In this document: positions 1 to 64,000 of the stretch, in pieces
Numbering within the stretch: the first letter of the stretch is position 1
Layout: every line of letters begins with the position of its first letter
Source of the DNA: Pedosphaera sp.
GTDB taxonomy: Bacteria; Verrucomicrobiota; Verrucomicrobiia; Limisphaerales; SXQI01
Length of the DNA: 64,000 bases
Assembly: GCA_025359965.1 (NCBI GenBank)
Contig: JANYDC010000017.1
Location: 1 to 64,000 of the forward strand
Direction of reading: 5' to 3'
Notes under the pieces: model-generated
Told to the model about the DNA's origin: nothing
The model's database searches: none
Seen by the model: the letters and a program-made list of their open reading frames with translations, nothing else
Position numbers and translations under genes: made by a program

Positions 1-123
1 CTGAGCCAGACGCTCGGTCAGGGAGAAGAAGGAAAGCTCAGCGGGGCGGATGATTTCAGGCATGCATTCTTTGACGAAATCCACAACCCATCTACTCAAA
101 ATCCACACCAGCTTTTTTAACAT
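1..123 (-). CDS. Possible N-terminal fragment of an unknown protein
   Basis: On the minus strand an ATG at 123 opens a frame that stays open to the window edge (41 codons), beginning MLKKLVWILSRWVV. Internal GTG (84) and ATG (63) codons are alternative starts. There is no strong Shine-Dalgarno sequence. I do not recognise the product. It points away from the KaiC-like gene and begins exactly where that gene loses its family homology, so it may be the neighbour brought in by a rearrangement, or simply chance open frame. Only the part outside the window could settle this. Confidence 0.3.
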   Translation of the reverse strand, partial: MLKKLVWILSRWVVDFVKECMPEIIRPAELSFFSLTERLAQ

Positions 124-168
124 TATTTCAGTTTCTGGAAGCGCTCTACATTCTTTCACCCATCAGAG

Positions 169-1338
169 GTGGAGTTAAACCGAACCACAACCGTGCTTTT
201 GGAAGAAGTCGAGCGCGTTAAACCCGTGCGGGTGGTTTTTGACTCACTTTCCGAATTGCGCATGTTGGCGGAAACCGCATTGCGCTATCGTCGGCAAATT
301 TTGCAAATGAAGCAATTTTTTGCCGGTAGGAAATGTACGGTTTTATTGTTGGATGACCGTTCGGCGGGGGCCAAGGATTTGCAAATTGAAAGCATCGCGC
401 ATGGTGTGCTGTGTTTAAATATTGCTTCCCCGGAGTATGGGGTTGCCCGTCGGCAGCTTTATATTCAAAAAATAAGGGGGGTTCAATTTCACGGAGGAAA
501 CCACGATTTAATTCTTAAGAAAGGCGGGGTGGTGGTGTTTCCCCGCCTCATTGCCGCCGAGCACCACACAAAATTCGCACGCGAGTCCTTCGGCAGCGGC
601 GTTGCTGAATTGGACACTCTTCTTGGCGGCGGTTTGGATCGCGGCACCAGCACCATGTTCATGGGCCCACCCGGGACGGGCAAATCCACTTTGGCCACCC
701 AATTTGCCTTTGCCGCCGCACAGCGCGGCGAAAAAGTGCTTCTGTTCATTTTCGATGAAACATTGGGGACACTGCTCACCAGGTCGCGAAAGTTGGGCAT
801 CGATATAGAACCCGCCATGAAGCAGGGGCTCATCGAGGTTCGACAGATTGATGCCGCTGAAATTTCCCCGGGTGAGTTGGCGTACGAAATTCGTTGCGCT
901 GTTGATTTGGGGCACACCCGCATGGTCATCATCGATAGCATTAATGGATATCTGAACGCGATGCCCGAGGAACGTTATCTCAGCCTTCAATTGCACGAGT
1001 TGCTCGCTTTTTTGAATCAGCAGGGTGTCATCACCATTATGGTCCTTGCCCAACAGGGTCTGATCGGCTCATTAAATGCCGCTGTGGACCTATCCTATTT
1101 AGCGGATACGGTGATTCTCTGGCGGTATTTTGAGGCGCGTGGTTCTCTCCGGCAGGCTTTGTCGGTGGTTAAAAAGCGCAGCGGAAACCATGAACGCACC
1201 ATCCGGGAGATCAAAGTTGATAAGGGCGGCATCCATGTCGGAAAGCCATTAAAGGATTTTCAGGGTGTTCTCACCGGTGTGCCCTCCTTTGATAGAGCGG
1301 CTGAGCACATTAATGATGAGGATACCCCACTCACATGA
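169..1338 (+). CDS. KaiC-like RecA/RAD55-family ATPase, N-terminally truncated
   Basis: Two-domain KaiC-type ATPases bind ATP in tandem RecA folds and in many bacteria are encoded next to sensor kinases. Here the second domain is complete: GPPGTGKST (about 166-174), the acidic FDET motif (195-198), Walker B MVIIDSINGY and the AMPEE/LHELL stretch. Of the first domain only the second half is present (RVVFDSLSELRML at 21-33), so its Walker A is missing; the family is normally about 480-570 residues and this is 389. The GTG at 169 is the first usable start, yet family-like sequence (STFFHPSEVEL) continues upstream to about 145 in the same frame, and an in-frame TAA lies at 118-120. I read this as a gene that lost its 5' half but may still be translated. 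Its stop overlaps the next gene region, so the two are probably co-transcribed. Confidence 0.75.
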   Translation: MELNRTTTVLLEEVERVKPVRVVFDSLSELRMLAETALRYRRQILQMKQFFAGRKCTVLLLDDRSAGAKDLQIESIAHGVLCLNIASPEYGVARRQLYIQKIRGVQFHGGNHDLILKKGGVVVFPRLIAAEHHTKFARESFGSGVAELDTLLGGGLDRGTSTMFMGPPGTGKSTLATQFAFAAAQRGEKVLLFIFDETLGTLLTRSRKLGIDIEPAMKQGLIEVRQIDAAEISPGELAYEIRCAVDLGHTRMVIIDSINGYLNAMPEERYLSLQLHELLAFLNQQGVITIMVLAQQGLIGSLNAAVDLSYLADTVILWRYFEARGSLRQALSVVKKRSGNHERTIREIKVDKGGIHVGKPLKDFQGVLTGVPSFDRAAEHINDEDTPLT

Positions 1339-1391
1339 GTCCCAATAGGTTGGAAAATTCAAAAATCGACATAATTCCCGGAGATTCAGCA

Positions 1392-4300
1392 ATGAGTTTC
1401 CGTGAAAATCGGGTTTTGCTCCATGCGCCAACCAGCAATGATGCACCACTCACGGCCAAATTTTTGACTCAAGCCGGTTTGGTAGTGCGCATTTGTGCGG
1501 AAGTACAAGATTTTTTTGATGAGGATGTTTCAGAATGCGGTGCCATCCTTATTTCAGAAGAGGCACTGGGCGACATCTCCATGCCTTTTTTGCTGAAAGC
1601 TCTTTCCGATCAGCCGCCGTGGTCTGATATCCCTGTTATTATCATCACCACAGGGGGTGAAGCCAACCGGATGAGGCTTCAACGACTTGCGATTTTCGGT
1701 TCGGGAGGGAATGTCTCACTGCTGGAAAGGCCTTTTCGCCGGGGTACTCTGATTAGCACCGTCGAAGCGGCGTTGCGCGCCCGCAAACGCCAGTTCGAAG
1801 TGCGCAACCTGGTTCAGGCGCTGCAGGAGAGTGAAAATAAACTCTCCCGTCTGGCGTACCAGCGCGAGGCCCAAGCGCGACTCTTCGACACGACCCTTTC
1901 CTCCATTACCGACCTTGCTTACACTTTCGATCTGGAGGGGAATTGGGTTTACGCCAACAAACCGCTCTTGGAGTTATGGGGAAAGAGCCTGGCTGAAATT
2001 TCGGGCAAAAGTTCCCTCGAGCTGGGCTACCCTGTTGAGCTGGCGGACCGCCTAAAAAGCCAGGTAAAGGAAGTGGTTCAAACGCGCAAACCCATTCGGG
2101 GCGAAACTTATTTCACCGATGCCAAGGGGGTTGCGGATTATCACGAATATATCTTCAGCCCCGTATTGGCGGCGGATGGTTCGGTTTCTGCCGTTTGTGG
2201 AACGACACGCCTAGCCACTGAGCGCAAGCGTCAGGAAGCCACAGCTGAGAGTCATCGCCGGGTCATGCAGCTGATCGCAGAGGACGCCCCGCTGGAGCTC
2301 ACTCTTTCAGAGTTGGTGCGAGGCATCGAGTTGGGTTCCTCAACCAAGGTTTATGCCTCAGTTATGCTTTTGGATGCGGATGGAATTCATCTGCGATCCG
2401 GGGCTGCCCCCAGTCTACCTGCCGAATTCACCAAAGCGTTTGATGGTTTGGTCATTGGTCCCACAGCCGGATGCTGTGGGAAGGCTGCATTTCTGAAAAC
2501 GCCGGTGCATGTGGCTGATATTGCGAGCGACCCATTATGGGCAGCCCACAAAGAACTTGCCCTGTCCCAGGGATTGCGCGCCTGCTGGTCGGTTCCAGTA
2601 GTTTCGACTAGCGGCAATGTGTTGGGGACCTTCGCTATTTACCACCTGGAGCCCCGCGAGGCCACTTCGGAGGATCTGATGTTGGAGGCAATGGCCGCGC
2701 GCACCGCTTCCATTGCCATTGATCGCAAACGTTCTGACGCGGCAGTGCGCGAAAGCGCTCGCCGGTACAGCCAATTGGTCCACACCCTCCCTGCTGCGGT
2801 TTACACTACGGACGCGCAAGGCCGAGTGGCCTTATACAACGAGGCGGCGGTGGCGCTATGGGGGAGGGAGCCCGAGGTCGGCAAGGATTTGTGGCGCGAT
2901 TTCATTCAAACCTTTAATCCGGACGGATCGGTGCTTGCAAGCGAGGACTGGCCCATGTCTGTCGCTCTGCGGGAAGGGAAAATGAATCGCGGTCAGGAAA
3001 TTCTAATTGAGCGGCCTGACGGGAGCCGGGTCAACGTAACGCCTTCGTCGGACCCGATTTTTGATGCTTCAGGCCAGCTGATCGGCGCGGTTCACATGCT
3101 GTTGGATATTACCGAAAGCCGCCGTGCCGAGGAATTTTCCCGGCGCCTTGCCGCCATTGTGGAATCCTCTGAGGACGCGATTATCAGTAAAAACCTCGAT
3201 GGAATCATCACCAGCTGGAACCATGGTGCCGAGCGGATATTGGGTTACACGGCTGAGGAAGCCATCGGCCAGTGGGTTGGCATGTTGATGTCAGAGGATA
3301 TCCGCGAGGGCGAGGAGGCCAAAATTCTCGGCCGAATACGCGAGGGCGAGCCGATTGAGCATTATGAAACCGTGCGACGACGCAAGGACGGGACCATGCT
3401 GGAGGTTTCGCTGACGGTTTCGCCCATTAAGGACGTACGCGGAACAATTGTGGGCGCTTCAAAAATCCTGCGCGACATCACTTTCCAAAAACGTTCCGAA
3501 CGTGAGCTTGAGGAAGCCCATAAAAAAGTGGTGGCCGCCTCACAGGCCAAAGATGACTTCCTTGCGGCGTTGTCACATGAGTTGCGGACGCCACTCAACC
3601 CGGTGTTATTGCAGGCCAGCGAATCAGCGGAAGACGAGCAATTGCCCGACAAAGTGCGTTCGCAGTTTGCCATGATTCGCAACAACGTGGAGTTGGAGGC
3701 ACGGCTAATCGACGATTTGTTGGATATTACCCGAATCACGCATGACAAACTTTCGTTGAACCGTTGCTTGGTGGATGGCCACGCCCTTCTCAACGAGTCT
3801 CTCAGGACCGTGAAAGCGGAAATCCAATTAAAGCGCATTACACTTACCCGGGACTTTGCCGCGAAACAGTGCGCGTTAAACGCGGATGCGGTGAGATTGC
3901 AGCAGGTCTTCTGGAATGTTCTTAAAAACGCGGTCAAATTTACTCCGGAGGATGGCCAAATCATCGTTCAAACGCGGGTCGATGCGGGAGCGAACCACTT
4001 TGTCGTGGTGGTTAAGGATACCGGGATCGGGATGACAGCAGCCGATATCGCAAAAATATTTCAGGCGTTCACCCAAGCGGAGCATGATATCGCGGGATCG
4101 CATCGTTTCGGAGGACTGGGCCTTGGGTTGGCGATCAGCCGCAAACTCATGGACTTGCATAAAGGCACCATATCGGCCGAGAGCGATGGGCCCGGCTTGG
4201 GTTCTACCTTCACCATTTCCCTGCCTATGGCGACGATAGGATCAACGAGTCCGATCTCAGAAGAGGGTAAGCCCTCAATGGCGGGCAAAAAGAAACCGCG

Positions 4301-4676
4301 AATGACAACAGGAGTCGGTGTGCTTTTGGTGGAGGATCATGAACCCACTCGTGCCGCATTGACCCACATGTTAATGCGGCGCGGTTACTCTGTTTCCTCC
4401 GCTGGATCAATCGCAGAAGCCCGGAGAGTTCCCATAACAGCTTACGCGTTGTTGATTTCTGATGTGGGTCTCCCGGATGGCAACGGGCTGGACCTGATGC
4501 AGGAATTGTCTCTCAGAATTCCAAGCCTTCAAGGAATCGCGTTGACCGGCTATGGCATGGAGGCGGATGTCGCCCGCTCACGCAAGGCCGGCTTTGTGGC
4601 ACATCTTACAAAACCGGTGAGCATCCAATTTCTTGAAGAAGCCCTCGATTCCATAACTTTTCAGTCCAATAATTAA
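1392..4676 (+). CDS. Hybrid sensor histidine kinase (PAS/GAF/PAS/PAS-HisKA-HATPase-REC)
   Basis: A cytoplasmic-looking sensor kinase with no clear membrane segment. Order from the chosen start: a degenerate receiver-like domain (about 1-130), coiled linker, PAS (165-280), GAF (290-450), PAS (460-580), PAS (585-700), HisKA with H729 in FLAALSHELRTPL, HATPase (N, G1 DTGIGM and G2 GGLGLGL boxes), then a C-terminal receiver with D1024 in LLISDVGLPDGNG. The frame opens at an ATG at 1335 overlapping the KaiC stop (ATGA), but the ATG at 1392 has GGAG eight bases upstream and begins MSFRENRVLL, where the first domain begins; I prefer it. KaiC-like ATPase plus such a kinase is a common pair, suggesting a shared signalling role. 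No output regulator is encoded nearby, so phosphate flow likely ends in its own receiver or a distant partner. Confidence 0.9.
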   Translation: MSFRENRVLLHAPTSNDAPLTAKFLTQAGLVVRICAEVQDFFDEDVSECGAILISEEALGDISMPFLLKALSDQPPWSDIPVIIITTGGEANRMRLQRLAIFGSGGNVSLLERPFRRGTLISTVEAALRARKRQFEVRNLVQALQESENKLSRLAYQREAQARLFDTTLSSITDLAYTFDLEGNWVYANKPLLELWGKSLAEISGKSSLELGYPVELADRLKSQVKEVVQTRKPIRGETYFTDAKGVADYHEYIFSPVLAADGSVSAVCGTTRLATERKRQEATAESHRRVMQLIAEDAPLELTLSELVRGIELGSSTKVYASVMLLDADGIHLRSGAAPSLPAEFTKAFDGLVIGPTAGCCGKAAFLKTPVHVADIASDPLWAAHKELALSQGLRACWSVPVVSTSGNVLGTFAIYHLEPREATSEDLMLEAMAARTASIAIDRKRSDAAVRESARRYSQLVHTLPAAVYTTDAQGRVALYNEAAVALWGREPEVGKDLWRDFIQTFNPDGSVLASEDWPMSVALREGKMNRGQEILIERPDGSRVNVTPSSDPIFDASGQLIGAVHMLLDITESRRAEEFSRRLAAIVESSEDAIISKNLDGIITSWNHGAERILGYTAEEAIGQWVGMLMSEDIREGEEAKILGRIREGEPIEHYETVRRRKDGTMLEVSLTVSPIKDVRGTIVGASKILRDITFQKRSERELEEAHKKVVAASQAKDDFLAALSHELRTPLNPVLLQASESAEDEQLPDKVRSQFAMIRNNVELEARLIDDLLDITRITHDKLSLNRCLVDGHALLNESLRTVKAEIQLKRITLTRDFAAKQCALNADAVRLQQVFWNVLKNAVKFTPEDGQIIVQTRVDAGANHFVVVVKDTGIGMTAADIAKIFQAFTQAEHDIAGSHRFGGLGLGLAISRKLMDLHKGTISAESDGPGLGSTFTISLPMATIGSTSPISEEGKPSMAGKKKPRMTTGVGVLLVEDHEPTRAALTHMLMRRGYSVSSAGSIAEARRVPITAYALLISDVGLPDGNGLDLMQELSLRIPSLQGIALTGYGMEADVARSRKAGFVAHLTKPVSIQFLEEALDSITFQSNN

Positions 4677-4896
4677 ATTTATTTCTGTCAGCTGGAGTTC
4701 AAAATGAGGCTTGGTGTAGAGCTAAATAAGAATGGGCATAAGCGCGAAGCATCCAAGGATGTGAAGCCAGTGGTTGGGCATAGGTGGTAGTTGTTTGGTG
4801 GTCGAGAAGAGTGACAATCCTGAAGCACTCAAAATTGACACTGAGAATTCATCGGACTGAGTCGCCACATGGTGGATCGCTGTAAACCCCGGAGTT

Positions 4897-5559
4897 CTAT
4901 TTCACTGCTCTGAATTTGACTGCGGGCTGCCAGTTTTTCCAAAAAGAGCCCCAGTTTTCACAACTAAAATCCATCTCAGAAACCTCCTGAACGTGGGGCG
5001 CCGCCAATCCGGGTGACCACCCGATTAGATGCGGTTTTCCGATTAGAAGCTTTTCCCAAAGCAATTTGAAGAAGGTTGCCTGCTGCTTTGGCTGGACCGT
5101 CTTGTCAATGCGGTCTCGAAAATATTTTCTGGCCGCTCCAATGGAACGAAAGGTCAAGTACGTCCGGCAATTGTCGTGAACGTACAGGATCATATCGCCC
5201 GCCTTTTTGATGAGATCGAAATCGTTTCCCGTCCGAAGTAACTCAAGAGCCTCCGGTGTGTCCAAATGCCTGGCGCCAGTGGCGATGATTTTAAGATCAA
5301 TCACACCGGGTTGATCACAGTTTGCCAACAGGCTTTCCAACTCGGTTCTATTCAATGCCAGCAGAGGGCCGGAACGAGCCTTCCATCTGGGCGGATGAAA
5401 ACCTTCGCCCCAAATTTTTGAATGGTTAACCAATGCAAAATTTGTGGGCTTTGGGAGTTCGTGAAGTAAGGGAATGAGGTCGGCGACACCATGCGGCCAG
5501 AGCTCAAGCATTGGCTTGCCCGAGTTTTCACGGACTCTGATCGCTATGGAGGTTAGCAT
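4897..5559 (-). CDS. Conserved-looking protein of unknown function
   Basis: 220 residues, no signal peptide and no membrane segment. Sequence features are a mixed alpha/beta composition, an RSIGAARKYFRDRID helix and a Trp-rich tail (ENWGSFWKNWQP). I do not recognise a family. It begins eight bases after the stop of the aminopeptidase gene, with GGGGAG just upstream of the ATG, so it is the last gene of the long minus-strand operon. The 220 bases between its end and the kinase gene at 4677-4896 hold nothing I can name. Confidence 0.75.
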   Translation of the reverse strand: MLTSIAIRVRENSGKPMLELWPHGVADLIPLLHELPKPTNFALVNHSKIWGEGFHPPRWKARSGPLLALNRTELESLLANCDQPGVIDLKIIATGARHLDTPEALELLRTGNDFDLIKKAGDMILYVHDNCRTYLTFRSIGAARKYFRDRIDKTVQPKQQATFFKLLWEKLLIGKPHLIGWSPGLAAPHVQEVSEMDFSCENWGSFWKNWQPAVKFRAVK

Positions 5560-5567
5560 CCTCTCCC

Positions 5568-6851
5568 CTACCGCATTGCCGCTTCTATTTCCTCCGGCTC
5601 CAAGGGAATATCGCCGGTGAGATCGACTGGGCCCTGATCGGTAACGAGAACGTTATTCTCCAGACGGATGCCCATGTTTTCTTCGGCTATATAAATCCCG
5701 GGTTCAACGGTCATGACCCAGCCTGCCTGCATGGGTTTGACGGTGATCCCGACGTCGTGAACATCAAGGCCCAAGGGGTGCCCCAGACCGTGCATGAAAT
5801 ATCGGCGGAAGGCCGGACTTTCTTCCTTTTGTCGCCGGACCTCGCCTTTCGTAAGCAGACCAAGGCGTAGAAGTTCTTGTTCCATCATGGCTTCTGCTTC
5901 CTTTTGCCAATCGAGGATTTGCAGGCCGGGCCTAAGACTGGCGATGGATGCGCGCAGCACACGCAGCACCGAGCGGTACACATCCTTCTGCCTCTTGGAG
6001 AACTTGCCGGACACCGGAATGGTTCGAGTTAGATCTGCATTGTAATTACTCACACAGGCCCCGACATCGAGCAGCAGCATATCCCCCTTGCGGCAGGGCT
6101 GGTTGTTTTCCACGTAGTGGAGCACGCAGGCGTTCGCCCCACTCGCAATGATCGCCGGGTAGGCAAAACGCCCCCGGTTCCGGATAAATTCATGCGCATA
6201 CTCGGCCTCCACCTCGTGTTCCTGCACGCCCGGCTTCACAAACTTGAGCACCCGCGCAAAGGAGTCGCCTGTTACCTTCACGGAGTGCCGCATCAGATTC
6301 AGCTCGACCTCGCTTTTCACGGAGCGGAGCTGGTGCATTAGGCGGGCGAGACGTCCGTAGTGATGGAGGGGATAACGCCGGAGGGTATCGGCAACGAAGC
6401 GGGCCTCGCGTGTTTCCACCTCAATCACAGCGCGTTTGTGCTCGTTGGTGTTCAGAAAAACCTGGTCGCACTCGCAGATCAGCCGGTGGAACATGCGCGG
6501 AAAATCCTCCAGCCACAGGATGTTTTCGATACCGGTTTTGGCTCGGGCCTCAGCCTTGGAAAGCTTGTGTCCTTCCCATGTGGCGAGCAGCGGAATGGGT
6601 TCACGGATGAAAAGAATCTCGCGCAGTTTCGGGTCATGCGACTCGGGGTAGAGCAACAGGATGGTTTGCTCCTGTGTGATACCGGTGAGGTAAAACAAAT
6701 CGCTATTAGGCACGGCTACCAGGGTGCCATCTGCATTGGTCGGCGGGACGTCATTGGCATTCACCACCACAAGGGATTGGGGAGGGAGCAGCTCGCGCAG
6801 GCGCGAACGATTAAGCCTGAAGAGCGTGGCAGATAGTTCTGGCGTTTTCAT
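5568..6851 (-). CDS. pepP: Xaa-Pro aminopeptidase (M24B metallopeptidase)
   Basis: Removes N-terminal residues preceding proline, in the cytoplasm, using two metal ions in a pita-bread fold. The 427-residue length fits PepP (about 440). The N-terminal AMP_N domain is recognisable (VPNSDLFYLTGITQEQTILLL). The five metal ligands are visible: both Asp in DVGACVSNYNADLTRT, His in HGLGHPLGLDVHD, Glu in VEPGIYI and Glu in GIRLENNVLV. The ATG at 6851 is the first start in frame. It follows a methyltransferase gene by about 50 bases and precedes an unknown gene by eight, so it is part of the downstream end of the secretion operon, although its job is probably housekeeping peptide turnover. Confidence 0.95.
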   Translation of the reverse strand: MKTPELSATLFRLNRSRLRELLPPQSLVVVNANDVPPTNADGTLVAVPNSDLFYLTGITQEQTILLLYPESHDPKLREILFIREPIPLLATWEGHKLSKAEARAKTGIENILWLEDFPRMFHRLICECDQVFLNTNEHKRAVIEVETREARFVADTLRRYPLHHYGRLARLMHQLRSVKSEVELNLMRHSVKVTGDSFARVLKFVKPGVQEHEVEAEYAHEFIRNRGRFAYPAIIASGANACVLHYVENNQPCRKGDMLLLDVGACVSNYNADLTRTIPVSGKFSKRQKDVYRSVLRVLRASIASLRPGLQILDWQKEAEAMMEQELLRLGLLTKGEVRRQKEESPAFRRYFMHGLGHPLGLDVHDVGITVKPMQAGWVMTVEPGIYIAEENMGIRLENNVLVTDQGPVDLTGDIPLEPEEIEAAMR

Positions 6852-6902
6852 GAGCGGCCCTGTCTTAGCATATTACGAGCGCGCATACAAAACATTGCTG
6901 CT

Positions 6903-7703
6903 CTATGGAAATTTAGTGTTTCTGGCCACGACGAAACCGCAGAACATACCGTAGCGAAGAGGGGTAAGATTAAGAAGAAAATCCAAGGGGGCCGCAACGT
7001 AACGGTCGGTGCACAAGGCCTTCTCCACTTGGCATCCGTTGCGTTCGAGAAAAAACTTAATCTCCAAAGCGTTGGTGGCAACAATGGCGTCGTCGTCCGG
7101 GGTGAACGGCACCTTGACGATGGGCGTCATTTTATCAAAGCGCACCGTTTCGGGCTGCTGCCGCATTTGACGGCGCTTTTCCATCAAGCGCTGAAAATTA
7201 CGCCATTTATTGCCGAGCCCGCGCATGCGAGGGTGATAATCGCGGAAACCGGCCACGCGCAGAAAGTTGGGGCTTGAAATGACTATTTTGCCGCCTGGCC
7301 GGACCACCCGCACCAACTCGGCAATGAAGGCCTCGGGCTGGTCCACATGTTCCAGAACGTTCAATGCTCCAGCACTGGCAAAGTAACCGTCCTCAAAGGG
7401 AAGGCGCGTCCCATCATAGACGAGGCACTTGTCACTGAATTGGCGTGCCTTGGCGATGCTCGGCTCGCTGACGTCCACCCCGTGAGCCTCGGCGCCAGCC
7501 TGCTTAAGGCGGTGAACCACCTGCCCCACACCGCAACCGACATCCAAGGCGCTACCGCCTTGCTGATCCGGCTTCAGAGTGTCGGCATATTTGGCGTAGA
7601 AATTCTCATCCCATCCGGCGAGAAATTCGGCGTAGTCCTCGTTGTGCGTGTAGTATTTCTGCTGTTCGCTCATGGCCTGCAAGGGCTGGACATCTTTCAC
7701 CAT
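6903..7703 (-). CDS. Class I SAM-dependent methyltransferase
   Basis: 266 residues. Motif I is clear (ALDVGCGVGQVVHRL, about residue 52), the acidic end of beta-2 follows (AHGVDVSEPSIAKARQF), and the motif IV/post-I region reads FASAGALNVLEHVDQPEAF. This is the Methyltransf_11/UbiE-like fold; the methyl acceptor cannot be told from sequence. The start at 7703 (MVKDVQPL) is the first ATG; MSEQQKYY ten codons later is an alternative. It lies 11 bases downstream of the secretin gene, so it is probably co-transcribed with it. A role in modifying a pilus or secretion component is only suggested by position. Confidence 0.85.
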   Translation of the reverse strand: MVKDVQPLQAMSEQQKYYTHNEDYAEFLAGWDENFYAKYADTLKPDQQGGSALDVGCGVGQVVHRLKQAGAEAHGVDVSEPSIAKARQFSDKCLVYDGTRLPFEDGYFASAGALNVLEHVDQPEAFIAELVRVVRPGGKIVISSPNFLRVAGFRDYHPRMRGLGNKWRNFQRLMEKRRQMRQQPETVRFDKMTPIVKVPFTPDDDAIVATNALEIKFFLERNGCQVEKALCTDRYVAAPLDFLLNLTPLRYGMFCGFVVARNTKFP

Positions 7704-7714
7704 GATTGGAAGTC

Positions 7715-10120
7715 TTATTCGTCGATACGTTTAAGCTTGGCCTTCTTATCCAGCTTCTTGCTGCGCTTGGCATTCGATTCTTCAAAGTCTTGAATGGCCT
7801 CGCGCGTGCCGGGCTGCTGCATCCGCTCAGTAGTGGCCATGATGGCTGCGGCCTCAGGCGTCGCAAGGATCGTGGCCTTGATCAGAATCATGAGTTCGGT
7901 GCGATTGTTGGCGGTGCTGCTGGACCGGAAGAGAAAGCCGATGCCCGGGATATCCTTTAACCACGGAACGCCGGATTTGCTGGTCGATTTAGTCTCACTG
8001 ATGAATCCGCCCAGCATGATCAAATCCTTGTCTCGGACAGTGAGCGTGGCCTCAGCCTGACGGCTGTTCACGATGGGGACCGGATTGCCATCAATAGTGA
8101 CGTCCGCACCGCGCTGATCAAACTGTTGTTGGATTTCCATGACCACCAGACCCTCGGGAGTAATGAAGGGTGTTACAGAAAGATTCAGACCAATGACACG
8201 CTCTTGCACTGAGGATCGACTGGTCAGACCACTCCCGGCATAGCTGCCGTAGTCGGTCGTTCCGGTCACATAAGGCACGGTTTCGCCTACGAAGAAAAAG
8301 CCCGGAATGGCATGTGACGTTTGGATGCGCGGACGGGAGACGATCTTGATATTGCTGTCCGTGGCAATGGCGTTGATGGCCACATCGAAATCGCCGGCAA
8401 TGCGGGTGTAATAGTTCATGCCGCCGGGCATGCCGGCAGGGAAATTGGTGATGCTCCGAAGAAAGCCGAACGAATCTGAACTATTGTTCTGGCCACCCGC
8501 CCCTACAATTTCATTGCCGATACGCCGGGGTTGTTGGACCGCGCTCACTCCCACTTTTACGCCATCATCCAACTTCACCTCAAGAATGACCGCCTCGATC
8601 AACACTTGGGCCAGCAGCACGTCCACCTTGGCCACGATGTTGGTGATCATGACCATGTCGCGCTTGTTGGCAAACACCAGGAGCTTGTTGGATCGTTCAT
8701 CAGGCACAATATTGGCACCTTCCAACAACTGATTTTCAGCCGCGCCGCCGGCAGCCTTGTTGACAATTTGATTCAACCGATTCTGAAAGCTATTCTGGTT
8801 GCCGGCCGCAGAGGTGCCGCCGCCAACAGCCCGGGCCGGAGGGGTAACTTGTTCCGGATAGTATCCGCCGCCGCCATATTGGCTGCGGTTGCCATAACCT
8901 CCGCCGGAACCGCCGGCGCCGCCGTTGATATAGTTTCCGCCGTACCTGCCGCCACTGCCAGCGCCATTCAATCCCCCGTAAGCCCCACCGCCGGAGCGGC
9001 TGTTTGACCCACCCAAACCTCGGCTGCTCTGGGCTCCACTAAAAGCCCCGCCACCACCTCCTCCTGCACCACCTCCGCCGCCAGAGATTAACGCACTCAT
9101 TGTGGCATAGATATCAGTCACTTTTCCGTAGCGGATAGGTATTACTTCAAGCTGAAAATCGGTCTCGGGGGTCTTATCGATGTGTTCGATCAGCTCCAAC
9201 ATTCGTTTAAGGTTGGAGGCCGTGTCGCGCAGGACGAGAGACGAATTGCTATCAATGGCCGTCACGGCAGTGGGCAGCTTGGAAAAACCGGCCAGTACAG
9301 GGGCAATTTCACTGGGCTTGATGGATTTAAGCTTTACCACCTTGGTAAAGAACTGCTCCGAGTCGGGCAGTTCCTTGGAGGTTAGTTTGCTGATTTCAGC
9401 ACCCTCCTTGTCAGCCTGGGCGGCAGGCACAGCTTTGATGAATTTTTCCCCCATCGGTATCATGGTGATGCCGTTCAGAGAGAGGACGCTTTCCATGGCT
9501 TCAACGACCTCGCGGCGATTTAAGTCCGTTTCCGCTTTAAGGGTCATTCCGGTCGGTCCCGGCAGATTGTAGGCGCGCAGAACAGTGCGTCCTGAGTACT
9601 TGGAATAAATATCAAGAAAAGTGGGTAGATCCATGCCTTGAAGCTGAATGGTCCCTGCCTCAAATGTTTCATTGCCGTCCATGGTAGGCGCCAGTGAACT
9701 CGCAACCACGTTGGTCCCCGCAAGGCCCGCAGGAGCATTGGTGCGGGGCGCGTTACGCTGCTGCGCGGCCAGACCTATCGCGTTCGTAGCGGCGGCATTG
9801 GTCCCCCCATTCGGCAGCGGAAGGACAGCTGCATTTGAGGGTACCGCAGCTGAAGGAAGGCCATTCGTGAGCGAACGGCGAACGCGAGGACCGCGCGGCG
9901 GTAGCGAGGGAAACGCGGGTACGCCACCTTGCGGGGCGGCGTTGGTGGCAGTGACGGTCGGCTCGGGCAGCACTGGCGCAGCGGGACCGGGCTCGGCAGA
10001 CGGGGGTACGACAGCGGCAGGAACGGGGTTGGCCGCGTCGGGCACGGCAGGAACCACATCTTCAGCGCGGCTGCAGAATGCCAGCAGGCCGGTAAGGGTT
10101 AAAATGGCGAACAGACGCAT
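7715..10120 (-). CDS. gspD: Type II secretion / type IV pilus secretin
   Basis: Outer-membrane channel subunit of a type II secretion or pilus system. 801 residues starting with a signal peptide (MRLFAILTLTGLLAFCSRAE). A long Pro/Ala-rich stretch runs to about residue 150, then N-domains (VVEAMESVLSLNGITMIPMG; KLKSIKPSEIAPVLAGF), a glycine-rich loop (about 345-425, many GGG repeats), another N-domain (LLVFANKRDMVMITNIVAKVD) and the secretin core with SRPRIQTSHAIPGFFFVGETVPYVTG and the C-terminal LIMLGGFISETKS. The glycine-rich insertion inside an N-domain is unusual in length. Six bases separate it from the PilO-like gene upstream, consistent with one operon. Confidence 0.93.
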   Translation of the reverse strand: MRLFAILTLTGLLAFCSRAEDVVPAVPDAANPVPAAVVPPSAEPGPAAPVLPEPTVTATNAAPQGGVPAFPSLPPRGPRVRRSLTNGLPSAAVPSNAAVLPLPNGGTNAAATNAIGLAAQQRNAPRTNAPAGLAGTNVVASSLAPTMDGNETFEAGTIQLQGMDLPTFLDIYSKYSGRTVLRAYNLPGPTGMTLKAETDLNRREVVEAMESVLSLNGITMIPMGEKFIKAVPAAQADKEGAEISKLTSKELPDSEQFFTKVVKLKSIKPSEIAPVLAGFSKLPTAVTAIDSNSSLVLRDTASNLKRMLELIEHIDKTPETDFQLEVIPIRYGKVTDIYATMSALISGGGGGAGGGGGGAFSGAQSSRGLGGSNSRSGGGAYGGLNGAGSGGRYGGNYINGGAGGSGGGYGNRSQYGGGGYYPEQVTPPARAVGGGTSAAGNQNSFQNRLNQIVNKAAGGAAENQLLEGANIVPDERSNKLLVFANKRDMVMITNIVAKVDVLLAQVLIEAVILEVKLDDGVKVGVSAVQQPRRIGNEIVGAGGQNNSSDSFGFLRSITNFPAGMPGGMNYYTRIAGDFDVAINAIATDSNIKIVSRPRIQTSHAIPGFFFVGETVPYVTGTTDYGSYAGSGLTSRSSVQERVIGLNLSVTPFITPEGLVVMEIQQQFDQRGADVTIDGNPVPIVNSRQAEATLTVRDKDLIMLGGFISETKSTSKSGVPWLKDIPGIGFLFRSSSTANNRTELMILIKATILATPEAAAIMATTERMQQPGTREAIQDFEESNAKRSKKLDKKAKLKRIDE

Positions 10121-10125
10121 AAATA

Positions 10126-10848
10126 TTACAGTTTGGGAGCCGGCTTGGCAGCTCCGGGCTTTGGGGTCATTGCCGGTAAGGAATTGGTTTTGGCTCCCGC
10201 CACCCCCTGGGCGGCAGGCTTGGCTGGCGCATTAGTGGCGGGGGTTGACGGACGTTTCTCCACCGCTACGGATGCCATGCGCGCGGGTGGCGCGTTGACG
10301 GGGGCTTTCTTCTGGTAACTGGCCACGAACACAAGGGTTCCGGCCAATTTTGTGCCGGACGAATCCGGTTTAACATCCATTTCACGCACGCGGATCATGG
10401 AGTTGCCGGTGGCCAGGCTGGCCAAAAAATCAACCAGCGCCTTGCCGTCCGCCAAATATTCCACACGCAGATGTTGATCCTCAAAAAACTGGTTGGTCTT
10501 GCCGCCACTAGCGCGGGGTTTGGGGTCGTAAAGGGTAATCTGCATGCCGCTGGCAATGGCCTGGCTCTGGACCAGGCGCTGCAATTGAAGCTCCTCGAAA
10601 AGCACATCGGAGCCGTTGGCTTGCATGTCCTTTAGTTTGATGCTCAACGCATTGGTGCGGCCGATCTCAGTCTCATAAGTTTGCAGGGTTCGATCGGCCT
10701 TTTCAATGGCGGTCTGCACTTCGGCAAGATCGTTTCGATGCGGGAAAACAAAGAGAAAATTGAGCACTATGAACACCACCACGGCGACCACGACCACCAG
10801 CCGTTTTTCGTTGGGTCGCAGATTTAATTTATCGAGCCACCGCATCAT
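10126..10848 (-). CDS. PilO/GspM-like inner-membrane assembly protein
   Basis: 240 residues with one N-terminal membrane segment (LVVVVAVVVFIVLNFLFVFP, about 17-36), a following coiled coil (NDLAEVQTAIEKADRTLQTYETEIG) and a ferredoxin-like periplasmic domain. This is the plan of PilO and GspM, which form the inner-membrane platform with PilN/GspL. The C-terminus is an Ala/Pro-rich tail. Two adjacent ATG codons form the start and overlap the stop of the upstream PilM/N gene, so translation is coupled. Sequence identity in this family is low, so the call leans on topology and position. Confidence 0.8.
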   Translation of the reverse strand: MMRWLDKLNLRPNEKRLVVVVAVVVFIVLNFLFVFPHRNDLAEVQTAIEKADRTLQTYETEIGRTNALSIKLKDMQANGSDVLFEELQLQRLVQSQAIASGMQITLYDPKPRASGGKTNQFFEDQHLRVEYLADGKALVDFLASLATGNSMIRVREMDVKPDSSGTKLAGTLVFVASYQKKAPVNAPPARMASVAVEKRPSTPATNAPAKPAAQGVAGAKTNSLPAMTPKPGAAKPAPKL

Positions 10849-12233
10849 TGGGCCTCCACGCGGTTGAGCTCGAGATTGAAACGCCAGCCATTTTGAGGGC
10901 TTCCCGGACGGGCGGTCAGCTCAGGAGGGTTTACTTTGCTGAAGATCGGCTGGTCGCCGGCCGTCGCATTGCGCAGGGCCTCATTGTAATCCGTAACTTT
11001 GACGCTGCTTTCCTGCGGCACCGTCCCTACAAGATCGACACTCTGGCCCTTGCTGAAACGCAAACTGGTCAGCGTCATGCCTTCAGGTAAAAGTTCCGAG
11101 GTAATTTTCAGGGCATCCAAGGATGCGTATTTGAGATTGTATTGATCCTGCAAAATCTGCACCCGCTCCTTCAGCAGCAGTGCATTGGTATATGAAGTTT
11201 TCAGCGAGGCCACGTGGTTTTCCACCCTGGTTTGCTTGACCATGTAGATTTGCAGCAGGCCAAAGTAGCCGATGACCATCAGGATGTAGAGCGCCACCAC
11301 CGCACCCAAACCCTTCATCCACAGCCGGTCCACGAATTCCTGCCGGTGACGAACACTGTATTCGCCCGGCAACAGATTAACTGCATTCCCGCCCGCCGCC
11401 GCCTTGGCCGCTGATTGAAGCGCCAGCTGGTCCACCGTATAGGCAGGGCGCGCGTTAATGGGCGCATCCGCCCAGGGGGCAATCAGCGACTGCCACACCG
11501 CGGTCACCGAGTCCTCGCCCACGATGTGCCAGCTAAGCTCGCCATCAAGCCATCCTTCGATTTCCCCGGCCCAAATGACTTTGGAAAGGTACTCACGCAG
11601 CTTGGCCTCCCGGTTTTCGCCAGCTGGCAGGCTAACCATCTGGAGGTGCTGTAATGTTCCATGCGCAACCCAGGCGACCATGGCAAATAAGTTGATGGGA
11701 TCGGGGTTGGGATAAAGCCAAACCCCATCCTGATCCGGCCAATGCCCCAAAAGCTGCTCGATCTGAGGCACCTCCAGGCGATCAGCCTGAAAACCCTCCG
11801 CCTCCAATCGGTTCACCCAGGTCTCAGCCTCATCGCGCTCGGCCATGACCACCAATACCGTGGTTTGTTTGGCGTTGGCTGGCGCCGGACAGATCACATG
11901 ACTCGTCACCAAGTTGGCCAGCGGCACTGGGGCCAGCTTCTCAATCTGGAACTCCAGCATGCCCGCGATCTCAGCGGGATCGGTGGTCGGCAATTGAATG
12001 ACCCGCAGGAAGACTTGTTCCGCACCAAGCCAGGCGACATTGGATTTCGGCGCGTAGAGCGTATGCCAGTCGATGGCCACCACCCTCTCGGGCCAACGGG
12101 ATTTGGCGTCCATCGGCGGAGTGGACTGCAACACGGGTTTGCCGCTTTGGATGGCAAAACTCCAGAGTTGGCGGCCGGTGGGGGTCCATCGGGCGACATT
12201 GCACGTCTTGGGCTTGGTGGTGGCTTTACTCAC
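10845..12233 (-). CDS. PilM-PilN / GspL-like fused assembly protein
   Basis: 462 residues. The first about 300 residues resemble the actin-like ATPase fold of PilM/GspL (LGAEQVFLRVIQLPTTDPAEIAGMLEFQIEKL, with DRLEVPQIEQLL later). A single membrane segment follows at about 333-355 (GAVVALYILMVIGYFGLLQIYMV), then a coiled coil and a small periplasmic domain as in PilN. It therefore combines the cytoplasmic and membrane partners in one chain, as GspL does. The start is a GTG that overlaps the GspE stop (GTGA). It should dock the GspE ATPase to the membrane platform. Confidence 0.82.
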   Translation of the reverse strand: MSKATTKPKTCNVARWTPTGRQLWSFAIQSGKPVLQSTPPMDAKSRWPERVVAIDWHTLYAPKSNVAWLGAEQVFLRVIQLPTTDPAEIAGMLEFQIEKLAPVPLANLVTSHVICPAPANAKQTTVLVVMAERDEAETWVNRLEAEGFQADRLEVPQIEQLLGHWPDQDGVWLYPNPDPINLFAMVAWVAHGTLQHLQMVSLPAGENREAKLREYLSKVIWAGEIEGWLDGELSWHIVGEDSVTAVWQSLIAPWADAPINARPAYTVDQLALQSAAKAAAGGNAVNLLPGEYSVRHRQEFVDRLWMKGLGAVVALYILMVIGYFGLLQIYMVKQTRVENHVASLKTSYTNALLLKERVQILQDQYNLKYASLDALKITSELLPEGMTLTSLRFSKGQSVDLVGTVPQESSVKVTDYNEALRNATAGDQPIFSKVNPPELTARPGSPQNGWRFNLELNRVEAQ

Positions 12234-13960
12234 GCTAAATCGCTCGCTGTTCCTGTGGCCTGCTCCTCGGTCTGAGTGACGCGCAGGACTTCCTCAATGG
12301 TGGTTTGACCGGCCCGGACTTTGTTCCAACCGTCCACGCGCAGGGTGCGCATACCGAGTTCAACCGCTTTGGCGGCGATGGTTGAGGCTGGTGACCGATT
12401 CAACACCAGTGGACGCAACTGTTCGTTCAAAATTAACAACTCGTAAATGCCCAAACGGCCTTGATAACCCTGTTGTCGGCATAGCTCACATCCTGCACCA
12501 CGGTAAAATTTGGCAGTCTCAATCTCGTCCGCAGGAAAGCCGATCTTGAGCAGGTAATCGCGTTCCACCTTCTGCTCAACCTTGCAATGCTTGCAAATAG
12601 TGCGCACGAGACGCTGGGCCAGCACAGCCTCAACGGATGACGCTACTAGGAAAGGCTCGATCCCCATGTCAATCAAACGGGTAAAAGCACTGGGAGCGTC
12701 ATTGGTGTGCAGCGTGGTAAAAACCAAGTGCCCCGTCAGCGCGGCCCGGATGGCGATATCTGCCGTCTCCTTGTCGCGCACCTCACCCACCATAATCACA
12801 TTGGGATCCTGCCGCAAAATGTGCCGCAACCCCATGGCGAAGGTCAGTCCAATATCCGAGCGCACCGCGATCTGGTTGATTCCCTTAAGCTCGTACTCAA
12901 CAGGTTCCTCAATTGTGATGATGCGTTTCTGCACCGAGTTGATGGTGCTTAAGAAGGCGTAGAGTGAGGTGGATTTGCCCGCACCGGTCGGCCCCGTTAC
13001 CATCACGATGCCGTGCGGTTTCAGAATGATCTCGCGCAGGGCATTCTCTTCCGCCGGGGCGAACCCCAGTTTTTCGAGACCCAGAAAAATCTTTCCGCGC
13101 GTCAGCAAACGCAAGGACACGCTCTCGCCGTAGACCGTGGGCACAGTCGAGACACGGATGTCGATTTCCTCGCCTTTGATCCGCACATTGATGCGCCCAT
13201 CCTGCGGCAGGCGTTTTTCGGCGATGTTCATTCCCGCCATGACCTTGATGCGGGAGATCAGCGCCGATTGAAACCGCTTCAACTGCGGTGGCATCGGAGT
13301 CTGGTGCAAAATGCCGTCGATGCGGTAGCGGATGCGCAACTCGTCCTCAGCGGGCTCGAAATGAATGTCCGTTGCTCGATCCTTAAACGCCTCCCAAACC
13401 ACTTGGTTGACGAACTTGATGACGCTCGCCTCCTGGTCGCCCTCGGTGATTTCCTTATCCGACGAAACCTCCAGATCAATCGGCTCGTCATCATCCAGCG
13501 CCTCAAGGGTTTCCGCGCCGACGCCATAATATTTCTTCAGCGCCTTTTCAATCTCCGCCTTGCTGGCCAAACCAAACTCCACCGACCCGCGCCCGGCGTA
13601 CTCGATTGAGGCCAGCATGCCAGTATCGAAAGGATTGGTTACCGCCACTTGAAGCACGCCGTTCTCGAACGTGGTGGGCAGCGCCCCGTACTGAAAGGCG
13701 ATTTTGGTTGCCAACCGTTTCTGCGCCTCGCCTGTGACCACCAGTTTCGCTTGGTCGACGTATGGCCAACCCATCTCAGCTGCCAATTTTTGCAGGAAAA
13801 TATCCTCCGAAATTCCGGCTTCACGGCTGAAAAAAGTGAACAGCGACTCGGCAGAACCGTTCTCAACAGCCACACGCCAAGCCTTCGACCACTCGGAGAA
13901 CTGCTCCGGAGTCGCGAGCCCAGCCTGCGCCAGAATACTTTTTATCGATTTCAGGGACAT
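12230..13960 (-). CDS. gspE: Secretion/pilus assembly ATPase GspE/PilB
   Basis: Cytoplasmic hexameric ATPase that powers pseudopilus or pilus assembly. 576 residues: N-terminal MshEN-type domain (about 1-140), linker, then the RecA-like domain with Walker A GPTGAGKS (323-330), Asp box IITIEEPVEY (347-356), Walker B VIMVGEVRD (388-396) and His box TLHTNDAPSA (416-425). A tetracysteine zinc site is present (C456, C459, C491, C494), as in GspE and PilB. First gene of the minus-strand operon; the upstream promoter must lie in 13961-14246, where I see no convincing -35/-10 pair. No PilT or inner-membrane GspF is encoded in this window. Confidence 0.95.
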   Translation of the reverse strand: MSLKSIKSILAQAGLATPEQFSEWSKAWRVAVENGSAESLFTFFSREAGISEDIFLQKLAAEMGWPYVDQAKLVVTGEAQKRLATKIAFQYGALPTTFENGVLQVAVTNPFDTGMLASIEYAGRGSVEFGLASKAEIEKALKKYYGVGAETLEALDDDEPIDLEVSSDKEITEGDQEASVIKFVNQVVWEAFKDRATDIHFEPAEDELRIRYRIDGILHQTPMPPQLKRFQSALISRIKVMAGMNIAEKRLPQDGRINVRIKGEEIDIRVSTVPTVYGESVSLRLLTRGKIFLGLEKLGFAPAEENALREIILKPHGIVMVTGPTGAGKSTSLYAFLSTINSVQKRIITIEEPVEYELKGINQIAVRSDIGLTFAMGLRHILRQDPNVIMVGEVRDKETADIAIRAALTGHLVFTTLHTNDAPSAFTRLIDMGIEPFLVASSVEAVLAQRLVRTICKHCKVEQKVERDYLLKIGFPADEIETAKFYRGAGCELCRQQGYQGRLGIYELLILNEQLRPLVLNRSPASTIAAKAVELGMRTLRVDGWNKVRAGQTTIEEVLRVTQTEEQATGTASDLA

Positions 13961-14246
13961 TTAAACGATCTTTCCGTATACCAGCGGATGATACAAACGA
14001 AACTTGAGAAAGTTGCGGCTCTTTCGCTCTTACTGACAAGCATTTACGAGGGGTGAATTGGCGAGGTGGTGCGAGACAAAAATCTTCAACCCCCAGTAAA
14101 CACTCAGATTTTGGAGACGAAGATATTGGTAAAGCGCTAGCGGCACCGTCACTCCATCATCGGGGAATCCCAAGGGGATTCTGTCCTTCAGCCCAGCATC
14201 GGACCGTTTCGACGGGACAACTCTGGGTAAAAGCCCCTTCGAGAAA

Positions 14247-14842
14247 CAACCGCAACGCGGTTGCGCCTCAGTCCCACACATAGCGTTCGTCGAAGCTGAT
14301 TTCATGCTGTAGCAACAACCTACGCAATTCCTCTTGGAAGGTCAGTTTTTCGTGATGAGCCTTCTGGTTTGCGATGTATGCTTCGACGTCATCCAGATCT
14401 GATGGGCTCACGGAAAAATCTGCATATCCGCCTTGCCACTCAAAGTCAGCGTACTCAGGGGATTGCGCTTTTAGCCAACCATTTGAAACCCGCTTCACCT
14501 CTTTCACCCAGTCCGCCTGTGTAATGGTGCGGCCAAACCGGCACAGCAGGTGAACGTGATCCTCAACCCCTCCGACCAGCAGGGGCGGACATCCGAGTGC
14601 TTTTGAAATACCTCCGAGCTGCGCATGGAGTTTCTCTCTGATGGATTCATCCTGTAGAAATGGACGCCGGTCTTTCGTGGAAAAGACCAAATGGATGTAA
14701 ACGGCAGAAAGGGATTGTGGCATGCAGGCGGAGAGCATATTAGAACCTGGGATAGGTTGTCGATGGGTGGATGAGGGTTGACACTCCGTCAGGGTGGTTT
14801 GTGTTTAAGCGAGCCCTGATGGGCGCAACCGCGTTGCGGTTG
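14247..14842. mobile_element. RAYT gene enclosed by perfect inverted REP palindromes
   Basis: A 20-base element at 14247-14266 and its exact reverse complement at 14823-14842 bracket the transposase gene. Each copy is itself a hairpin, CAACCGC-GTT-GCGGTTG in one orientation (7-bp stem, 3-base loop), the form of a REP sequence. Weaker hairpins flank it further out: AAATCCC-TTT-GGGATTT near 14917 and a GAATCC/GGATTC pair near 14165. The gaps 13961-14246 and 14843-15065 contain only this repeat-like material. RAYT proteins are known to act on REP hairpins, so gene and repeats are probably one unit. Confidence 0.8.
14268..14723 (-). CDS. REP-associated tyrosine transposase (RAYT, Y1 family)
   Basis: 151 residues of the IS200/RAYT HUH-endonuclease fold. 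It has YIHLVFSTKDRRPFL, the metal-binding HUH motif in GGVEDHVHLLCRFG, and the helix with the candidate nucleophilic Tyr in VEAYIANQKAHHEKLTFQEEL, ending ISFDERYVWD. The frame extends five codons further upstream, but MPQSLSAVY at 14723 is the family-like start. Its closest relative in the window is the copy at 45136-45591 (shared TKDRRPFL, GGVEDHVHLL, FDERYVW). The intact reading frame and intact inverted repeats suggest a recently active or maintained unit. Confidence 0.9.
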   Translation of the reverse strand: MPQSLSAVYIHLVFSTKDRRPFLQDESIREKLHAQLGGISKALGCPPLLVGGVEDHVHLLCRFGRTITQADWVKEVKRVSNGWLKAQSPEYADFEWQGGYADFSVSPSDLDDVEAYIANQKAHHEKLTFQEELRRLLLQHEISFDERYVWD

Positions 14843-15065
14843 TCTGGCCAGGGAGGAAAAGTTACCCAAGGTTGCCTCGTCCAACTCAGCAACCATTGGG
14901 CTGGAGGACGAAATCCCTTTGGGATTTTAAGACGCCGATAGCGCGAGGAAATCGAAGGAAGATTTTTGCCTCACAAAATTGTCGACGAACCGGACGTTGC
15001 GTCCGAATCTCATACAACCGGAGCGCGATGGTGGTGATCGCTTCAGTGCATGACAGCTGCCTCCC

Positions 15066-15494
15066 TTAACGGATTGATAACTCTGGAGTCCAGTCGGCTG
15101 GAAGCTGCGACTGCGCACCAGTCAGCGTGCGGTTCCAACGATGCAGAGTATAAGTCTCCGTTGCCCAAGCGAACGTGACAGCTGGCGCATTACCACGGTA
15201 AAAAACGGCAACGCTGGCGTTAGTATCGACCACGACCCTACTGGTGCCCCAATAGATATCCTCATGGTCGAAATAGAACCAGCCCCACCTGCCGCCGGGC
15301 CTGCGAAAGACAAAACTGGTGGTGAACGGCTCCGCACCCCAATTGAACTTCTGGATGATACACATCTCGGTGCCATCCGGAGCGACCGCCCGAGCGACAA
15401 TGCGAGTCCCACTGACGTGCCGAAGAAAAAGCACGAGACTTACAGCCAGTGCAACTACCAAAAAAACGAAAATGATTCGCGTTTGAAATCGCAT
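15066..15494 (-). CDS. Small membrane-anchored or secreted protein, unknown
   Basis: 142 residues from the ATG at 15494. The N-terminus is a signal anchor (MRFQTRIIFVFLVVALAVSL) followed by a soluble domain rich in aromatic residues (PGGRWGWFYFDHEDIYWG). I do not recognise a family. An upstream in-frame start would add 24 residues with no signal-like character, so the shorter form is preferred. It stands alone between repeats, with no evident operon partner. Confidence 0.65.
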   Translation of the reverse strand: MRFQTRIIFVFLVVALAVSLVLFLRHVSGTRIVARAVAPDGTEMCIIQKFNWGAEPFTTSFVFRRPGGRWGWFYFDHEDIYWGTSRVVVDTNASVAVFYRGNAPAVTFAWATETYTLHRWNRTLTGAQSQLPADWTPELSIR

Positions 15495-15601
15495 GGTGCT
15501 GACGCCGACTATCCCACGCAGGCCAAAATAGTCAACGCAGGCACACCTACACGCCTGTAGCTTCACTTTCTACTTAAATAAAGCGTTTGTGTATGTTTTA
15601 G

Positions 15602-15630
15602 TTGACACATAATGTCGCTTGAGCTACTTT
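15602..15630 (+). promoter_or_regulatory. Candidate sigma-70-type promoter
   Basis: TTGACA at 15602-15607, a 17-base spacer and TACTTT at 15625-15630. The -35 is a perfect match but the -10 only partial. It sits 20 bases ahead of the ATG at 15651, and an AT-rich TCATTAATTAATCATT stretch lies between. Confidence 0.4.
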
Positions 15631-15650
15631 CTGATCATTAATTAATCATT

Positions 15651-16079
15651 ATGAAACACAACCTCGCCACCAACCCTGAAGAAACAACCGCCGATTTCAC
15701 CGTTGCTCACCTTGCTATTCTTAAGGAATTTCATGCGAAAGCTATTGCCATCCTTCGCAAAGAAGATCCCAAAATGTCCGAACTTAACGCCGCCTTGAAC
15801 ATGTTGATTAAGATTGAAAAGCAACAATACAACATCGCTCACCGTCGTCCCCCTTACCAAAGAAGTAGACACTTCAAGCCATCTCAGCCAGAAACCCCTT
15901 CCATCATCCCCTTTACCCCGCCGTTGGCGCCAGCAACCCCTAAAAGCGAACCGCCACCCACTCCCGCCTCCTCAACCGCTCTCGAAAACTGCCACGTAAA
16001 GAAATTTGGCGTCCCAAGCGTTACCTGCACAAGCTGCGTCAACGGCGCATGTGCCCTCTACCCACACTTGGCCGCATAG
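15651..16079 (+). CDS. Small protein with Pro-rich middle and four-Cys tail, unknown
   Basis: 142 residues in three parts: a helical N-terminus (about 1-60, with KMSELNAALNMLIKIEKQQYN), a Pro/Ser-rich linker (85-120), and a C-terminus with four cysteines arranged C-X11-C-X2-C-X5-C that could bind metal. The helical start resembles small phage regulatory or terminase-like proteins only in general character. It has a good -35 element upstream and stands alone. I do not recognise a family. Confidence 0.6.
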   Translation: MKHNLATNPEETTADFTVAHLAILKEFHAKAIAILRKEDPKMSELNAALNMLIKIEKQQYNIAHRRPPYQRSRHFKPSQPETPSIIPFTPPLAPATPKSEPPPTPASSTALENCHVKKFGVPSVTCTSCVNGACALYPHLAA

Positions 16080-16284
16080 ACCTCCGGTTAATTCCTTCCT
16101 AAGACGAGCTATCAAAGGCAGTTGCATCAACACGGTTGCGAAACCCAATGAAGCAGTGCTTTTCGCATAGTGAAAAATCTTCACTTCCCGCCTTATCCTC
16201 CTCTTAAGCCAAAGACTCGGTTGAACGCTTATCCGGCCTTGCGCGCCGCCAGCGGAAGTTTCACAACTAAAACTTCAACCGTCA

Positions 16285-16324
16285 TTTGGTTGATAATCGT
16301 CCAAAGTTTGGTTGATTATCATCC
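16285..16324. repeat. Pair of 18-base direct repeats, 22-base period
   Basis: TTTGGTTGATAATCGTCC at 16285-16302 and TTTGGTTGATTATCATCC at 16307-16324 match at 16 of 18 positions. They lie in the otherwise featureless 16080-16359 gap, downstream of the sigma-factor gene. Two helical turns apart, they could be protein-binding sites, but nothing else supports this. Confidence 0.4.
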
Positions 16325-16359
16325 GTTGCATGGATGATTGGCCCGAGATTTTTAGTCGC

Positions 16360-17100
16360 CTAACCGCCCAAGGCATGAAGCAAGACCGATAATTCATCAG
16401 CCGTTTGGGAAGGGTCTGACAAAGTTTGCTGGATTTCGCGTTTGATGAGTTCCCGAAACCTTCGTCTCAGGCGATGGATCGCCACCTTAACGGCACCCTC
16501 CGTCATTCCCATTTGATTTGCTGCATCAGCCTGAGAGACAGCCTCCTTGTCACCCGTCAAAAAAGGTTTGAGCACCTCAAATTGCGCCGCTTTGTCACCA
16601 GCCTCATGTTCGGCAGCGAGTTGCAGAAGCGCGCGGCTTAACAGGGTTAGCGCCCATTTCCGGTCGAATTCCCGGTCCGGAGCGACTGCCTGCGCATCGG
16701 GCACCTGTAAACCAACGGACGTATCGGTCTCGGCATCCAAAGGCACGTGAACTTGACCGCCACCTCTCTTAAGGCGTTGGCCGTGATCATGCATATCCGC
16801 GAGAAAATGCTTCACTGCTCCCAGCAGGAACGAACGAAACCTCCCTCGCTACTGGTCAGCATGAGCAAACCCGGAGCCAGCCAAAACCCGGCGGAAGAAT
16901 TCCTGGGTGAGGTCGCGTGCATCATTCTCCGGCACAGAACGGCGAATAAAAGCGTGGACCGCCTCATAATAGGCTTCGCACAGTTCACTCAACGCAGTCT
17001 GAGCCTCGGGCGACGGTCCCTGCGCTTCAATAACACGGGTCCACCTCGTGGTCACAAAAACAGCGGGACGATGTGGTGTTGAAGGCTCTGGAGGACTCAC
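16360..17100 (-). pseudogene. ECF-type RNA polymerase sigma factor split by an in-frame TAG
   Basis: Reading from the GTG at 17100, the first 83 codons give a sigma region 2-like part (VFVTTRWTRVIEA, then DARDLTQEFFRRVL). A TAG at 16849-16851 follows, and the same frame continues with RGRFRSFLLGAVKHFLADM, LKRGGGQVHVPLDAE and a region 4 helix-turn-helix (GMTEGAVKVAIHRLRRRFRELI). No frameshift is needed, so one base change accounts for the break. This subfamily is found in Verrucomicrobiota and Planctomycetota beside Ser/Thr kinases. The start overlaps the kinase stop (GTGA). It is either a recent nonsense mutation, a sequencing error, or a case of read-through; an internal start at 16815 would yield only region 4. 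Confidence 0.8.
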
Positions 17101-19661
17101 AATTGAGAGGTATTGGTCGAACCGAGGAGCTCAAAATAACCGGTGTATACTTCGCGAGCTTCGTTAGTGACGCTAAAAGCAGTGCTCGGGGTTCCTTGCA
17201 AAACCTTGATGGGACCACGGCCACCTGACTTGGTCAGTGCGAGTGCGGCAGAATGGATTTCCTGTGCTCCAAATCCTTTCGGAAAGGACCAAATACAGTT
17301 GTTTCCCAGCTCGATTTGGGAACGGCCGCTGCACGTGGTTGTCTCACCTACCGAACCATCATTTGAAATGCCACCTGCCAAAACCAAAAACCCAGCCGGC
17401 ACTGACAAATCGTAATGAAAGATGAGCGAGCGAGGAATTTCTGCGACTGAGTCAAACCGTACGGTCGCGGTGGGCTTTTCAGAATTCTGTGCGGGTGTCA
17501 ACCGGCCAAACGTCAGGAAACCCCTAAAAATGCCGCCGCTGACGTTAGTCACAGCGAACACCTCCATCGGAACGGCCCCAAGAAGAGTGATAGGGCGCTC
17601 AGTCAATGCGTGTTGCATTCGAGCACCCATCTCGGTCGCTTGCTCCGTAGAAATTGATTCGGGCAGATTCCAATTAAAAACGGTGATGCGGGCGGTTGAA
17701 GAAGAGCCGCGACGAATGATGGTGGAAATGATGGCCGGTTCCACCCGGCCGTCTGGATGGCGAAGGAACGCGTCAATGCGCTCACCGGGCTCAAGGAGTG
17801 AGTGCGTGTCTATTCGGAGTGAGCGCGCAGTGTTGGTGATCCCGACCAATTCGATGACTTTTGATGATAGCTGATCCATCACAGACGCCTTGATTGCGGG
17901 AGGTGTTTTCAGAGCGGATGCAACCTGAGTCGGGGGTGGCGGCAGGGGGCCTGTTCGAGAAAACACACGATTAATGTAAAAAAAAGCAAAAAATGCCGCC
18001 AGCAGGAGGATGATCAAATACTTGAATACAGATAATCCCGGCCAAGTTGCTGCGACCACGTCAGGACCTCGGCGGTGTTGTCTCTTACGCAAGAAGTACC
18101 ACGATCCAACGATGCCCAAATAAATAAATGCAGCAGAGGTAGCGATTGCGCCAAACAGCCGAGAGGTAAACACAGGTTTGGGTTCGGTTAGGAGATGCCA
18201 GACTGGAAGACTGAAGACCATTAACCCCACCAGCACCGGAATAAATCCGAACGAAATCGCCCGAGCAAATAGCGAGCCCTTGGGAAGCAATTCGCGGGCG
18301 GGACGCGATGGGGGTAGTCGGCCCGTGCAGGCGGCGATCCCATCCTGAAGGTGTGACATCCAAAGAGCCACGACATTGTTGGTGTGGAAGGTGGAACGCA
18401 TCGCGCCCCCGTGTGGGGTGAAAAGCAACTGGCGCGACACTCCATTTGCCTCAAATGTGACTGAGATAAAGTCCAACCCAGTGGGTTTAGCCGCCCATGG
18501 GTATTGACCCAAACTCAGCTCAGTGATTGAGGAAAGGGGTATCCGGATGACCTCGTTGCGGTGGGAGAAACTCAGCATCTGGCTGTTCAGGCTAAGAAAA
18601 CCGGAGGCGGTATAGATATAAATCCCGCCGTACCATTTAGCCAGATGCTCTGGAGTGGAGAGATAGCAACTGACTGGCGTGAGCGGCAAGCCTTGCGGCT
18701 GAGGCGTGGAAACTCCCGTGCCATTCGATGCGGATTCCACCTGCGTTTTTACATCACCGGCGCTTTGAGGACGGCGGGACGGTTCCTTGGCCAGGGTGCG
18801 GAACACCACATCGTCCAGCTTGGGATCGCTGTTGGATTTTTCTGAAGGCGGCGCGAAACGACCCAAAGGAAGCTCGCCGGTTAGCATTTCGTAAAACACC
18901 ACGCCAAGGGAATAAATGTCGGCGCGATGATCCACCTCGCCGGGGCGTTCGATCTGTTCCGGAGCCATGTAATGCGGCGTGCCAAGGCGTGAACCGGTGC
19001 CGGTGCGGGCCTCCTCGGCCCGCGATTCCCCCATTAGTTTGGCGATGCCAAAATCTGCAATCTTCACGCGGCCACGGGCATCCAAAAGGATGTTCTCCGG
19101 CTTGATATCGCGGTGCAAAACACCCTCCTGATGAGCATACTGCAGCGCTTCGCAAACCTGCGGGACCACTGCGAGAGCCTGCGCGGGAGTAAAGCGCCCG
19201 GCTTGCATCGCCTGCCGCAGATTGACGCCATCGACATATTCCATGACAAGGTAGAAAAACTCCCCCGCCTGTCCGAAATCATGAACGCTAACGATGTTGG
19301 GATGACTCAGCCGCGCCAGCAGACGACCTTCCCGCGTGAAGCGTCCCGCAAACGAAGGATCCACCGCCAGAGCCTCCGACAAAATCTTCAGCGCGATAAA
19401 ACGGTCCAGTTTCGGTTGCCGGGCCTTGAAAACCGACCCCATCCCGCCCTGCCCAATCAATTCAATAATCTCAAACTGCGGAAAAGCCGCAGCCAAAGCC
19501 GCCAGACTTGGCGGCGCAGAACGCATGCGGGAGCCATCCCCCGTTTCAGTCGCGAACGAAGCCTCCTTAAGCAAACAATGCGGGCAAAGCCCCAGCGCAG
19601 CCTCAGCGGAGATCGCCCCGCCGCAGTTCGGACACCGTGTTGCTTCAGACGAATTGCTCAT
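17097..19661 (-). CDS. Membrane-bound Ser/Thr protein kinase with N-terminal zinc ribbon
   Basis: 854 residues. A zinc ribbon comes first (CPNCGGAIS...GLCPHC, residues about 9-30), then a Hanks-type kinase domain: glycine loop GQGGMGSVFKA (70-80), catalytic Lys about 92 in FIALKIL, HRDIKPEN (183-190), DFGIAK, APE in HYMAPEQ. After it comes a GRAM-like beta domain, three membrane segments (FGFIPVLVGLMVFSL; LFGAIATSAAFIYLGIV; YLIILLLAAFFAFFY) and an extracytoplasmic C-terminus. The ATG at 19661 has AGGA seven bases upstream and is preferred to one six codons earlier. The sigma-factor gene follows with a 4-base overlap, so kinase and sigma are likely one signalling unit, although the sigma gene is now interrupted. 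Confidence 0.92.
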   Translation of the reverse strand: MSNSSEATRCPNCGGAISAEAALGLCPHCLLKEASFATETGDGSRMRSAPPSLAALAAAFPQFEIIELIGQGGMGSVFKARQPKLDRFIALKILSEALAVDPSFAGRFTREGRLLARLSHPNIVSVHDFGQAGEFFYLVMEYVDGVNLRQAMQAGRFTPAQALAVVPQVCEALQYAHQEGVLHRDIKPENILLDARGRVKIADFGIAKLMGESRAEEARTGTGSRLGTPHYMAPEQIERPGEVDHRADIYSLGVVFYEMLTGELPLGRFAPPSEKSNSDPKLDDVVFRTLAKEPSRRPQSAGDVKTQVESASNGTGVSTPQPQGLPLTPVSCYLSTPEHLAKWYGGIYIYTASGFLSLNSQMLSFSHRNEVIRIPLSSITELSLGQYPWAAKPTGLDFISVTFEANGVSRQLLFTPHGGAMRSTFHTNNVVALWMSHLQDGIAACTGRLPPSRPARELLPKGSLFARAISFGFIPVLVGLMVFSLPVWHLLTEPKPVFTSRLFGAIATSAAFIYLGIVGSWYFLRKRQHRRGPDVVAATWPGLSVFKYLIILLLAAFFAFFYINRVFSRTGPLPPPPTQVASALKTPPAIKASVMDQLSSKVIELVGITNTARSLRIDTHSLLEPGERIDAFLRHPDGRVEPAIISTIIRRGSSSTARITVFNWNLPESISTEQATEMGARMQHALTERPITLLGAVPMEVFAVTNVSGGIFRGFLTFGRLTPAQNSEKPTATVRFDSVAEIPRSLIFHYDLSVPAGFLVLAGGISNDGSVGETTTCSGRSQIELGNNCIWSFPKGFGAQEIHSAALALTKSGGRGPIKVLQGTPSTAFSVTNEAREVYTGYFELLGSTNTSQL

Positions 19662-19733
19662 GACTCCTTCCTGAGGCATTCAATGGCGTAGGTTACACAA
19701 AATCTTCACCAATGAGGAACAAGAAGACCCATG

Positions 19734-19870
19734 TGGAGTGCGGTGGCAGAGCGCCGACCAGCGACATCGCTTTCGGCTAGAACAAAACTGTGGCTGGTAA
19801 TCTAGAGCGCCTTAATCTCATTGCACCCTTTGAAAGCGGTGTCGACGCTTCGCTCTGCCACCGCACTCCA
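19734..19870. repeat. 137-bp inverted-repeat element
   Basis: TGGAGTGCGGTGGCAGAGCG at 19734-19753 is repeated as its exact reverse complement at 19851-19870. The pairing continues inward with mismatches to about 37 bases per arm (AGCGACATCGCTTT against AAAGCGGTGTCGACGCT). A partial relative, TATGGAGTGCGG followed by CACTC, occurs at 32038-32052. The element fills the gap between the kinase and uvrA genes and carries no reading frame, so it is a small non-autonomous repeat. Confidence 0.75.
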
Positions 19871-19897
19871 TACTTAGCAAACGATGCGATAGGTTTC

Positions 19898-22870
19898 TCA
19901 GGAAGAAACGTTCTCCATCTCCTCCCTCAACGACTGCCCGGTGATGCTCGCAGGATTCCTCATAATCTCAGCAGGCGGCCCCTCCGCCACCACTCGGCCG
20001 CCTTCTTCGCCTGCTTCAGGCCCCAGATCAATCACCCAATCGCTGGCGGCGATCACTTGCAGGTTGTGTTCCACTACCATCACCGAGTGACCGTTTTGGA
20101 CCAGCTTTTGCAAGGCACGCAACAGCACGCGCACGTCCTCAAAATGCAACCCGGTGGTGGGTTCATCAAAAATAAACAGAGTCGGCTTGGAGCTGGACTG
20201 CACGCCAAGAGTGAAAGAAGCCAAGTGCCTCACCAGTTTAAGACGCTGGCTTTCTCCGCCTGAGAGAGTGTTGATCGGCTGCCCCAACCGCACATAACCC
20301 AGGCCCACTTCTTGCAACAGCCGCAGTGATTGTTCGGCGCGCGTCGCATATTTGGAACCCTCAAACTTGGCCAGAAATTCGACCGCCTCATCCACACTCG
20401 CTTCCAGAAGATCTCCAATGCTCATCGACTGGGATGCATCGGGAGTGGCGACCCGAACTTCCAGCACATGGGCGCGATAACGTCGGCCCTGGCAATCCGG
20501 ACAGCGAATGAAAATATCGCTTAGGAATTGCATCTCGATTTTCTCGAACCCCGCACCGCGACAGCGCTCGCACTGGCCGGCGGCTGAGTTGAAACTGAAG
20601 ACGCTTTTTTGATCGAGCCCCACCTCCTTGGCCTCCTTTGAGGCAGCAAAGAAATCGCGCAGATGTTCAAAGGCACCAATGTAGACCGCCGGGTTGGATC
20701 GCGGCGTCCGTCCCAGTGAAGATTGATCGACCATGACCACGCCTCCAATTAAATCCGCACCTTCAAGCTCAGCCTGAGTGGCACCCCCAGCGTCATCAGC
20801 CGATTCCTCCTCGGTCGTTTCATCGGAGTCCGTTTCCGCCGCCTCGGTCCCGGCCGTGGCCAGCAGCCGAGACAGGGCGGGCTCCAAAATATGGCGAACC
20901 AGCGTTGATTTGCCTGAACCACTCACGCCTGTCACACAGACCATGCGGTGGAGCGGAATGCGGACGGTGACATCCCTAAGATTATGCAGAGTGGCATGGC
21001 GCACGACTAGCGATGGATGATCAGCGCCGATTTCCCGAGCAGGCCAGTCCTCCATTTTGCGGCGACCGGAAAGGTACGCGCCCGTCAGAGATTTCTCACT
21101 CGCGAGCACTTCCTCGAACTTCCCCTCAAAAACAACATGACCACCTTGCGCGCCATGTCCGGGACCGATATCAATAATCCGATCAGCCGCTCGCATCAGG
21201 CTGGATTCGTGCTCGACCACGACGATGGTGTTGCCTGCATTGCGAAGGCGTTCGAGGATGCGAATCAATCGCTGCGTATCGCGGGGATGCAAGCCAACAC
21301 TCGGCTCATCCAGCACGAAGAGGGTGTTCACCAAGCGCGACCCCAGGCAGGTGGTGAGGTTGACGCGTTCGGTTTCCCCGCCCGAAAGTGTGCGCATCTG
21401 GCGGTCGATGGTCAGATAGCCGAGACCCACCTCGTCCAGATACCCCAAGCGCGAGCGCACCTCATGCAAAGCCAGTCGCACGGGATCACCCGGCCGCGCA
21501 AGCGCGTCAAGGCGTTGAGATTCGCGCTCAATAAAACGAAGAGCCTGCCGCACGGTCTGCGCGTAAAACGTGGCTAAATCAATTTTTTGTCCATCCGGAC
21601 CCGTGACGACGTAGAGCAGAGATTCCGGTTGAAAACGCGCCCCACCGCAGGCCGTACAAGTCACGTAATCACGATAGCGTGAGAGCAGAACGCGCACGTG
21701 CATTTTGTACGTGCGGCCCTCCAGCCATTTGAAATAACCTTTCACGCCGTACCACGTTTTGGCCGGGCCATCCTCGTTCGAAACATGATTGGGGTCACCC
21801 TCCATCACCCACAACTGCTGCTCAGGCGAGAGCTGATTGTAGGGCACCTTCATCGATACCTTTTGCTTCTTGGCCAGACGGACCAGATCGTTCTGACATT
21901 GCTCACCCGCCTCGGTCTGAAAGGGTTTGATAGCCCCGTCTTCCAGCGAAATGGAATGGTCTGGAATCGCTTTCTGGTAGTTGAGATGGATGCTCCTGCC
22001 AAAGCCCCGGCAAGTGGGACAGGCACCCACCGGATTGTTGAAACTGAACATGGCGGGTGTCGGATCGCGATATTCCAGATCGCAACGCGCGCAATGTAGA
22101 TGACGGGAAAAGGGAAACTCTGCCCCACCGGTCACAGGCTGAACCACCCGAAGCTTGCCTTTGCCAAAATGATAGGCCTGCTCAAAGGCTTCAATAGCGC
22201 GACTCTTCTGCTCCGGTTGAATGATCAGCCGATCCTGTATAATGGTGAGGAGTGCGGGCACCTTCCCCTCAAAGAAGGTCACAGCCTCGTCAACGCGCAC
22301 CATTTTGCCATGGACCCACAAGCGCTGAAAGCCTTGCTTCGCCACCAATGAGAGGGAATCTTCCAAGGATAATTTCTCGCTGATAGGCAGATCGAAAGTC
22401 ACATGAACCTCCGTCCCCTTCATCGCGCCTGCGGCCAATGCTTCCCAGACTTGCTGCGGGGCATCTTTTCTAACAACCCCGCCGCACCGACGGCAATGGA
22501 GCGTGGAGAGATGCGGCCACAATACCTTCATGTAATCGGTCACCTCGGTCATCGTCCCAACCGTGGAACGCGTGGATTTCACCGCGTTGCGTTGTTCCAA
22601 CGCGATGGCAGGAGGAATGCCGCTGATCGAATCAACCTGCGGCTTGTCCATCCTGTCGAAGAACTGCCGCGCGTAGGGGGAGAAGGTTTCGATGTACCGC
22701 CGCTGGCCTTCCGCATAAAGGGTGTCGAAAGCGAGAGAGCTTTTGCCCGACCCACTAAGACCCGTCACCACGATCAAGCGCCCCAGCGGCAGATCGAGGT
22801 CAAAATTCTTGAGATTATTGTGACGGACACCGCGCAAGCGAATGGCCGCCCCGTTTGCGGTGGTCGACAT
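19898..22870 (-). CDS. uvrA: Excinuclease ABC subunit A
   Basis: DNA-damage recognition ATPase of nucleotide excision repair. About 990 residues, slightly longer than the usual 940. First Walker [10 protein letters not shown] near the N-terminus (37-45), the [13 protein letters not shown] stretch, zinc-finger pairs CRRCGG and CARCDLEY...CPTCRGFG, first signature [11 protein letters not shown], second Walker [24 protein letters not shown]...CPDCQGRRY and second signature [11 protein letters not shown]. An acidic insertion ([13 protein letters not shown]) follows the second Walker A. The frame opens at a TTG at 22906 overlapping the toxin stop, but MSTTANG at 22870 gives a normal UvrA N-terminus. 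The sequence alone does not show whether it is the main or a second UvrA. Confidence 0.93.
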
Positions 22871-22902
22871 CGGCTTGAAATCTAGGGCGGCCCGCTCTCC
22901 TG

Positions 22903-23205
22903 TCAAACTGATGCTTTCAGGAGTGCAGCCACGTCACGATAGCCGCTCAAGATACGAACGACCTCCAACGGCCGCGCGTTAGGATCGTAAATGATCAAGT
23001 AGGAATATACGGACCAGAACCGAACCGGCTTGGAGGTTAAGTCGGGCCTGAGATGACCGAGTGCCGGATTTGTCGCGAGCATCGAGACCGATTTTTGAAT
23101 TTCCTCCTCCACACGGTCGGCGGCATCCACATTGTCCCTTGCTATGTGCTCCCAGATTTCGAGGAGATCAAGCCGTGCCTCCCGAGAATAGAAATAATCA
23201 GCCAT
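22903..23205 (-). CDS. ParE/RelE-family toxin
   Basis: 100 residues of the RelE/ParE fold: YFYSREARLDLLEIWEHIA helix pair, DNVDAADRVEEEI, then the beta core with PVRFWSVYSYLIIYDP and the C-terminal VEVVRIL-like strand (LEVVRILSGYRD). ParE proteins poison gyrase and RelE-type proteins cleave mRNA; which applies here is not visible. The ATG at 23205 overlaps the antitoxin stop by eight bases, typical of coupled modules. Its own stop is followed almost at once by uvrA, so read-through transcription into uvrA is likely. Confidence 0.87.
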   Translation of the reverse strand: MADYFYSREARLDLLEIWEHIARDNVDAADRVEEEIQKSVSMLATNPALGHLRPDLTSKPVRFWSVYSYLIIYDPNARPLEVVRILSGYRDVAALLKASV

Positions 23206-23434
23206 TTTGCCCCGCACGGCGGCGGCGGCTGCGCTCTTGAATTTCAGCGTGAACCTGCTCGCCGGGGATTTTTTCGCCACGCTTCAGCTGTTCAAGTCCC
23301 ACTTCAATCTCGGCATCCAAACGACGACGCAACGCGCCGCTGTTCTCGCGCAGTTCGAGCCATTCCAACAGGGCATCCGTCTGGATTTCGTCCAAAAGTT
23401 TGACTTTTTCGACTGCCAGTTCGATGCGGCTCAT
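23198..23434 (-). CDS. ParD-like antitoxin
   Basis: 78 residues, charged and helical (LDEIQTDALLEWLELRENSGAL...EIEVGLEQLKRGEKIPGEQVHAEIQ), the composition of ParD-type antitoxins that bind DNA with the N-terminus and mask the toxin with the C-terminus. It lies directly upstream of and overlaps the ParE-like gene. A 17-base inverted repeat at 23449-23465 just ahead of the start is a candidate autoregulatory operator. Confidence 0.8.
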   Translation of the reverse strand: MSRIELAVEKVKLLDEIQTDALLEWLELRENSGALRRRLDAEIEVGLEQLKRGEKIPGEQVHAEIQERSRRRRAGQNG

Positions 23435-23448
23435 GGTGGCAACCTATC

Positions 23449-23465
23449 AAAACGGTGACAGTTTT
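23449..23465. promoter_or_regulatory. Candidate operator of the toxin-antitoxin pair
   Basis: AAAAC-GGTGACA-GTTTT is an interrupted palindrome 15 bases upstream of the antitoxin ATG (minus strand). Antitoxins of this class usually repress their own promoter from such a site. A second palindrome, GGGTAAA-A-TTTACCC, lies at 23542-23556. Confidence 0.35.
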
Positions 23466-23612
23466 GCAATTCGTGTTTGAGCGCCTTGCCCACAAGTTGG
23501 ATTTCCGCAACACTCCCCGTCCAAGGACATCAGGGGAGGTGGGGTAAAATTTACCCTGCTGTAGTTGCAGCTCGCTCAACTGAACCCGCATTCGTGGAAC
23601 ACAGCCGCGCTC

Positions 23613-25109
23613 CTACTGCTTTTTCCCGACCAACTGCGGGTCTTTGCCGCCGCCGACATTCATTTCTGAATCGTAGAACAATTGGTCATCGGCAAAGCGC
23701 AATTTCAAACCTGCAATGAAAGGAGTCTCGTAAAGGGCCATTTTGACCACATAGGTATCCTCGCTGGCCCATGCGCCGCAGGCGGCAGAGGGCTGGTTGA
23801 TTTTCTTAACGGTGACAAAGCGACCCTTTTTCCATTCCCCCATGCCACACTCAACTCGTTGTTCGAGTCCGTCCTTTTTGATGACGACCGTCGCGCCCTT
23901 CCCAGCCGACCCGGCCTCAATCATGACCGATTCCAGTTTCTTATCGTTCTCGGCAAAAACGTACTTAGTGCCTGCGACTTTCTTCAGAATAGGCGACTCG
24001 GCAGCGCCTTCTGGTTTGTGAATGGACAACCCTTGCAGTCGTGCCGCAAGTTTTCTCGCGTTGACCGGGTCGCTGGAAAGTTTCTGCGGCTCCATGGCGG
24101 GCAAAAGCTTGTCCCACACCAGGTTCATCACTGCCTGCATGTCGCGAACGCCCGAGGTAATCACCACAACCGCCTCCTGCTCGGGCATCACAATACAATA
24201 CTGGCCATAAGCGCCATCCCCGCGGAATGCCCCGTTCCGGCAGCGCCAGAATTGATAGCCGTAACCCTGGTCCCAATCACTTTTCGGATTACTGCCATTC
24301 GAGGTTTGCAAGGCCGTCGCCTCATCAACCCATCCTGCGGGAATCAATTGTTTCCCTTTCCATTTGCCCTTTTGCAAATAGAGCTGACCCAATTTCGCAA
24401 TATCCTCGGTGCGCACGCTCAAGCCGTAACCTCCAAGGCTGATCCCTTGAAAATTGGTGCCCCATGTGGGACCAACAATGCCCAGCGGCTCGAACAAGCG
24501 CGGCTTGAGAAAATCGAGCACGCTCTCACCCGTGGCTTTCGTGACCATTGCGGAAGCCATAAAAGTAGCGGGGGTATTATAGAGAAAATGCGTCCCCGGT
24601 TTGAATGGCACTGCATTGGTGAGAAAAGTTTTGGCGGAAATGACATCCGGTGCGGTGGAGACTTCCTTCTGATGCCCCGCCGACATCCGCAACAGATCCC
24701 TTAAACGCATGTTCTTCAGGTTCTCACTAACCTCAGCGGGCGCGTCGTTGGTGAAATAGGAGAGAACCGAATCGCTAATCGTCATCTTGCCCTCGGCGAT
24801 GGCCATACCTACTGCCGTAGAAGTGAAACTCTTGCTCAACGAATACAACTCGTGACGGCTCTCCGCCGCGTAAGGCGACCACCAACCCTCCGCCACCACA
24901 TTGCCATGACGCACCAGCATGAAACTGTGAAAGGAATCGATCCCGGCATCCGCCGCGTCAACAAACCCCAGCACGGCGGTCGAAGACATGCCCTGCTCCT
25001 CCGGAGTGCTGCGGGGAAGAGAAGAGGGAGACGCGGCCATCGCGATCGCGCGATCCACATCACCAAAAACGCAGGCCAAGCCCAGAAGAAAGGAATGAAA
25101 TATTTTCAT
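23613..25109 (-). CDS. Serine hydrolase of the beta-lactamase (class C) family
   Basis: 498 residues, exported (MKIFHSFLLGLACVFGDVDRAIA). The serine active-site motif SxxK is YSLSKSFTS; the Tyr motif is probably FLYNTPATFMAS; the third motif region reads GAYGQYCIV. Such proteins are esterases, D-Ala-D-Ala peptidases or related hydrolases rather than resistance enzymes. The open frame continues 103 codons upstream, but that part lies opposite the prepilin gene and lacks meaning; the ATG at 25109 with its signal peptide is the real start. The C-terminal 130 residues form a separate beta domain. It is divergent from the prepilin gene across 133 bases. Confidence 0.9.
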   Translation of the reverse strand: MKIFHSFLLGLACVFGDVDRAIAMAASPSSLPRSTPEEQGMSSTAVLGFVDAADAGIDSFHSFMLVRHGNVVAEGWWSPYAAESRHELYSLSKSFTSTAVGMAIAEGKMTISDSVLSYFTNDAPAEVSENLKNMRLRDLLRMSAGHQKEVSTAPDVISAKTFLTNAVPFKPGTHFLYNTPATFMASAMVTKATGESVLDFLKPRLFEPLGIVGPTWGTNFQGISLGGYGLSVRTEDIAKLGQLYLQKGKWKGKQLIPAGWVDEATALQTSNGSNPKSDWDQGYGYQFWRCRNGAFRGDGAYGQYCIVMPEQEAVVVITSGVRDMQAVMNLVWDKLLPAMEPQKLSSDPVNARKLAARLQGLSIHKPEGAAESPILKKVAGTKYVFAENDKKLESVMIEAGSAGKGATVVIKKDGLEQRVECGMGEWKKGRFVTVKKINQPSAACGAWASEDTYVVKMALYETPFIAGLKLRFADDQLFYDSEMNVGGGKDPQLVGKKQ

Positions 25110-25242
25110 GGCAGATGGGCCATACAATGGCGCGAGAAATCGAAACTGACAACTTGGAAGAAGCCACAATTTGTTTGTCAAACGAGCCCGGACCGACGCA
25201 AGGTCTGTCTCAAGCCCACTGAGTGAACCCCAATAATCAGCC

Positions 25243-26040
25243 ATGAAATCGTTTTCGCCGAAGACCGATCCGGCCGAGCACTGCATGGTGATCAAACATG
25301 GGTTTACGTTGATCGAGTTGCTCGTGGTAATCGCAATCATCGCCATTCTGGCCAGCCTGCTGCTGCCTGCCCTGGCACGGGCCAAATTCAAAGCCAAGGT
25401 AATCAACTGCACTTCCAATTATCGGCAATGGGGTTTGGCCTCCAACCTTTACGCAAATGACGATCCCAAGAGCGGGCTTCCTTCGTTTGACATGCCTGTG
25501 ACCGGTTTGAACCCATGGGATTGCTCCAGCCAGATGGCCCCAAAACTGGCTGCCTTTGGTTTGACCGTGCCCATGTGGTTTTGCCCGGTCCGCGCGGAGG
25601 AGTTTACCGAGGCCAACACTTGGTTCCGCAAGCAGAACAAAGGTAATACCATCGCATCCGTCGCGGATCTCAATCGCTATCTCGTCTCCCGCTACTCTAC
25701 TTTTGCGATTTTGAATCATGACTGGTGGGTCCCAAGGCGATTGGAAGGCAACCCCAAGCTTATGTTTCCAGGACCGGGTATTGCTGCCACAGTCACACGC
25801 ACCAAGGAAGGCTGGCCCCTTCGCCTGACTGATTCCATCGCCGCCACTCAGCCGATCATTACCGATCTCATGGTGTCGGGAGGTGCCAATGCCACCAACG
25901 TCGCCCAAGCCACGGCGGGCCATTCCATTGGCAAGAATGTGCAGTCAGTCAACCGGGCCTACGCCGATGGCCATGTGGAACTGGCCACACGCTCCCGCAT
26001 TCAATGGCAGCATACCGGCAATTGGACGACATTTTATTGA
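25243..26040 (+). CDS. Prepilin-type protein with H-X9-DG tail
   Basis: 265 residues. A type IV prepilin leader ([27 protein letters not shown]) is cleaved before Phe by prepilin peptidase, leaving a hydrophobic helix that packs in a pseudopilus. The C-terminus has the [20 protein letters not shown] motif that defines this large verrucomicrobial/planctomycetal family. The ATG at 25243 gives a 20-residue leader; ATG 25285 would give a leader of six. The role may be structural or cargo for the secretion system at 7.7-14 kb. It ends two bases before the convergent regulator gene. Confidence 0.88.
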
Positions 26041-26041
26041 T

Positions 26042-26419
26042 TTACCTTGGACAAGCTTCTTCCATAGTCGCTCGCGTGTCCTTTTCCCAAGTCAACCCCC
26101 AGTCCCTCATGCTTTTTAACACTGGCAACAAAGCGCGTCCCTTTTCCGTCAACTGATAGGCAAGATGCTTTGAACCTTGGCCAGCACTCATTTGTACTAC
26201 CACATCATGGTCAAGAAGTCGTTTTAAGCGCTCGCTCAGGATGTTGGTCGGGATGCCTTCGGGCGAGTTCGCGAAGTCCTTGAACCGCGATTTGCCTAGG
26301 ACAAGATCCCGGATCACCAGCAAGGTCCAGCGATCACCAAAAATATCCAAGGAGCAAGCCACCGGGCAGGGCGAACGGCGGACAGCTGTATTGTCGTTTT
26401 TAGATTTGGTGTTCGTCAC
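26042..26419 (-). CDS. HxlR-family transcriptional regulator
   Basis: 125 residues, winged helix. Family signature: CPVACSLDIFGDRWTLLVIRDLVLGKSRFKDFANSPEGIPTNILSERLKRLLDHDVV. The two Cys residues in SPCPVAC are a common redox- or aldehyde-sensing feature of HxlR proteins. GTG start at 26419. It is divergent from the DinB-like gene over 61 bases that contain palindromes, so it probably controls that gene and itself. Confidence 0.92.
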   Translation of the reverse strand: MTNTKSKNDNTAVRRSPCPVACSLDIFGDRWTLLVIRDLVLGKSRFKDFANSPEGIPTNILSERLKRLLDHDVVVQMSAGQGSKHLAYQLTEKGRALLPVLKSMRDWGLTWEKDTRATMEEACPR

Positions 26420-26441
26420 TATTTAAAAATCGCAGACATTC

Positions 26442-26479
26442 ACTTGCATTCAACAAGTAAATTACTTTTATTATGCAAG
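26442..26479. promoter_or_regulatory. Palindromic sites between the HxlR and DinB-like genes
   Basis: ACTTG-CATTCAA-CAAGT (26442-26458) is one inverted repeat; CTTGCAT (26443-26449) pairs with ATGCAAG (26473-26479) as a second. Both lie in the 61-base divergent gap and are reasonable HxlR binding sites and promoter overlap. Confidence 0.4.
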
Positions 26480-26480
26480 C

Positions 26481-27083
26481 ATGCTGAATGAAGCCAACGC
26501 AGAAGAGCCCAAACTTGCTCCACCCGGTGCAGGCCTACCCTGGCCAGAACTGTTAGTTGCCCGTCTTATTTTTGGCTGGACGCGGAAACACACCTCTCGC
26601 GAACAAGCCATGGAGAATTTCACACGGCGCAGAAATGCTATTCTACAGCTGGCCTGCGGCTGCAATGCCAAAACAGGTGCTCAACGAGTCCTCATTGCGA
26701 GGCTCCGCGGCCTTGAGGATAGCAGTCGTTATTGGTCAGTATTCATGACTCTTGATCATCTGCGGATCGTCAACGATTCCATCGCCGGAGCCGTCACTGC
26801 GCTTGTGTCAGGCAATGTTCCGTCGCGAACTGCCAGCACCGCCGAAGTAAAACCCACACTTAATGCTGACAACAGCGTCCTAACCGCCTTTGAACAGTCC
26901 TGCACCCAGTTCGAGCAGACCGTCGCAACCTTCCCCAATTTGACTACCCCGACAAAGTACCCCCATCCTTGGTTCGGCCCTCTTGACGCTGCAGCATGGC
27001 ATTTCATGGCGGGCGTCCACATGAACCTTCACCTCAAACAAATTCAAAATATTCTAAGCCAATTGACACATCCACATTTGTGA
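26481..27083 (+). CDS. DinB-superfamily / DUF1569-like protein
   Basis: 200 residues, all-helical. The pattern MTLDHLRIVNDSIAGAV and the C-terminal WHFMAGVHMNLHLKQIQNIL carry the spaced His residues that bind metal in the DinB four-helix bundle (His in helix 1; H..H in the last helix). DinB-like proteins include thiol S-transferases, but a substrate cannot be named. Control by the adjacent divergent HxlR regulator suggests an inducible stress function. Confidence 0.72.
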   Translation: MLNEANAEEPKLAPPGAGLPWPELLVARLIFGWTRKHTSREQAMENFTRRRNAILQLACGCNAKTGAQRVLIARLRGLEDSSRYWSVFMTLDHLRIVNDSIAGAVTALVSGNVPSRTASTAEVKPTLNADNSVLTAFEQSCTQFEQTVATFPNLTTPTKYPHPWFGPLDAAAWHFMAGVHMNLHLKQIQNILSQLTHPHL

Positions 27084-27566
27084 TATTGCACATTTGTTCA
27101 AAGCCTTCGGTTGTTGTTGAATGAGTCGGATTTCCATTGGGGGAGGAACAGGCTGAGCACTACGCAGGGAGGCTCCGGAGTTGTTTCGAAGCCATCGGGC
27201 ATGACGAAGCTCGTCCCCGCGAGCTACCGGGGGCGTTGACTCGGCAAAGCAGACCGAACGCTCGCCATCGCACAGCGGCGGAAGGATATGTCTGTCGTCC
27301 CTGGGACTCGATCCCCCCGCTACTAGTACCCAGCACTGAAGTGCTGGGCTATTTTCAGCCGAAACAGACCGGTCACATCCCAACGAACACCCCAATCGTC
27401 AGTCAACCGCCTCCCTCTCACGATGTCCCGTCCCGCCAGGGACGGCAGATCAATCCCATCCGGTCACTGCGGCGGATGGAAGCCATTTTGGAAACGTCAA
27501 AAAATGCGCCAGAATTAAACCAAATATAAGCTTGTCACTCGATAAACCAGCCTCTAAGACTTTTTG
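27084..27566. repeat. Non-coding stretch with REP-like hairpins
   Basis: 483 bases without a credible gene. It contains CCCAGCACT-GA-AGTGCTGGG (27329-27348) and CCGTCCC-GCCA-GGGACGG (27428-27445), both strong hairpins, and several CG-rich shorter palindromes. A 113-codon minus-strand frame here reads through these hairpins and looks like noise. Confidence 0.55.
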
Positions 27567-30326
27567 ATGAAAAAAAGGCCACCTGCAACAATCATGCACT
27601 GCACATCAAAAAAACAAAATCATTCCCAGCAGGACTGGCAAAACTTATCAATTCCTAGTTCATTTTGCCGATTTCTATCCACACTAACCTTGCTGGGCCT
27701 ATTATTAGGAGGGCATTCAGTGTCGTTGTTCGGGGCTACAGTGGTTACTTGGGGGGATAATGCTGAAGGCCAGTTAAGTATCCCGCCCGATTTGGCAACT
27801 CCGGTGGCTATTGTGGCGGGTAGTGGGCATACTGCGGCCCTGACACGCGACGGAACTGTCATCGCCTGGGGCCGCAATACGGAAGGACAAACGAACGCCC
27901 CCGCAGGCACGCTCGGCGTAACCGCAATTGCAGCGGGATGGTATCACACGGTGGCTTTAAAGAATGATGGCACAGTGGTGGCATGGGGGCTGAACAGTTA
28001 TGGCCAAACAACCATTCCAGCCGGCTTAGGCGGAGTAAAAGCCATTACCGCAGGTTTCGGTCATACTCTGGTGCTAAAAAACGATGGTACCCTTGTGGCA
28101 TGGGGGCGGAATGAACAAGGACAGGCGAGCATTCCTAGCGGCTTAATCGGAGTAACGGCAATTGCCGCAGGCTCTGATCATAACCTTGCATTGAAGAGCG
28201 ATGGCACGGTCGTGGCCTGGGGATTTAATGATTTTGGCCAGATCAACATCCCAGCAGGACTAAGCGGAGTGAGAGCCATTGCAGCCGGGTATTATCATTC
28301 CATGGCCCTGAAAAACGATGGCACCGTCGTGGTTTGGGGAGCAAATGATTTTGGCCAGTCGACCGTGCCAACAAATCTGAGCGGGGTCAGGGCCGTTGCT
28401 GCGGGCTACTCACATAGTGTGGCGTTGAAAAACGATGGGACCATTGTAGCGTGGGGGCGTAATGATGCCGGTCAATCGACGGTTCCCCCTGGCTTGACGG
28501 GAATTATCGCTGTCACTGCAGGCCGAGCCTGTGTTTTGGCATTGCCCAATGGCGGCTCCCGATTGGCCAAAGCAGTGCCACAAGTTGTCAACGGCTTTTT
28601 AGTAGGGGTTATCATCATCGACGGTGGCTATGGCTATACCAATACACCGCAAGTATCTTTCAGTGGAAGTAGTGGGACAGGAGCATTGGCCACAGCCACG
28701 GTTGTTGATGGTTCCGTAACAGCCATACAGGTCAATAACGCTGGTGGCGGTTACTTTACAGAACCCACAGTAGTCATCGCACCTCCTCCTTTCCCGCCCA
28801 GAGTGGCCACCGCCGTCGCCAAAATAGTTAACGGATTCCTCGTTTCCATTACCATCACCGATGGAGGCGCAGGATATACTAACAACCCTTCCGCCATCAT
28901 CTTTGGGGGCGGGGGCAGCGGCGCGAAAATCATAGCCTCCGTAACCGGTGGGGTTATCACTGATATCAAAGTCGTTGAGCCTGGAATTGGCTACGACCTT
29001 TCAACCAAGGTCGCGATTGCCGCACCGCAATTCACCGCCGCTTTGACAGTGGAGGTGATCAAATCAACTCAGACTGGCGGCTCCGTGGTGACTTGGGGAA
29101 ATCCTGATGGCGGCCTGCCCCCTGTCCCCACCAATGCCATTGGAGTGACCGCAATTGCCGCAGGGACTTTTCATAGCCTAGCCTTAAGGAGTAATGGCAC
29201 GGTGGTCGGTTGGGGATTAAACGACAACGGTCAGGCTACTGTTCCATCTGCTGCCAGCAATATCGTTGCTGTGGCCGCCGGCTATGACCACAGCGTAGGC
29301 CTCACAAGCGACGGAACGGTAATAAGCTGGGGCCTCAACCCCCAAGGACAGGCCCAGCCTCCCGTCGGACTGAGCAACGTTACAATGATTGCGGCGGCAA
29401 ACTACAACACTCTCGCACTCAGGAAGGATGGCACAGTTGTCGCATGGGGGAATAATAACTTCGGTCAGGTCGACGTCCCCACAAACCTTAACAATGTCAT
29501 TGCGGTGGCAGCGGGTTACTACCATTCCGTTGCCCTGAAAAGCGACGGCACCGTTGTGGTTTGGGGCAAGAACACTGAAGGACAGCGCAATGTACCCGCT
29601 GGCTTATCCGGTGTAATCGCCATCTCGGCTGGTGGTTCCCACACTCTGGCACTGAGGGTTGATGGGACGATCGTAGGTTGGGGTGACAACTCAGCTGGTC
29701 AAACCAACGTGCCATCGGACCTGCGCGGTGTGACGGCCATCGCAGCCGGAGGAAGTCACTCTGCGGCGTTAAAGAGCAACGGAACCGTGGTGACTTGGGG
29801 GTTGAACTCACCACCCCAACCAACTGTTCCATCAAACCTCCGTGGGGTGACAGCAATCTCAGCAGGCAATAATTACACACTAGCCCTGAGGCGCGACACC
29901 CCAAGAACCGCCACTGGCACGGCGCAGGTCGTTAACGGTTTTACGGTCGGGGTTAACCTTTTGGAATCTGGACTCGGCTATATTTCCGCACCAAAGGTTT
30001 TGCTTACCGGTGGCGGTGGAATCGGGGCCACGGCCATCGCCAACGTTGCGAACGGTTCCGTAAGCTCAATCACCATTTCCAATCCCGGGCACGATTACAC
30101 GTCGCTTCCCACAGTAAGTCTTTCGGCTCCCTCAGCAATTGGAATCAGCAGTGTTGGAGTCAGGCTCAATACTGTCTTCGGCAGCACTGTAGTTTTGGAA
30201 TCCTCCAACGACCTTAAAACCTGGACACCCACAAGTAGCCCTTTTGTGGCTCAAGGCGAGGGTCTATTGCAGGAGTTTAATATTAATTCAGTAGGGCAGT
30301 TTTTCCGGCTCGTCCAGGCATTCTGA
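27567..30326 (+). CDS. Large secreted RCC1-repeat protein
   Basis: 919 residues. A signal peptide lies at about 33-57 (FCRFLSTLTLLGLLLGGHSV). Two blocks of RCC1-type repeats follow (about 58-330 and 505-790), each unit of the form IAAGxxHxxALKxDGTVVAWGxNxxGQ, enough for one or more beta-propellers. Between and after them are beta repeats of the form VVNGFxVGVxIxxGGxGYTxxPxV. The C-terminus (LESSNDLKTWTPTSSP...FFRLV) matches a tail common on exported verrucomicrobial proteins. A TTG codon precedes the ATG; ATG is chosen. Function is unknown; propellers usually bind proteins or sugars. It stands alone after a repeat-rich gap. Confidence 0.85.
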   Translation: MKKRPPATIMHCTSKKQNHSQQDWQNLSIPSSFCRFLSTLTLLGLLLGGHSVSLFGATVVTWGDNAEGQLSIPPDLATPVAIVAGSGHTAALTRDGTVIAWGRNTEGQTNAPAGTLGVTAIAAGWYHTVALKNDGTVVAWGLNSYGQTTIPAGLGGVKAITAGFGHTLVLKNDGTLVAWGRNEQGQASIPSGLIGVTAIAAGSDHNLALKSDGTVVAWGFNDFGQINIPAGLSGVRAIAAGYYHSMALKNDGTVVVWGANDFGQSTVPTNLSGVRAVAAGYSHSVALKNDGTIVAWGRNDAGQSTVPPGLTGIIAVTAGRACVLALPNGGSRLAKAVPQVVNGFLVGVIIIDGGYGYTNTPQVSFSGSSGTGALATATVVDGSVTAIQVNNAGGGYFTEPTVVIAPPPFPPRVATAVAKIVNGFLVSITITDGGAGYTNNPSAIIFGGGGSGAKIIASVTGGVITDIKVVEPGIGYDLSTKVAIAAPQFTAALTVEVIKSTQTGGSVVTWGNPDGGLPPVPTNAIGVTAIAAGTFHSLALRSNGTVVGWGLNDNGQATVPSAASNIVAVAAGYDHSVGLTSDGTVISWGLNPQGQAQPPVGLSNVTMIAAANYNTLALRKDGTVVAWGNNNFGQVDVPTNLNNVIAVAAGYYHSVALKSDGTVVVWGKNTEGQRNVPAGLSGVIAISAGGSHTLALRVDGTIVGWGDNSAGQTNVPSDLRGVTAIAAGGSHSAALKSNGTVVTWGLNSPPQPTVPSNLRGVTAISAGNNYTLALRRDTPRTATGTAQVVNGFTVGVNLLESGLGYISAPKVLLTGGGGIGATAIANVANGSVSSITISNPGHDYTSLPTVSLSAPSAIGISSVGVRLNTVFGSTVVLESSNDLKTWTPTSSPFVAQGEGLLQEFNINSVGQFFRLVQAF

Positions 30327-30422
30327 CGCCGCTTCTTCATGCGGACCCGTGCCAATCCGATGGCGTAATGCTGTTGCGGGCTTGCGTTGACCCGTCTGCT
30401 CGTCCGGCTTAATCTGGCGGTC

Positions 30423-31256
30423 ATGGAGCTCCAGCCGACTCTCGAACGCGCGCCTTGGTGGCTGCGCGGGTCGGACCGTTTGGGGGCGTTGATCCTGCGC
30501 AGTGTGGTGATCATGCGGAACGTGGCTTCTTTTGCTTTGATCACCGTCGGGGTCACGCTGAGGAAATGGAGGCAATCCCGCGAGGCCATCCTGCCGGTCG
30601 TCCTTGGCGAAATTCATCGTTCCGGCATCCAACTCCTTCCCATGCTGACCTTTATGGCAGCGGCCCTTGGACTGGTTATCATTGGCCAGACGGTGAGCTT
30701 GCTGACCAAGGTCGGGGTGCAGGATATTGCGGGCATGGTGATGGTGACGGTGGTGGTGCGCGAGTTGGGACCTTTCATCACGGCGCTCCTGGTATTGACG
30801 CGGATCGGCACACAAACCGTTATTGAACTAAGCACGCGCCGGGCGATGGGCGAAGTCGAAGCTCTTGAGGCTCTGGGAATTGATCCCATTCATTATTTGG
30901 TGATGCCGAGGGTGATTGGCTTGTCAGTCTCCATTTTTGCGCTCACGGTATACTTCATCATTCTGGCACTGGTCTCAGGATTTCTTTTCACCATGGTGCA
31001 GGATGTGGCGCTGACTCCTTCTGATTATTTCACGCAAATCGCCCTGGCATTGCGCTGGGAGGATTTTATTCTGCTCACCCTAAAAACCTTCGCCTTTGGC
31101 ACCATTATCGCGACGGTTAGCTGCTATCAGGGGTTGGCCTTTCCCGTGCGGTTGGAGGATGTGCCGCGTGTCACCACCAGGGCGGTGGTGGTCAGTGTGG
31201 TCGCTTGTGTGCTGATCGACGCGGCGTTCATTGCCGCTTATCTCGTGCTGCCATGA
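30423..31256 (+). CDS. mlaE: MlaE-type ABC transporter permease
   Basis: Integral membrane permease for phospholipid transport between inner and outer membranes. About 277 residues with five to six membrane segments and the MlaE core MVTVVVRELGPFITALLVLTRIGTQTVIELSTRRAMGEVEALEALGIDP. The C-terminal CYQGLAFPVRLEDVPRVTTRAVV is also family-like. The frame can begin at a TTG at 30387; the ATG at 30423 is preferred, neither having a Shine-Dalgarno. First of a three-gene operon, with ATGA overlap to the ATPase. Confidence 0.92.
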   Translation: MELQPTLERAPWWLRGSDRLGALILRSVVIMRNVASFALITVGVTLRKWRQSREAILPVVLGEIHRSGIQLLPMLTFMAAALGLVIIGQTVSLLTKVGVQDIAGMVMVTVVVRELGPFITALLVLTRIGTQTVIELSTRRAMGEVEALEALGIDPIHYLVMPRVIGLSVSIFALTVYFIILALVSGFLFTMVQDVALTPSDYFTQIALALRWEDFILLTLKTFAFGTIIATVSCYQGLAFPVRLEDVPRVTTRAVVVSVVACVLIDAAFIAAYLVLP

Positions 31257-32023
31257 ACTCTACCCTTCCATCCGTCGCACTGGAAAATGTGACCGTCCAG
31301 AATACCGGACGCAATGGGGCTCAATTGTCGGGCGTGGATTGGACCATTGGCGGGGGGGAGTTTTGGATTGTGGCTGGGCGGCCAGGCGATGGAAAAAGCG
31401 ATCTCATTGCCACGGCTGCGGGCCTGCGCCGACCCACCGAGGGCAATGTGAGCCTGTTCGGAAAAGACCTTGCCGAAAGTAATGAGCAGGAACTGGCTGA
31501 AATGCGGAACAAGGTGGGTTTTGTGTTTGAAAATGGGGGCAGACTTTTTCGAGGGCTAACGGCGTTGGAGAACATTCTTCTGCCGTTGGTGTACAACAGG
31601 CAGCTACCGTTCCACGAATTGAAGGAAGTGGGGCTTGCCGCGCTGGAATCCGTTCAATTGAGCCATCTCGGACACCGTTTGGTGGAGCACATTGACCGCC
31701 CCTTGCACCAACGCATTGCCTTGGCTAGAGCTTTGGTGTTAAAGCCGGAGGTGCTCTTTCTGGACAATCCGCTCTTTACCCCCGATCGCCGGGAATTTGC
31801 CTGGTGGCGGCATTGGCTGGCCGAGGGCAAAGGCAATCTGGCCAAACCCGATGACAACCCAAATTCGATGGTTCTGGCCACCAGCGAGTTCCGGCAGGCC
31901 CACGAATTGGACGCGCGATTTGCTGTGATTGACTCTGAGGGCTGGCATTTGATTGGGAACCGTGATGAGTTAAAAAGCCATCCCAACCCCACCGCACGCG
32001 AACTGCTGATGGAAACCCCATGA
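31253..32023 (+). CDS. mlaF: MlaF-type ABC ATP-binding protein with degenerate motifs
   Basis: 256 residues. Walker A is GRPGDGKS (complete). The signature region reads HIDRPLHQRIALARALV, where LSGGQ would be expected. Walker B is EVLFLDNPL, with Asn where the catalytic Glu normally is. These changes suggest weak or no hydrolysis, or a partner that supplies activity. The fold is otherwise that of an ABC ATPase, and the position between MlaE and MlaD fixes its role in the lipid transporter. ATG overlaps the permease stop; an in-frame ATG 16 codons earlier lies inside mlaE. Confidence 0.88.
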   Translation: MNSTLPSVALENVTVQNTGRNGAQLSGVDWTIGGGEFWIVAGRPGDGKSDLIATAAGLRRPTEGNVSLFGKDLAESNEQELAEMRNKVGFVFENGGRLFRGLTALENILLPLVYNRQLPFHELKEVGLAALESVQLSHLGHRLVEHIDRPLHQRIALARALVLKPEVLFLDNPLFTPDRREFAWWRHWLAEGKGNLAKPDDNPNSMVLATSEFRQAHELDARFAVIDSEGWHLIGNRDELKSHPNPTARELLMETP

Positions 32024-32078
32024 AACAAACCTTATGTATGGAGTGCGGCACTCATCAAGTTTTAGCTAACCTCCCTAT

Positions 32079-33191
32079 ATGGCCGTACAAGATTTAACGC
32101 CCCAATTGCGAACGCGCTTGAACCGTGCAGAGCGCGCAGTGGGACTTTTTGCCTCGGTCGCGGTGGTGCTGCTGCTGGCGGCTTTTTGCTACTACCTTTA
32201 CCACACGGCCAAACGCAAAGCGTGGTTCGTCACCAAGCTTCCCTATCACACTTTCATTAATTCCGGCGCTGGTTTGAAGGTGGGTGACCCGGTCAAGCTG
32301 ATGGGCTTTGACGCCGGGAATATCACTGACATTACCGCGATGCCCCCCGGCAGTTCCGAAGGCCATGTCTACGTGGAGTTCGTGGTGCGTGATCCCTATT
32401 TTGGATACATTTGGAACGATTCAAAGGTCCGGGTCACGACTGGGGATTTTCTGGGCAAAAGAATTTTGGATCTGGTACCGGGGGGTACGTTTCAAACCAA
32501 TGATCTGCACGCGACTTATAAGACCAAAGGCAAGGAAGTTGTAGGCATGTGGAATGGCCTGCTTGGCACTAACGGAGCCTATCTCATGGGCACCCAATCA
32601 AAAGGGTACACTCTGGAGCCCATCGAATCCCCTGCGTTAACCGACCGGTTCGAAGCCATTGCCAACGACGTGCGCACCGCGCTACCAGGTATTCTCGGGC
32701 TCACCAACCAAATTGCCCTGACACTCTCCAATGCGAATGTCGCGATATTGAAGGCCAACACCCTTCTCGCTGAAGTCAGACCCATCCTGGGCGATGTCAA
32801 ATTGATCAGCTCGAACCTGACTAATCCCCACGGAAGCCTCGGCGAATGGATTCTGCCGACCGAAATCAACGGTCAACTCGCTTACACCCTGTGGGCGGCC
32901 GGCGAGACTCTGACCAACTCTACAGTGCTCGTCACCAATCTGGATGCCACGGTGGCCAAATTGTCGGTAAGCCTTGATGAAACCATCCGCAATCTTGCGT
33001 CTCTCACCAGTAATTTGAACGCGCAGGTGGGCATTAACACCAACATCCTTTCGCAGGTTTCCTCGGCTGTAGTGAGCGCCGATCAACTGATGCAGGGATT
33101 GCAGAAACACTGGCTCCTGCGCTCCGCGTTCAAGAAAAAGCCCACCAACGCCCCACCCTCATCCCCCAAACCTCCGCGTGGGGCGCGCTAG
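32079..33191 (+). CDS. mlaD: MlaD-like MCE-domain protein
   Basis: 370 residues: one N-terminal membrane anchor (VGLFASVAVVLLLAAFCYYLY, about 22-42), the MCE domain (FINSGAGLKVGDPVKLMGFDAGNITDI...RVTTGDFLGKRILDLVPGG) and a long helical C-terminus with many Asn/Thr/Leu, which in this family forms a tube or barrel. It binds lipid in the periplasm. The gap from mlaF (55 bases) contains a partial copy of the 19734 repeat family. Its TAG stop lies inside the CTAG that also forms the stop of the convergent gene. Confidence 0.9.
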   Translation: MAVQDLTPQLRTRLNRAERAVGLFASVAVVLLLAAFCYYLYHTAKRKAWFVTKLPYHTFINSGAGLKVGDPVKLMGFDAGNITDITAMPPGSSEGHVYVEFVVRDPYFGYIWNDSKVRVTTGDFLGKRILDLVPGGTFQTNDLHATYKTKGKEVVGMWNGLLGTNGAYLMGTQSKGYTLEPIESPALTDRFEAIANDVRTALPGILGLTNQIALTLSNANVAILKANTLLAEVRPILGDVKLISSNLTNPHGSLGEWILPTEINGQLAYTLWAAGETLTNSTVLVTNLDATVAKLSVSLDETIRNLASLTSNLNAQVGINTNILSQVSSAVVSADQLMQGLQKHWLLRSAFKKKPTNAPPSSPKPPRGAR

Positions 33192-35590
33192 TATAGGAGG
33201 TATTTCTGGCGGCGGCTCTTGAAGGAATCCAAGCCCGACTGCCAGGAAGCCTCGATGCTCTGCCAGCTCTCTCCGCTTTTGATTTTGGCCAAGGTGGCAG
33301 GATCAACGAGAAGCGTCCGCATTTTATCGACCTGTAGTTTATCGCCATACTTGCGTTGTAAGACGGTGGCCATGCCGACCCCAACCGCCAACGGACGCAA
33401 GGCGTTTATATCGGTGACCACGATTTGCACCCCGCTGCATTCGACGTTTTTATGAACACTGGCCTGGGGGGTAAACTGAAGGGGCAAGAATTGAACCCCT
33501 GGTAACTGAAGATTGTTGAGGTCACGGGCGAAGGCTAGGTCATCGATAAATGGCGCGCCCACTATTTGGAAGGGGGTATCGGTCCCTCGGCCTACTGATA
33601 CCGTGGTCATTTCCAGCAAGCCGATGCCGGGATACAGAAAGGCGCTTAACATCTGGCGCATGTTAGGCGAAGGATGGATCCACGGCAGACCGGTTTCGCC
33701 GAACGTTTGAGAACGCGCCCACCCCTCTACAGGCACAATTTCGAGTGGATTTTTCCAGCCATGTTCCGCGTGAAACATCCTGGCCAGTTCGCCCGTGGTC
33801 ATGCCGTGCCGGACAACTATGGGATGCCACGCCACGAAGCTGGTTTCACCAGCCAGCAAGGGCCCTTCGACAGCACTCCCGCCGATAGGATTGACCCGAT
33901 CCAGGACCATGAAGCGCAGGTTGGCTTTATTTGCAGCTTCCAGGCAAAGGCCAAGAGTGGAGATGTAGGTGTAAAAGCGGCAGCCGATGTCCTGAATATC
34001 GAAAACCAAAATATCAAGGCGACCTAACTGCTCTGGGGTCGGACTGCGTCGGGCTCCATAGAGGCTGTACACGGGCAGGCCTGTGTGTTGATCCACGCTA
34101 TCATCCACCTTTTCATCCACTTTTCCGCGGATGCCATGTTCCGGACTAAAAAGAGCCACCAGTTGAACCCCGTCGGCGGCTTTCAAGAGGTCGATGGTGG
34201 GATCACGTTCATGGTCGATACCCGTGTGATTGGTGATAAGCCCGACCCTCAAGCCTTTCAATTCCTTGAAATCATGACGTTTCAAAACATCAATCCCGTT
34301 CAGAGCTGAGCCACCCTTGGGCTCCGTTTTTTTCGCGGGTGGCAGCGGGGCCAAGGCTCCAGGAACATTGGTAAAATCAAAACCCGCCACCGCCTTTGCA
34401 GCAAGCGTGGCCAGCTCCGCGCGCAGTTGGATCACATTTCCAGCCTCGGTGGGATGATTTCGGTTGGAAAGCAGGATGAGAAAGGTGCGCGAAAATGGAT
34501 CAATCCAAATTGAGGTACCGGTCCACCCGCTGTGGCCATAGGAGCCGATGGGAAAAATACTCCCGCGCATCCCTGCGTAGGGCGAATCAATATCCCACCC
34601 CAGCCCGCGCCGCGCACGTACCGAGGGCCCAGTCTGCACAGTTGTCATCAAACGCACGGTGGCAGGCTCCAAGACACTCACAGGAGCAACCCCGCCCTCA
34701 GTGTGGTACATGGCGCGACCGTCATTGAGAAACATGCGGGCGAACTTGGCCAAATCTCCTGCTGTCGTGAACAGGCCGGCATGTCCCGCAACTCCGCCCA
34801 TCCGTCGCGAAGTCGGATCATGCACCACTCCGCGCAGGACTCCTTTCGCGGTGCGTTCGGTGGGTGCGATTCTCGGAATCCAGCTTGCAGGGGGATTAAA
34901 TCGGGTGGAAGTCATCCCCAGGGGAATAAACACCTCGCGTGCCGAAAACACCTCCAACGGGTCTCCACTCACCATGCGCACCAGTTCACCGAGCGCAATG
35001 AAATTGATATCGCTGTAACGGAAGGCCTCACCCGGTGGGGTGACCAGTTTTTCCTCACAGATCAAACGGTTCGCGGCACTGGCTCCCTCCCAAGCCGGGC
35101 TGAGGCTCAGGCCGGGGCGCAATCCCGAGGTGTGCGTCAGCAAATGCCGAATCGTGACGCCCTCCTTGCCGTTGCGCCCAAAGTCCGGCCAATACTTGGC
35201 CACCGGTTCATCCAGCTGCAATTGTCTGCGTTGGACGAGAATCATGATTGAGGGCGCGGTGGCAATGACTTTGGTCAGCGATGCGGCATCGAACACTGTG
35301 TCATCGGTCATCGGTTCCAGAGCGGGTTCGACTGATCGGTGCCCGTAAGAACGGACATAACTGGAGCCATTACGCTCAAGCCACAGCACGGCGCCCGGCA
35401 GAAGATTCGTTTCCATGGCCCGCACCACGGCCCCATCCATCGCTCGGAGTTGATCGGCCAAGAAAACCGGCGGAGCCTGGATATTGCGGGTTCCTTTGGA
35501 CGTGGGGCGGACGCATCCGGCCCCAATCAACACCCCGCAAAAACAAGCCAAAAGAAAAAGTGCGAGAAATCGGTTTTTGAGGTGCTCCAT
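33188..35590 (-). CDS. Fusion of beta-lactamase-fold hydrolase and NamZ exo-muramidase (DUF1343)
   Basis: 800 residues. N-terminal export signal (LALFLLACFCGVLIGAGC, possibly a lipoprotein although the lipobox is weak). Residues about 45-400 are a class C serine hydrolase: SxxK in DAASLTKVIA, YSD in FRYSDIN, and the GGVAGHAGLFTT stretch. Residues about 430-800 are DUF1343/NamZ (GLRVGLITNHTGIDHERDPT; ALFSPEHGIRG; DIQDIGCRFYTYISTLG; MVLDRVNPIGG), a family with exo-N-acetylmuramidase activity (GH171). The pair makes sense for cell-wall fragment recycling: stem-peptide or ester cleavage plus removal of MurNAc. Start: ATG 35590; the TTG two codons earlier is rejected. Confidence 0.9.
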   Translation of the reverse strand: MEHLKNRFLALFLLACFCGVLIGAGCVRPTSKGTRNIQAPPVFLADQLRAMDGAVVRAMETNLLPGAVLWLERNGSSYVRSYGHRSVEPALEPMTDDTVFDAASLTKVIATAPSIMILVQRRQLQLDEPVAKYWPDFGRNGKEGVTIRHLLTHTSGLRPGLSLSPAWEGASAANRLICEEKLVTPPGEAFRYSDINFIALGELVRMVSGDPLEVFSAREVFIPLGMTSTRFNPPASWIPRIAPTERTAKGVLRGVVHDPTSRRMGGVAGHAGLFTTAGDLAKFARMFLNDGRAMYHTEGGVAPVSVLEPATVRLMTTVQTGPSVRARRGLGWDIDSPYAGMRGSIFPIGSYGHSGWTGTSIWIDPFSRTFLILLSNRNHPTEAGNVIQLRAELATLAAKAVAGFDFTNVPGALAPLPPAKKTEPKGGSALNGIDVLKRHDFKELKGLRVGLITNHTGIDHERDPTIDLLKAADGVQLVALFSPEHGIRGKVDEKVDDSVDQHTGLPVYSLYGARRSPTPEQLGRLDILVFDIQDIGCRFYTYISTLGLCLEAANKANLRFMVLDRVNPIGGSAVEGPLLAGETSFVAWHPIVVRHGMTTGELARMFHAEHGWKNPLEIVPVEGWARSQTFGETGLPWIHPSPNMRQMLSAFLYPGIGLLEMTTVSVGRGTDTPFQIVGAPFIDDLAFARDLNNLQLPGVQFLPLQFTPQASVHKNVECSGVQIVVTDINALRPLAVGVGMATVLQRKYGDKLQVDKMRTLLVDPATLAKIKSGESWQSIEASWQSGLDSFKSRRQKYLLY

Positions 35591-35684
35591 TTTCAAATAA
35601 TTGCAGAAACCCCTTAAAATACGCGAAAAATATTTTTAGGGTCGGACACTCTGTGTCCTATGGCCCCCCGCAAGATGGTGCGGT

Positions 35685-35909
35685 ATGAAAAACAATTCGT
35701 TTGGTTTTGAACAACAGATGGAGATGAGTTTTGAACGCGCATGGGAACCATCTCCCAACCGTCCGCGCCGTCAAACCCGCCACCAACGTGCGGCATGGTG
35801 GTTTACTCAGATGCGCATGGCGGTCGAACGCGCGTGGGCACCCGAGCCTCCTGAGGCTCGCCCCGAGCAGACCTATATGGCTTTGCCGGGACGAAAGTCC
35901 TCCCACTGA
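35685..35909 (+). CDS. Short Trp/Arg-rich peptide, verrucomicrobial type
   Basis: 74 residues with an internal near-repeat: FERAWEPSP and VERAWAPEPP, joined by a basic QRAAWWFTQMRMA helix, ending RPEQTYMALP. I recall similar peptides (WWF.QMR..V.RA...P.P..RPEQ) from Verrucomicrobiota, which supports it as a real gene; the function is not known to me. It has a normal ATG and lies 142 bases ahead of the HU gene. Confidence 0.65.
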   Translation: MKNNSFGFEQQMEMSFERAWEPSPNRPRRQTRHQRAAWWFTQMRMAVERAWAPEPPEARPEQTYMALPGRKSSH

Positions 35910-35968
35910 AAGGGCCTCTGGCCAGACCAGAGGATTGGCGAATTGCCAAAATTCACATTTAACTTTCC

Positions 35969-35997
35969 TTGACCATTGTCGATAAGAGGTTTATGTG
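35969..35997 (+). promoter_or_regulatory. Candidate promoter of the HU-like gene
   Basis: TTGACC (35969-35974), 17-base spacer, TATGTG (35992-35997), ending 54 bases before the ATG. The -35 is good, the -10 partial. Confidence 0.4.
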
Positions 35998-36051
35998 GAT
36001 ATTGGTGTTTGCGCACCCCGTTGGTGACCAACAGTCAAATTAATCCCCCTT

Positions 36052-36402
36052 ATGACAAAGCGTGATTTGGTCGTGCGGATCAGCGAAGAAACGAACTTGG
36101 TTCAACAAGACGTTCTGGCTGTGGTTCAAAAAACTCTTGATTACATTGCGGAGGCCCTTGCAAGCGGCCGCAAAGTCGAGTTGCGAAATTTTGGAGTTTT
36201 CGAAGTTAAAGTCCGGAAAGCCCGAGTGGGTCGAAACCCGAATTCCCCTGAGGCCGATGTGCCCATCCCTCCCCGAGCTGTGGTTAAGTTCAAGCCCGGC
36301 AAGGAGATGCGCGAATCGGTGATCAGACTAACTCCCGAGCAAGCCGCTCGCGCCGCCGCCGAACAGGCTGCTGCCGAAGTCGGTGCTGCCAAGGACCATT
36401 AG
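36052..36402 (+). CDS. HU/IHF-family DNA-binding protein
   Basis: 116 residues. The HU fold is clear: MTKRDLVVRISEETNLVQQDV, VELRNFGVFEVKVRKARVGRNPNSPE (DNA-binding arm) and AVVKFKPGKEMRESV. The last 20 residues are an Ala/Gln-rich extension beyond normal HU length (about 90). It should bend or compact DNA. An own promoter precedes it and a strong hairpin follows, so it is probably monocistronic. Confidence 0.95.
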   Translation: MTKRDLVVRISEETNLVQQDVLAVVQKTLDYIAEALASGRKVELRNFGVFEVKVRKARVGRNPNSPEADVPIPPRAVVKFKPGKEMRESVIRLTPEQAARAAAEQAAAEVGAAKDH

Positions 36403-36462
36403 AGGCGGCAACGGCTCTTTTGAGCCGCCGAATTTCGATATTGCCGTGCCCATTTGAGTGCT

Positions 36463-36508
36463 GCGGCTAGGCTCCCGCGAGGGACAAGCCTAGCCGCGCT
36501 TCATTTTT
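36463..36508 (+). terminator. Hairpin terminator after the HU-like gene
   Basis: GCGGCTAGGCT (36463-36473) pairs with AGCCTAGCCGC (36487-36497), an 11-bp perfect stem, followed by a TTCATTTTT tract. A smaller hairpin, CGGCTC-TTTT-GAGCCG, precedes it at 36412-36427. Confidence 0.6.
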
Positions 36509-36557
36509 ACACCTTGCCCCGAAGCCATGGTCCTTGGCATCTTCACGCCACAGGAAC

Positions 36558-37808
36558 ATGGAACGTTTACCCGGATTTCGCGATTTTTACCCCGAACCCC
36601 TGCCCTCCAATGAAAATTGGAGCGCGGACGTTCGGCAGATGATCTTCTCAACGTGGCGCAGCGTGGCTCAAAGGTACGGCTTCCGTGAGTACGATGGCCC
36701 TCCCCTTGAATCGTTGGAGCTTTTCACCACCAAAAGCGGCAGTGAAATCGTTGGGCAGCTCTACAACTTTACCGATAAAGGCAATCGTGAAGTCGCGTTA
36801 CGACCGGAAATGACTCCCACCTTGGCTCGAATGGTGGCCACTCAGGAGCGTCATTACAAAAAACCCATCAAGTGGTTCGCCATCCCCCAACTCTTCCGTT
36901 ACGAGCGCCAACAAAAGGGCCGTCTTCGCGAGCACTTCCAATTTAACGCTGATATTTTTGGCGAAAATGATCCGGCCGCAGACGCGGAACTGGTTGCGCT
37001 GCTGATTGATACACTGCGGGCTTTTGGCTTGAACCATGAGGATTTTGTCATCCGCCTGAGCAGCCGGAATGCCTGGCAGGAGTTCTTTTGCAAGCGTTGC
37101 CCCGACGAATCAAAAGCCTACGAGTTCTATCAGATCATCGATAAAATGGAGCGGGAAGACCCGGTCAAAAGCGATGCGCTTCTCCAAGCCTTGGGTTTTA
37201 CGCTTGAGGATGTAAAGGCATTCATCGCAGCAGGCATTCCCAACGCAGAACTCCAATCCATTCTCGACAATCTCAAGTCGCGCGGGCTTTCGGAATACGT
37301 CAAAATCGATTACATGGTCATCCGCGGCCTGGCTTATTACACAGGAGTGGTTTTTGAGGCCTTCGACCGCAAGGGTGAATTCCGCGCCATCGCAGGCGGT
37401 GGCCGGTACAACAATTTGGTGAAACTGCTGTCTGCCGGGAAAGTCGACCTCCCCGGGCTTGGCTTTGGCATGGGCGATGTGGTGCTGGCTGAATTGTTGA
37501 AGGAGCGGAAGCTCTTGCCCAAGACAGAGTTCGGCATCCGAGCCTTTTGCCTGATCGAGGATGAAACACTGCGCTACGCCTCTCTAGCGCTGGTGCAAAG
37601 CCTGCGCGAGAAGCAGCTGGGCATTGATTACCCTCTCACCGCCACCAAAGGCGACAAACAGTTTAAGAGAGCCTTGGAACTCAACGCCCGCTTCACCTGC
37701 CGGGTTGAACGCGATGCAGCCGGTGCGGTGTTGGTGCGCGTCAAGAATCTGGCTACCCGTGAAGAAAAAATACTCCCACCCGGCGACGTTGCGACCGCGT
37801 TGGCCTGA
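36558..37808 (+). CDS. hisS: Histidyl-tRNA synthetase
   Basis: Charges tRNA-His. 416 residues, class II. MERLPGFRDFYPE start, motif ALRPEMTPTLARMV, motif 2 FRYERQQKGRLREHFQFNADIFGE, the histidine-binding signature RGLAYYTGVVFEAF (usual form RGLDYYTxxVFE, here Ala for Asp), GGGRYNNLV, and the C-terminal anticodon-binding domain. The frame extends to an upstream TTG (36534), but the ATG fits the family. It is followed tail-to-tail by a minus-strand gene after six bases. Confidence 0.95.
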   Translation: MERLPGFRDFYPEPLPSNENWSADVRQMIFSTWRSVAQRYGFREYDGPPLESLELFTTKSGSEIVGQLYNFTDKGNREVALRPEMTPTLARMVATQERHYKKPIKWFAIPQLFRYERQQKGRLREHFQFNADIFGENDPAADAELVALLIDTLRAFGLNHEDFVIRLSSRNAWQEFFCKRCPDESKAYEFYQIIDKMEREDPVKSDALLQALGFTLEDVKAFIAAGIPNAELQSILDNLKSRGLSEYVKIDYMVIRGLAYYTGVVFEAFDRKGEFRAIAGGGRYNNLVKLLSAGKVDLPGLGFGMGDVVLAELLKERKLLPKTEFGIRAFCLIEDETLRYASLALVQSLREKQLGIDYPLTATKGDKQFKRALELNARFTCRVERDAAGAVLVRVKNLATREEKILPPGDVATALA

Positions 37809-37814
37809 TAGTTG

Positions 37815-38687
37815 TCATTTTGTGGCCGATCCGGCGAGGACTTTGAAACGCTCGCGAATTTCCTCGGGGGTTCCGAGCGTTAGAAACACATCGTATTCAA
37901 AAACGAATCCCGGTGTGATGGCAAATTTGACGAGGGGCGCGAAATAGGAGCAAGCCCCCTCAGTGCTGGTGTATCCGGCAGCATAACGATAACAGGTCAG
38001 TTCATTCGCCACCGGCACCATCACACCCAAACCAAAATCCTGGGCATTCACGTAAGCGGCCCAATTCTCGGTGATGCGCCGCGATTCATTGGGCCAACCC
38101 GGAATCGAACGCGTCAGGGCCGCCCCTGTCCATGGAAGTTCACCATCAAAATGAACCAGCGTGGCCAATTCAGGCTCCACAAAGACCGCCGGAACTTCCT
38201 GATGCCGAAGCTCATGGGTGTTGGTGCCGGTGTAAGTCATTTTGAAATGGACGCGAGCCACCGATCCATCCAGCCGGATTTTTTCCTCCATCACCACATT
38301 GGTTAGCAATTCTCCCCCACCCCAATTGCGCGGATGCAACCGCGCATAAATCTCCGTGGCCGACACCTTGGTTTCGAGCAATTGCGAGGGCGTCCCCTTC
38401 CATTCCCCGCCCTGCACCGGATTCCACCGCCACTCCTGCCCGTTCCACTTGGAACCATCCTTGTCGCCGTAATATGACTGCTGGATCAGCCTGCCCTTAT
38501 CAAAATGATTAAGCCAATTCGTCCGGCCGGAGGCATCGGATATCCAAGCCAGTCCCGCGCCGGAAGTAGTCTTCACACCCACGCGAAGGAATGAGTTGGT
38601 GAGGTAAAGCCATTCATTGGTACTCACGTCGGCTCGCACGGCTAAGGATAAGGAAATTAACCCCGCCAGAATCACAGAGAATCGCAT
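37815..38687 (-). CDS. Secreted protein of unknown function
   Basis: 290 residues with a clear signal peptide (MRFSVILAGLISLSLAVRA|DVS). The body is beta-rich with many Trp and repeated short strands (LRVGVKTTSGAGLAWISD, ARVHFKMTYTGTNTHELR, EVPAVFVEPELATLVHF). This pattern resembles beta-sandwich sugar-binding or mutarotase-like folds, but I cannot assign a family. Starting at the earlier ATG (38723) would overlap the fic gene and spoil the signal peptide. Confidence 0.7.
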   Translation of the reverse strand: MRFSVILAGLISLSLAVRADVSTNEWLYLTNSFLRVGVKTTSGAGLAWISDASGRTNWLNHFDKGRLIQQSYYGDKDGSKWNGQEWRWNPVQGGEWKGTPSQLLETKVSATEIYARLHPRNWGGGELLTNVVMEEKIRLDGSVARVHFKMTYTGTNTHELRHQEVPAVFVEPELATLVHFDGELPWTGAALTRSIPGWPNESRRITENWAAYVNAQDFGLGVMVPVANELTCYRYAAGYTSTEGACSYFAPLVKFAITPGFVFEYDVFLTLGTPEEIRERFKVLAGSATK

Positions 38688-38692
38688 CGCCC

Positions 38693-39220
38693 TCAGCGAT
38701 TGGCGGTAAAGCGGTGTTTCCATATAGCAATCAGTGGATGCCAGTCCCTGCGATCAGCAGCTTCCAAGGCCTTAAAATATTCCAATCGTCCGACTTCAGT
38801 TTGTGGCGCAAGCTCCACCCTCGGCAGATCAAGACGCCGAAGCAATTCCAGAAGAAAGATGCGGATGGTACGGCCGTTGAAATCGAAAAACGGATGAATA
38901 CTTAAAAACCGGCCCTCTGCGAATGCCAAAAATTCAAGGGTCAGTTCAGAAAGTGAATCGGCCACTCCAACCCATCGGGCTTGAAGGTCCAGCCCATATT
39001 CGTGCATCAATCCGGGCAATTCGTGAGGGGCTGGTGGATTCAGGTTCCCGACCGTAACCCCCACGTTGCGCCAACGCCCTGCCCAATCGGGAGTTAAATC
39101 CGCGCAAAGGTTTTTATGCAAATTAAGGGCCAACTCAGAACCCAAACTTTGGGCATCAAAAGCTCCTGAATAAAGGCTGGCCTCGAGCCGAACGACGCGC
39201 TCAGCCAAAAGCGGCGCCAT
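38693..39220 (-). CDS. Fic-family AMP/nucleotidyl transferase toxin
   Basis: 175 residues. The Fic active-site loop is HPFFDFNGRTIR (109-120), matching H-x-F-x-(D/E)-G-N-(G/K)-R-x-x-R except Phe in place of the first Gly. Fic enzymes transfer AMP from ATP to a target hydroxyl. Longer frames reach 39466, but they run across the antitoxin gene; the ATG at 39220, 12 bases after the antitoxin stop, begins MAPLLAERVVRLEAS and fits a compact stand-alone Fic domain. No inhibitory helix is present in the protein itself, so the adjacent small protein is the likely inhibitor. Confidence 0.85.
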   Translation of the reverse strand: MAPLLAERVVRLEASLYSGAFDAQSLGSELALNLHKNLCADLTPDWAGRWRNVGVTVGNLNPPAPHELPGLMHEYGLDLQARWVGVADSLSELTLEFLAFAEGRFLSIHPFFDFNGRTIRIFLLELLRRLDLPRVELAPQTEVGRLEYFKALEAADRRDWHPLIAIWKHRFTANR

Positions 39221-39231
39221 TTCTACGTAGC

Positions 39232-39429
39232 TCAGGATGCCTTGGGTTGTTTCAATATGTCGGGTGGCTCGATCTGGCCAAGTATGGCGCGGACCATCGT
39301 CTCCGAGACCGGTTCCCGCTCGAAGGCCATGCTCTGGACCACATCCGACGGGATGGATTCCCAGCGGAGCTGTTGCTTCTGCTCCGGGGTCAGCTCCCGC
39401 CACTTCAGAATGTTGTCCATCCAGTTCAT
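39232..39429 (-). CDS. VbhA-like antitoxin of the Fic module
   Basis: 65 residues. The segment VQSMAFEREPVSETMVRAILGQI (31-53, given here as separate parts: SMAFER at 33-38, ILGQI at 49-53) matches the pattern S-x-x-x-E-(G/N)-x-x-(P)...G-x-I of class I Fic inhibitors, with Arg instead of Gly/Asn after the Glu (E37). In known systems this Glu blocks ATP gamma-phosphate binding in the Fic pocket. It lies directly upstream of the fic gene on the same strand, the normal order. ATG chosen over a GTG one codon earlier. Confidence 0.78.
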   Translation of the reverse strand: MNWMDNILKWRELTPEQKQQLRWESIPSDVVQSMAFEREPVSETMVRAILGQIEPPDILKQPKAS

Positions 39430-39529
39430 CACTCATAATCTTCAAACAAAAACGCCCGTTCTGCAAGGGAGCAGAAGCATCATGGTGTAGGCGGTGGAAA
39501 ACAGAACGTTCGCATCCCGAAACGCCGCG

Positions 39530-39730
39530 TTAACTTTTTTTGATGGGCTGATGTGCAATGCTCCTGAGATCTAGCCCCATCTTGCGCACTCCTTTCAGTG
39601 CCGCCTGATAATCTGCGAAGTCCACCGCGTTGTTCAGTCGGAATTCGGCGATTCGCTCCGGCGTGTAAATTTCGATGGGATAGGTCACGACCGGGGTACG
39701 CAGCACTCCATCTCTAATCAGATCATCCAT
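39530..39730 (-). CDS. Small protein, unknown
   Basis: 66 residues, no membrane segment: MDDLIRDGVLRTPVVTYPIEIYTPERIAEFRLNNAVDFADYQ (here only to show character, key parts IEIYTP and AEFRLNN). It has plausible amino-acid composition and lies 100 bases upstream of the Fic antitoxin on the same strand, so it may belong to that operon. No family recognised; could be spurious. Confidence 0.42.
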   Translation of the reverse strand: MDDLIRDGVLRTPVVTYPIEIYTPERIAEFRLNNAVDFADYQAALKGVRKMGLDLRSIAHQPIKKS

Positions 39731-39777
39731 AAATACGGAATAACAGGTTTACCGTGTTACAGCAAATACGCGTGGAG

Positions 39778-39930
39778 TCGCGAAGCGTCTTGGATTGCGG
39801 TAGTAGACCGCTACGCGGTCCACTCATTTGGAGTTCTGGCCCTATGCCGTTTTCCGCAACTGGCAAACAACAACCTCATCCACGGAGTAAAAGCGGTAGA
39901 GGACTACCGCAGTCCAAGGCGCTGCCGCGC
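39778..39930. repeat. Imperfect inverted-repeat element with internal hairpin
   Basis: The arm at 39778-39813 (TCGCGAAGCGTCTTGGATTG...) pairs with 39892-39930 (...ACTACCGCAGTCCAAGGCGC). A GACCGC-TAC-GCGGTC hairpin lies inside. The first 17 bases, TCGCGAAGCGTCTTGGA, recur exactly at 53857-53873, so this is a dispersed family. It fills the gap between the small unknown gene and the aldo/keto reductase gene. Confidence 0.65.
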
Positions 39931-40031
39931 AGGAGGAATCCTCCGTGCATAGCAAAACAGGTTGAAGGATAGCCAGTTTTAGTCGCCATTTCCCCTCTTT
40001 TCGTCTGGCTGGGGCGTGGTAGAATGCGTTC

Positions 40032-41138
40032 ATGAAATATCGCAAGATGCGTAAGACGGACCTGAATGTGTCCGAGATTGGTTTTGGGATGTGGACGGTT
40101 TCGACCGGTTGGTGGGGCAAATTCACCGAGGGTGAGGCCATCAGCATGCTGCATAAAGCCTTTGATTTGGGCATCAATCTTTACGATGCCGCCGACACTT
40201 ACGGCAATGGTTACAGCGAGGAACTCATTGCCAAGGCTTTCCCCACCCAGCGCGATAATATCGTTATTGCGACGAAGGTGGGTTACGATTTTTACAACCA
40301 CGGCGAAAACCGCAAAGGGCAGCGCGAAATTCCGCAGGATTTTTCACCCGCTTTTGTCCGCACCGCTGTGGATCACGCCTTGCGCCGCTTGAAAACGGAT
40401 CGCATTGATTTGCTGCAATTGCACAATGTTCACCACTCGCAAATCGAGGACGACGCACTTTGGCAGACGCTGGACGACCTGCAAAAGGAGGGTAAGATCC
40501 TTAATTCCGGCGCGGCTCTGGGGCCGGCTATTGGCTGGCTTTACGAAGGGGTCGATTGTATTCAACGCCGCAATCCCATCGTGATGCAGCACATCTACAA
40601 CATGCTCGAACAATTTCCGGGCAACCAGCTGCATGCCGCCACTTATGGCCGACTAAACAGCCCTCAATCCACAGTGGACGATTTGCCGGAGTTCAAACAC
40701 GGGCAAATGGAAATTCCTCCCCAGCTCGACACCTCCTTCCTCATTCGTGTCACCCACAGCTCAGGCATGCTGGAAGGGAAGTACACCGAGGACACTGTTT
40801 TTGCGCCAGACGACCACCGTTCGCACCGGCCTCGTTCGTGGCTCATCAATGGCATCAAGAAAATCAAAACGCTGGAATTTTTGACCGGCAAGGAAACGGG
40901 CCGCACCTTGGGCCAAGCCTCGCTGCAATGGCTGCTCACCGAACCCACGGTGGCCTCCTGCCTGCCGAACATTTACAACGAAGAGCAGTTGGTTGAGTTC
41001 TGCGCCGCTCCCGAGAAGAACCCTATCACTCGTGAAGAACTGGTGAAAATCGCCGACCTCTGCGCAAACAACTTCGGCGTGACCGAAGAACATGGCCGCT
41101 ACAAAGGGACCATGGAACGCGAGGTTGTGGCAGGTTGA
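40032..41138 (+). CDS. Aldo/keto reductase
   Basis: NAD(P)H-dependent oxidoreductase with a TIM barrel. 368 residues. Family features: MRKTDLNVSEIGFGMWTVS start, catalytic Asp and Tyr in NLYDAADTYGNGYSEEL, Lys in IVIATKVGYDF, His in LLQLHNVHHS, and the cofactor segment near SLQWLLTEPTVASCLPNIYNEEQL. The substrate is not evident. It stands alone; the 310 bases after it hold REP-like palindromes. Confidence 0.93.
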   Translation: MKYRKMRKTDLNVSEIGFGMWTVSTGWWGKFTEGEAISMLHKAFDLGINLYDAADTYGNGYSEELIAKAFPTQRDNIVIATKVGYDFYNHGENRKGQREIPQDFSPAFVRTAVDHALRRLKTDRIDLLQLHNVHHSQIEDDALWQTLDDLQKEGKILNSGAALGPAIGWLYEGVDCIQRRNPIVMQHIYNMLEQFPGNQLHAATYGRLNSPQSTVDDLPEFKHGQMEIPPQLDTSFLIRVTHSSGMLEGKYTEDTVFAPDDHRSHRPRSWLINGIKKIKTLEFLTGKETGRTLGQASLQWLLTEPTVASCLPNIYNEEQLVEFCAAPEKNPITREELVKIADLCANNFGVTEEHGRYKGTMEREVVAG

Positions 41139-41192
41139 CATCTGTCATTTGGGAGCGCAGGACGGAATGAAATTGTCCTGACAATCAGTCCG

Positions 41193-41215
41193 ATTCAATC
41201 CCTACAGGATTGAAT
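41193..41215. repeat. REP-like palindrome in the 41139-41448 gap
   Basis: ATTCAATCC-CTACA-GGATTGAAT is a 9-bp stem hairpin related to the CAATCCTTTCAGGATAG units near the second RAYT gene (45.1-45.9 kb). The rest of the gap holds two more short palindromes (CCCATGG...CCATGGG; GATTCCC...GGGAATC) and no gene. Confidence 0.55.
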
Positions 41216-41448
41216 AAACTTTGGGGGGCGTATTTTCCCAGGGTAGGCCCATGGAGGGCCACCCATGGGCTAAATTTCTGATTCCCCTTGGGAATCTCCG
41301 CGAAGAGGGAAGATGACTATGGCGTAATACGACCGATTATCGCGGCTCTTCAGGCCGCATTTCGTTTCGCCAATCCTTTACCCAGGCAGGTGGCCAGGGC
41401 TGAGGAAGTGCGGCCCTTTGGGCCTTCCCCGGGTTAAATGCGGGATCC

Positions 41449-42750
41449 TCAGAGCAGATTTGCTGCGATTTCGGCCAATTCTGAACGTTCGCCACGTTGC
41501 AACTCGACGTGGGCGGCGATGGGTTGGCCTCGGAATTTGCTGATGATGTAGTTGAATCCGTTGGAGGCTGAATCGACGTAGGGATTGTCGATCTGATAGG
41601 GGTCGCCGGTAAAAACAATTTTGGTTCCGCTGCCCACACGCGTTACGATGGTTTTGGCCTCAAGGGGGGTCAGATTTTGCGCCTCGTCAATGATCATCAT
41701 CTGATTGGCGATGCTGCGGCCGCGGATGTAACTGAGGGCTTCCACCACAATGGCACCGGATCGGATCAGATCATGGCTGCGACGGCTTTCGTGACCCATG
41801 TTGAGATCACCCAACAGTTCGAGCGCGTCATGGATCGGCTGCATCCAAGGAGTTAGTTTTTCCTCCAGCGTGCCCGGCAGAAAACCAAGTTCCTTGCCCA
41901 GGGAAATAGTGGGGCGGGCGATGACCAGACGGCGGAATTCACGGTCCAAAACGGTGCGCTTGAGTCCCGCCGCCATGGCGAGCAGTGTCTTGCCCGTGCC
42001 GGCTTTGCCCATCAGCGTCACCAGTTTCACTTTCTCGTCGAGCAAGGCGTCCAAGGCAAAGTGTTGCTCGCGATTGCGCGCTTTAATGCCCCAAACGCCT
42101 TCGCGCGCCTCCAGAATGGCAATGAGCTTCTTCTTGGAGGCATCGACTTTGGCCAAAGCGGTGCGCTTGGGATTGGTCGCCTCACTCAGACAGCAATATT
42201 CGTTGGCATTATAACCGCGCAGCTCCATCTCCAGCTCACCATCCGCGCGAAAACGGATCATCTGCTCCGGCGTGATCTGCCTCTCGAACATGCCGGTGTA
42301 GAGATCCGTTAGAAGAATGCGGTCCGTCTCATAATCCTCGGCCTGCAATCCCAAGGCGTCCGCTTTGATGCGGAGGTTGATATCCTTCGAAACCAGAATG
42401 GTGGGAATACTCTGATCAGCCTCAAAAATCGCCAGCGCAGTGTTGACGATTCGGTTATCCACGCTCATGCCCGAATGTCCATTGGCCCCCGAACCTTTGA
42501 TGGGCACAACGATGCGCAAAGTTCCACCGTTTTCCAAGGCAACTCCCTCGCTCAGACGCCCTTTCACTCTCAGGGCATCCAGTGTTCTGGACACCGATCG
42601 CGCGTTTTGACCCAGCTCACTTGATTCTCGCTTAAACCTATCTATTTCCTCGATCACTTCGATGGGGACCAACACGTTGTTGGTCTTAAAATTCATCAAC
42701 GAATCCGGATCGTGCAGCAGCACGTTCGTGTCGAGTATGTAGTTTTTCAC
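41449..42750 (-). CDS. PIN-domain PhoH-like ATPase
   Basis: 433 residues. N-terminal PIN ribonuclease domain (about 1-140): MKNYILDTNVLLHDPDSL with Asp acids, VIEEIDRFKR, TILVSKDINLRIKA. C-terminal PhoH ATPase/helicase-like domain (about 220-433): Walker A GKAGTGKT (248-255), RPTISLGKELGFLPGTLEEK, MMIIDEAQNLTP, FTGDPYQID. This fusion is a known form (PhoH2/YlaK-like) linked to RNA unwinding and cleavage. GTG start overlaps the stop of the upstream gene. Confidence 0.93.
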   Translation of the reverse strand: MKNYILDTNVLLHDPDSLMNFKTNNVLVPIEVIEEIDRFKRESSELGQNARSVSRTLDALRVKGRLSEGVALENGGTLRIVVPIKGSGANGHSGMSVDNRIVNTALAIFEADQSIPTILVSKDINLRIKADALGLQAEDYETDRILLTDLYTGMFERQITPEQMIRFRADGELEMELRGYNANEYCCLSEATNPKRTALAKVDASKKKLIAILEAREGVWGIKARNREQHFALDALLDEKVKLVTLMGKAGTGKTLLAMAAGLKRTVLDREFRRLVIARPTISLGKELGFLPGTLEEKLTPWMQPIHDALELLGDLNMGHESRRSHDLIRSGAIVVEALSYIRGRSIANQMMIIDEAQNLTPLEAKTIVTRVGSGTKIVFTGDPYQIDNPYVDSASNGFNYIISKFRGQPIAAHVELQRGERSELAEIAANLL

Positions 42751-43439
42751 GCGCGAGTTTTAGCCTGGGATGAGGTTGGGGAAGGTTTGAGTTTCAGCTT
42801 TTGCATGCGACTGTACCAATCTTTGATCCGGGGGACCGACCCCGGTAATTGGTAATGCCCGGAATACAGGTAATTGGCCAGCATTCCGAAAAGGTTAAAA
42901 TCCACAAAAAGCGGGCGATCCGCCAGCAGCCACTCACGCTGGGCCAGCATCAGCTCACAGGGTTGCAGCGATGCCTCAAGACCTTCCAGCAGCTTGCCCT
43001 GGTCATGACCCCATTGGTCCAGACAACCGCGCCCAAACTTGCGCTCCTTATGGCGAACAAAATTGAGGTGATCCGACTTGGGCACCATCTCCTGCCAATA
43101 AATATCGTTGAGCTTGAAACCGAAGCCCTCCACCTCGTTCTCGAAGTATTGCCAGAGCAGGCACTGAACTCCCTCCCATTCTGCGGGAAACAACCCAAGG
43201 CCAAAACGTCCATCCAGGTATTTGGCGATGACTTGGGAATTGCCATCGGTCTCGAAAAGAACGGTCTTGCCATCGCGCAGCACCGGAACTTGATAATATC
43301 GGCCGCGAGTGACTTTCCAGACCAGCCTTCGATCCCCGTTGGGAACATTGGTAATTTTGAACCGGATGTCTGATGCCTCAAGTATGCGCCGCTGAACGAT
43401 GCAGTACGGGCTCCATGGAAACTGAATCAGATCAATCAT
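42747..43439 (-). CDS. Glutathione S-transferase-like protein
   Basis: 230 residues from the ATG at 43439. Thioredoxin-fold N-terminus with SPYCIVQRRILEA (the Cys-containing active-site region), the cis-Pro QVPVLRDG and FETDGNSQVIAKYLD, then an all-helical C-terminal domain with ADRPLFVDFNLFGMLANYL. The enzyme's substrate is unknown. The upstream 33 codons of open frame lack GST character. It overlaps phoH by four bases, so the two are co-translated. Confidence 0.83.
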   Translation of the reverse strand: MIDLIQFPWSPYCIVQRRILEASDIRFKITNVPNGDRRLVWKVTRGRYYQVPVLRDGKTVLFETDGNSQVIAKYLDGRFGLGLFPAEWEGVQCLLWQYFENEVEGFGFKLNDIYWQEMVPKSDHLNFVRHKERKFGRGCLDQWGHDQGKLLEGLEASLQPCELMLAQREWLLADRPLFVDFNLFGMLANYLYSGHYQLPGSVPRIKDWYSRMQKLKLKPSPTSSQAKTRA

Positions 43440-43544
43440 GATGGAACAAACCTGGGAAACTTCTGCCAAGAACCTAGTGTGCGAGCCCAACCGTGACAAG
43501 CGACATTTCTGCCAAAATACGATTAAAACAGAGGCCAATAATCC

Positions 43545-43578
43545 AACAAAAAACCCAGCCCCTTGGGAGGCTGGGTTT
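43545..43578 (-). terminator. Rho-independent terminator
   Basis: AAACCCAGCC (43551-43560) pairs with GGCTGGGTTT (43569-43578), a 10-bp perfect stem with an 8-base loop. Read on the minus strand, the stem runs into TTTTTTG. It lies 45 bases past the stop of the prepilin gene at 43623 and would end its transcript before the GST-like gene. Confidence 0.8.
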
Positions 43579-43622
43579 AACAGAGCAAATCACCCTGTCG
43601 CGTAAAACCGGTTCAGAGATAA

Positions 43623-44426
<804 letters not shown>

Positions 44427-44650
44427 ATTTCGACAGTTCATATGCGTGGCAATAAAATTTCCGGGCAGGGCAAGGACTGAATCATACACAATCCGTGACT
44501 CGCGTCAATGACCCGGCGGTCGTAGTTATGCTATGCAAAGAATATGGCAGGAACTCTCCTTTCCGCCTAGTGTGCGTCTCACAGCACAATCGGCGGAACT
44601 TGTCCCTGACGCGGAATCACCCCCCACTTGGGCCTGCCTGCCGGGCGTCC

Positions 44651-45112
44651 TTAACGCTTGGCAGTGGACCGATCAATAATCCAGGCAATATCGCGGCTCT
44701 TCGGCGCAGCGAATCCATTGTATTGCGAATACTTCACCTTAACGACCGTGCTGGTTTCAAGCCACTTTTTGATCTCGCTGTGCCCATCCGCGAAGTTGAA
44801 TCCACAAGCTCCATTGTGATAACTGGCGGGCAGGTCCACCCAAGTGTTCCGATCAGTCGGGTTCATAATCTCCCATCCATCATTGATGCTGTCAGGGTGC
44901 TCATCATTCATCAGCCAAAGATCACTTGGGGTGGGGCGGACCACATCGGTGATCTTGTTGTAACTGAAGTAGGCTGGGTACCAAGTGGAGCCCGCACTGG
45001 TTTTGCCGTAAGCACCCCCCTCCACAAAGCCGTTCATGGAAACACTGCGCACGCGCGGCCGCGATATCGACGCGGCCATCACCGAGCTATCCGGGTTCGA
45101 CGGCCCGATATC
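44651..45112 (-). pseudogene. C-terminal remnant of a prepilin-type gene
   Basis: The frame gives a clear match to the C-terminal half of the neighbouring prepilin: SVSMNGF, LMNDEHPDSINDGWEIMNP, WVDLPASYHNGACGFNFADGHSEIKKW, DRSTAKR. The leader and hydrophobic helix are missing. Sense sequence continues a few codons upstream of the first GTG (45082) and stops at an in-frame TAG inside the REP unit at 45117-45133. The RAYT gene begins immediately beyond. The 5' part is not found on the other side of the RAYT, so a deletion accompanied the insertion or recombination. Confidence 0.82.
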
Positions 45113-45135
45113 CTATCTATCCCGAAAGGATTGAT

Positions 45136-45591
45136 TCATTCCCACACGTAACGTTCGTCGAATTCAACTTTGTATCGTTTCAACAAGCGCCGAAACTCAT
45201 CTTGGAACGAAAATTGGCGATGATGCTCCTCCTGCCCGACGATGTAGGCGCGCACCATTTCGATCTGTGAAAAACCCACCGAAAACACTCCATAACCGGC
45301 TTGCCATGCGAAATCCTGAAATTCTGGCCCCTTGGTTTTGAGCCAGAGTGAGGACCTGCGTTTTACTTCCTTAACCATGACCGAGGCTTCCACAGTCCGA
45401 GATAAAATCGACAACAGATGGACGTGATCTTCCACTCCTCCGACAATGATCGGCTGGCAGTCCAGGTCGGCCAAAATGCCGCCGATGCAGCAATGCAACT
45501 CATCTCGTTCCACAGGGTCGCGCAAGAATGGCCTTCGGTCCTTAGTGGAGAAGACCGTGTGGACAAGAATTTTTGCAAGAGATTGCGCCAC
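45136..45591 (-). CDS. REP-associated tyrosine transposase (second copy)
   Basis: 151 residues, same family as the gene at 14268 but clearly divergent. Motifs: VHTVFSTKDRRPFLRD, HUH in GGVEDHVHLLSILS, candidate Tyr in MVRAYIVGQEEHHRQFSFQDEF, end VEFDERYVWE. GTG start. Related repeats flank it: CTATCCCGAAAGGATTG (45117-45133) and its near reverse complement CAATCCTTTCAGGATAG (45625-45641, 16 of 17 matching). The different repeat sequence from that of the first RAYT suggests each transposase recognises its own REP type. Confidence 0.9.
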   Translation of the reverse strand: MAQSLAKILVHTVFSTKDRRPFLRDPVERDELHCCIGGILADLDCQPIIVGGVEDHVHLLSILSRTVEASVMVKEVKRRSSLWLKTKGPEFQDFAWQAGYGVFSVGFSQIEMVRAYIVGQEEHHRQFSFQDEFRRLLKRYKVEFDERYVWE

Positions 45592-45938
45592 TTTTTAAGA
45601 ATAGTTGGAAATGGGGCGGGGGTTCAATCCTTTCAGGATAGGGAAGATATTGGGGTCGACCCTGGGTAGCACGGTGCGCAACCCAGGGCTGAGTGAGACA
45701 ATCCTTGCAGGATTGGGGATAGGGAGGCCAGAAATGGGGCAAGAGTGTTCTGGTTTATTCTTGTGTCGGTACTCCATACACCCAAAATCGAGTCGCCAAT
45801 TTCCACGTTGGAGTCCAAATCCGGAGATTCCTGAAAGGAATCCTTCATTCAGCCCTGGGTTGCGCACACCGCGCTACCCAGGGTCCACCTACCAATATTT
45901 TTCCTATCCTGAAAGGATTGGTTCATTACGCCCCCCAC
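45592..45938. repeat. REP array forming a large inverted repeat
   Basis: Two arms of about 75 bases, 45625-45690 and 45852-45920, are near-perfect reverse complements. Each holds a CAATCCTTTCAGGATAG unit and a CCCTGGGT...ACCCAGGG hairpin. A third unit, CAATCCTTGCAGGATTG, lies at 45699-45715. No gene is present; several open frames here are by-products of the palindromes. This is a BIME-like cluster next to its probable transposase. Confidence 0.8.
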
Positions 45939-46622
45939 TCACCTCCTCATCAACCGTTTAACTTCGTAGGCTGGGTAAATGAAACGAAAATCCGCACGGT
46001 TCAATTCGATGGGCGAATAATTGGGGTTTTCACTGGTGAGACGGATGCGGGTGCCCTCGGGGCCGGTGCAATGGTACCACTTGAACAGCACTCCCCCGTC
46101 AGCCAAACGCGCCAACACAGCATCGCCATTACGCGGTTCGCTATTGGGCAGGAAGATCACGCGATCACCGGCGAAAAAACGGCCTTCCATGCTGTCTCCC
46201 TCCAAAATCAGGGCAAAGGCATTGGGGTCGCGGCAATCACTTGAGACCTGCTCGTCCAATTGGGCATCAAGATCTTCAAAATCCTTCCCCGTCCCGGCGG
46301 TGGCCCAGCTGATGACTGGCACGGGTTGAAATAACTTAGTGACACGGGGCTCTTCTTTGACGCCTCCGCGCAGATCAATGGAGGGTCTTCTCGGTGATTG
46401 TTGCGACGCCTTGGCTACAAAGGTTTCCATTAAATGCCGCAGTTTAGCGGAGGGAATTTTGTAACCTTTTTCAACAAGCACGTAGTAAGTGCGGTGAATA
46501 TCCAACAAATCAGCAACTTCTTGCTGTGTGTAGCGCAACGACTTACGTGCATTCCGTAAAATTGTTGCATCAAAGCCAACATTTCCAGTTGACTCCACAT
46601 GGGGTGTAGCATTATCGTCCAT
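45939..46622 (-). CDS. S24-family (LexA/CI-like) repressor
   Basis: 227 residues. N-terminal XRE-type helix-turn-helix (RNARKSLRYTQQEVADLLDIHRTYYVLVEKGYKIPSAK, about 23-60, shown as one motif region), linker, then a peptidase S24 domain with Ser144 in GDSMEGRF and Lys181 in VLFKWYH, the self-cleavage dyad. An Ala109-Gly110 bond in SWATAGTG fits the LexA/CI cleavage site. It is divergent from the head-gene row, as expected of a prophage-type repressor inactivated by RecA during DNA damage. The 45-base gap must hold its operators. Confidence 0.92.
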   Translation of the reverse strand: MDDNATPHVESTGNVGFDATILRNARKSLRYTQQEVADLLDIHRTYYVLVEKGYKIPSAKLRHLMETFVAKASQQSPRRPSIDLRGGVKEEPRVTKLFQPVPVISWATAGTGKDFEDLDAQLDEQVSSDCRDPNAFALILEGDSMEGRFFAGDRVIFLPNSEPRNGDAVLARLADGGVLFKWYHCTGPEGTRIRLTSENPNYSPIELNRADFRFIYPAYEVKRLMRR

Positions 46623-46667
46623 ACAACATGAATTAAGTAATCAATGAAACCAAACAGCGTAACATAT

Positions 46668-47486
46668 ATGAAGAATCCGAGCAGTATACAATCAAATTCT
46701 GGCACTCCCGCCTTGGCCGTAGTGGTTCTAGTGGCAGTGGGTTGCACTCATCTGTCCTTGCAACGGTCCGCCCGGAAGCAGGCGTTGGAGGAGGAATCAA
46801 GGGCCTTAACCACGGCGGTCGTTGACACCTTGCAGGCCCAGCCTTTCCCGGTGCGCGATGGATATACCGCCACCGCGCTCCGTTTCGCCCGTCAGGACCA
46901 GCACATCGTGGGGTTGCCCTTGCAGCCTTTCGATGTGCCGGCCCTGCTGGCGGCGGTGACCAATATCGGCTCATCCAACAGTGCCTCCCGCGCAACTATT
47001 GCGGCGGAGGCGTCACTCGCCACGCGTTTTGCCAAACAAGACGCCTTGCTTGGTGAGGTGGCCCGGATCGACGGCCACCTCATGGCACAGGGCGTGAAGC
47101 GCGAGGAGGAACAAAATGCGCGCCGCAAATGGTGGTTCAAAGTGCTGGCGGTTGTGGCGCTGCCGCTCGGCGGCTTGGTGGCGGTCGTGGTGTTTTTCCC
47201 GGTGGCGCTTCCCATTCTGGGACGGCTGCTGGGGGCGGTGGTCAGCCGGCTGCCTCAATTGGCGGGCTGGCTGGGCTTGGTAAGCGTGCGCGCCTTCGAC
47301 AGTTTGGTCCACGGCATCGATCGATGGAAGCAGGCAAACTCCGGCGGTGCGCCGACTGTCGTTGGTGGAAACACCGACGCCAGCCGACGCCCCGACGAGA
47401 GCACAGTGGAGAGTCTCCACACCGCGCTGAGTCGCGAGATGGATTCGGCGGACAAGGCATTGGTCCGCGCCCGCCGGGAAGGCTGA
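46668..47486 (+). CDS. Membrane protein of the phage cassette, unknown
   Basis: 272 residues from the ATG at 46668 (an ATG at 46644 would add eight). N-terminal hydrophobic stretch TPALAVVVLVAVGC, possibly a lipoprotein signal, then a helical region and a second strong membrane segment (WFKVLAVVALPLGGLVAVVVFFPVALP). It is the first gene of the plus-strand head module, between repressor and terminase, a place where early or lysis genes could stand. I do not recognise a family. Confidence 0.62.
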   Translation: MKNPSSIQSNSGTPALAVVVLVAVGCTHLSLQRSARKQALEEESRALTTAVVDTLQAQPFPVRDGYTATALRFARQDQHIVGLPLQPFDVPALLAAVTNIGSSNSASRATIAAEASLATRFAKQDALLGEVARIDGHLMAQGVKREEEQNARRKWWFKVLAVVALPLGGLVAVVVFFPVALPILGRLLGAVVSRLPQLAGWLGLVSVRAFDSLVHGIDRWKQANSGGAPTVVGGNTDASRRPDESTVESLHTALSREMDSADKALVRARREG

Positions 47487-47556
47487 TCTTCCGGCGCGTA
47501 TAAGGCTGCCCCTACTCCTCCTCGCGCCCCCGTGCGCCCATTTCACCCACTTGGTT

Positions 47557-48921
47557 ATGAATTTCTCGTGTATCACCGGCAATCTCTTTGCCTACCAGCG
47601 CCGCTGGCTGGATGACGGCAGCCGACTCAAGATCGGCCTCTGGGCGCGGCAGACCGGCAAGGATTTCACCTGCGCGGCGGAGGCCGTCATGGATATGGCC
47701 ACCCGGCCCAACTCGACTTGGGTGATCTTTGCCGCGAGCGAGCGCCAGGCTCTTGAAAGTCTCGACAAAGCCAAGGAATGGGCTCGCGCCTTGAAAATGA
47801 GCGCCAAGGATACCAAAGTCGAGCGCGACACGCCCTCCGCCATCCTGAAGGCAGCCTCCATTGAGTGGCCCAACGGCTCCCGCATGCTGGCCGTCCCCTC
47901 CAGACCCTCCACCGTTCGCGGATTCTCCGCCAACATGATCCTCACCGAGTTCGCCTTCCACGATGATCCTGCCGCAGTCTGGCGCGCCCTCTACCCCACC
48001 ATCTCCAACCCTCTGAAGGGCGGCGTCAAAAAAATCCGCATCATCAGCACTCCCAATGGACGCGGTAATTTCTTTCACGAGCTGTGGGAATCACCGCGAT
48101 TCGCCAAGCATCGCGTCACGATCCATCAAGCCGTGGCCGAGGGACTTCCCATCGACATTGAGGAGCTGCGCACCGGCCTGAACGATCCCGAGGCTTGGGC
48201 TCAGGAATACGAGTGCGCTTTCATTGACAACGCCAGCACCCTTCTGACCTACGAAGTCATCACCGCCTGCGAGCATGCCAGTGCCACCACCATCAATACT
48301 GAACCTCCCGCTCCGTGCGAACGCGTTCTGGTCGGCATTGATTTCGGGCGCAGCAAAGACCGCACCGTCTGTTGGACACTGGTAGAGCGCGATTCGATCT
48401 GGTGGACCCACGAAGTCCTGGTGCTGGAGAACACTTCGACACCCGATCAACTCGCCATGCTCCGCCCCCGTGTCGCCCGTGCCCATCGCGTTTGTCTGGA
48501 TTCCACGGGGGCGGGCCTTGGCCTTGGTGAATTTCTGGCGCGCGAATTCGGCGAATGGAATGGCGAACCGTTTGCGCCGGGCCGCATCGCTCTCTGCCAT
48601 TTCACGGCCGCGCTAAAGCAGGCCATCTTCGGACGCCTGCGCCCGCTGCTCGAAACCCGCGCTGTGCGCATTCCAATCGACATCGGCATTCGCGAGGATC
48701 TCCATGCTCTCCGCCGAATTCCGCGCCCCGGTGGCGGCATTTCCTACGAGGCTCCGCACGGGCCGGATGGGCACGCCGACCGCACCACCGCTCTCGCTCT
48801 GGCCCTGCACGCCTCGGTGTTGGATTCGCCTGTTGGGCCGCCTCCTCCGCCACGCGCCATCGTGACCATTCCCTCCCGCTTCCGCATGCATCGCGCGCTT
48901 CACCTGCGCGGTTCTTTGTAA
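47557..48921 (+). CDS. Phage terminase large subunit (Mu gp28-like)
   Basis: 454 residues. The packaging motor: ATPase with an atypical Walker A ARQTGKDF (about 31-38), Walker B-like MILTEFAF, coupling ISTPNGRGNFFHELW, and an RNase H-like nuclease beginning VLVGIDFGRSKDRTV with Asp acids, then LDSTGAGLGLGEFLA and HADRTTALALALH. TTG at 47551 is rejected in favour of ATG 47557. The next gene is a Mu-type portal, which supports a Mu gp28 relation. No small terminase is obvious. Confidence 0.88.
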   Translation: MNFSCITGNLFAYQRRWLDDGSRLKIGLWARQTGKDFTCAAEAVMDMATRPNSTWVIFAASERQALESLDKAKEWARALKMSAKDTKVERDTPSAILKAASIEWPNGSRMLAVPSRPSTVRGFSANMILTEFAFHDDPAAVWRALYPTISNPLKGGVKKIRIISTPNGRGNFFHELWESPRFAKHRVTIHQAVAEGLPIDIEELRTGLNDPEAWAQEYECAFIDNASTLLTYEVITACEHASATTINTEPPAPCERVLVGIDFGRSKDRTVCWTLVERDSIWWTHEVLVLENTSTPDQLAMLRPRVARAHRVCLDSTGAGLGLGEFLAREFGEWNGEPFAPGRIALCHFTAALKQAIFGRLRPLLETRAVRIPIDIGIREDLHALRRIPRPGGGISYEAPHGPDGHADRTTALALALHASVLDSPVGPPPPPRAIVTIPSRFRMHRALHLRGSL

Positions 48922-48968
48922 CGCCTCGTCCTTAATTAAACCGTCCCCTTTTAACATTTAGAACCTCC

Positions 48969-51044
48969 ATGAACACCACCTCACACCTAAGCCCCGAACG
49001 CATCAAACGCGCCACACGCTGGCGTTTTCAATCCGTCGCACGCCTCACGCCCGAACGTCTCGCCCAGCAGTTGGACGCGTTCGACAATGGCTGGCTGCGC
49101 GACGCCTCCCTGACCTGGCAAACCATTGAACGACGTGACGACTTGATTCAAGCCGTTGCGCCCAAACGTCGCAAAGCCGTCGCGCGTCATGGCTGGGCCA
49201 TTCTGCCCACGCAGGGGTTGACTGCGGCACAGGCTGCCGAGGCACGGCTCCACACCGAAGCCCTGCAATACTTCTACACGCATCTGACCGCCACCCATGG
49301 TCTCGACGGAGCCGAGCGCGGCGGCTTCAAATTGCTGGTGCGGCAAATGATGCACTCCGTGGGCCATCGTTTCTCCGTGCATGAAGTGTTGTGGCGGCCT
49401 GAATCGGCCACCTCGCGCGGCGCGCAAAACCGCCCACGCTTTCTCACCGCTGATTTTCGTTTTGTGCCGCTCGATTTTTTCGAGAACACCACCGGCACTC
49501 TGCGGTTTCTGGCCGATGAGCGGGCCATGGAAGGCACGCCCTTGGAACCCGGCGCGTGGCTGATCACCACCGGCGAGGGATTGATGCGCGCCACTTCCAT
49601 CGCCTGGATGCTCAAGCAACTGACGCTGAACGATTGGTCCCTTTACTCCGAGCGCCACGGCACGCCCGGTGTGCGCGGCGTCACCACCGCCGCGCGCAAC
49701 TCGGCCGATTGGGATGCCATGGTGGACGCAGTGGCTGAGTTGCTGAACGGCAACGCCATTGTGACCTCCACCACCGAGGATATCAAAGTGATCGATCTGG
49801 CGGCGGGCGGGCAGATGCCTTTTCCTGCACTGGTTGAACGGATGGACCGTGTGATCGCCGCGCTTTGGCGTGGAGCCGATCTTTCCACGCTCAGTCGTGA
49901 GCACGGTTACGGGGCCAGCTTGCAGGAGCGCGAGTCCTGCCTGTTGGAGGAGGATGACACGGAAACCATCTCCGAAACACTCCACCAGCAAATCGACCGT
50001 GAAGTGATTCGTCTGGTTTTTGGCGAAGGCGTGGAACCGCTGGCACGCGTGGAAATCCTAGGCGCCGCCAAGGAATGCACGGACTTTGATTTGAAGATCG
50101 ACTCGTTCTTTTTGGATCATGGTGTGGCCATTGATCCCGAGGCACTGCTGGGACGCTACGGCCGAACCAAACCGCCGACCGTCGCCAACACTCTCGCCGT
50201 GGCAAACTCGCTTGAGGCGGTTCCACCCGACTGGATTCAGCTCTCGCCCTTCGGCGATTTCCGCCACCGTCAGGGGTTGCAGCGGGTGGATCGTGCAGCG
50301 GCCGAGGCCATGAGCACGCAGTTCAAATCCTTCTGGTCGCGGCTGGGACGGGCCTTCGGCGGCCTGCCCTTTTATGTGGGGCATCCCGATGTCCCCGAGC
50401 TGGCCGGTCCGCAGCCTGATCCACGCGCGTATGGATGGATCATGAATCTCGAAGCCCGCAGCGATGGCCTCTACGCGCAAGTCCGCTGGACGGAGGAGGG
50501 CCGGCGCATGATCCAGGACCGGCAGTTCAAATTCTACTCGCCCTACTGGCAGGTCGAGACCATCGGACAGGAGGCGGGCCTCCCGTTGTTCCGGCCGATG
50601 CGCCTGATCTCCGCCGGTTTGACCAATCAACCCAATCTGCCGGTGCTCCCGCTGGCCAACCAATCCACAGCGGTGGGTTTGAGTCCGCAGCCCCAAAGTG
50701 GAATTGCCGATGCGCTCTTTGAGACGGCACTGCTCCACGGCGAGGCGGCTCCGGCTGATGAGAAGATCTTTCGCGAGGCTTGCGATTCAGGGGCATTGGC
50801 CAATCGCATCTCCGCGCCTGGTCGCACTCCCCGGCGCTTCCGCACCGTCGAACATTCCCAAACACGTCGGCTTAACGAATCGCGCCGCGCACGCGCTCTT
50901 GGCGGAACCCGCTCGCTGGCTCGCGAAAGACTCGATGCGCTTCTGGATGCCAAGACCATCGCCGGTATTCCCTTCGAACAGGCCTGGGCGCTGGTGAAAA
51001 CAGAAGCCCCCGAACTCTTCGCGCAACTCGAACAACCCCGCTGA
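48969..51044 (+). CDS. Fusion: DUF935 portal protein + Mu I-like scaffold protease
   Basis: 691 residues, longer than Mu gp29 (about 510). Residues 1-400 follow the DUF935 portal pattern (TWQTIERRDDLIQAVAPKRRKAVARHGW; KLLVRQMMHSVGHRFSVHEVLW; GLMRATSIAWMLKQLTLNDWSLYSERHGTPGVRG). From about 425 the sequence becomes protease-like, as Mu gpI: WIQLSPFGDFRHR, PFYVGHPDVPELAGP, AYGWIMNLEARSDGLYAQVRWTEEGRRMI, FKFYSPYW, LISAGLTNQPNLPV. The tail is basic. In Mu the two are separate genes. The fused order fits co-assembly of portal and procapsid protease. Confidence 0.85.
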   Translation: MNTTSHLSPERIKRATRWRFQSVARLTPERLAQQLDAFDNGWLRDASLTWQTIERRDDLIQAVAPKRRKAVARHGWAILPTQGLTAAQAAEARLHTEALQYFYTHLTATHGLDGAERGGFKLLVRQMMHSVGHRFSVHEVLWRPESATSRGAQNRPRFLTADFRFVPLDFFENTTGTLRFLADERAMEGTPLEPGAWLITTGEGLMRATSIAWMLKQLTLNDWSLYSERHGTPGVRGVTTAARNSADWDAMVDAVAELLNGNAIVTSTTEDIKVIDLAAGGQMPFPALVERMDRVIAALWRGADLSTLSREHGYGASLQERESCLLEEDDTETISETLHQQIDREVIRLVFGEGVEPLARVEILGAAKECTDFDLKIDSFFLDHGVAIDPEALLGRYGRTKPPTVANTLAVANSLEAVPPDWIQLSPFGDFRHRQGLQRVDRAAAEAMSTQFKSFWSRLGRAFGGLPFYVGHPDVPELAGPQPDPRAYGWIMNLEARSDGLYAQVRWTEEGRRMIQDRQFKFYSPYWQVETIGQEAGLPLFRPMRLISAGLTNQPNLPVLPLANQSTAVGLSPQPQSGIADALFETALLHGEAAPADEKIFREACDSGALANRISAPGRTPRRFRTVEHSQTRRLNESRRARALGGTRSLARERLDALLDAKTIAGIPFEQAWALVKTEAPELFAQLEQPR

Positions 51045-51112
51045 ATTTTTGGTGCGGTACGCCGAGTCCAGGGCGCACAGCACTTCACTCAAACCATGGA
51101 CATTTCCCACCT

Positions 51113-51610
51113 ATGAAAACCAAACCCATCCGCAGGGCTTTCAACGCCCTGCTCCACGAACTCAAACGCCGCCATTTCGCGGCACAACGCCGCAACCGGG
51201 CCTTCCGTCTGGCCAACATTGCGGAAGGCACCCACGAGGGCAATATCACCAAGACAACGGACGTCGTTATCGGCGAACGCTTCCTGCTGGCCAAAATCGG
51301 CAGCGCGGCGGATCGCGTGAACATCTGCACCGCCGTCGATAATCCCATCGGCGTCATCACCGACGAAGCCGCAGCCGTATTCGACCTTGTCAACGTGGCT
51401 TTGCTCGGTTCCATCGGGACCACCGTGCGCATGGTGGCCTCGGCCGCGATCACACAGGGCTCGCTGCTTGAACCCGCCGCGGCGGGCCGCGTGGCAACGC
51501 TCGGCGGTTCCGTCGGAACTCACTATGTGGTCGGTCGCGCTCTGGATGCGGCCGCCGCCGCAGGCGATGTGATCGAAGTCGATCCGCTCTACTTCCTGCG
51601 CGTCATCTAA
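51113..51610 (+). CDS. Putative capsid decoration/cement protein (DUF2190-like)
   Basis: 165 residues. A basic N-terminus is followed by a beta-rich domain: IAEGTHEGNITKTTDVVIGERFLLAKIGSAADRV, VDNPIGVITDEAA, SAAITQGSLLEPAAAGRVATL, VIEVDPLYFLRV. This is the pattern of small head-stabilising proteins between protease and major capsid genes. Position and pattern both support the call; no sequence search was made. Confidence 0.68.
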   Translation: MKTKPIRRAFNALLHELKRRHFAAQRRNRAFRLANIAEGTHEGNITKTTDVVIGERFLLAKIGSAADRVNICTAVDNPIGVITDEAAAVFDLVNVALLGSIGTTVRMVASAAITQGSLLEPAAAGRVATLGGSVGTHYVVGRALDAAAAAGDVIEVDPLYFLRVI

Positions 51611-51634
51611 AACTCAACTCGAAACAAGAATCCC

Positions 51635-52651
51635 ATGAACACAGAAAACATCGATATGCAAAACAACAACTCCTCACCCATCGCGGCTTTCCGGTCTGAC
51701 GAACGCCTCGCGCTGGACAATGGTCGCCCCGACCCGGGCCAGCTGGTTCTGGCCAACGAAGCGCGTTTCAACGCCTCGTTCTATTCCGAGCCTCTCACCG
51801 CCTACGCCGTGGGCTGGCGTGATCAAAACGAAATCGAGAAAACCCTCGATTTTCTTGCCCCACCGGTCCAGGCCGGTCGCCGCTATGAGTTCAAGAAATC
51901 GGATAACACCGAGGCTTTCTATTCAGAAACCGATGACTTGCGGGCCATCGGCGCGGATTTCAAACGCGTCGAGTACAAGGGCATAACCCAGCTCGACAAA
52001 ACCCTGAACAAAGGGCTGACCCTCCGCGTCGATCTCGATCAGATCGACAGCATGGTTAATTGGCGCGAGGTTTTCACCGCCCGCCTGCTCCAACGTCTCC
52101 TCCGCAACGAACTGCGCCGCGCGATCACTCTCATCGCCGGCGTAGCCACGAACACCGCCAAAACATGGGACACCACTGTCGGTCGCGATCCTGACCAGGA
52201 TGTGCTGACCGATCTCATCGCCGCTGTGGATGATTCGGGCGTGCGACCCAACCGCCTGTTGTACGGTGATGTGGCGTGGAACAAGCGCCTCATCGCCCAT
52301 CGCGCCCAGGCCTCGGCGGGCGGTTATGCCTCGGCCGGATTGACCACGGGCGAACTGGCCGGGTTCATGGGAGTCGACGGCGTGCGGGTCTCGCGCGAGC
52401 GTTTTCAATCCACCGCTGTACTCAAAGGCAAAGTCGTGCCGGACGTTGTTCTGGAATTCTTTGCCGAGGACGGCGTGGGCCCGGATGATCCCAGCCACGC
52501 CAAACGCTTCTGGACCGCGGTCGAGGGCGGCGGCAAATACCGCGTCTACGAGCAGCAAATGAGTGCCAAACTCATCGACCTCACCGTCGAGCATTACAGC
52601 AACGTGTCGGTGACCTCCACCCTCGGCCTGCGCAAACTCACCATCAGCTAA
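51635..52651 (+). CDS. Phage major capsid protein
   Basis: 338 residues in the right place (after portal/protease and decoration genes). Sequence has coat-like features: DPGQLVLANEARFNASFYSEPLTAYAVGW, a P-domain-like region with GRRYEFKKSDNTEAFY, and the long helix EVFTARLLQRLLRNELRRAITLIAGV. HK97-type fold is inferred. The start could also be at the second Met (MQNNNSS). Confidence 0.75.
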   Translation: MNTENIDMQNNNSSPIAAFRSDERLALDNGRPDPGQLVLANEARFNASFYSEPLTAYAVGWRDQNEIEKTLDFLAPPVQAGRRYEFKKSDNTEAFYSETDDLRAIGADFKRVEYKGITQLDKTLNKGLTLRVDLDQIDSMVNWREVFTARLLQRLLRNELRRAITLIAGVATNTAKTWDTTVGRDPDQDVLTDLIAAVDDSGVRPNRLLYGDVAWNKRLIAHRAQASAGGYASAGLTTGELAGFMGVDGVRVSRERFQSTAVLKGKVVPDVVLEFFAEDGVGPDDPSHAKRFWTAVEGGGKYRVYEQQMSAKLIDLTVEHYSNVSVTSTLGLRKLTIS

Positions 52652-52723
52652 ACCCACCCGCCACGACGACCGGGGTTGCCTCAATCAACTCCGGCCGTCG
52701 TTGCGGTTTTCAATTTTTACCTT

Positions 52724-53545
52724 ATGAAACTGATTTCCCAACTCAACCGAATCCCCACCAAACTTTACAACCCCGAGACCCTGCTCTACCGCGACCGCGT
52801 CATTGCCAACAGCGGCACCATTTCCGATGCCTCGCTTGATGCCGTCGAGAAATTTGTGCAGGACTGCAAGAACGCCATGGTCTGGGACAAGCTTCTCGAA
52901 GTCGGCGTGTTTGCCGGCAACAACCTCAACGCCGCCCTGACCAAACTGGTGGTCGGCCCCGGCGCGCCCACCGCACTCACCAACGTCAATTTCGTCGGCG
53001 GCGATTACGCCGAGACGGGATCATCCGGCGGACTCAACGGCGATGGCGCCACCAAGTATCTGAACACTGGGTTCTCCGGCACCAATCTCCCCGACACCGC
53101 GCACCTCAGCGCGTACCTGCGCGATGACGTGGTGGCGGCGGGCAATCGCTCGCTTCTAGGCACGCTCACCGGCACGGACCAGTTTTGGATGGGCGGACTG
53201 AACGCGGCGGCCACAGTGGACTTCCGCTATGGCCAGCTCAACGGCACTACCCTGCTGACCGGTTTGGTCAAGGGGTTCTGGTGTGGAGTCCGCGTAAGCT
53301 CCAGCATTCTGCGTCTCTTCCGCAACGGGACCTACGCCGATCTCAACAGCAGCGCCACCACCCTCGTGAAACCGGCAGGGAACGTTTTTATCCACGCTTA
53401 CAATTTATCCGGTTCGCCAGGCGGTTATACCCCGGGCCGCATCTCCTTCTACAGCATTGGAAACGCCATGAGCGATCCCGATGTCCTGGCCTTCCACCTC
53501 GCCGTCCGCACCCTTCAATACAACCTCAACCGTGGCATCAACTAA
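52724..53545 (+). CDS. LamG-like structural protein of the cassette
   Basis: 273 residues. The N-terminal 80 residues are helical (ASLDAVEKFVQDCKNAMVWDKLLEVGVFAG); residues about 90-273 look like a concanavalin/LamG beta-sandwich (FVGGDYAETGSSGGLNGDGATKYLNTGF; HLSAYLRDDVVAAGNRSLLGT; GRISFYSIG). Such domains occur on phage surface or receptor-binding proteins. Start: ATG 52724, since upstream codons are not conserved-looking. It stands 73 bases after the capsid gene. Confidence 0.65.
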   Translation: MKLISQLNRIPTKLYNPETLLYRDRVIANSGTISDASLDAVEKFVQDCKNAMVWDKLLEVGVFAGNNLNAALTKLVVGPGAPTALTNVNFVGGDYAETGSSGGLNGDGATKYLNTGFSGTNLPDTAHLSAYLRDDVVAAGNRSLLGTLTGTDQFWMGGLNAAATVDFRYGQLNGTTLLTGLVKGFWCGVRVSSSILRLFRNGTYADLNSSATTLVKPAGNVFIHAYNLSGSPGGYTPGRISFYSIGNAMSDPDVLAFHLAVRTLQYNLNRGIN

Positions 53546-53546
53546 C

Positions 53547-53852
53547 ATGAAAATCCTTATTCTCAAACCCTCCGCGCTGACCACCCTCGACGCCAAAAAC
53601 ACTGCCGAAACCAAGAACCAACTCCTCCACCCCGGCACGCTCAAAACCGGCGAATCCTTCCTAAACGCCGACCTCCTCAGCGACTGCAACCCCGGCCAAA
53701 CCTGGGAACATTACCACGACCTCATCACGGCCGCCGAAGTGCGGGACATCACCGACAAAGACCTCCGCAAAGGCCCGCAATTCACCAAACAAGGAATCCA
53801 AACCGAGGTGGAATTTGATGCGGCTGTTGCGCAGGCGAAAGAAAGCGCCTGA
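53547..53852 (+). CDS. Small protein ending the head module, unknown
   Basis: 101 residues, start two bases after the LamG-like stop, so co-translated. Sequence MKILILKPSALTTLD and HPGTLKTGESFLNADLLSD; hydrophilic, no membrane segment. A head completion or accessory role is guessed from position only. Confidence 0.6.
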   Translation: MKILILKPSALTTLDAKNTAETKNQLLHPGTLKTGESFLNADLLSDCNPGQTWEHYHDLITAAEVRDITDKDLRKGPQFTKQGIQTEVEFDAAVAQAKESA

Positions 53853-53856
53853 TGAT

Positions 53857-54151
53857 TCGCGAAGCGTCTTGGAACGGAGCCCCTTCCGGGCCATCCCGGA
53901 GGGATGCCAGCTGGTAGCCGGGGGTCGCGTGAGGAACGAACGCTACCCCCGGTAGGCCGGTTAAATAATAACGATCCTGAAGGGATCGCAGACATCCTAC
54001 ATCCGGGATGGCACCCCTAACCTGCGACCCTTTCAGGGTCGAATTTTTTGCGTACCTGTTCCGGTGGTGTCGTCGCTCCGCTCCTTACTCACCGGCTAAT
54101 GGCTTCCAAGCCTCCAGCTTGGAAAACTTCAAACTTCAAACTTCAAACTTG
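53857..54151. repeat. Repeat cluster downstream of the head module
   Basis: Contains TCGCGAAGCGTCTTGGA (also at 39778-39794), a hairpin CCGGGGGT (53919-53926) with ACCCCCGG (53945-53952), a GATCC-TGAA-GGGATC palindrome, and four tandem copies of AAACTTC/G at 54124-54151. No gene is present between 53853 and 54226. It mirrors the REP array on the far side of the cassette, but with a different repeat type. Confidence 0.65.
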
Positions 54152-54226
54152 TAGCTTAACACGCCCAACCCCACCAAACTTGCCTCCCACCCCCGCGCTT
54201 TGGTTGAATTTCGACCTCAGGCCAAT

Positions 54227-54622
54227 ATGAACACCGAAATCATCGCCTCCACCACTCGCGCCACCCTGGCGGGCACCATCTCCTTCCCCGACGTCGTCGC
54301 CGCCCTTATCGCCACCGGCGTGGAATATTATCACGTCGATTATGCCGCCCTGCGCATTACTTTTTACAACGGCGATGGTGCCGCCATCGTCATGCCCATC
54401 CTCTACGAAGGCCTCCCACCCATAGCTCCCGATTTCCAACCTGATAATTTAAAAGCCGCCATTCTGGACAGCCAATGTCACGGACAAAAATTCCGCGACT
54501 TCACCCACCGAGCCATGTCCGCCGGCGTGCAAAGTTACACCGCCTTCCTACGAGGCCAACGCGTCACCTATTTTGCCGGACCGGCGACCAATACACCGAA
54601 TGGTTTCCAAGCGCTGCACTAA
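54227..54622 (+). CDS. DUF1398 (YbcV-like) protein
   Basis: 131 residues: RATLAGTISFPDVVAALIATGVEYYHVDYAALRITFYNGDG is the family's N-terminal pattern, followed by DNLKAAILDSQ and FTHRAMSAGVQSYTAFLRGQRVTYFA. The E. coli relative YbcV sits in a prophage; its function is not known. ATG at 54227 chosen. Confidence 0.8.
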   Translation: MNTEIIASTTRATLAGTISFPDVVAALIATGVEYYHVDYAALRITFYNGDGAAIVMPILYEGLPPIAPDFQPDNLKAAILDSQCHGQKFRDFTHRAMSAGVQSYTAFLRGQRVTYFAGPATNTPNGFQALH

Positions 54623-54720
54623 TGGGGATCCTCACGCACTAGACAGGCTAACCCCGCCGAAAGGACGTTTAAACCCGTGTTTGTTTGACGTACAGCTATT
54701 GATACGGTTTGCTGATTTAA

Positions 54721-55725
54721 ATGCACAAGAATGAAACCTGTTTCGTCATCATGCCGTTCAGCGAAACAAACCATTCCATTGGTACCACCGACGTTGTTTT
54801 GATGAAGCGTGATTGGGATCACATTTATGAGAAATGGATCAAACGTGCTGTGGAGTCCTTCTCTGAGAAACGAATTGAATGCAAGCGCTCACCAGCTCAA
54901 CCGGGAAGTTTTGTCCGGGGAATTGTGAATGATCTGGCTGAGTCGTCGCTAGTAATAGCAGATCTCACAGGAGGACGACCTAATGTCTACTACGAACTTG
55001 GTGTCCGCCACGCCCTGCGAACGGGCACTATCATAATAACCCAACACCTGTCTGCATTACCTTCTGACCTGCATGGCTATTACGCCTTCGAGTATCGATT
55101 CACTGAAAGGAGCACGGATTACGAAGATGCTTATTTCGAATTTGAGAAAAACTTGCATGACAAAATCCTTTCCATTTTCTCCGCGAGAGTCACATCTGAT
55201 AGCCCTGTCAGCGACTTCCTAGGCCTGCGCCACCAGCTATTGCTTAAGTCAATGGAAGAAGAGAAAAATGAGTTGGTCTGGACTTTAAATGTCTGCGGGA
55301 AGGTCCTCGAAGAGAATTTCCGGACTGCTGAATGGATATGGAGGTCAGCATCATCCAAAAAGCCGGGTAAGATAGAGAACATGTTGGTCTTCGATACGGC
55401 GGCGCTTGACATTGCATATGCTCGACTGCTGAACAGAGCCTGGCGGTGTTTACCTGAACCCCTTCTCAACAACCTAATGGAAGTTCTCAATCAGGACCGA
55501 CGAATGTTCCAGTCACTCAATCAGTATATGACTGTTCTGATGATAAACTTGTCAGGGCATTTTAGTGATTCATTCTTTGCGTTTCTAGAACATGCAGTCG
55601 AACGCCATGCGACCTTCAAGAAAAAGTGGCCTAAATTGATTGAAAGCGCAAATTCAATATGTCCTCAAATCATTGCGGAGCCAGATGTAAGCGTTCAAAA
55701 GCGGAAACGTGCCCGAAGAGGCTGA
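54721..55725 (+). CDS. TIR / nucleoside-deoxyribosyltransferase-like protein
   Basis: 334 residues in two parts. Residues 1-about 135 form the TIR-like/NDT-like Rossmann domain: ETCFVIMPFSE, DWDHIYEKWIKRAVESF, RGIVNDLAESSLVIADLTGGRPNVYYELGVRHAL, TIIITQ. The Glu in YYELG is where NDT and TIR enzymes have their catalytic acid, and related domains cleave NAD or nucleotides in defence systems. Residues 170-334 are helical and unrecognised. It stands alone with TTGACG upstream and has clearly lower GC than the phage genes before it, which suggests separate acquisition. Regulatory or sensing partners are not visible next to it. Confidence 0.72.
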   Translation: MHKNETCFVIMPFSETNHSIGTTDVVLMKRDWDHIYEKWIKRAVESFSEKRIECKRSPAQPGSFVRGIVNDLAESSLVIADLTGGRPNVYYELGVRHALRTGTIIITQHLSALPSDLHGYYAFEYRFTERSTDYEDAYFEFEKNLHDKILSIFSARVTSDSPVSDFLGLRHQLLLKSMEEEKNELVWTLNVCGKVLEENFRTAEWIWRSASSKKPGKIENMLVFDTAALDIAYARLLNRAWRCLPEPLLNNLMEVLNQDRRMFQSLNQYMTVLMINLSGHFSDSFFAFLEHAVERHATFKKKWPKLIESANSICPQIIAEPDVSVQKRKRARRG

Positions 55726-55907
55726 TACGTGCAGAACGTCCGAATTGAATTCTATGCCATTGAAACAATAGAGACCAACGCAGATTGAACTATCAACAGA
55801 ATGCGAGACATTTGAAAGTTCCGATAATTGATCGGGTCACAAATTTCCGATAAATCAAATCCCTGTAATTTGGTCCTTCATCGTCCGCACTACGTTGGAT
55901 TCATTTT

Positions 55908-56303
55908 ATGGACGAGCCCAATGATTTGAAGAAGATCCGGGAGGTCATTGCCACTTGGATGAAGGCGACTTAGTCGGGGGATGTGGAGATGGTGCTGGGG
56001 TTGATGGCAGAGGATGTGGTTTTTTTGGTGGCGGGGCAACGACCCATGCGAGGGCGGGAGGCTTTTGCGGCGGGGATGAGGGCGGCGTTGCAGCGGGTGC
56101 GGATTGAGGGGGTCTCGGAGATTCAGGACATTCAGGTGGATGGGGATCATGGGTATTGTTGGACGTATCTTGCCCTGACGATCACGCCGGTGCAGGGAGG
56201 ACCGCACAAGCGGCGGGCGGGCAATACGCTTTCGGTGTTTCGGAAAGAGGTGGATGGACGTTGGCGGTTGATCCGCGATGCCAATTTGCTGACGGAGGTT
56301 TAG
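55908..56303 (+). pseudogene. SnoaL-like (NTF2-fold) gene split by an in-frame TAG
   Basis: From ATG 55908 the frame reads DLKKIREVIATWMKAT, then TAG at 55971-55973, then SGDVEMVLGLMAEDVVFLVAGQRPMRGREAF and the NTF2-fold C-terminus (RRAGNTLSVFRKEVDGRWRLIRDANLL). The part before the TAG is exactly the conserved first helix of this family, so the stop interrupts one gene without a frameshift. An internal start at 55983 could give a shortened protein lacking the first helix. Confidence 0.75.
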
Positions 56304-56577
56304 GGCGGCGGCGTGAGTTGTGTTGGATCGCTGTCAGGCGGCTTTGAAGGCCTGCCAAGGTTCCCATCGGGAAAAGGGAGACTTGGCCAGGATTGCGGCT
56401 CGGCTGGGCACGATTTTTTTTCATCCACACCTCCGCAAAGCCGCAGCAACGGGAATTCCAACTATGCTGCCCGCAGAGCGGTCGGCTGCCGCACTCCCAG
56501 GCGATTCGCGCAATTGGGCGATAGAAGTCCGCAATCGCACGAATGCGGATTTTTCTTGTTTGGGCCATACTTACATT

Positions 56578-57123
56578 GTGTTGAAGACCCATTCTTACTT
56601 TCGCTGGCTGGCGCCGGTGGCGCTGGTGATGACGGCGGCGCCGGGGTACGGCGTCCAGTACCTGACCATCGAACAGGCGCAAAAAAGCTGTTTCGGCGCG
56701 GAGGCCAGGTTCGAGAGCGCGGATCTACGCCTCACCAAGGAACAGGCGAAGACGATTGAGGCGCGTTCGGGGGTAAAGGTGAGGCAGACGGATCAGCGCG
56801 TGTGGAAAGCAGTGGTTGGAGGTGTGTTGGCCGGGTGGTTCATCGTGGATGAGGTCATTGGCAAGCATGAGTTGATTACTTATGGGCTGGCGCTCTCAAC
56901 CGATGGCGCGGTGCGGCAGATTGAGGTGATCGAGTATCGCGAGAACTACGGCCAGGAGGTGCGAAACGAGAAGTGGAAGGGACAATTCACCGGAAAAAAA
57001 CACGGCGCGCCCCTCAAACTGGAGGACGACATCAAGAATATCACCGGCGCGACCTTGTCCTGCCGCCACATCACCGAAGGAGTTAAACGCCTGCTCGCTC
57101 TTTATGATCTCGTGCTCAAGTGA
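56578..57123 (+). CDS. Exported FMN-binding domain protein
   Basis: 181 residues from a GTG. Signal peptide (LKTHSYFRWLAPVALVMTAAPGYG). The FMN-binding domain carries the flavinylation motif DIKNITGATLSCR, in which Thr receives FMN from an ApbE enzyme via a phosphoester bond. The next gene is ApbE and overlaps it, which supports the assignment. Electron transfer outside the cytoplasm is the expected role. Confidence 0.85.
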   Translation: MLKTHSYFRWLAPVALVMTAAPGYGVQYLTIEQAQKSCFGAEARFESADLRLTKEQAKTIEARSGVKVRQTDQRVWKAVVGGVLAGWFIVDEVIGKHELITYGLALSTDGAVRQIEVIEYRENYGQEVRNEKWKGQFTGKKHGAPLKLEDDIKNITGATLSCRHITEGVKRLLALYDLVLK

Positions 57124-58003
57124 ATTACGGCGGTGCCGGCCGTGTCTCGGCACGTTTGTTGAGGTGACGGTGGAATGCGCTGATCCCTCCGGGGCTCATG
57201 GGGGAATTGAAAGTGCCTATCAAGCGGTCATGCTCGTGCAAAAGCTAATGAGCGCCCACGACGCACGCAGTGAGTTGAGTGTGCTGAATCGCGTGGCCCA
57301 TGTGCGAGCGGTGAAAGTTCACCCTTGGGTTTATGAGGTGTTGCAGGAGGCGGAGACTCTGCGTGTCCGTTCGGGAGGCCTGTTCAACGCGGCGGTGGGC
57401 GGTGAACTGGAGCGCTTGGGTTATCTGCCGGAGGCGGGCGCATCTTCCACGCGGGGAGCAGGGCCTTTCCATACCGATGAACCGATGGTCGAACTGATGT
57501 CCGGCCACCGGGTGCGTTTTGCACGTGCGCTGCGTTTGGATTTGGGCGGCATTGCCAAAGGGTTTGCGGTGGATCAGGCGGTGATGGCCTTGGAACGCGC
57601 CGGGTTCACCAATGGCATGGTCAACGCCGGGGGAGATTTGCGGGTGTTCGGACCGCGGCCGCGCCGGATTCACATCCGCCACCCGGAAACGCCAGGCGAA
57701 TTGCTGCCGTTGTTGGAGATTTCCAACCGAGCCCTCTGCACTTCGGCGGATTATTTCTCGCGCAAAACCGAAGGTGGCCGCGAAATCACGCCGCTGATTG
57801 ATCCGCGCACAGGTGAAAGCTCGGGACGGCGAATCAGTGTTTCGGTGGCGGCACAAAAGGCGCTGCACGCGGATGCGCTGACCAAGGTGGTGACTTTGGC
57901 GGGCGCGGGAGCCTCTGCGGTCTTGGAAGATTACGGCGCGCATGCTTTCATCCTGCAACCGGATCGCCCACCAGCCTTGCTGGGTGCGCCGTTGTATGAA
58001 TGA
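57104..58003 (+). CDS. apbE: FAD:protein FMN transferase
   Basis: 299 residues. Attaches FMN to target Thr residues. Family pattern: RRCRPCLGTFVEVTVE (usual MGTFVE has Leu), FDAEM-type region MSAHDARSELSVLNR, LDLGGIAKGFAVDQAV, GMVNAGGDLRVFG, ISNRALCTSADYF, HADALTKVV. It lacks an obvious signal peptide. It overlaps the FMN-binding gene by 20 bases and the downstream membrane gene by eight, so the three form one tightly linked unit. Confidence 0.93.
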   Translation: MISCSSELRRCRPCLGTFVEVTVECADPSGAHGGIESAYQAVMLVQKLMSAHDARSELSVLNRVAHVRAVKVHPWVYEVLQEAETLRVRSGGLFNAAVGGELERLGYLPEAGASSTRGAGPFHTDEPMVELMSGHRVRFARALRLDLGGIAKGFAVDQAVMALERAGFTNGMVNAGGDLRVFGPRPRRIHIRHPETPGELLPLLEISNRALCTSADYFSRKTEGGREITPLIDPRTGESSGRRISVSVAAQKALHADALTKVVTLAGAGASAVLEDYGAHAFILQPDRPPALLGAPLYE

Positions 58004-58436
58004 CCATCTCAAACTAACGCGTGGGCACAAAGCCTGGCTTTATGGAGCCTACGGACTGCTGACCCTGAGCGGCGTACTGTGGCTGGTCCTCCAATTTTTC
58101 CTTCGCGGAAAAGGTGATTACGGCGATGCGCCACACCCATGGCAACCCACCACCATGCAGGCGCATGGGTTCGCCGCCATGGCCACCCTGGTCATGCTCG
58201 GGACGCTGTTGCCGGGACACGTGAGGCGTGGGTGGCGGGCAAACAAGAGCCTGCGAACCGGTGTCAGTTTGCTGGCGTTTAACGGCGTGCTGGCTCTAAC
58301 CGGTTACGGCCTGTACTACGCAGGCGGGGAGAAACTCCGCGAATGGACGAGTTTGACTCACTGGGTTTTAGGGTTGGCGGCACCGGCGATTTTAGCGCTG
58401 CATGTCTGGATCGGCCACCGGGCCCGGCGGAGATGA
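57996..58436 (+). CDS. Four-helix membrane protein of the flavinylation unit
   Basis: 146 residues with four membrane segments (AWLYGAYGLLTLSGVLWLVLQ; FAAMATLVMLGTLLP; TGVSLLAFNGVLALTGYGLYY; WVLGLAAPAILALHVWIGH). His residues near the ends of helices (QAHGFAAM, LTHWVLG, ALHVWIGH) resemble a b-type haem or DUF4405-like protein. Starting inside the apbE end, it is likely the membrane electron donor for the FMN-binding protein. The haem is not proven. Confidence 0.72.
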   Translation: MNDHLKLTRGHKAWLYGAYGLLTLSGVLWLVLQFFLRGKGDYGDAPHPWQPTTMQAHGFAAMATLVMLGTLLPGHVRRGWRANKSLRTGVSLLAFNGVLALTGYGLYYAGGEKLREWTSLTHWVLGLAAPAILALHVWIGHRARRR

Positions 58437-58505
58437 CGCTCCTTGGATTTGGATTGGACAGAGACAGCGAATAGTCACATGGTCGGATTAGATTCTAAAG
58501 ATGTA

Positions 58506-59774
58506 ATGCAATTATTAAAGGCCACAGCTCTCGGGGTTTCGCTCATGGCGCATCATCTGTTTGCGCAAGACGCTGCCAGCACCAATGTTAATCCGGCGAA
58601 GATTTGTATGCAGGCCTTTGCTGCCGCCCCCGTCTTATCCGTTGAGGAAGATAGGTACTTGGATGACTTAGGGTATCTGGGCAACACTTTCAACACGCGG
58701 GCTGAGGAACTGCTTTCAAGATTCGATAAGGAGTTCTTCATTCTTAGGCAGGTATTGCAACAGAGCGTCGACTGGGATTGGGGCTCGGTCAGCCAGGAGA
58801 AGTCCACCAAATTTCAGCCGGACATAAGCAAGTGCAAGAGCGCGATGCATGCCCTTCGTGCGCGGGTGAAGTGGAACCTCGTCCATGGGCGGCAGTTTGA
58901 AGCAAAGGAAGGGTTGCTGGCTTCGTTGGCATTGGCAAAAAATGCAGGAAGGGGATCGCCACAGGTGATTAGTGCGCTTGCAGCAGGGGCGATGGAGAGA
59001 ATCGTCATAGAATGTGTCGTGCGCAGCTTTTTTGAGTTTAACCCTGAAACTCTGGAGCAAATAGCCTTGGGTTTCAAAACAAGCAGAGCCCGACTGACGA
59101 TCCAACAAGGAATGAGGGGGGAAAAGGCGTTAAATTATGACCTCCAATTGGCGAAGGTGCGAAAATTTGAGGCGGAACATCCAGATAACAATGCGGCAAC
59201 TCAAACCCAGAGGCGTGCGCTGATGGCACAGCTATTTCAGGGTGAGGAGCCGCCCACAAAGATGGTTAAAGCCAAGCCGGAAGCCCGAGGCAGTCTCCTG
59301 CAAAAATTTTTGGAGGTTGAACCTTATTATGCAGAACTGGATGCGCTGCTTGCGCTGCCAGAGCGAGAGACTGAACGCGCCTGGGAGGTGTTTAACGAGA
59401 AAGCGAAAAAAGATCCGGCCTCCATCGAATGGAGGTTCGTCAACGCGTCCCTGCATCGCAAAGCCCGCAACAAGGAATTTGTGATGGATGCAATTCTTGC
59501 GATGTTTTTGGCAGGGATTGAATATCGTTTGCATGGGGAGGAGGCTTTCAAGAAAGTGCGAGACCCTTTTGGGGATGGACCGTTCCGGCTCGAGCCGTTG
59601 GTGGTGAAAGGGGTGGACAGGGGGTTCGTCCTGAAATCGAAGCTTAATACTGGAGAATTCGACGAGGCTCTGGTGTTTGCAACCAATGCGGCTCCACCGG
59701 TGATTGTATCCGGGAGCAGAGCCGGGCAAGTGTTGGAGATTTCGGGCCGCGGAGGGCTTGAGGCGGAAAAATAG
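58506..59774 (+). CDS. Exported protein of unknown function
   Basis: 422 residues with a signal peptide (MQLLKATALGVSLMAHHLFAQ|DA). The body is helical with tetratricopeptide-like character (HALRARVKWNLVHGRQFEAKEGLLASLALAKNAG) and ends in a beta region (EALVFATNAAPPVIVSGSRAG). No family recognised. An earlier TTG (58443) and ATG (58479) exist, but the ATG at 58506 gives the signal peptide. Confidence 0.7.
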   Translation: MQLLKATALGVSLMAHHLFAQDAASTNVNPAKICMQAFAAAPVLSVEEDRYLDDLGYLGNTFNTRAEELLSRFDKEFFILRQVLQQSVDWDWGSVSQEKSTKFQPDISKCKSAMHALRARVKWNLVHGRQFEAKEGLLASLALAKNAGRGSPQVISALAAGAMERIVIECVVRSFFEFNPETLEQIALGFKTSRARLTIQQGMRGEKALNYDLQLAKVRKFEAEHPDNNAATQTQRRALMAQLFQGEEPPTKMVKAKPEARGSLLQKFLEVEPYYAELDALLALPERETERAWEVFNEKAKKDPASIEWRFVNASLHRKARNKEFVMDAILAMFLAGIEYRLHGEEAFKKVRDPFGDGPFRLEPLVVKGVDRGFVLKSKLNTGEFDEALVFATNAAPPVIVSGSRAGQVLEISGRGGLEAEK

Positions 59775-59892
59775 CCTGACCCCAACGGGTTGGGACGGCC
59801 AATGAGCTTCATTTACTGGTCGCAAACCTCGCTCGTCGTGCTTTGATGTTGCCACGGGGGCGGCGATGGCCTAACAAGGCTCTTTAGCCAAT

Positions 59893-60672
59893 ATGACTCG
59901 CCCGCCACGCCCAAGCACCACACGTAAACCCATCGCGCCCTCAACAATTGCCCTGGCCTTTATCACGATTGCGGTGGCAGGTTTCCTGTTGGGCATGTAC
60001 CGCCATCAGCCGCAGGCCAAAGTCTCCTCCAATGCCACCAACTCTGTCCCGACCTCCAACTCGACTGCTCACGGCGAAGTCATCAGCCTGTTGGGGACAG
60101 AGCCCACCGAGCAGGCGGTCAACCTACTTACGGAGGGAAATCAGTTGATGGAATCAAAGGATTTGGAGACCGCCGTGGCTAAATATCGGGCCGCCCTCAA
60201 AGCAAATCCGGACGAGGAGGATGCCTATTTTAATATGGGTATCGCCCTCGTTCGCATGGGTAAAACCAACGAGGCAAAGATAGCCTACGAAGAGGCATTG
60301 AAACGCGTGCCAGACTATGCCGAGGTCCACATCAATCTGGGCAACCTGCTTATGGCGCAGGACGATCTGGCTGGAGCGGAAAGCCACTTTCGGGAGGCCA
60401 TCAAGAGCCGGCCGGAAAGCGCTACCGGCCAAAATGCGATGGGCACGGTGAACGCGCGTCAGGGAAAGACCGCAGAATCCACTGTGTTTTTCGCCGAAGC
60501 GGTGCGTTTGCAGCCCGGTTATGCCCAAGCCCATGTCAATCTGGCCAATGCTTACATCAGTCTGAAACGCTTCGACGAGGCCAATCGGGAATTAAAGATG
60601 GTACTATCGACCAACCCTACCTTTGAACCTGCCCGCCGAGCCATGGCACGACTTCAAAAGAGCGCACGCTGA
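59893..60672 (+). CDS. Membrane-anchored TPR protein
   Basis: 259 residues. N-terminal anchor (IALAFITIAVAGFLLGMY, about 18-36), linker, then four to five tetratricopeptide repeats (AKYRAALKANPDEEDAYFNMGIALVRMGKTNEA; YEEALKRVPDYAEVHINLGNLL; FREAIKSRPESATGQNAMGTV; EAVRLQPGYAQAHVNLANAYISLKRFDEA). It should act as a protein-binding scaffold on the outer face of the inner membrane. Confidence 0.88.
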   Translation: MTRPPRPSTTRKPIAPSTIALAFITIAVAGFLLGMYRHQPQAKVSSNATNSVPTSNSTAHGEVISLLGTEPTEQAVNLLTEGNQLMESKDLETAVAKYRAALKANPDEEDAYFNMGIALVRMGKTNEAKIAYEEALKRVPDYAEVHINLGNLLMAQDDLAGAESHFREAIKSRPESATGQNAMGTVNARQGKTAESTVFFAEAVRLQPGYAQAHVNLANAYISLKRFDEANRELKMVLSTNPTFEPARRAMARLQKSAR

Positions 60673-60768
60673 CCTGTTATTGCGGTTTTAACCCTTACGA
60701 TGCGGAAATACGCATGGTTTGGCCCGTTACCACTTGCGCGGAGGGTTGGTGTTTTCTACGTTGCAGCC

Positions 60769-61422
60769 ATGAAACGGAGATTTTCAATTTTTATGGCCTT
60801 GGCCACCACCCTGCCGGTGCTGGCGCAGGATCCGGCCAACCGCGCCGCCGCCATCAATGAGCAACGCGAGGCCGATGAACGGTACCGCAGCCTGTCTGGT
60901 ACTGTGGAGCAATTGCAGGAAGCCTATTCAGCCCAGACCCGCCGACTGAACGGCCTCGCCTCGGAGATCAGCACGCTGCGCGAGCAATCGCGTGACGACG
61001 CTCGCAAAGCCACCGCGAACCTCGCCACGCGCGAGGAGTTAAAGCGCCTGGCCGAGCAGGTGCAGGAGATCGACAAGAAACGTGAGGCCGATACCAAGCT
61101 GATTTTGGACAAGATTGAACGCCTGGCCAAGATTGTGTCCACGCCGGCGCCTGTGATCGTTACCCCGGCCGCCGTTAACAATTCGGACAGCGAGACCAAG
61201 CCTCATAGGCCCACGACGAATGACGTGCCCGAGGGTAATTATTACATGCACAAGGTGAAGAAGGGGGAATCGCTTTCCGCCATCATCGCCGCCTTCAACA
61301 CCAAGCTTAAGGCCGAGGGCAAACCAACAGTGACGTTTGACGCCGTTAAAAAGGCCAATCCTACGATGGACCCTAACAACGTCATTATCGGCCGCACCAT
61401 CCGCATCCCCGCAGGTTCCTGA
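60769..61422 (+). CDS. Exported coiled-coil LysM protein
   Basis: 217 residues: signal peptide (MKRRFSIFMALATTLPVLAQ), a long coiled coil (about 25-120, EADERYRSLSGTVEQLQEAY... KREADTKLILDKIERLAKI) and a C-terminal LysM domain (YYMHKVKKGESLSAIIAAFN...VKKANPTMDPNNVIIGRTIRIP) that binds peptidoglycan. The upstream ATG at 60700 would bury the signal peptide. Verrucomicrobial cell-envelope proteins often have this layout. Confidence 0.88.
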   Translation: MKRRFSIFMALATTLPVLAQDPANRAAAINEQREADERYRSLSGTVEQLQEAYSAQTRRLNGLASEISTLREQSRDDARKATANLATREELKRLAEQVQEIDKKREADTKLILDKIERLAKIVSTPAPVIVTPAAVNNSDSETKPHRPTTNDVPEGNYYMHKVKKGESLSAIIAAFNTKLKAEGKPTVTFDAVKKANPTMDPNNVIIGRTIRIPAGS

Positions 61423-61433
61423 TCACCGACCGC

Positions 61434-61868
61434 ATGTCCGCCGTCCCTGAAACAGCACCCGTCCCACGCAAACCCGCGTCGGTGGCGGTCCTGCGCTGGG
61501 TCCGGCGCGCGCATTTATACCTGAGCTGTTTCTTCACCCCGCTGTTGGTTTTTTACGTCGGCACCGGCTGGTATCAGACGGTTAACACGGATCGCGCCAA
61601 GCTGGCCGGTGAGCGGACTGATTGGATCGGCAAGCTCATGTCCATCCACATCGATCAAATCCTGCCCAACCCCAAGGCCGCCTCCTATGACCCCCGGCTG
61701 TTCCAATGGCTGGTGGTGGCCATGTCCATCTGCTTGCTGCTGACTATTGGATTGGGGATATTTCTGGCCTTCCGCACCAGCAAACGCTCATGGCCGGTCT
61801 TGGTCGCCTTGTGCGTGGGGCTGTTGCTGCCTATCGCCTTTTTGATTCTCGGGCAGTCCAAACATTAA
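61434..61868 (+). CDS. Small membrane protein, PepSY-like topology
   Basis: 144 residues, three membrane segments (HLYLSCFFTPLLVFYVGTGWYQ; WLVVAMSICLLLTIGLGIFLA; WPVLVALCVGLLLPIAFLIL). RRAHLYLSCFFTPLLVFYVGTG resembles the first helix of PepSY-associated membrane proteins, with His in a position used for haem in some. It starts 11 bases after the LysM gene and precedes the SCO1 gene, so a respiratory role is plausible but unproven. Confidence 0.62.
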   Translation: MSAVPETAPVPRKPASVAVLRWVRRAHLYLSCFFTPLLVFYVGTGWYQTVNTDRAKLAGERTDWIGKLMSIHIDQILPNPKAASYDPRLFQWLVVAMSICLLLTIGLGIFLAFRTSKRSWPVLVALCVGLLLPIAFLILGQSKH

Positions 61869-61921
61869 TGGCGCATGGCGAGCACTGTGCATTTTCACGA
61901 ATATCCCCTACTTTAGACCGC

Positions 61922-62818
61922 ATGAAATGGTTTTTAGCATCAGTCCTAGCCGCGCTTTTTTTGACACTCGGGTGTGAACGCGCAGTGCCTCCTGCCGCTA
62001 AGCAATCCGCTGCGATCACCAACACTTACGCCGTGCGTGGAGTGATCCAGAAAGTTGAGGATGAACGCACCCTGCGCATCGCGCATGAGGATATCCCCGG
62101 ATACATGCCCGCCATGACCATGCCCCTCACAGTGCGCAACACCAACGAGATAGCGGGTTTGAGCGCGGGTGATCAAATCACCTTTAGCATGGTCGTCACC
62201 CCTGAGGACGGCTGGATTGAGAAATTGATCAAAATTGGCACAGCTCCCGTTTCAACCAATGCGCCCGCCAAGACCAGGCCAGCGATGCGCCAGGTGCGAG
62301 AAGTGGAACCCCTGAATATCGGAAATGGCATGCCAAATTACGTTTTCACGAACGAACTCGGAAAACGCATGGAGTTGAAGGATTTCAAAGGGCAGGCCTA
62401 CGCGATGACCTTCATTTTCACCCGCTGCCCTTTCCCCAACTTCTGCCCGCGCATGACCAGTAACTTTGGCGAAACCCTTCGCCAATTGCAGGAAACGCCG
62501 GGACTGCCGCAAAACTTCCATTTTTTCAGCATCAGCTTCGATCCCGAATTTGACACACCGGCCACCCTGCTCCGCCACGCCAAGACCCATAGTTATAATC
62601 CGGACAAGTGGAGCTTTCTGACTGGCGCGCAAATCGATATAGATGCCATCACCGAACAATTCGGCCTCGCCGCCGCCTATCGCGATGGAACCTTCGATCA
62701 TACCCTTCGCACGGTCATCATTGATGCCGCAGGGAAGGTGCAACAAATCTACGTGGGAAACGTTTGGACCCCCTCACAGCTGACCGAGGAGATGAAAAAG
62801 GCCATCGCCGCGAAATAA
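61922..62818 (+). CDS. CusF-SCO1 fusion lipoprotein, copper chaperone
   Basis: 298 residues. Lipoprotein signal (LAALFLTLGC). Residues about 35-110 are CusF-like, with copper-type ligands in HEDIPGYMPAMTMPLTV (His, Met, Met). Residues 130-298 are SCO1/SenC: FIFTRCPFPNFCPRMT gives the two Cys in CX5C spacing (CX3C is the commonest), and the distal His is in TFDHTLRTVIID. SCO1 proteins deliver copper to cytochrome oxidase or reduce its Cu site. The fusion allows copper capture and delivery in one chain. ATG 61922 is preferred to frame-open upstream codons that overlap the previous gene. Confidence 0.92.
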   Translation: MKWFLASVLAALFLTLGCERAVPPAAKQSAAITNTYAVRGVIQKVEDERTLRIAHEDIPGYMPAMTMPLTVRNTNEIAGLSAGDQITFSMVVTPEDGWIEKLIKIGTAPVSTNAPAKTRPAMRQVREVEPLNIGNGMPNYVFTNELGKRMELKDFKGQAYAMTFIFTRCPFPNFCPRMTSNFGETLRQLQETPGLPQNFHFFSISFDPEFDTPATLLRHAKTHSYNPDKWSFLTGAQIDIDAITEQFGLAAAYRDGTFDHTLRTVIIDAAGKVQQIYVGNVWTPSQLTEEMKKAIAAK

Positions 62819-62934
62819 GGTCGGCACTTCCTTTTCAGCCGAGCCCGGTGCAGGCTCTTTCCGTAAAACATTTCCTGCATCTGAGCGTCCTTTCAACTTG
62901 CTTACACTCATTGTTCTTATTACTTATGTGATTA

Positions 62935-64000
62935 ATGCGCAGCTGGGCGTTAATGATAGCAATACTCGCGGCCTTCATCTTCATAGCTATTGCCCAAGAT
63001 TCACGCATTTCTGCGATCGACCTTCGGGTCCAACCCTGTCGGACAAGAATTCAATCACTAGTCAGGGAAAAAAGCACTGTCTTGGCGGAATTGCGCGCCG
63101 GTCTCTTCTGCAGCGAGTGCCGTCAATCCAAGAGTGAGATTGAACGCACTGGCAAGTCATTTGAAAGGCATTTAAAGGATGTAGATGGGCACCCTATCCC
63201 TGCTTCGGATTTGGTGCTTAAGGAAAAATCGAAGGAATTTGATGATCAGATCGCTGATCTCCAAAACGTACTGCGTCAATTGGCCAACGAACGATCTTCG
63301 GTGATCCAAGCGATCCAGCGTGAGCAAATCGAAGCGCAAAATCGTCGCAACGAGGAGCAGCGTCTGAAATCTGCCCTCCAAAATGAGGCTATCCGGCAAA
63401 GAAACAAATCATTTTCGGATAGCATAGCCCAGTCGACTGCCGATGCGGTAAGAAGTATCGGTGAACAATTTGAGGCGGCCCGGCAACGAAACGCAGAGAG
63501 ACGCCAACAAGACGACGATCGTTTGGCGTCTCTAAGGGAGATGCAGGAAGAGCGGCGCGAGCAACGAGCCGCAGAAAGAGCAGCCGAGGATGAAAACCGT
63601 CTCATTCTTCTGCAATTGAGCCAGGAACAGGCGAAACTGGAAGCCGAACAAGCGGAACAACGCCAGAAGGAGGATGCCCTGCAAAAGGAATCAAGTAGAT
63701 TGCAGGAGTTGGCAAACGCCGGACTTGCAAGTGGCCCAACGTCCAGTGATGTAGGCAGTCCTTTAGTATATGCGGATAAAGTTGCTTCTGTCTGGAACCG
63801 GGCGATGAGCGCAAAGGAATCCGTGGAAGGCGTGGGCAATGCTTTCGAACGCCTTGTCTCAGGCGGTTATAAAGGCCCTTCAGTTTCGACGGAGCTGGTG
63901 GTGGAAAACGCATTCGATTCTGCGGCATTGCAAGGGCGCGTAATGGCACAATTGAGCCCGGCAGCCGATGCGTTATTGTCAGGCAATTACCAACAAGCAG
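62935..64000 (+). CDS. Exported coiled-coil protein, 3' end beyond window
   Basis: An ATG at 62935 opens a frame that runs off the window (355 codons). Signal peptide or anchor: MRSWALMIAILAAFIFIAIA. A CSEC motif (FCSECRQSKSEIER) is followed by very long charged helices (QIADLQNVLRQLANERSSVIQAIQREQIEAQN; RREQRAAERAAEDENR) of coiled-coil type. I do not recognise a family. The 116 bases between it and the SCO1 gene contain nothing else. The minus-strand frames opposite are shadows. Confidence 0.72.
   Translation, partial: MRSWALMIAILAAFIFIAIAQDSRISAIDLRVQPCRTRIQSLVREKSTVLAELRAGLFCSECRQSKSEIERTGKSFERHLKDVDGHPIPASDLVLKEKSKEFDDQIADLQNVLRQLANERSSVIQAIQREQIEAQNRRNEEQRLKSALQNEAIRQRNKSFSDSIAQSTADAVRSIGEQFEAARQRNAERRQQDDDRLASLREMQEERREQRAAERAAEDENRLILLQLSQEQAKLEAEQAEQRQKEDALQKESSRLQELANAGLASGPTSSDVGSPLVYADKVASVWNRAMSAKESVEGVGNAFERLVSGGYKGPSVSTELVVENAFDSAALQGRVMAQLSPAADALLSGNYQQA

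Follow-up and report, generated by a model that had tools for sequence, protein, structure and literature searches.

A tail-less phage head and DNA-packaging cassette of probable Mu-like origin in a Pedosphaera genome, and its relatives in Verrucomicrobiota

An 8-kb cassette in a draft genome of Pedosphaera sp. encodes a phage head and its packaging motor beside a divergently transcribed S24 repressor, with no tail genes found at the locus. The cassette occupies positions 45939-53852 of the window, by which we mean the whole stretch of DNA analysed, positions 1-64000 of a contig that runs to 66250 in a 5.14-Mb assembly of 162 contigs (G000). Tentatively, and at close to an even chance, we read it as a derepressible, tail-less DNA-packaging head resembling a gene transfer agent (GTA) and taken from the head half of a Mu-like phage.

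Results

Gene content of the cassette

All reading frames of the cassette were intact in an open-frame check of 45939-53852. The following features were assigned by profile searches (Pfam, PHROG), structure prediction or inspection of the sequence.

45939-46622, minus strand: HTH and S24 autoprotease repressor, CI/LexA-like (Peptidase_S24 8e-18, HTH_3 3.5e-7; Pfam/PHROG)
46644-47486, plus strand: P2, predicted lipoprotein with a C-terminal membrane segment (from the sequence)
47551-48921, plus strand: TerL, terminase large subunit (Terminase_6N 6e-15, phrog_2 3e-44)
48969-51044, plus strand: fused Mu-type portal and Mu-like head maturation protease, 691 aa in a single frame (Portal_Mu 9e-47, Mu-like_Pro 1.5e-17)
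51113-51610, plus strand: decoration/cement-like head protein (phrog_673 1e-14; Pfam cement family slightly below the cut-off)
51635-52651, plus strand: major capsid protein, HK97 fold (phrog_1005 6.5e-6; AlphaFold2/Foldseek)
52676-53545, plus strand: protein matching phrog_17104, a PHROG of unknown function; start ATG probably at 52724
53481-53852, plus strand: P8, small protein (open frame); start ATG probably at 53547

The profile matches bear out the initial annotation of this DNA in placing an S24 repressor divergent from a row of head genes and, together with the HK97 fold, in naming the terminase, portal-protease, decoration and major capsid proteins. The AlphaFold2 model of the capsid protein had a mean pLDDT of 71, and its best Foldseek match in the PDB was 3bjq (E 5.5e-13). 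The label 'LamG-like' given to the protein at 52676-53545 was dropped, as no Pfam or PDB match was obtained and phrog_17104 was its only hit; a single-sequence fold of this protein (pLDDT 36) was unusable and was discarded. P2 had no convincing family match in Pfam or PHROG and no relative in the fetched loci; judged from position alone, its role would be of lysis type. P8 gave no family match at E < 0.04 in the same two collections.

In TerL the ATPase motif RQxG, Glu133 and the nuclease residues Asp 264, 317 and 410 are all intact, and they are invariant in 12 homologues that include the solitary genes of family f33 described below. In the fusion protein the portal spans approximately residues 1-400 and the protease approximately residues 405-691. 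Portal and protease were separate genes in all 31 relatives tabulated, whereas in the window they are joined in frame, which could be a deletion scar. Read directly, the repressor contains the Ser in GDSM, the Lys in GVLFKWY and the Ala-Gly site in TAGT, this Ser and Lys being the pair expected of S24 self-cleavage. Its nearest relative among the loci read was the repressor beside TerS-TerL in genome G215 (3.9e-31). The window yielded no TerS, no gp36-type connector and nothing recognisable as a lysis gene, and Pfam, PHROG and a 72-query tblastn set detected no integrase, AlpA, primase, HNH or replication gene at or near the cassette.

Flanking sequences

Three features adjoin the cassette.

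45136-45591, minus strand: Y1 (IS200/RAYT-type) transposase (Pfam Y1_Tnp 4.7e-21), abutting the left repeats
45592-45938, unstranded: left REP-like inverted-repeat cluster, arms 45674-45712/45829-45867 (85%) and 45625-45653/45892-45920 (93%)
53857-54151, unstranded: right repeat cluster, differing in sequence from the left, with a terminator-like hairpin at 54025-54041

Tail, integrase, replication and transposase genes had all been reported as absent from this neighbourhood. We likewise found none of the first three, but the Y1 gene is a transposase, although it is probably unrelated to the cassette. The repeat clusters reported on both sides are present but show no sign of marking the borders of an element: the left one is of REP/RAYT type, the right one is unlike it, and since no direct repeat of at least 10 bases is common to both flanks, neither an attachment site nor a target duplication was found at the borders. 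An empty-site search through the PhoH gene of the left flank gave only domain matches of 43-44% in G001 and G002, and the contig of G004 ended after 6 kb.

Several other genes of this genome were recorded. A second protein resembling a Y1 (RAYT-type) transposase, with motifs in common, is encoded at 14268-14738, and REP/RAYT elements may be common in the genome. Just downstream of the cassette, 54721-55725 encodes a TIR-like effector-type protein (PADLOC PDLC00733 1.4e-10; phrog_3634 1.3e-15), possibly a defence gene, and a DUF1398 protein (Pfam 1e-7) is encoded between the two at 54200-54622. Two other prophage loci were present, on contigs C87 (L027, 1-20000) and C149 (L028, 1-15000). The former has tail and tape-measure-like genes and the latter is of Mu type and cut by the contig end; both are possible tail donors.

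Absence of tail genes and relation to Mu-like phages

The 72 tblastn queries included gp36, MuF, gpG, gp37, gp38, tube-like, baseplate-like and tape-measure proteins taken from related phages. The positive control consisted of 62 IMG/VR loci encoding a related capsid, 59 of which were informative (at least 1.9 kb past the capsid gene); these loci were obtained by an alignment search, a single-protein capsid search of IMG/VR and phage records having found none. A tail or morphogenesis query matched in 58 of the 59 informative loci, nearly always just downstream of the capsid gene. The sole such match was an upstream gpG-like gene in L203 and L245 and gp36 in L204. None of the tail queries matched in the window, despite 11 kb of sequence 3' of the capsid gene, and since identical queries detected tails in the control this absence is not a simple failure of sensitivity. 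The locus is without tail genes, and tails supplied in trans are conceivable.

Among the 384 genomes sampled from the class, 48 carry portal/protease homologues, and full Mu-like phages of the class share the gene order TerL-portal-protease-decoration-capsid with the window (IMG/VR L199 and L202; chromosomal L068 and L069). Their closest capsids are 58-61% identical to that of the window, and L068 also has an S24-type repressor. Unlike the window, these phages go on with gp36, MuF, gpG, gp37, tube and baseplate-type genes; they mostly have longer portals, and L069 has a MuA-like gene. The genes of a complete Mu-like prophage (MuA/MuB, tail and lysis genes) were not found at the window locus. 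The type of portal, protease and TerL, together with gp27/gp36-type neighbours in relatives, supports the derivation of the cassette from a Mu-like verrucomicrobial phage, an origin that had already been proposed.

In several Mu-like verrucomicrobial phages, Dam-type-looking DNA methyltransferases are encoded near capsid, gp36 and MuF genes.

L071, 14411-15241: Dam-type-looking methyltransferase
L076, 4339-5250: Dam-type-looking methyltransferase
L113, 4057-4953: Dam-type-looking methyltransferase
L139, 13425-14237: Dam-type-looking methyltransferase

The last of these loci (G396:C1:17000-36900) is a Mu-like phage that has genes resembling MuF and gpG, and the same genome carries a dispersed reduced module (L075, L138).

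Tail-less and reduced copies in other genomes

When related Verrucomicrobiota were searched for the same gene row, as had been suggested, a tail-less set was found in genome G002, family f86 and genus g34. The genomes compared were mostly drafts, and the gene calls of the fetched loci come from a simple script rather than from a trained gene finder. In the window's genus the module was present in two of four genomes (G000 and G002), at different sites. The decoration and capsid proteins of G002 are 67% and 81% identical to those of the window and are followed by ordinary chromosomal genes, with no tail; the contig ends inside the protease gene, and TerL and the repressor lie outside the visible stretch. 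A core-gene comparison of G000 with about 800 kb of G002 gave a single near full-length match (71%) and was unusable as a clock. The undamaged frames had been taken to speak against decay, which is fair for the window itself, but genome G004 of the same family contained only broken fragments, for example a 114-aa protease.

Family f86 carried one capsid copy each in 9 of 10 genomes, covering three of its four genera. A CorA transporter gene lay near the module in seven of the eight copies of the main two genera, g137 and g172 (the G633 stretch shows none), and in the complete genome G374 the module sits between folate-biosynthesis and rlmN-like genes. The gene row stops right after the capsid gene in G371, G630 and G631; other copies retain a LamG-type fibre gene together with gp36. 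In genus g34 (family f33, of the window's order) the set is dispersed, with decoration and capsid genes in 6/6 genomes, portal and protease genes at a second locus in 5/6 and a solitary TerL gene at a third, also in 5/6. Next to the decoration and capsid genes lies a holin-like gene (phrog_1129, E 0.0013 in L104).

Tails are reduced in families f93 and f84. Family f93, with TerL at a separate locus, was rejected as tail-less and called reduced, as gp36, gp37 and a baseplate-like gene are still present. Genome G215 (family f85, in which the capsid occurs in only 2 of 40 genomes) was also rejected, having gp37-, tube- and baseplate-like genes. Unlinked tail genes of f86 and f33 were sought with one tape-measure family, PF10145, in a search of 25 genomes, and weak matches were obtained in f86; those inspected, in G166, G209 and G374, sit in ordinary prophages away from the module and were rejected as its tails. 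Four identical-scoring tape-measure-like matches in G374:C1, at 4487448 (L146), 4523168, 4558888 and 4594608, are spaced exactly 35,720 bases apart, either a tandem array of four prophage copies or an assembly artefact.

The f86 loci also share conserved small proteins (S1/S2) that are probably secreted; they are encoded divergently from TerL and have no family match.

L067, 12987-13826: S1/S2 protein
L061, 12834-13277: S1/S2 protein
L066, 7919-8296: S1/S2 protein
L100, 4756-5169: S1/S2 protein

Selection, capsid trees and portal length

Pairwise NG86 estimates of dN/dS indicated purifying selection on the capsid genes. The ratio was 0.04-0.2 in f86 (example pair: dN 0.015, dS 0.39) and about 0.04 for close pairs in g34. 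Between the window and G002, dN and dS were 0.162 and 1.31 for the capsid (dN/dS about 0.12) and 0.253 and 1.44 for the decoration protein (about 0.18); single ratios are rough because dS often approaches or exceeds 1, and the close pairs carry the argument. Selection between the window and G002 could partly predate tail loss, that is, date from phage life. The f33 genes, split from their partners, are hardly selectable as phage genes, so that selection there points to a use at the level of the cell.

Capsid trees built with and without IMG/VR phages placed tail-less copies in at least three positions (window with G002, g34, and f86), the window and G002 capsids being sisters with support of 100/99. 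The C-terminus of portals generally faces the capsid interior, where a maturation protease would act. It is shortened in tail-less or reduced loci, with 48-90 residues past an anchor as compared with 65-299 residues (median about 170) in phage-like loci, a comparison in which related sequences are not independent, so no weight is given to its p-value.

Discussion

On the reading that we favour, a Mu-like transposable phage would have been stripped of transposase, connector and tail genes, and its head-and-packaging half would have been kept as a repressible unit. The S24 repressor would keep the divergent operon off, and RecA-stimulated self-cleavage upon DNA damage would release it. The capsid, decoration and portal proteins would then assemble into tail-less, portal-bearing HK97-type heads, with the protease on the inward-facing C-terminal end of the portal maturing the shell. 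TerL would pump DNA into these heads, and because no packaging-specificity subunit was found, host DNA would be the likeliest cargo. From the genes we infer induction, assembly, packaging, cargo and release, as well as a benefit to the cell.

Domestication of the head set is likely in the f86 and f33 lineages, given its lineage-wide retention, its dispersal to two or three loci and the low capsid dN/dS. For these other families the idea of a domesticated encapsulation module, raised when the cassette was first described, is strongly supported. For the window copy it is plausible, at about even chances, and the case is weaker because the module is patchy in the genus, decayed fragments occur in the same family and no TerS was found.

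GTAs are distinguished by phage-derived proteins, packaging of host DNA, often several loci and mostly vertical inheritance (PMC9662315). Their host DNA cargo is mostly random, and their small heads do not take up the full set of their own genes. GTAs and viriforms such as RcGTA, BaGTA and BhGTA have phage-derived head and packaging genes, as the cassette does (PMC9662315). The window's relatives resemble them in occupying several loci and in being lineage-wide, single-copy and under purifying selection, whereas in the window the genes form a single 8-kb locus with a patchy distribution. One GTA trait is present, structural proteins derived from Caudoviricetes. A second, endogenisation with mostly vertical inheritance, may apply to the relatives, judging from lineage-wide distribution in f86 and g34 (three loci in g34; patchy for the window). 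A tailed virion-like particle is not encoded at the locus; characterised GTAs are described as tailed, apart from some reports of tail-less Bartonella particles, and generally deliver their DNA through the tail, whereas here no tail gene stands beside the head genes. Encapsulins likewise are cell-encoded shells of HK97 fold, but the window keeps terminase, portal, protease and decoration genes, and its structural match to encapsulins is weaker than that to phage capsids.

The rival that weighs most is a Mu-like prophage remnant in which tail, transposase and lysis genes were deleted and decay has yet to reach the head genes, leaving no present function; we hold this possible, though doubtful. 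The patchy distribution in the genus, the fragments in G004, the lack of detectable TerS and gp36, the portal-protease fusion, absent from the 31 tabulated relatives, and the adjoining Y1 transposase would all fit it. It accounts poorly for the intact frames and TerL catalytic residues, and for the survival of the head rather than the tail half in three separate lineages, two of them lineage-wide with selected capsids. The tail-less G002 copy also speaks against a remnant through its similar capsid and low dN/dS, with the reservation that this selection could date from phage life. We think it improbable that the cassette is a capsid-forming satellite, as had been suggested, building its own heads and using the tails of a phage that resides in the cell or infects it. 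Capsid-forming PICIs and Streptomyces satellites have their own capsid, portal, protease and TerL and no tail (PMC10690885), a content that the window overlaps, and the cassette has its own repressor and two prophage loci in the same genome. In addition the PICIs encode TerS, HNH and connector proteins, and an integrase is usual in satellites (PMC10690885); none of these, nor AlpA, primase, a replication gene or attachment repeats, was found with the cassette, and the relatives hold the same genes at two or three unlinked loci, which therefore cannot move as one element. The window is filed neither as a GTA nor as a capsid-forming PICI. Slightest of all is the prospect of an anti-phage use, in which the head proteins would co-assemble or compete with those of infecting Mu-like phages as dominant-negative partners or decoys. 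The class harbours many related Mu-like phages and the TIR-like gene lies next door, but the retention of TerL with its catalytic residues, portal and protease is more than a decoy requires.

A literature search, with most subscription journals outside its coverage, found no description of modules like these from Verrucomicrobiota. Possibly, and we put this forward tentatively, domesticated tail-less heads that package DNA form a class of their own in use among Verrucomicrobiota; they would be heads that arose several times from Mu-like phages and were kept by vertical inheritance even after scattering over the chromosome, the window being a repressor-controlled version with fused portal and protease. 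A tail-less head and its motor, kept by selection in several lineages even when spread over three loci, raises the question of what the cell gains from a capsid with no evident injection route; it may serve DNA transfer by some other way, DNA removal or defence.

Follow-up and report, generated by a model that had tools for sequence, protein, structure and literature searches.

The window analysed here is a 64,000-nucleotide stretch of Pedosphaera sp. DNA (contig JANYDC010000017.1). Positions 54721–55725 of its + strand carry an intact open reading frame with an ATG start, 334 codons and no internal stops. It encodes a complete protein of 334 amino acids with a TIR/NDT-like N-terminal domain and a helical C-terminal domain, and is termed here the TIR gene. 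A genome search shows it to be present in a single copy in its own genome. The GC content of the gene is 46.3% (GC3 50%) versus 57%–63% (GC3 71%–77%) in the nearby phage head genes, thus the base composition is indeed unlike that of the phage genes, as stated in the preliminary description. The SnoaL-like, FMN-binding and ApbE genes on the right of the TIR gene display 58%–61% GC. By GC content, the 1-kb slice with the TIR gene ranks in the bottom ~0.6% of the window, and the maximal-scoring low-GC segment (positions 54660–55936) consists of the TIR gene and little besides. When the ends of an inserted element were sought, no inverted or direct repeats were found that convincingly flank this segment. 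An empty site could not be read in the same genus, as the three genomes concerned have neither the TIR gene nor the flanking FMN-binding gene. A promoter-like element had also been attributed to the gene. This was not confirmed: there is no sigma-70-like site upstream on the + strand, and the total number of sites found is the same as in shuffled sequences.

On the left side, positions 45939–53849 display a Mu-like head module with terminase, fused portal and protease, scaffold and capsid genes and, next to them on the other strand, a gene for an S24/HTH repressor (positions 45939–46622). Among the genes scanned, none was recognised as a tail or integrase gene, and the module is a remnant or a satellite. 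Two stretches of a repeat that is dispersed in genomes of the order follow the head-gene block (positions 53887–53952 and 54061–54121). The repeat has many copies in three other genomes (G029, G006 and G012) and is often paired, with variable material between the copies. The DUF1398 gene (positions 54230–54622) comes after the repeat stretches. It is patchily conserved in the order, with 66% identity in the genomes G014 and G019.

The TIR gene and the DUF1398 gene had been proposed to form a joint cargo or defence segment. The proposal was rejected in view of two properties of the DUF1398 gene: its GC content is an ordinary 57.7%, and five genomes that have relatives of it (G014, G019, G043, G050 and G135) gave no TIR match. 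In the three DUF1398 loci that were inspected the neighbours are ordinary chromosomal, non-phage genes. Because the repeats separate the head genes from the DUF1398 gene, and because DUF1398 relatives occur without a TIR match and in non-phage loci, the TIR gene, the DUF1398 gene and the head genes appear to be unconnected with one another. Apart from the adjacency already described, nothing was found that ties the TIR gene to the head genes.

A related explanation is that the TIR gene is part of the head-gene remnant and serves the phage as an accessory gene, e.g. in superinfection exclusion. The gene adjoins the terminase-portal-scaffold-capsid genes, and homologous domains are present in a staphylococcal phage, as an extra gene inside the early block with an orientation opposite to its neighbours, and in a streptococcal phage, as an extra gene in the lysogeny region. 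However, the GC content (46% versus 57%–63% in the head genes), the dispersed repeats and the DUF1398 gene (itself present in non-phage loci) that lie between, and the position of the only relative of the same architecture, which is not beside recognised phage genes, make this explanation very unlikely.

The TIR gene is a single gene between the DUF1398 gene and a SnoaL-like gene, and no recognised defence gene was found beside it among the neighbouring genes scanned. The SnoaL/DUF4440-like gene (positions 55908–56303) has an apparent ATG at 55908, and its frame is interrupted by a TAG at 55971. The open reading frame listed for it, from 55983, is without the first part of the domain. This SnoaL/DUF4440-like copy may be broken.

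The N-terminal domain (aa positions 1–156; nt positions 54721–55188, + strand) is confidently predicted to have a TIR/NDT (DrHyd) fold. The AlphaFold2 model, made with a 21-row alignment, gives mean pLDDT values per 10-residue block of 86–96 for aa positions 31–150, 72–82 for positions 1–30 and 78 for positions 151–160, with a full-chain pTM of only 0.55. The model matches both NDT and TIR structures. VIA-align gave Z = 14.0 with DNPH1 (rmsd 2.3 over 122 residues), 13.2 with MilB, about 12–13 with NDTs, 12.3 with the SfSTING TIR domain (118 residues aligned, rmsd 2.5) and 12.3 with the SPARTA TIR domain. Foldseek gave E-values of 3.6e-4 with CtNDT and 6.2e-4 with SfSTING. A profile of the whole domain ranked DNPH1/Rcl first (E-value = 5.5e-7), and the protein matches the PADLOC “Effector TIR” model PDLC00733 (E-value = 1.4e-10). 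The score with Pfam CAP12-PCTIR_TIR (PF10137) is 15 bits, below the gathering cut-off of 24.7, and the protein is therefore filed as TIR-type only and not as a member of PF10137. The TIR-DrHyd-SLOG class to which the domain belongs has been described (PMC9503650).

Of 292 other genomes examined in the order, 28 have relatives of the N-terminal domain; in a phylum sample, searched with a stricter cut-off, 12 of 386 other genomes do. The PADLOC model PDLC00733 matches 20 of 21 family members, nine of the 21 match the Pfam nucleoside 2-deoxyribosyltransferase family (PF05014), and none of the 21 deviates at F8, N88, E92 or D116. Thus the VIMPF...YYELG motif pattern (VIMPF at aa positions 9–13; IADLTGGRPNVYYELG at positions 79–94), as judged by these sequence comparisons, is no chance match. 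The TIR/NDT-like assignment made earlier, the idea of a catalytic glutamate in YYELG (E92) and that of a single-chain “effector plus tail” all find support in the predicted structure, the profile alignments and the context of the family, with hydrolysis itself being predicted.

The residues of the predicted active site bear on the likely substrate. The segment R86-P-N88-V-Y-Y-E92 (positions 54976–54996, + strand) aligns by profile with R78-x-N80-xxx-E84 of SfSTING, where these residues provide phosphate/ribose contacts and the catalytic glutamate (PMC9402430). A profile of aa positions 77–157 has SfSTING (CAP12, PDB 7un8) as its top PDB match (E-value = 4.1e-4), and this alignment places R86, N88, E92 and D116 on SfSTING R78, N80, E84 and D110. 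The SfSTING numbering used is the chain index minus 8, an inferred offset with which the F-E-F sequence around E84 agrees with the F83 and F85 reported (PMC9402430). D116, in the sequence LPSDL (positions 55066–55068, + strand), is the counterpart of D110, which on filament formation enters the pocket of the partner subunit and completes its active site (PMC9402430). The invariance of D116 in the family suggests activation by assembly as in SfSTING. W32 and Y36 (positions 54814–54828, + strand) have the same spacing as SfSTING W33 and F37 and are their probable counterparts; the SfSTING residues function in nicotinamide stacking (PMC9402430).

The invariant F8 (positions 54742–54744, + strand) appears to be at the position of the tyrosine of NDTs and DNPH1 (CtNDT Y7, human DNPH1 Y24) and of SfSTING F6 (PMC9402430). 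This placement derives from the points at which the structural alignments begin (model position 2 to DNPH1 18, 3 to CtNDT 2 and 4 to SfSTING 2) and not from a residue-by-residue structural alignment. In NDTs and DNPH1 the tyrosine forms a hydrogen bond with the catalytic glutamate, and TIR NADases usually have phenylalanine or alanine in its place (PMC11204291). I68 (positions 54922–54924, + strand) replaces the NDT/DNPH1 aspartate (human DNPH1 D80) in the profile alignment, where the D80 column was identified by the A and N of the D80A and D80N entries. All 21 family rows have I, M or V at position 68.

The phenylalanine in place of the NDT tyrosine, the isoleucine in place of the NDT/DNPH1 aspartate, and R86, N88, E92 and D116 as in TIR-STING favour NAD+ over deoxynucleotides, and the active site as read from the sequence appears to fit the TIR NADases rather than the deoxyribosyltransferases. 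An NAD- or nucleotide-depleting activity had been suggested for the protein; the NAD+ option is the one favoured by these residues. Hydrolysis of a ribonucleotide in the manner of MilB is possible. This relates to the explanation that the protein is a nucleotide-depleting N-glycosidase of the MilB/DNPH1/NDT type, which would cut the glycosidic bonds of ribo- or deoxynucleotides instead of NAD+ and so starve phage replication. The two best structural matches, DNPH1 (Z = 14.0) and MilB (Z = 13.2), both act on nucleotides, and the PF05014 matches in nine family members and the first rank of DNPH1/Rcl in the whole-domain profile (E-value = 5.5e-7) point the same way. Against deoxy substrates is the change of Tyr to Phe and of Asp to Ile/Met/Val in 21 of 21 members; in addition, R86, N88 and D116 match the NAD pocket of TIR-STING. 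We consider the N-glycosidase explanation unlikely.

Several known systems resemble the TIR gene product in part. One of them is TIR-STING/CAP12, the CBASS effector represented by SfSTING (7un8). It shares the TIR fold, the N-terminal position of the TIR domain and the four residues aligned above, and SfSTING F6 probably corresponds to F8, but the protein described here has no STING domain and its helical C-terminus is unrelated. With respect to CBASS and Pycsar, no cyclic-nucleotide synthase or ligand-sensing domain was detected by Pfam in the coding sequence or in the neighbouring genes scanned. With respect to Thoeris, PADLOC gave no ThsB match for the protein, and no ThsA-like neighbour was found among the genes scanned. 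Swarozyc, a DUF4062 TIR-like NADase with an auxiliary sensor domain that has been related to TIR and NDT (PMC13174449), is likewise a single chain with an N-terminal TIR-like NADase (here predicted) and a C-terminal auxiliary domain. Its C-terminus, however, has an HTH/winged fold (PMC13174449), whereas a helical bundle is predicted here, and DUF4062 gives no Pfam match at E ≤ 1 in this protein or at E ≤ 0.01 in the 21 members. NDTs and DNPH1/Rcl share the fold, the catalytic glutamate and the YELG motif and differ in having Tyr for F8 and Asp for I68. The CMP N-glycosidases MilB and BcmB also have the fold with the catalytic glutamate in place, but they are biosynthetic nucleotide hydrolases, and the aligned chains are without such a C-terminal helical domain. 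TIR/DrHyd-TPR proteins, annotated as “TRAFs-binding” or “tetratricopeptide repeat”, belong to the same N-terminal family (27%–33% identity), but have C-terminal TPR-type repeats and in two cases inspected are plasmid-borne next to a TIR gene, one also with a type I restriction (HsdR) gene. A literature search combining the “TRAFs-binding” annotation with TIR and phage gave no result.

The C-termini of the relatives vary; some are TPR-like, one is a phosphoribosyltransferase (L059), and there are others. Regulation can thus not be transferred from the relatives to this protein. Several members share the junction that follows the N-terminal domain, DSPVSDFL in this protein (aa positions 160–167; nt positions 55198–55221, + strand) and DSPxxxF in the alignment.

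The C-terminal domain (aa positions 158–334; nt positions 55192–55722, + strand) is predicted to be a four-helix bundle. Modelling from the single sequence gave a helical bundle with pLDDT 77, and just two of five models are good. Searches of viral contigs, of phages and plasmids and of the phylum sample revealed no convincing relatives of the domain, and a comparison of the whole protein with PDB sequences left the C-terminal part without a recognised relative. Model and searches thus agree with the earlier description of this part as helical and unrecognised. A fold identity was sought for the model and dropped, as only generic helical bundles were found (best Foldseek E-value = 0.07). The top VIA rows are mostly designed bundles and chemoreceptor domains with Z up to 12.4; helical bundles can attain such values simply through the way their helices are arranged, and no fold is claimed. 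The match at L026, a weak one in an open reading frame without a TIR domain, and similar low-scoring matches look like chance and were rejected.

The sole C-terminal match in the order is in another genome (G690, contig C36), in a gene of the same architecture that has 49% identity over aa positions 57–245. That copy (L097, positions 9473–10250) is a broken orthologue, with residues 22–56 missing and a change of frame, and beyond about residue 245 its C-terminal sequence is divergent. Its GC content is 40% in a 57% context. As named from sequence reading without a family search, its locus lies between a gene of 288 aa and a FabD-like gene, and an argininosuccinate-synthase-like gene precedes the 288-aa gene. 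The presence of two low-GC copies (46% here and 40% in G690, with ~57% in the surroundings) at unrelated loci, one of them decayed, is consistent with horizontal gain and loss. Relatives of the N-terminal domain are scattered across the order and the phylum.

The genomic neighbours of some relatives are genes of the defence type. These are a type I R-M specificity subunit and two TIR genes (L058), TIR and patatin (L060), TIR-FGE (L061), ThsB (L085), CHAT and NB-ARC-like genes (L022) and type I R-M genes (L073). Many relatives are found among ordinary or housekeeping genes. Since PADLOC models were also matched by control genes taken from further away in these stretches, the defence-type neighbours are taken as supporting context and no significance is claimed for them. 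That some relatives adjoin ThsB or other TIR genes, and that TIR enzymes of this class are capable of cyclisation (PMC9503650), is in accordance with a signal-generating TIR enzyme, which would produce a messenger of the cyclic ADP-ribose type, in the manner of Thoeris ThsB, to switch on an effector encoded at another place in the genome. This is quite unlikely, given that no ThsA-like or other effector was recognised among the neighbouring genes scanned and that the gene stands singly between the DUF1398 and SnoaL-like genes.

The explanation that we favour, with moderate confidence, is that the TIR gene is a horizontally acquired single-gene defence effector, a TIR-type NADase that is activated by assembly, with a tail that senses or controls, and that aborts phage replication. 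The protein probably serves as a suicide alarm against phages that needs no second protein. The TIR-type domain would hydrolyse NAD+ by way of the catalytic E92. Subunits would assemble such that each pocket is completed by D116 of the adjacent subunit, and the C-terminal helical bundle may sense an infection cue, or drive or control assembly. Activation would deplete NAD+ and phage replication would be aborted. We infer the substrate, the oligomerisation switch, the sensing function of the tail and the anti-phage role from the comparisons given above. We also put forward, tentatively and at somewhat less than an even chance, that the helical bundle represents a novel domain for phage sensing or for assembly, with direct control over the TIR NADase in the same chain; the gene would then be a single-gene anti-phage system of a kind not yet described. 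Should the tail respond to a phage component, it would constitute a new sensor. Highly improbable is an inactive or non-defence TIR-like protein that acts as a nucleotide sensor or regulator; some TIR/DrHyd/SLOG proteins are non-catalytic sensors (PMC9503650), but the catalytic residue set is conserved here.

With its putative regulatory tail, the protein is probably a variation on a known theme, and it adds an architecture to the single-chain TIR-type effectors. The family is large and poorly annotated, its members often being named just hypothetical, tetratricopeptide or TRAFs-binding proteins. The residue-level predictions (F8, R86, N88, E92 and D116) would distinguish NAD+ from nucleotide hydrolysis across the family.

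Two other arrangements were observed among the relatives. One relative (L069, positions 3484–4470) has, by sequence reading without a family search, an extra TIR-like N-terminal domain fused to the TIR/NDT-like domain. In addition, a TPR-tailed relative recurs as a pair with a small TIR protein (L085, positions 7438–9055; L102, positions 5366–7260; L103, positions 5974–7624), the latter being ThsB-like in L085. The pair is found on both chromosomes and plasmids and is possibly a two-gene defence module.
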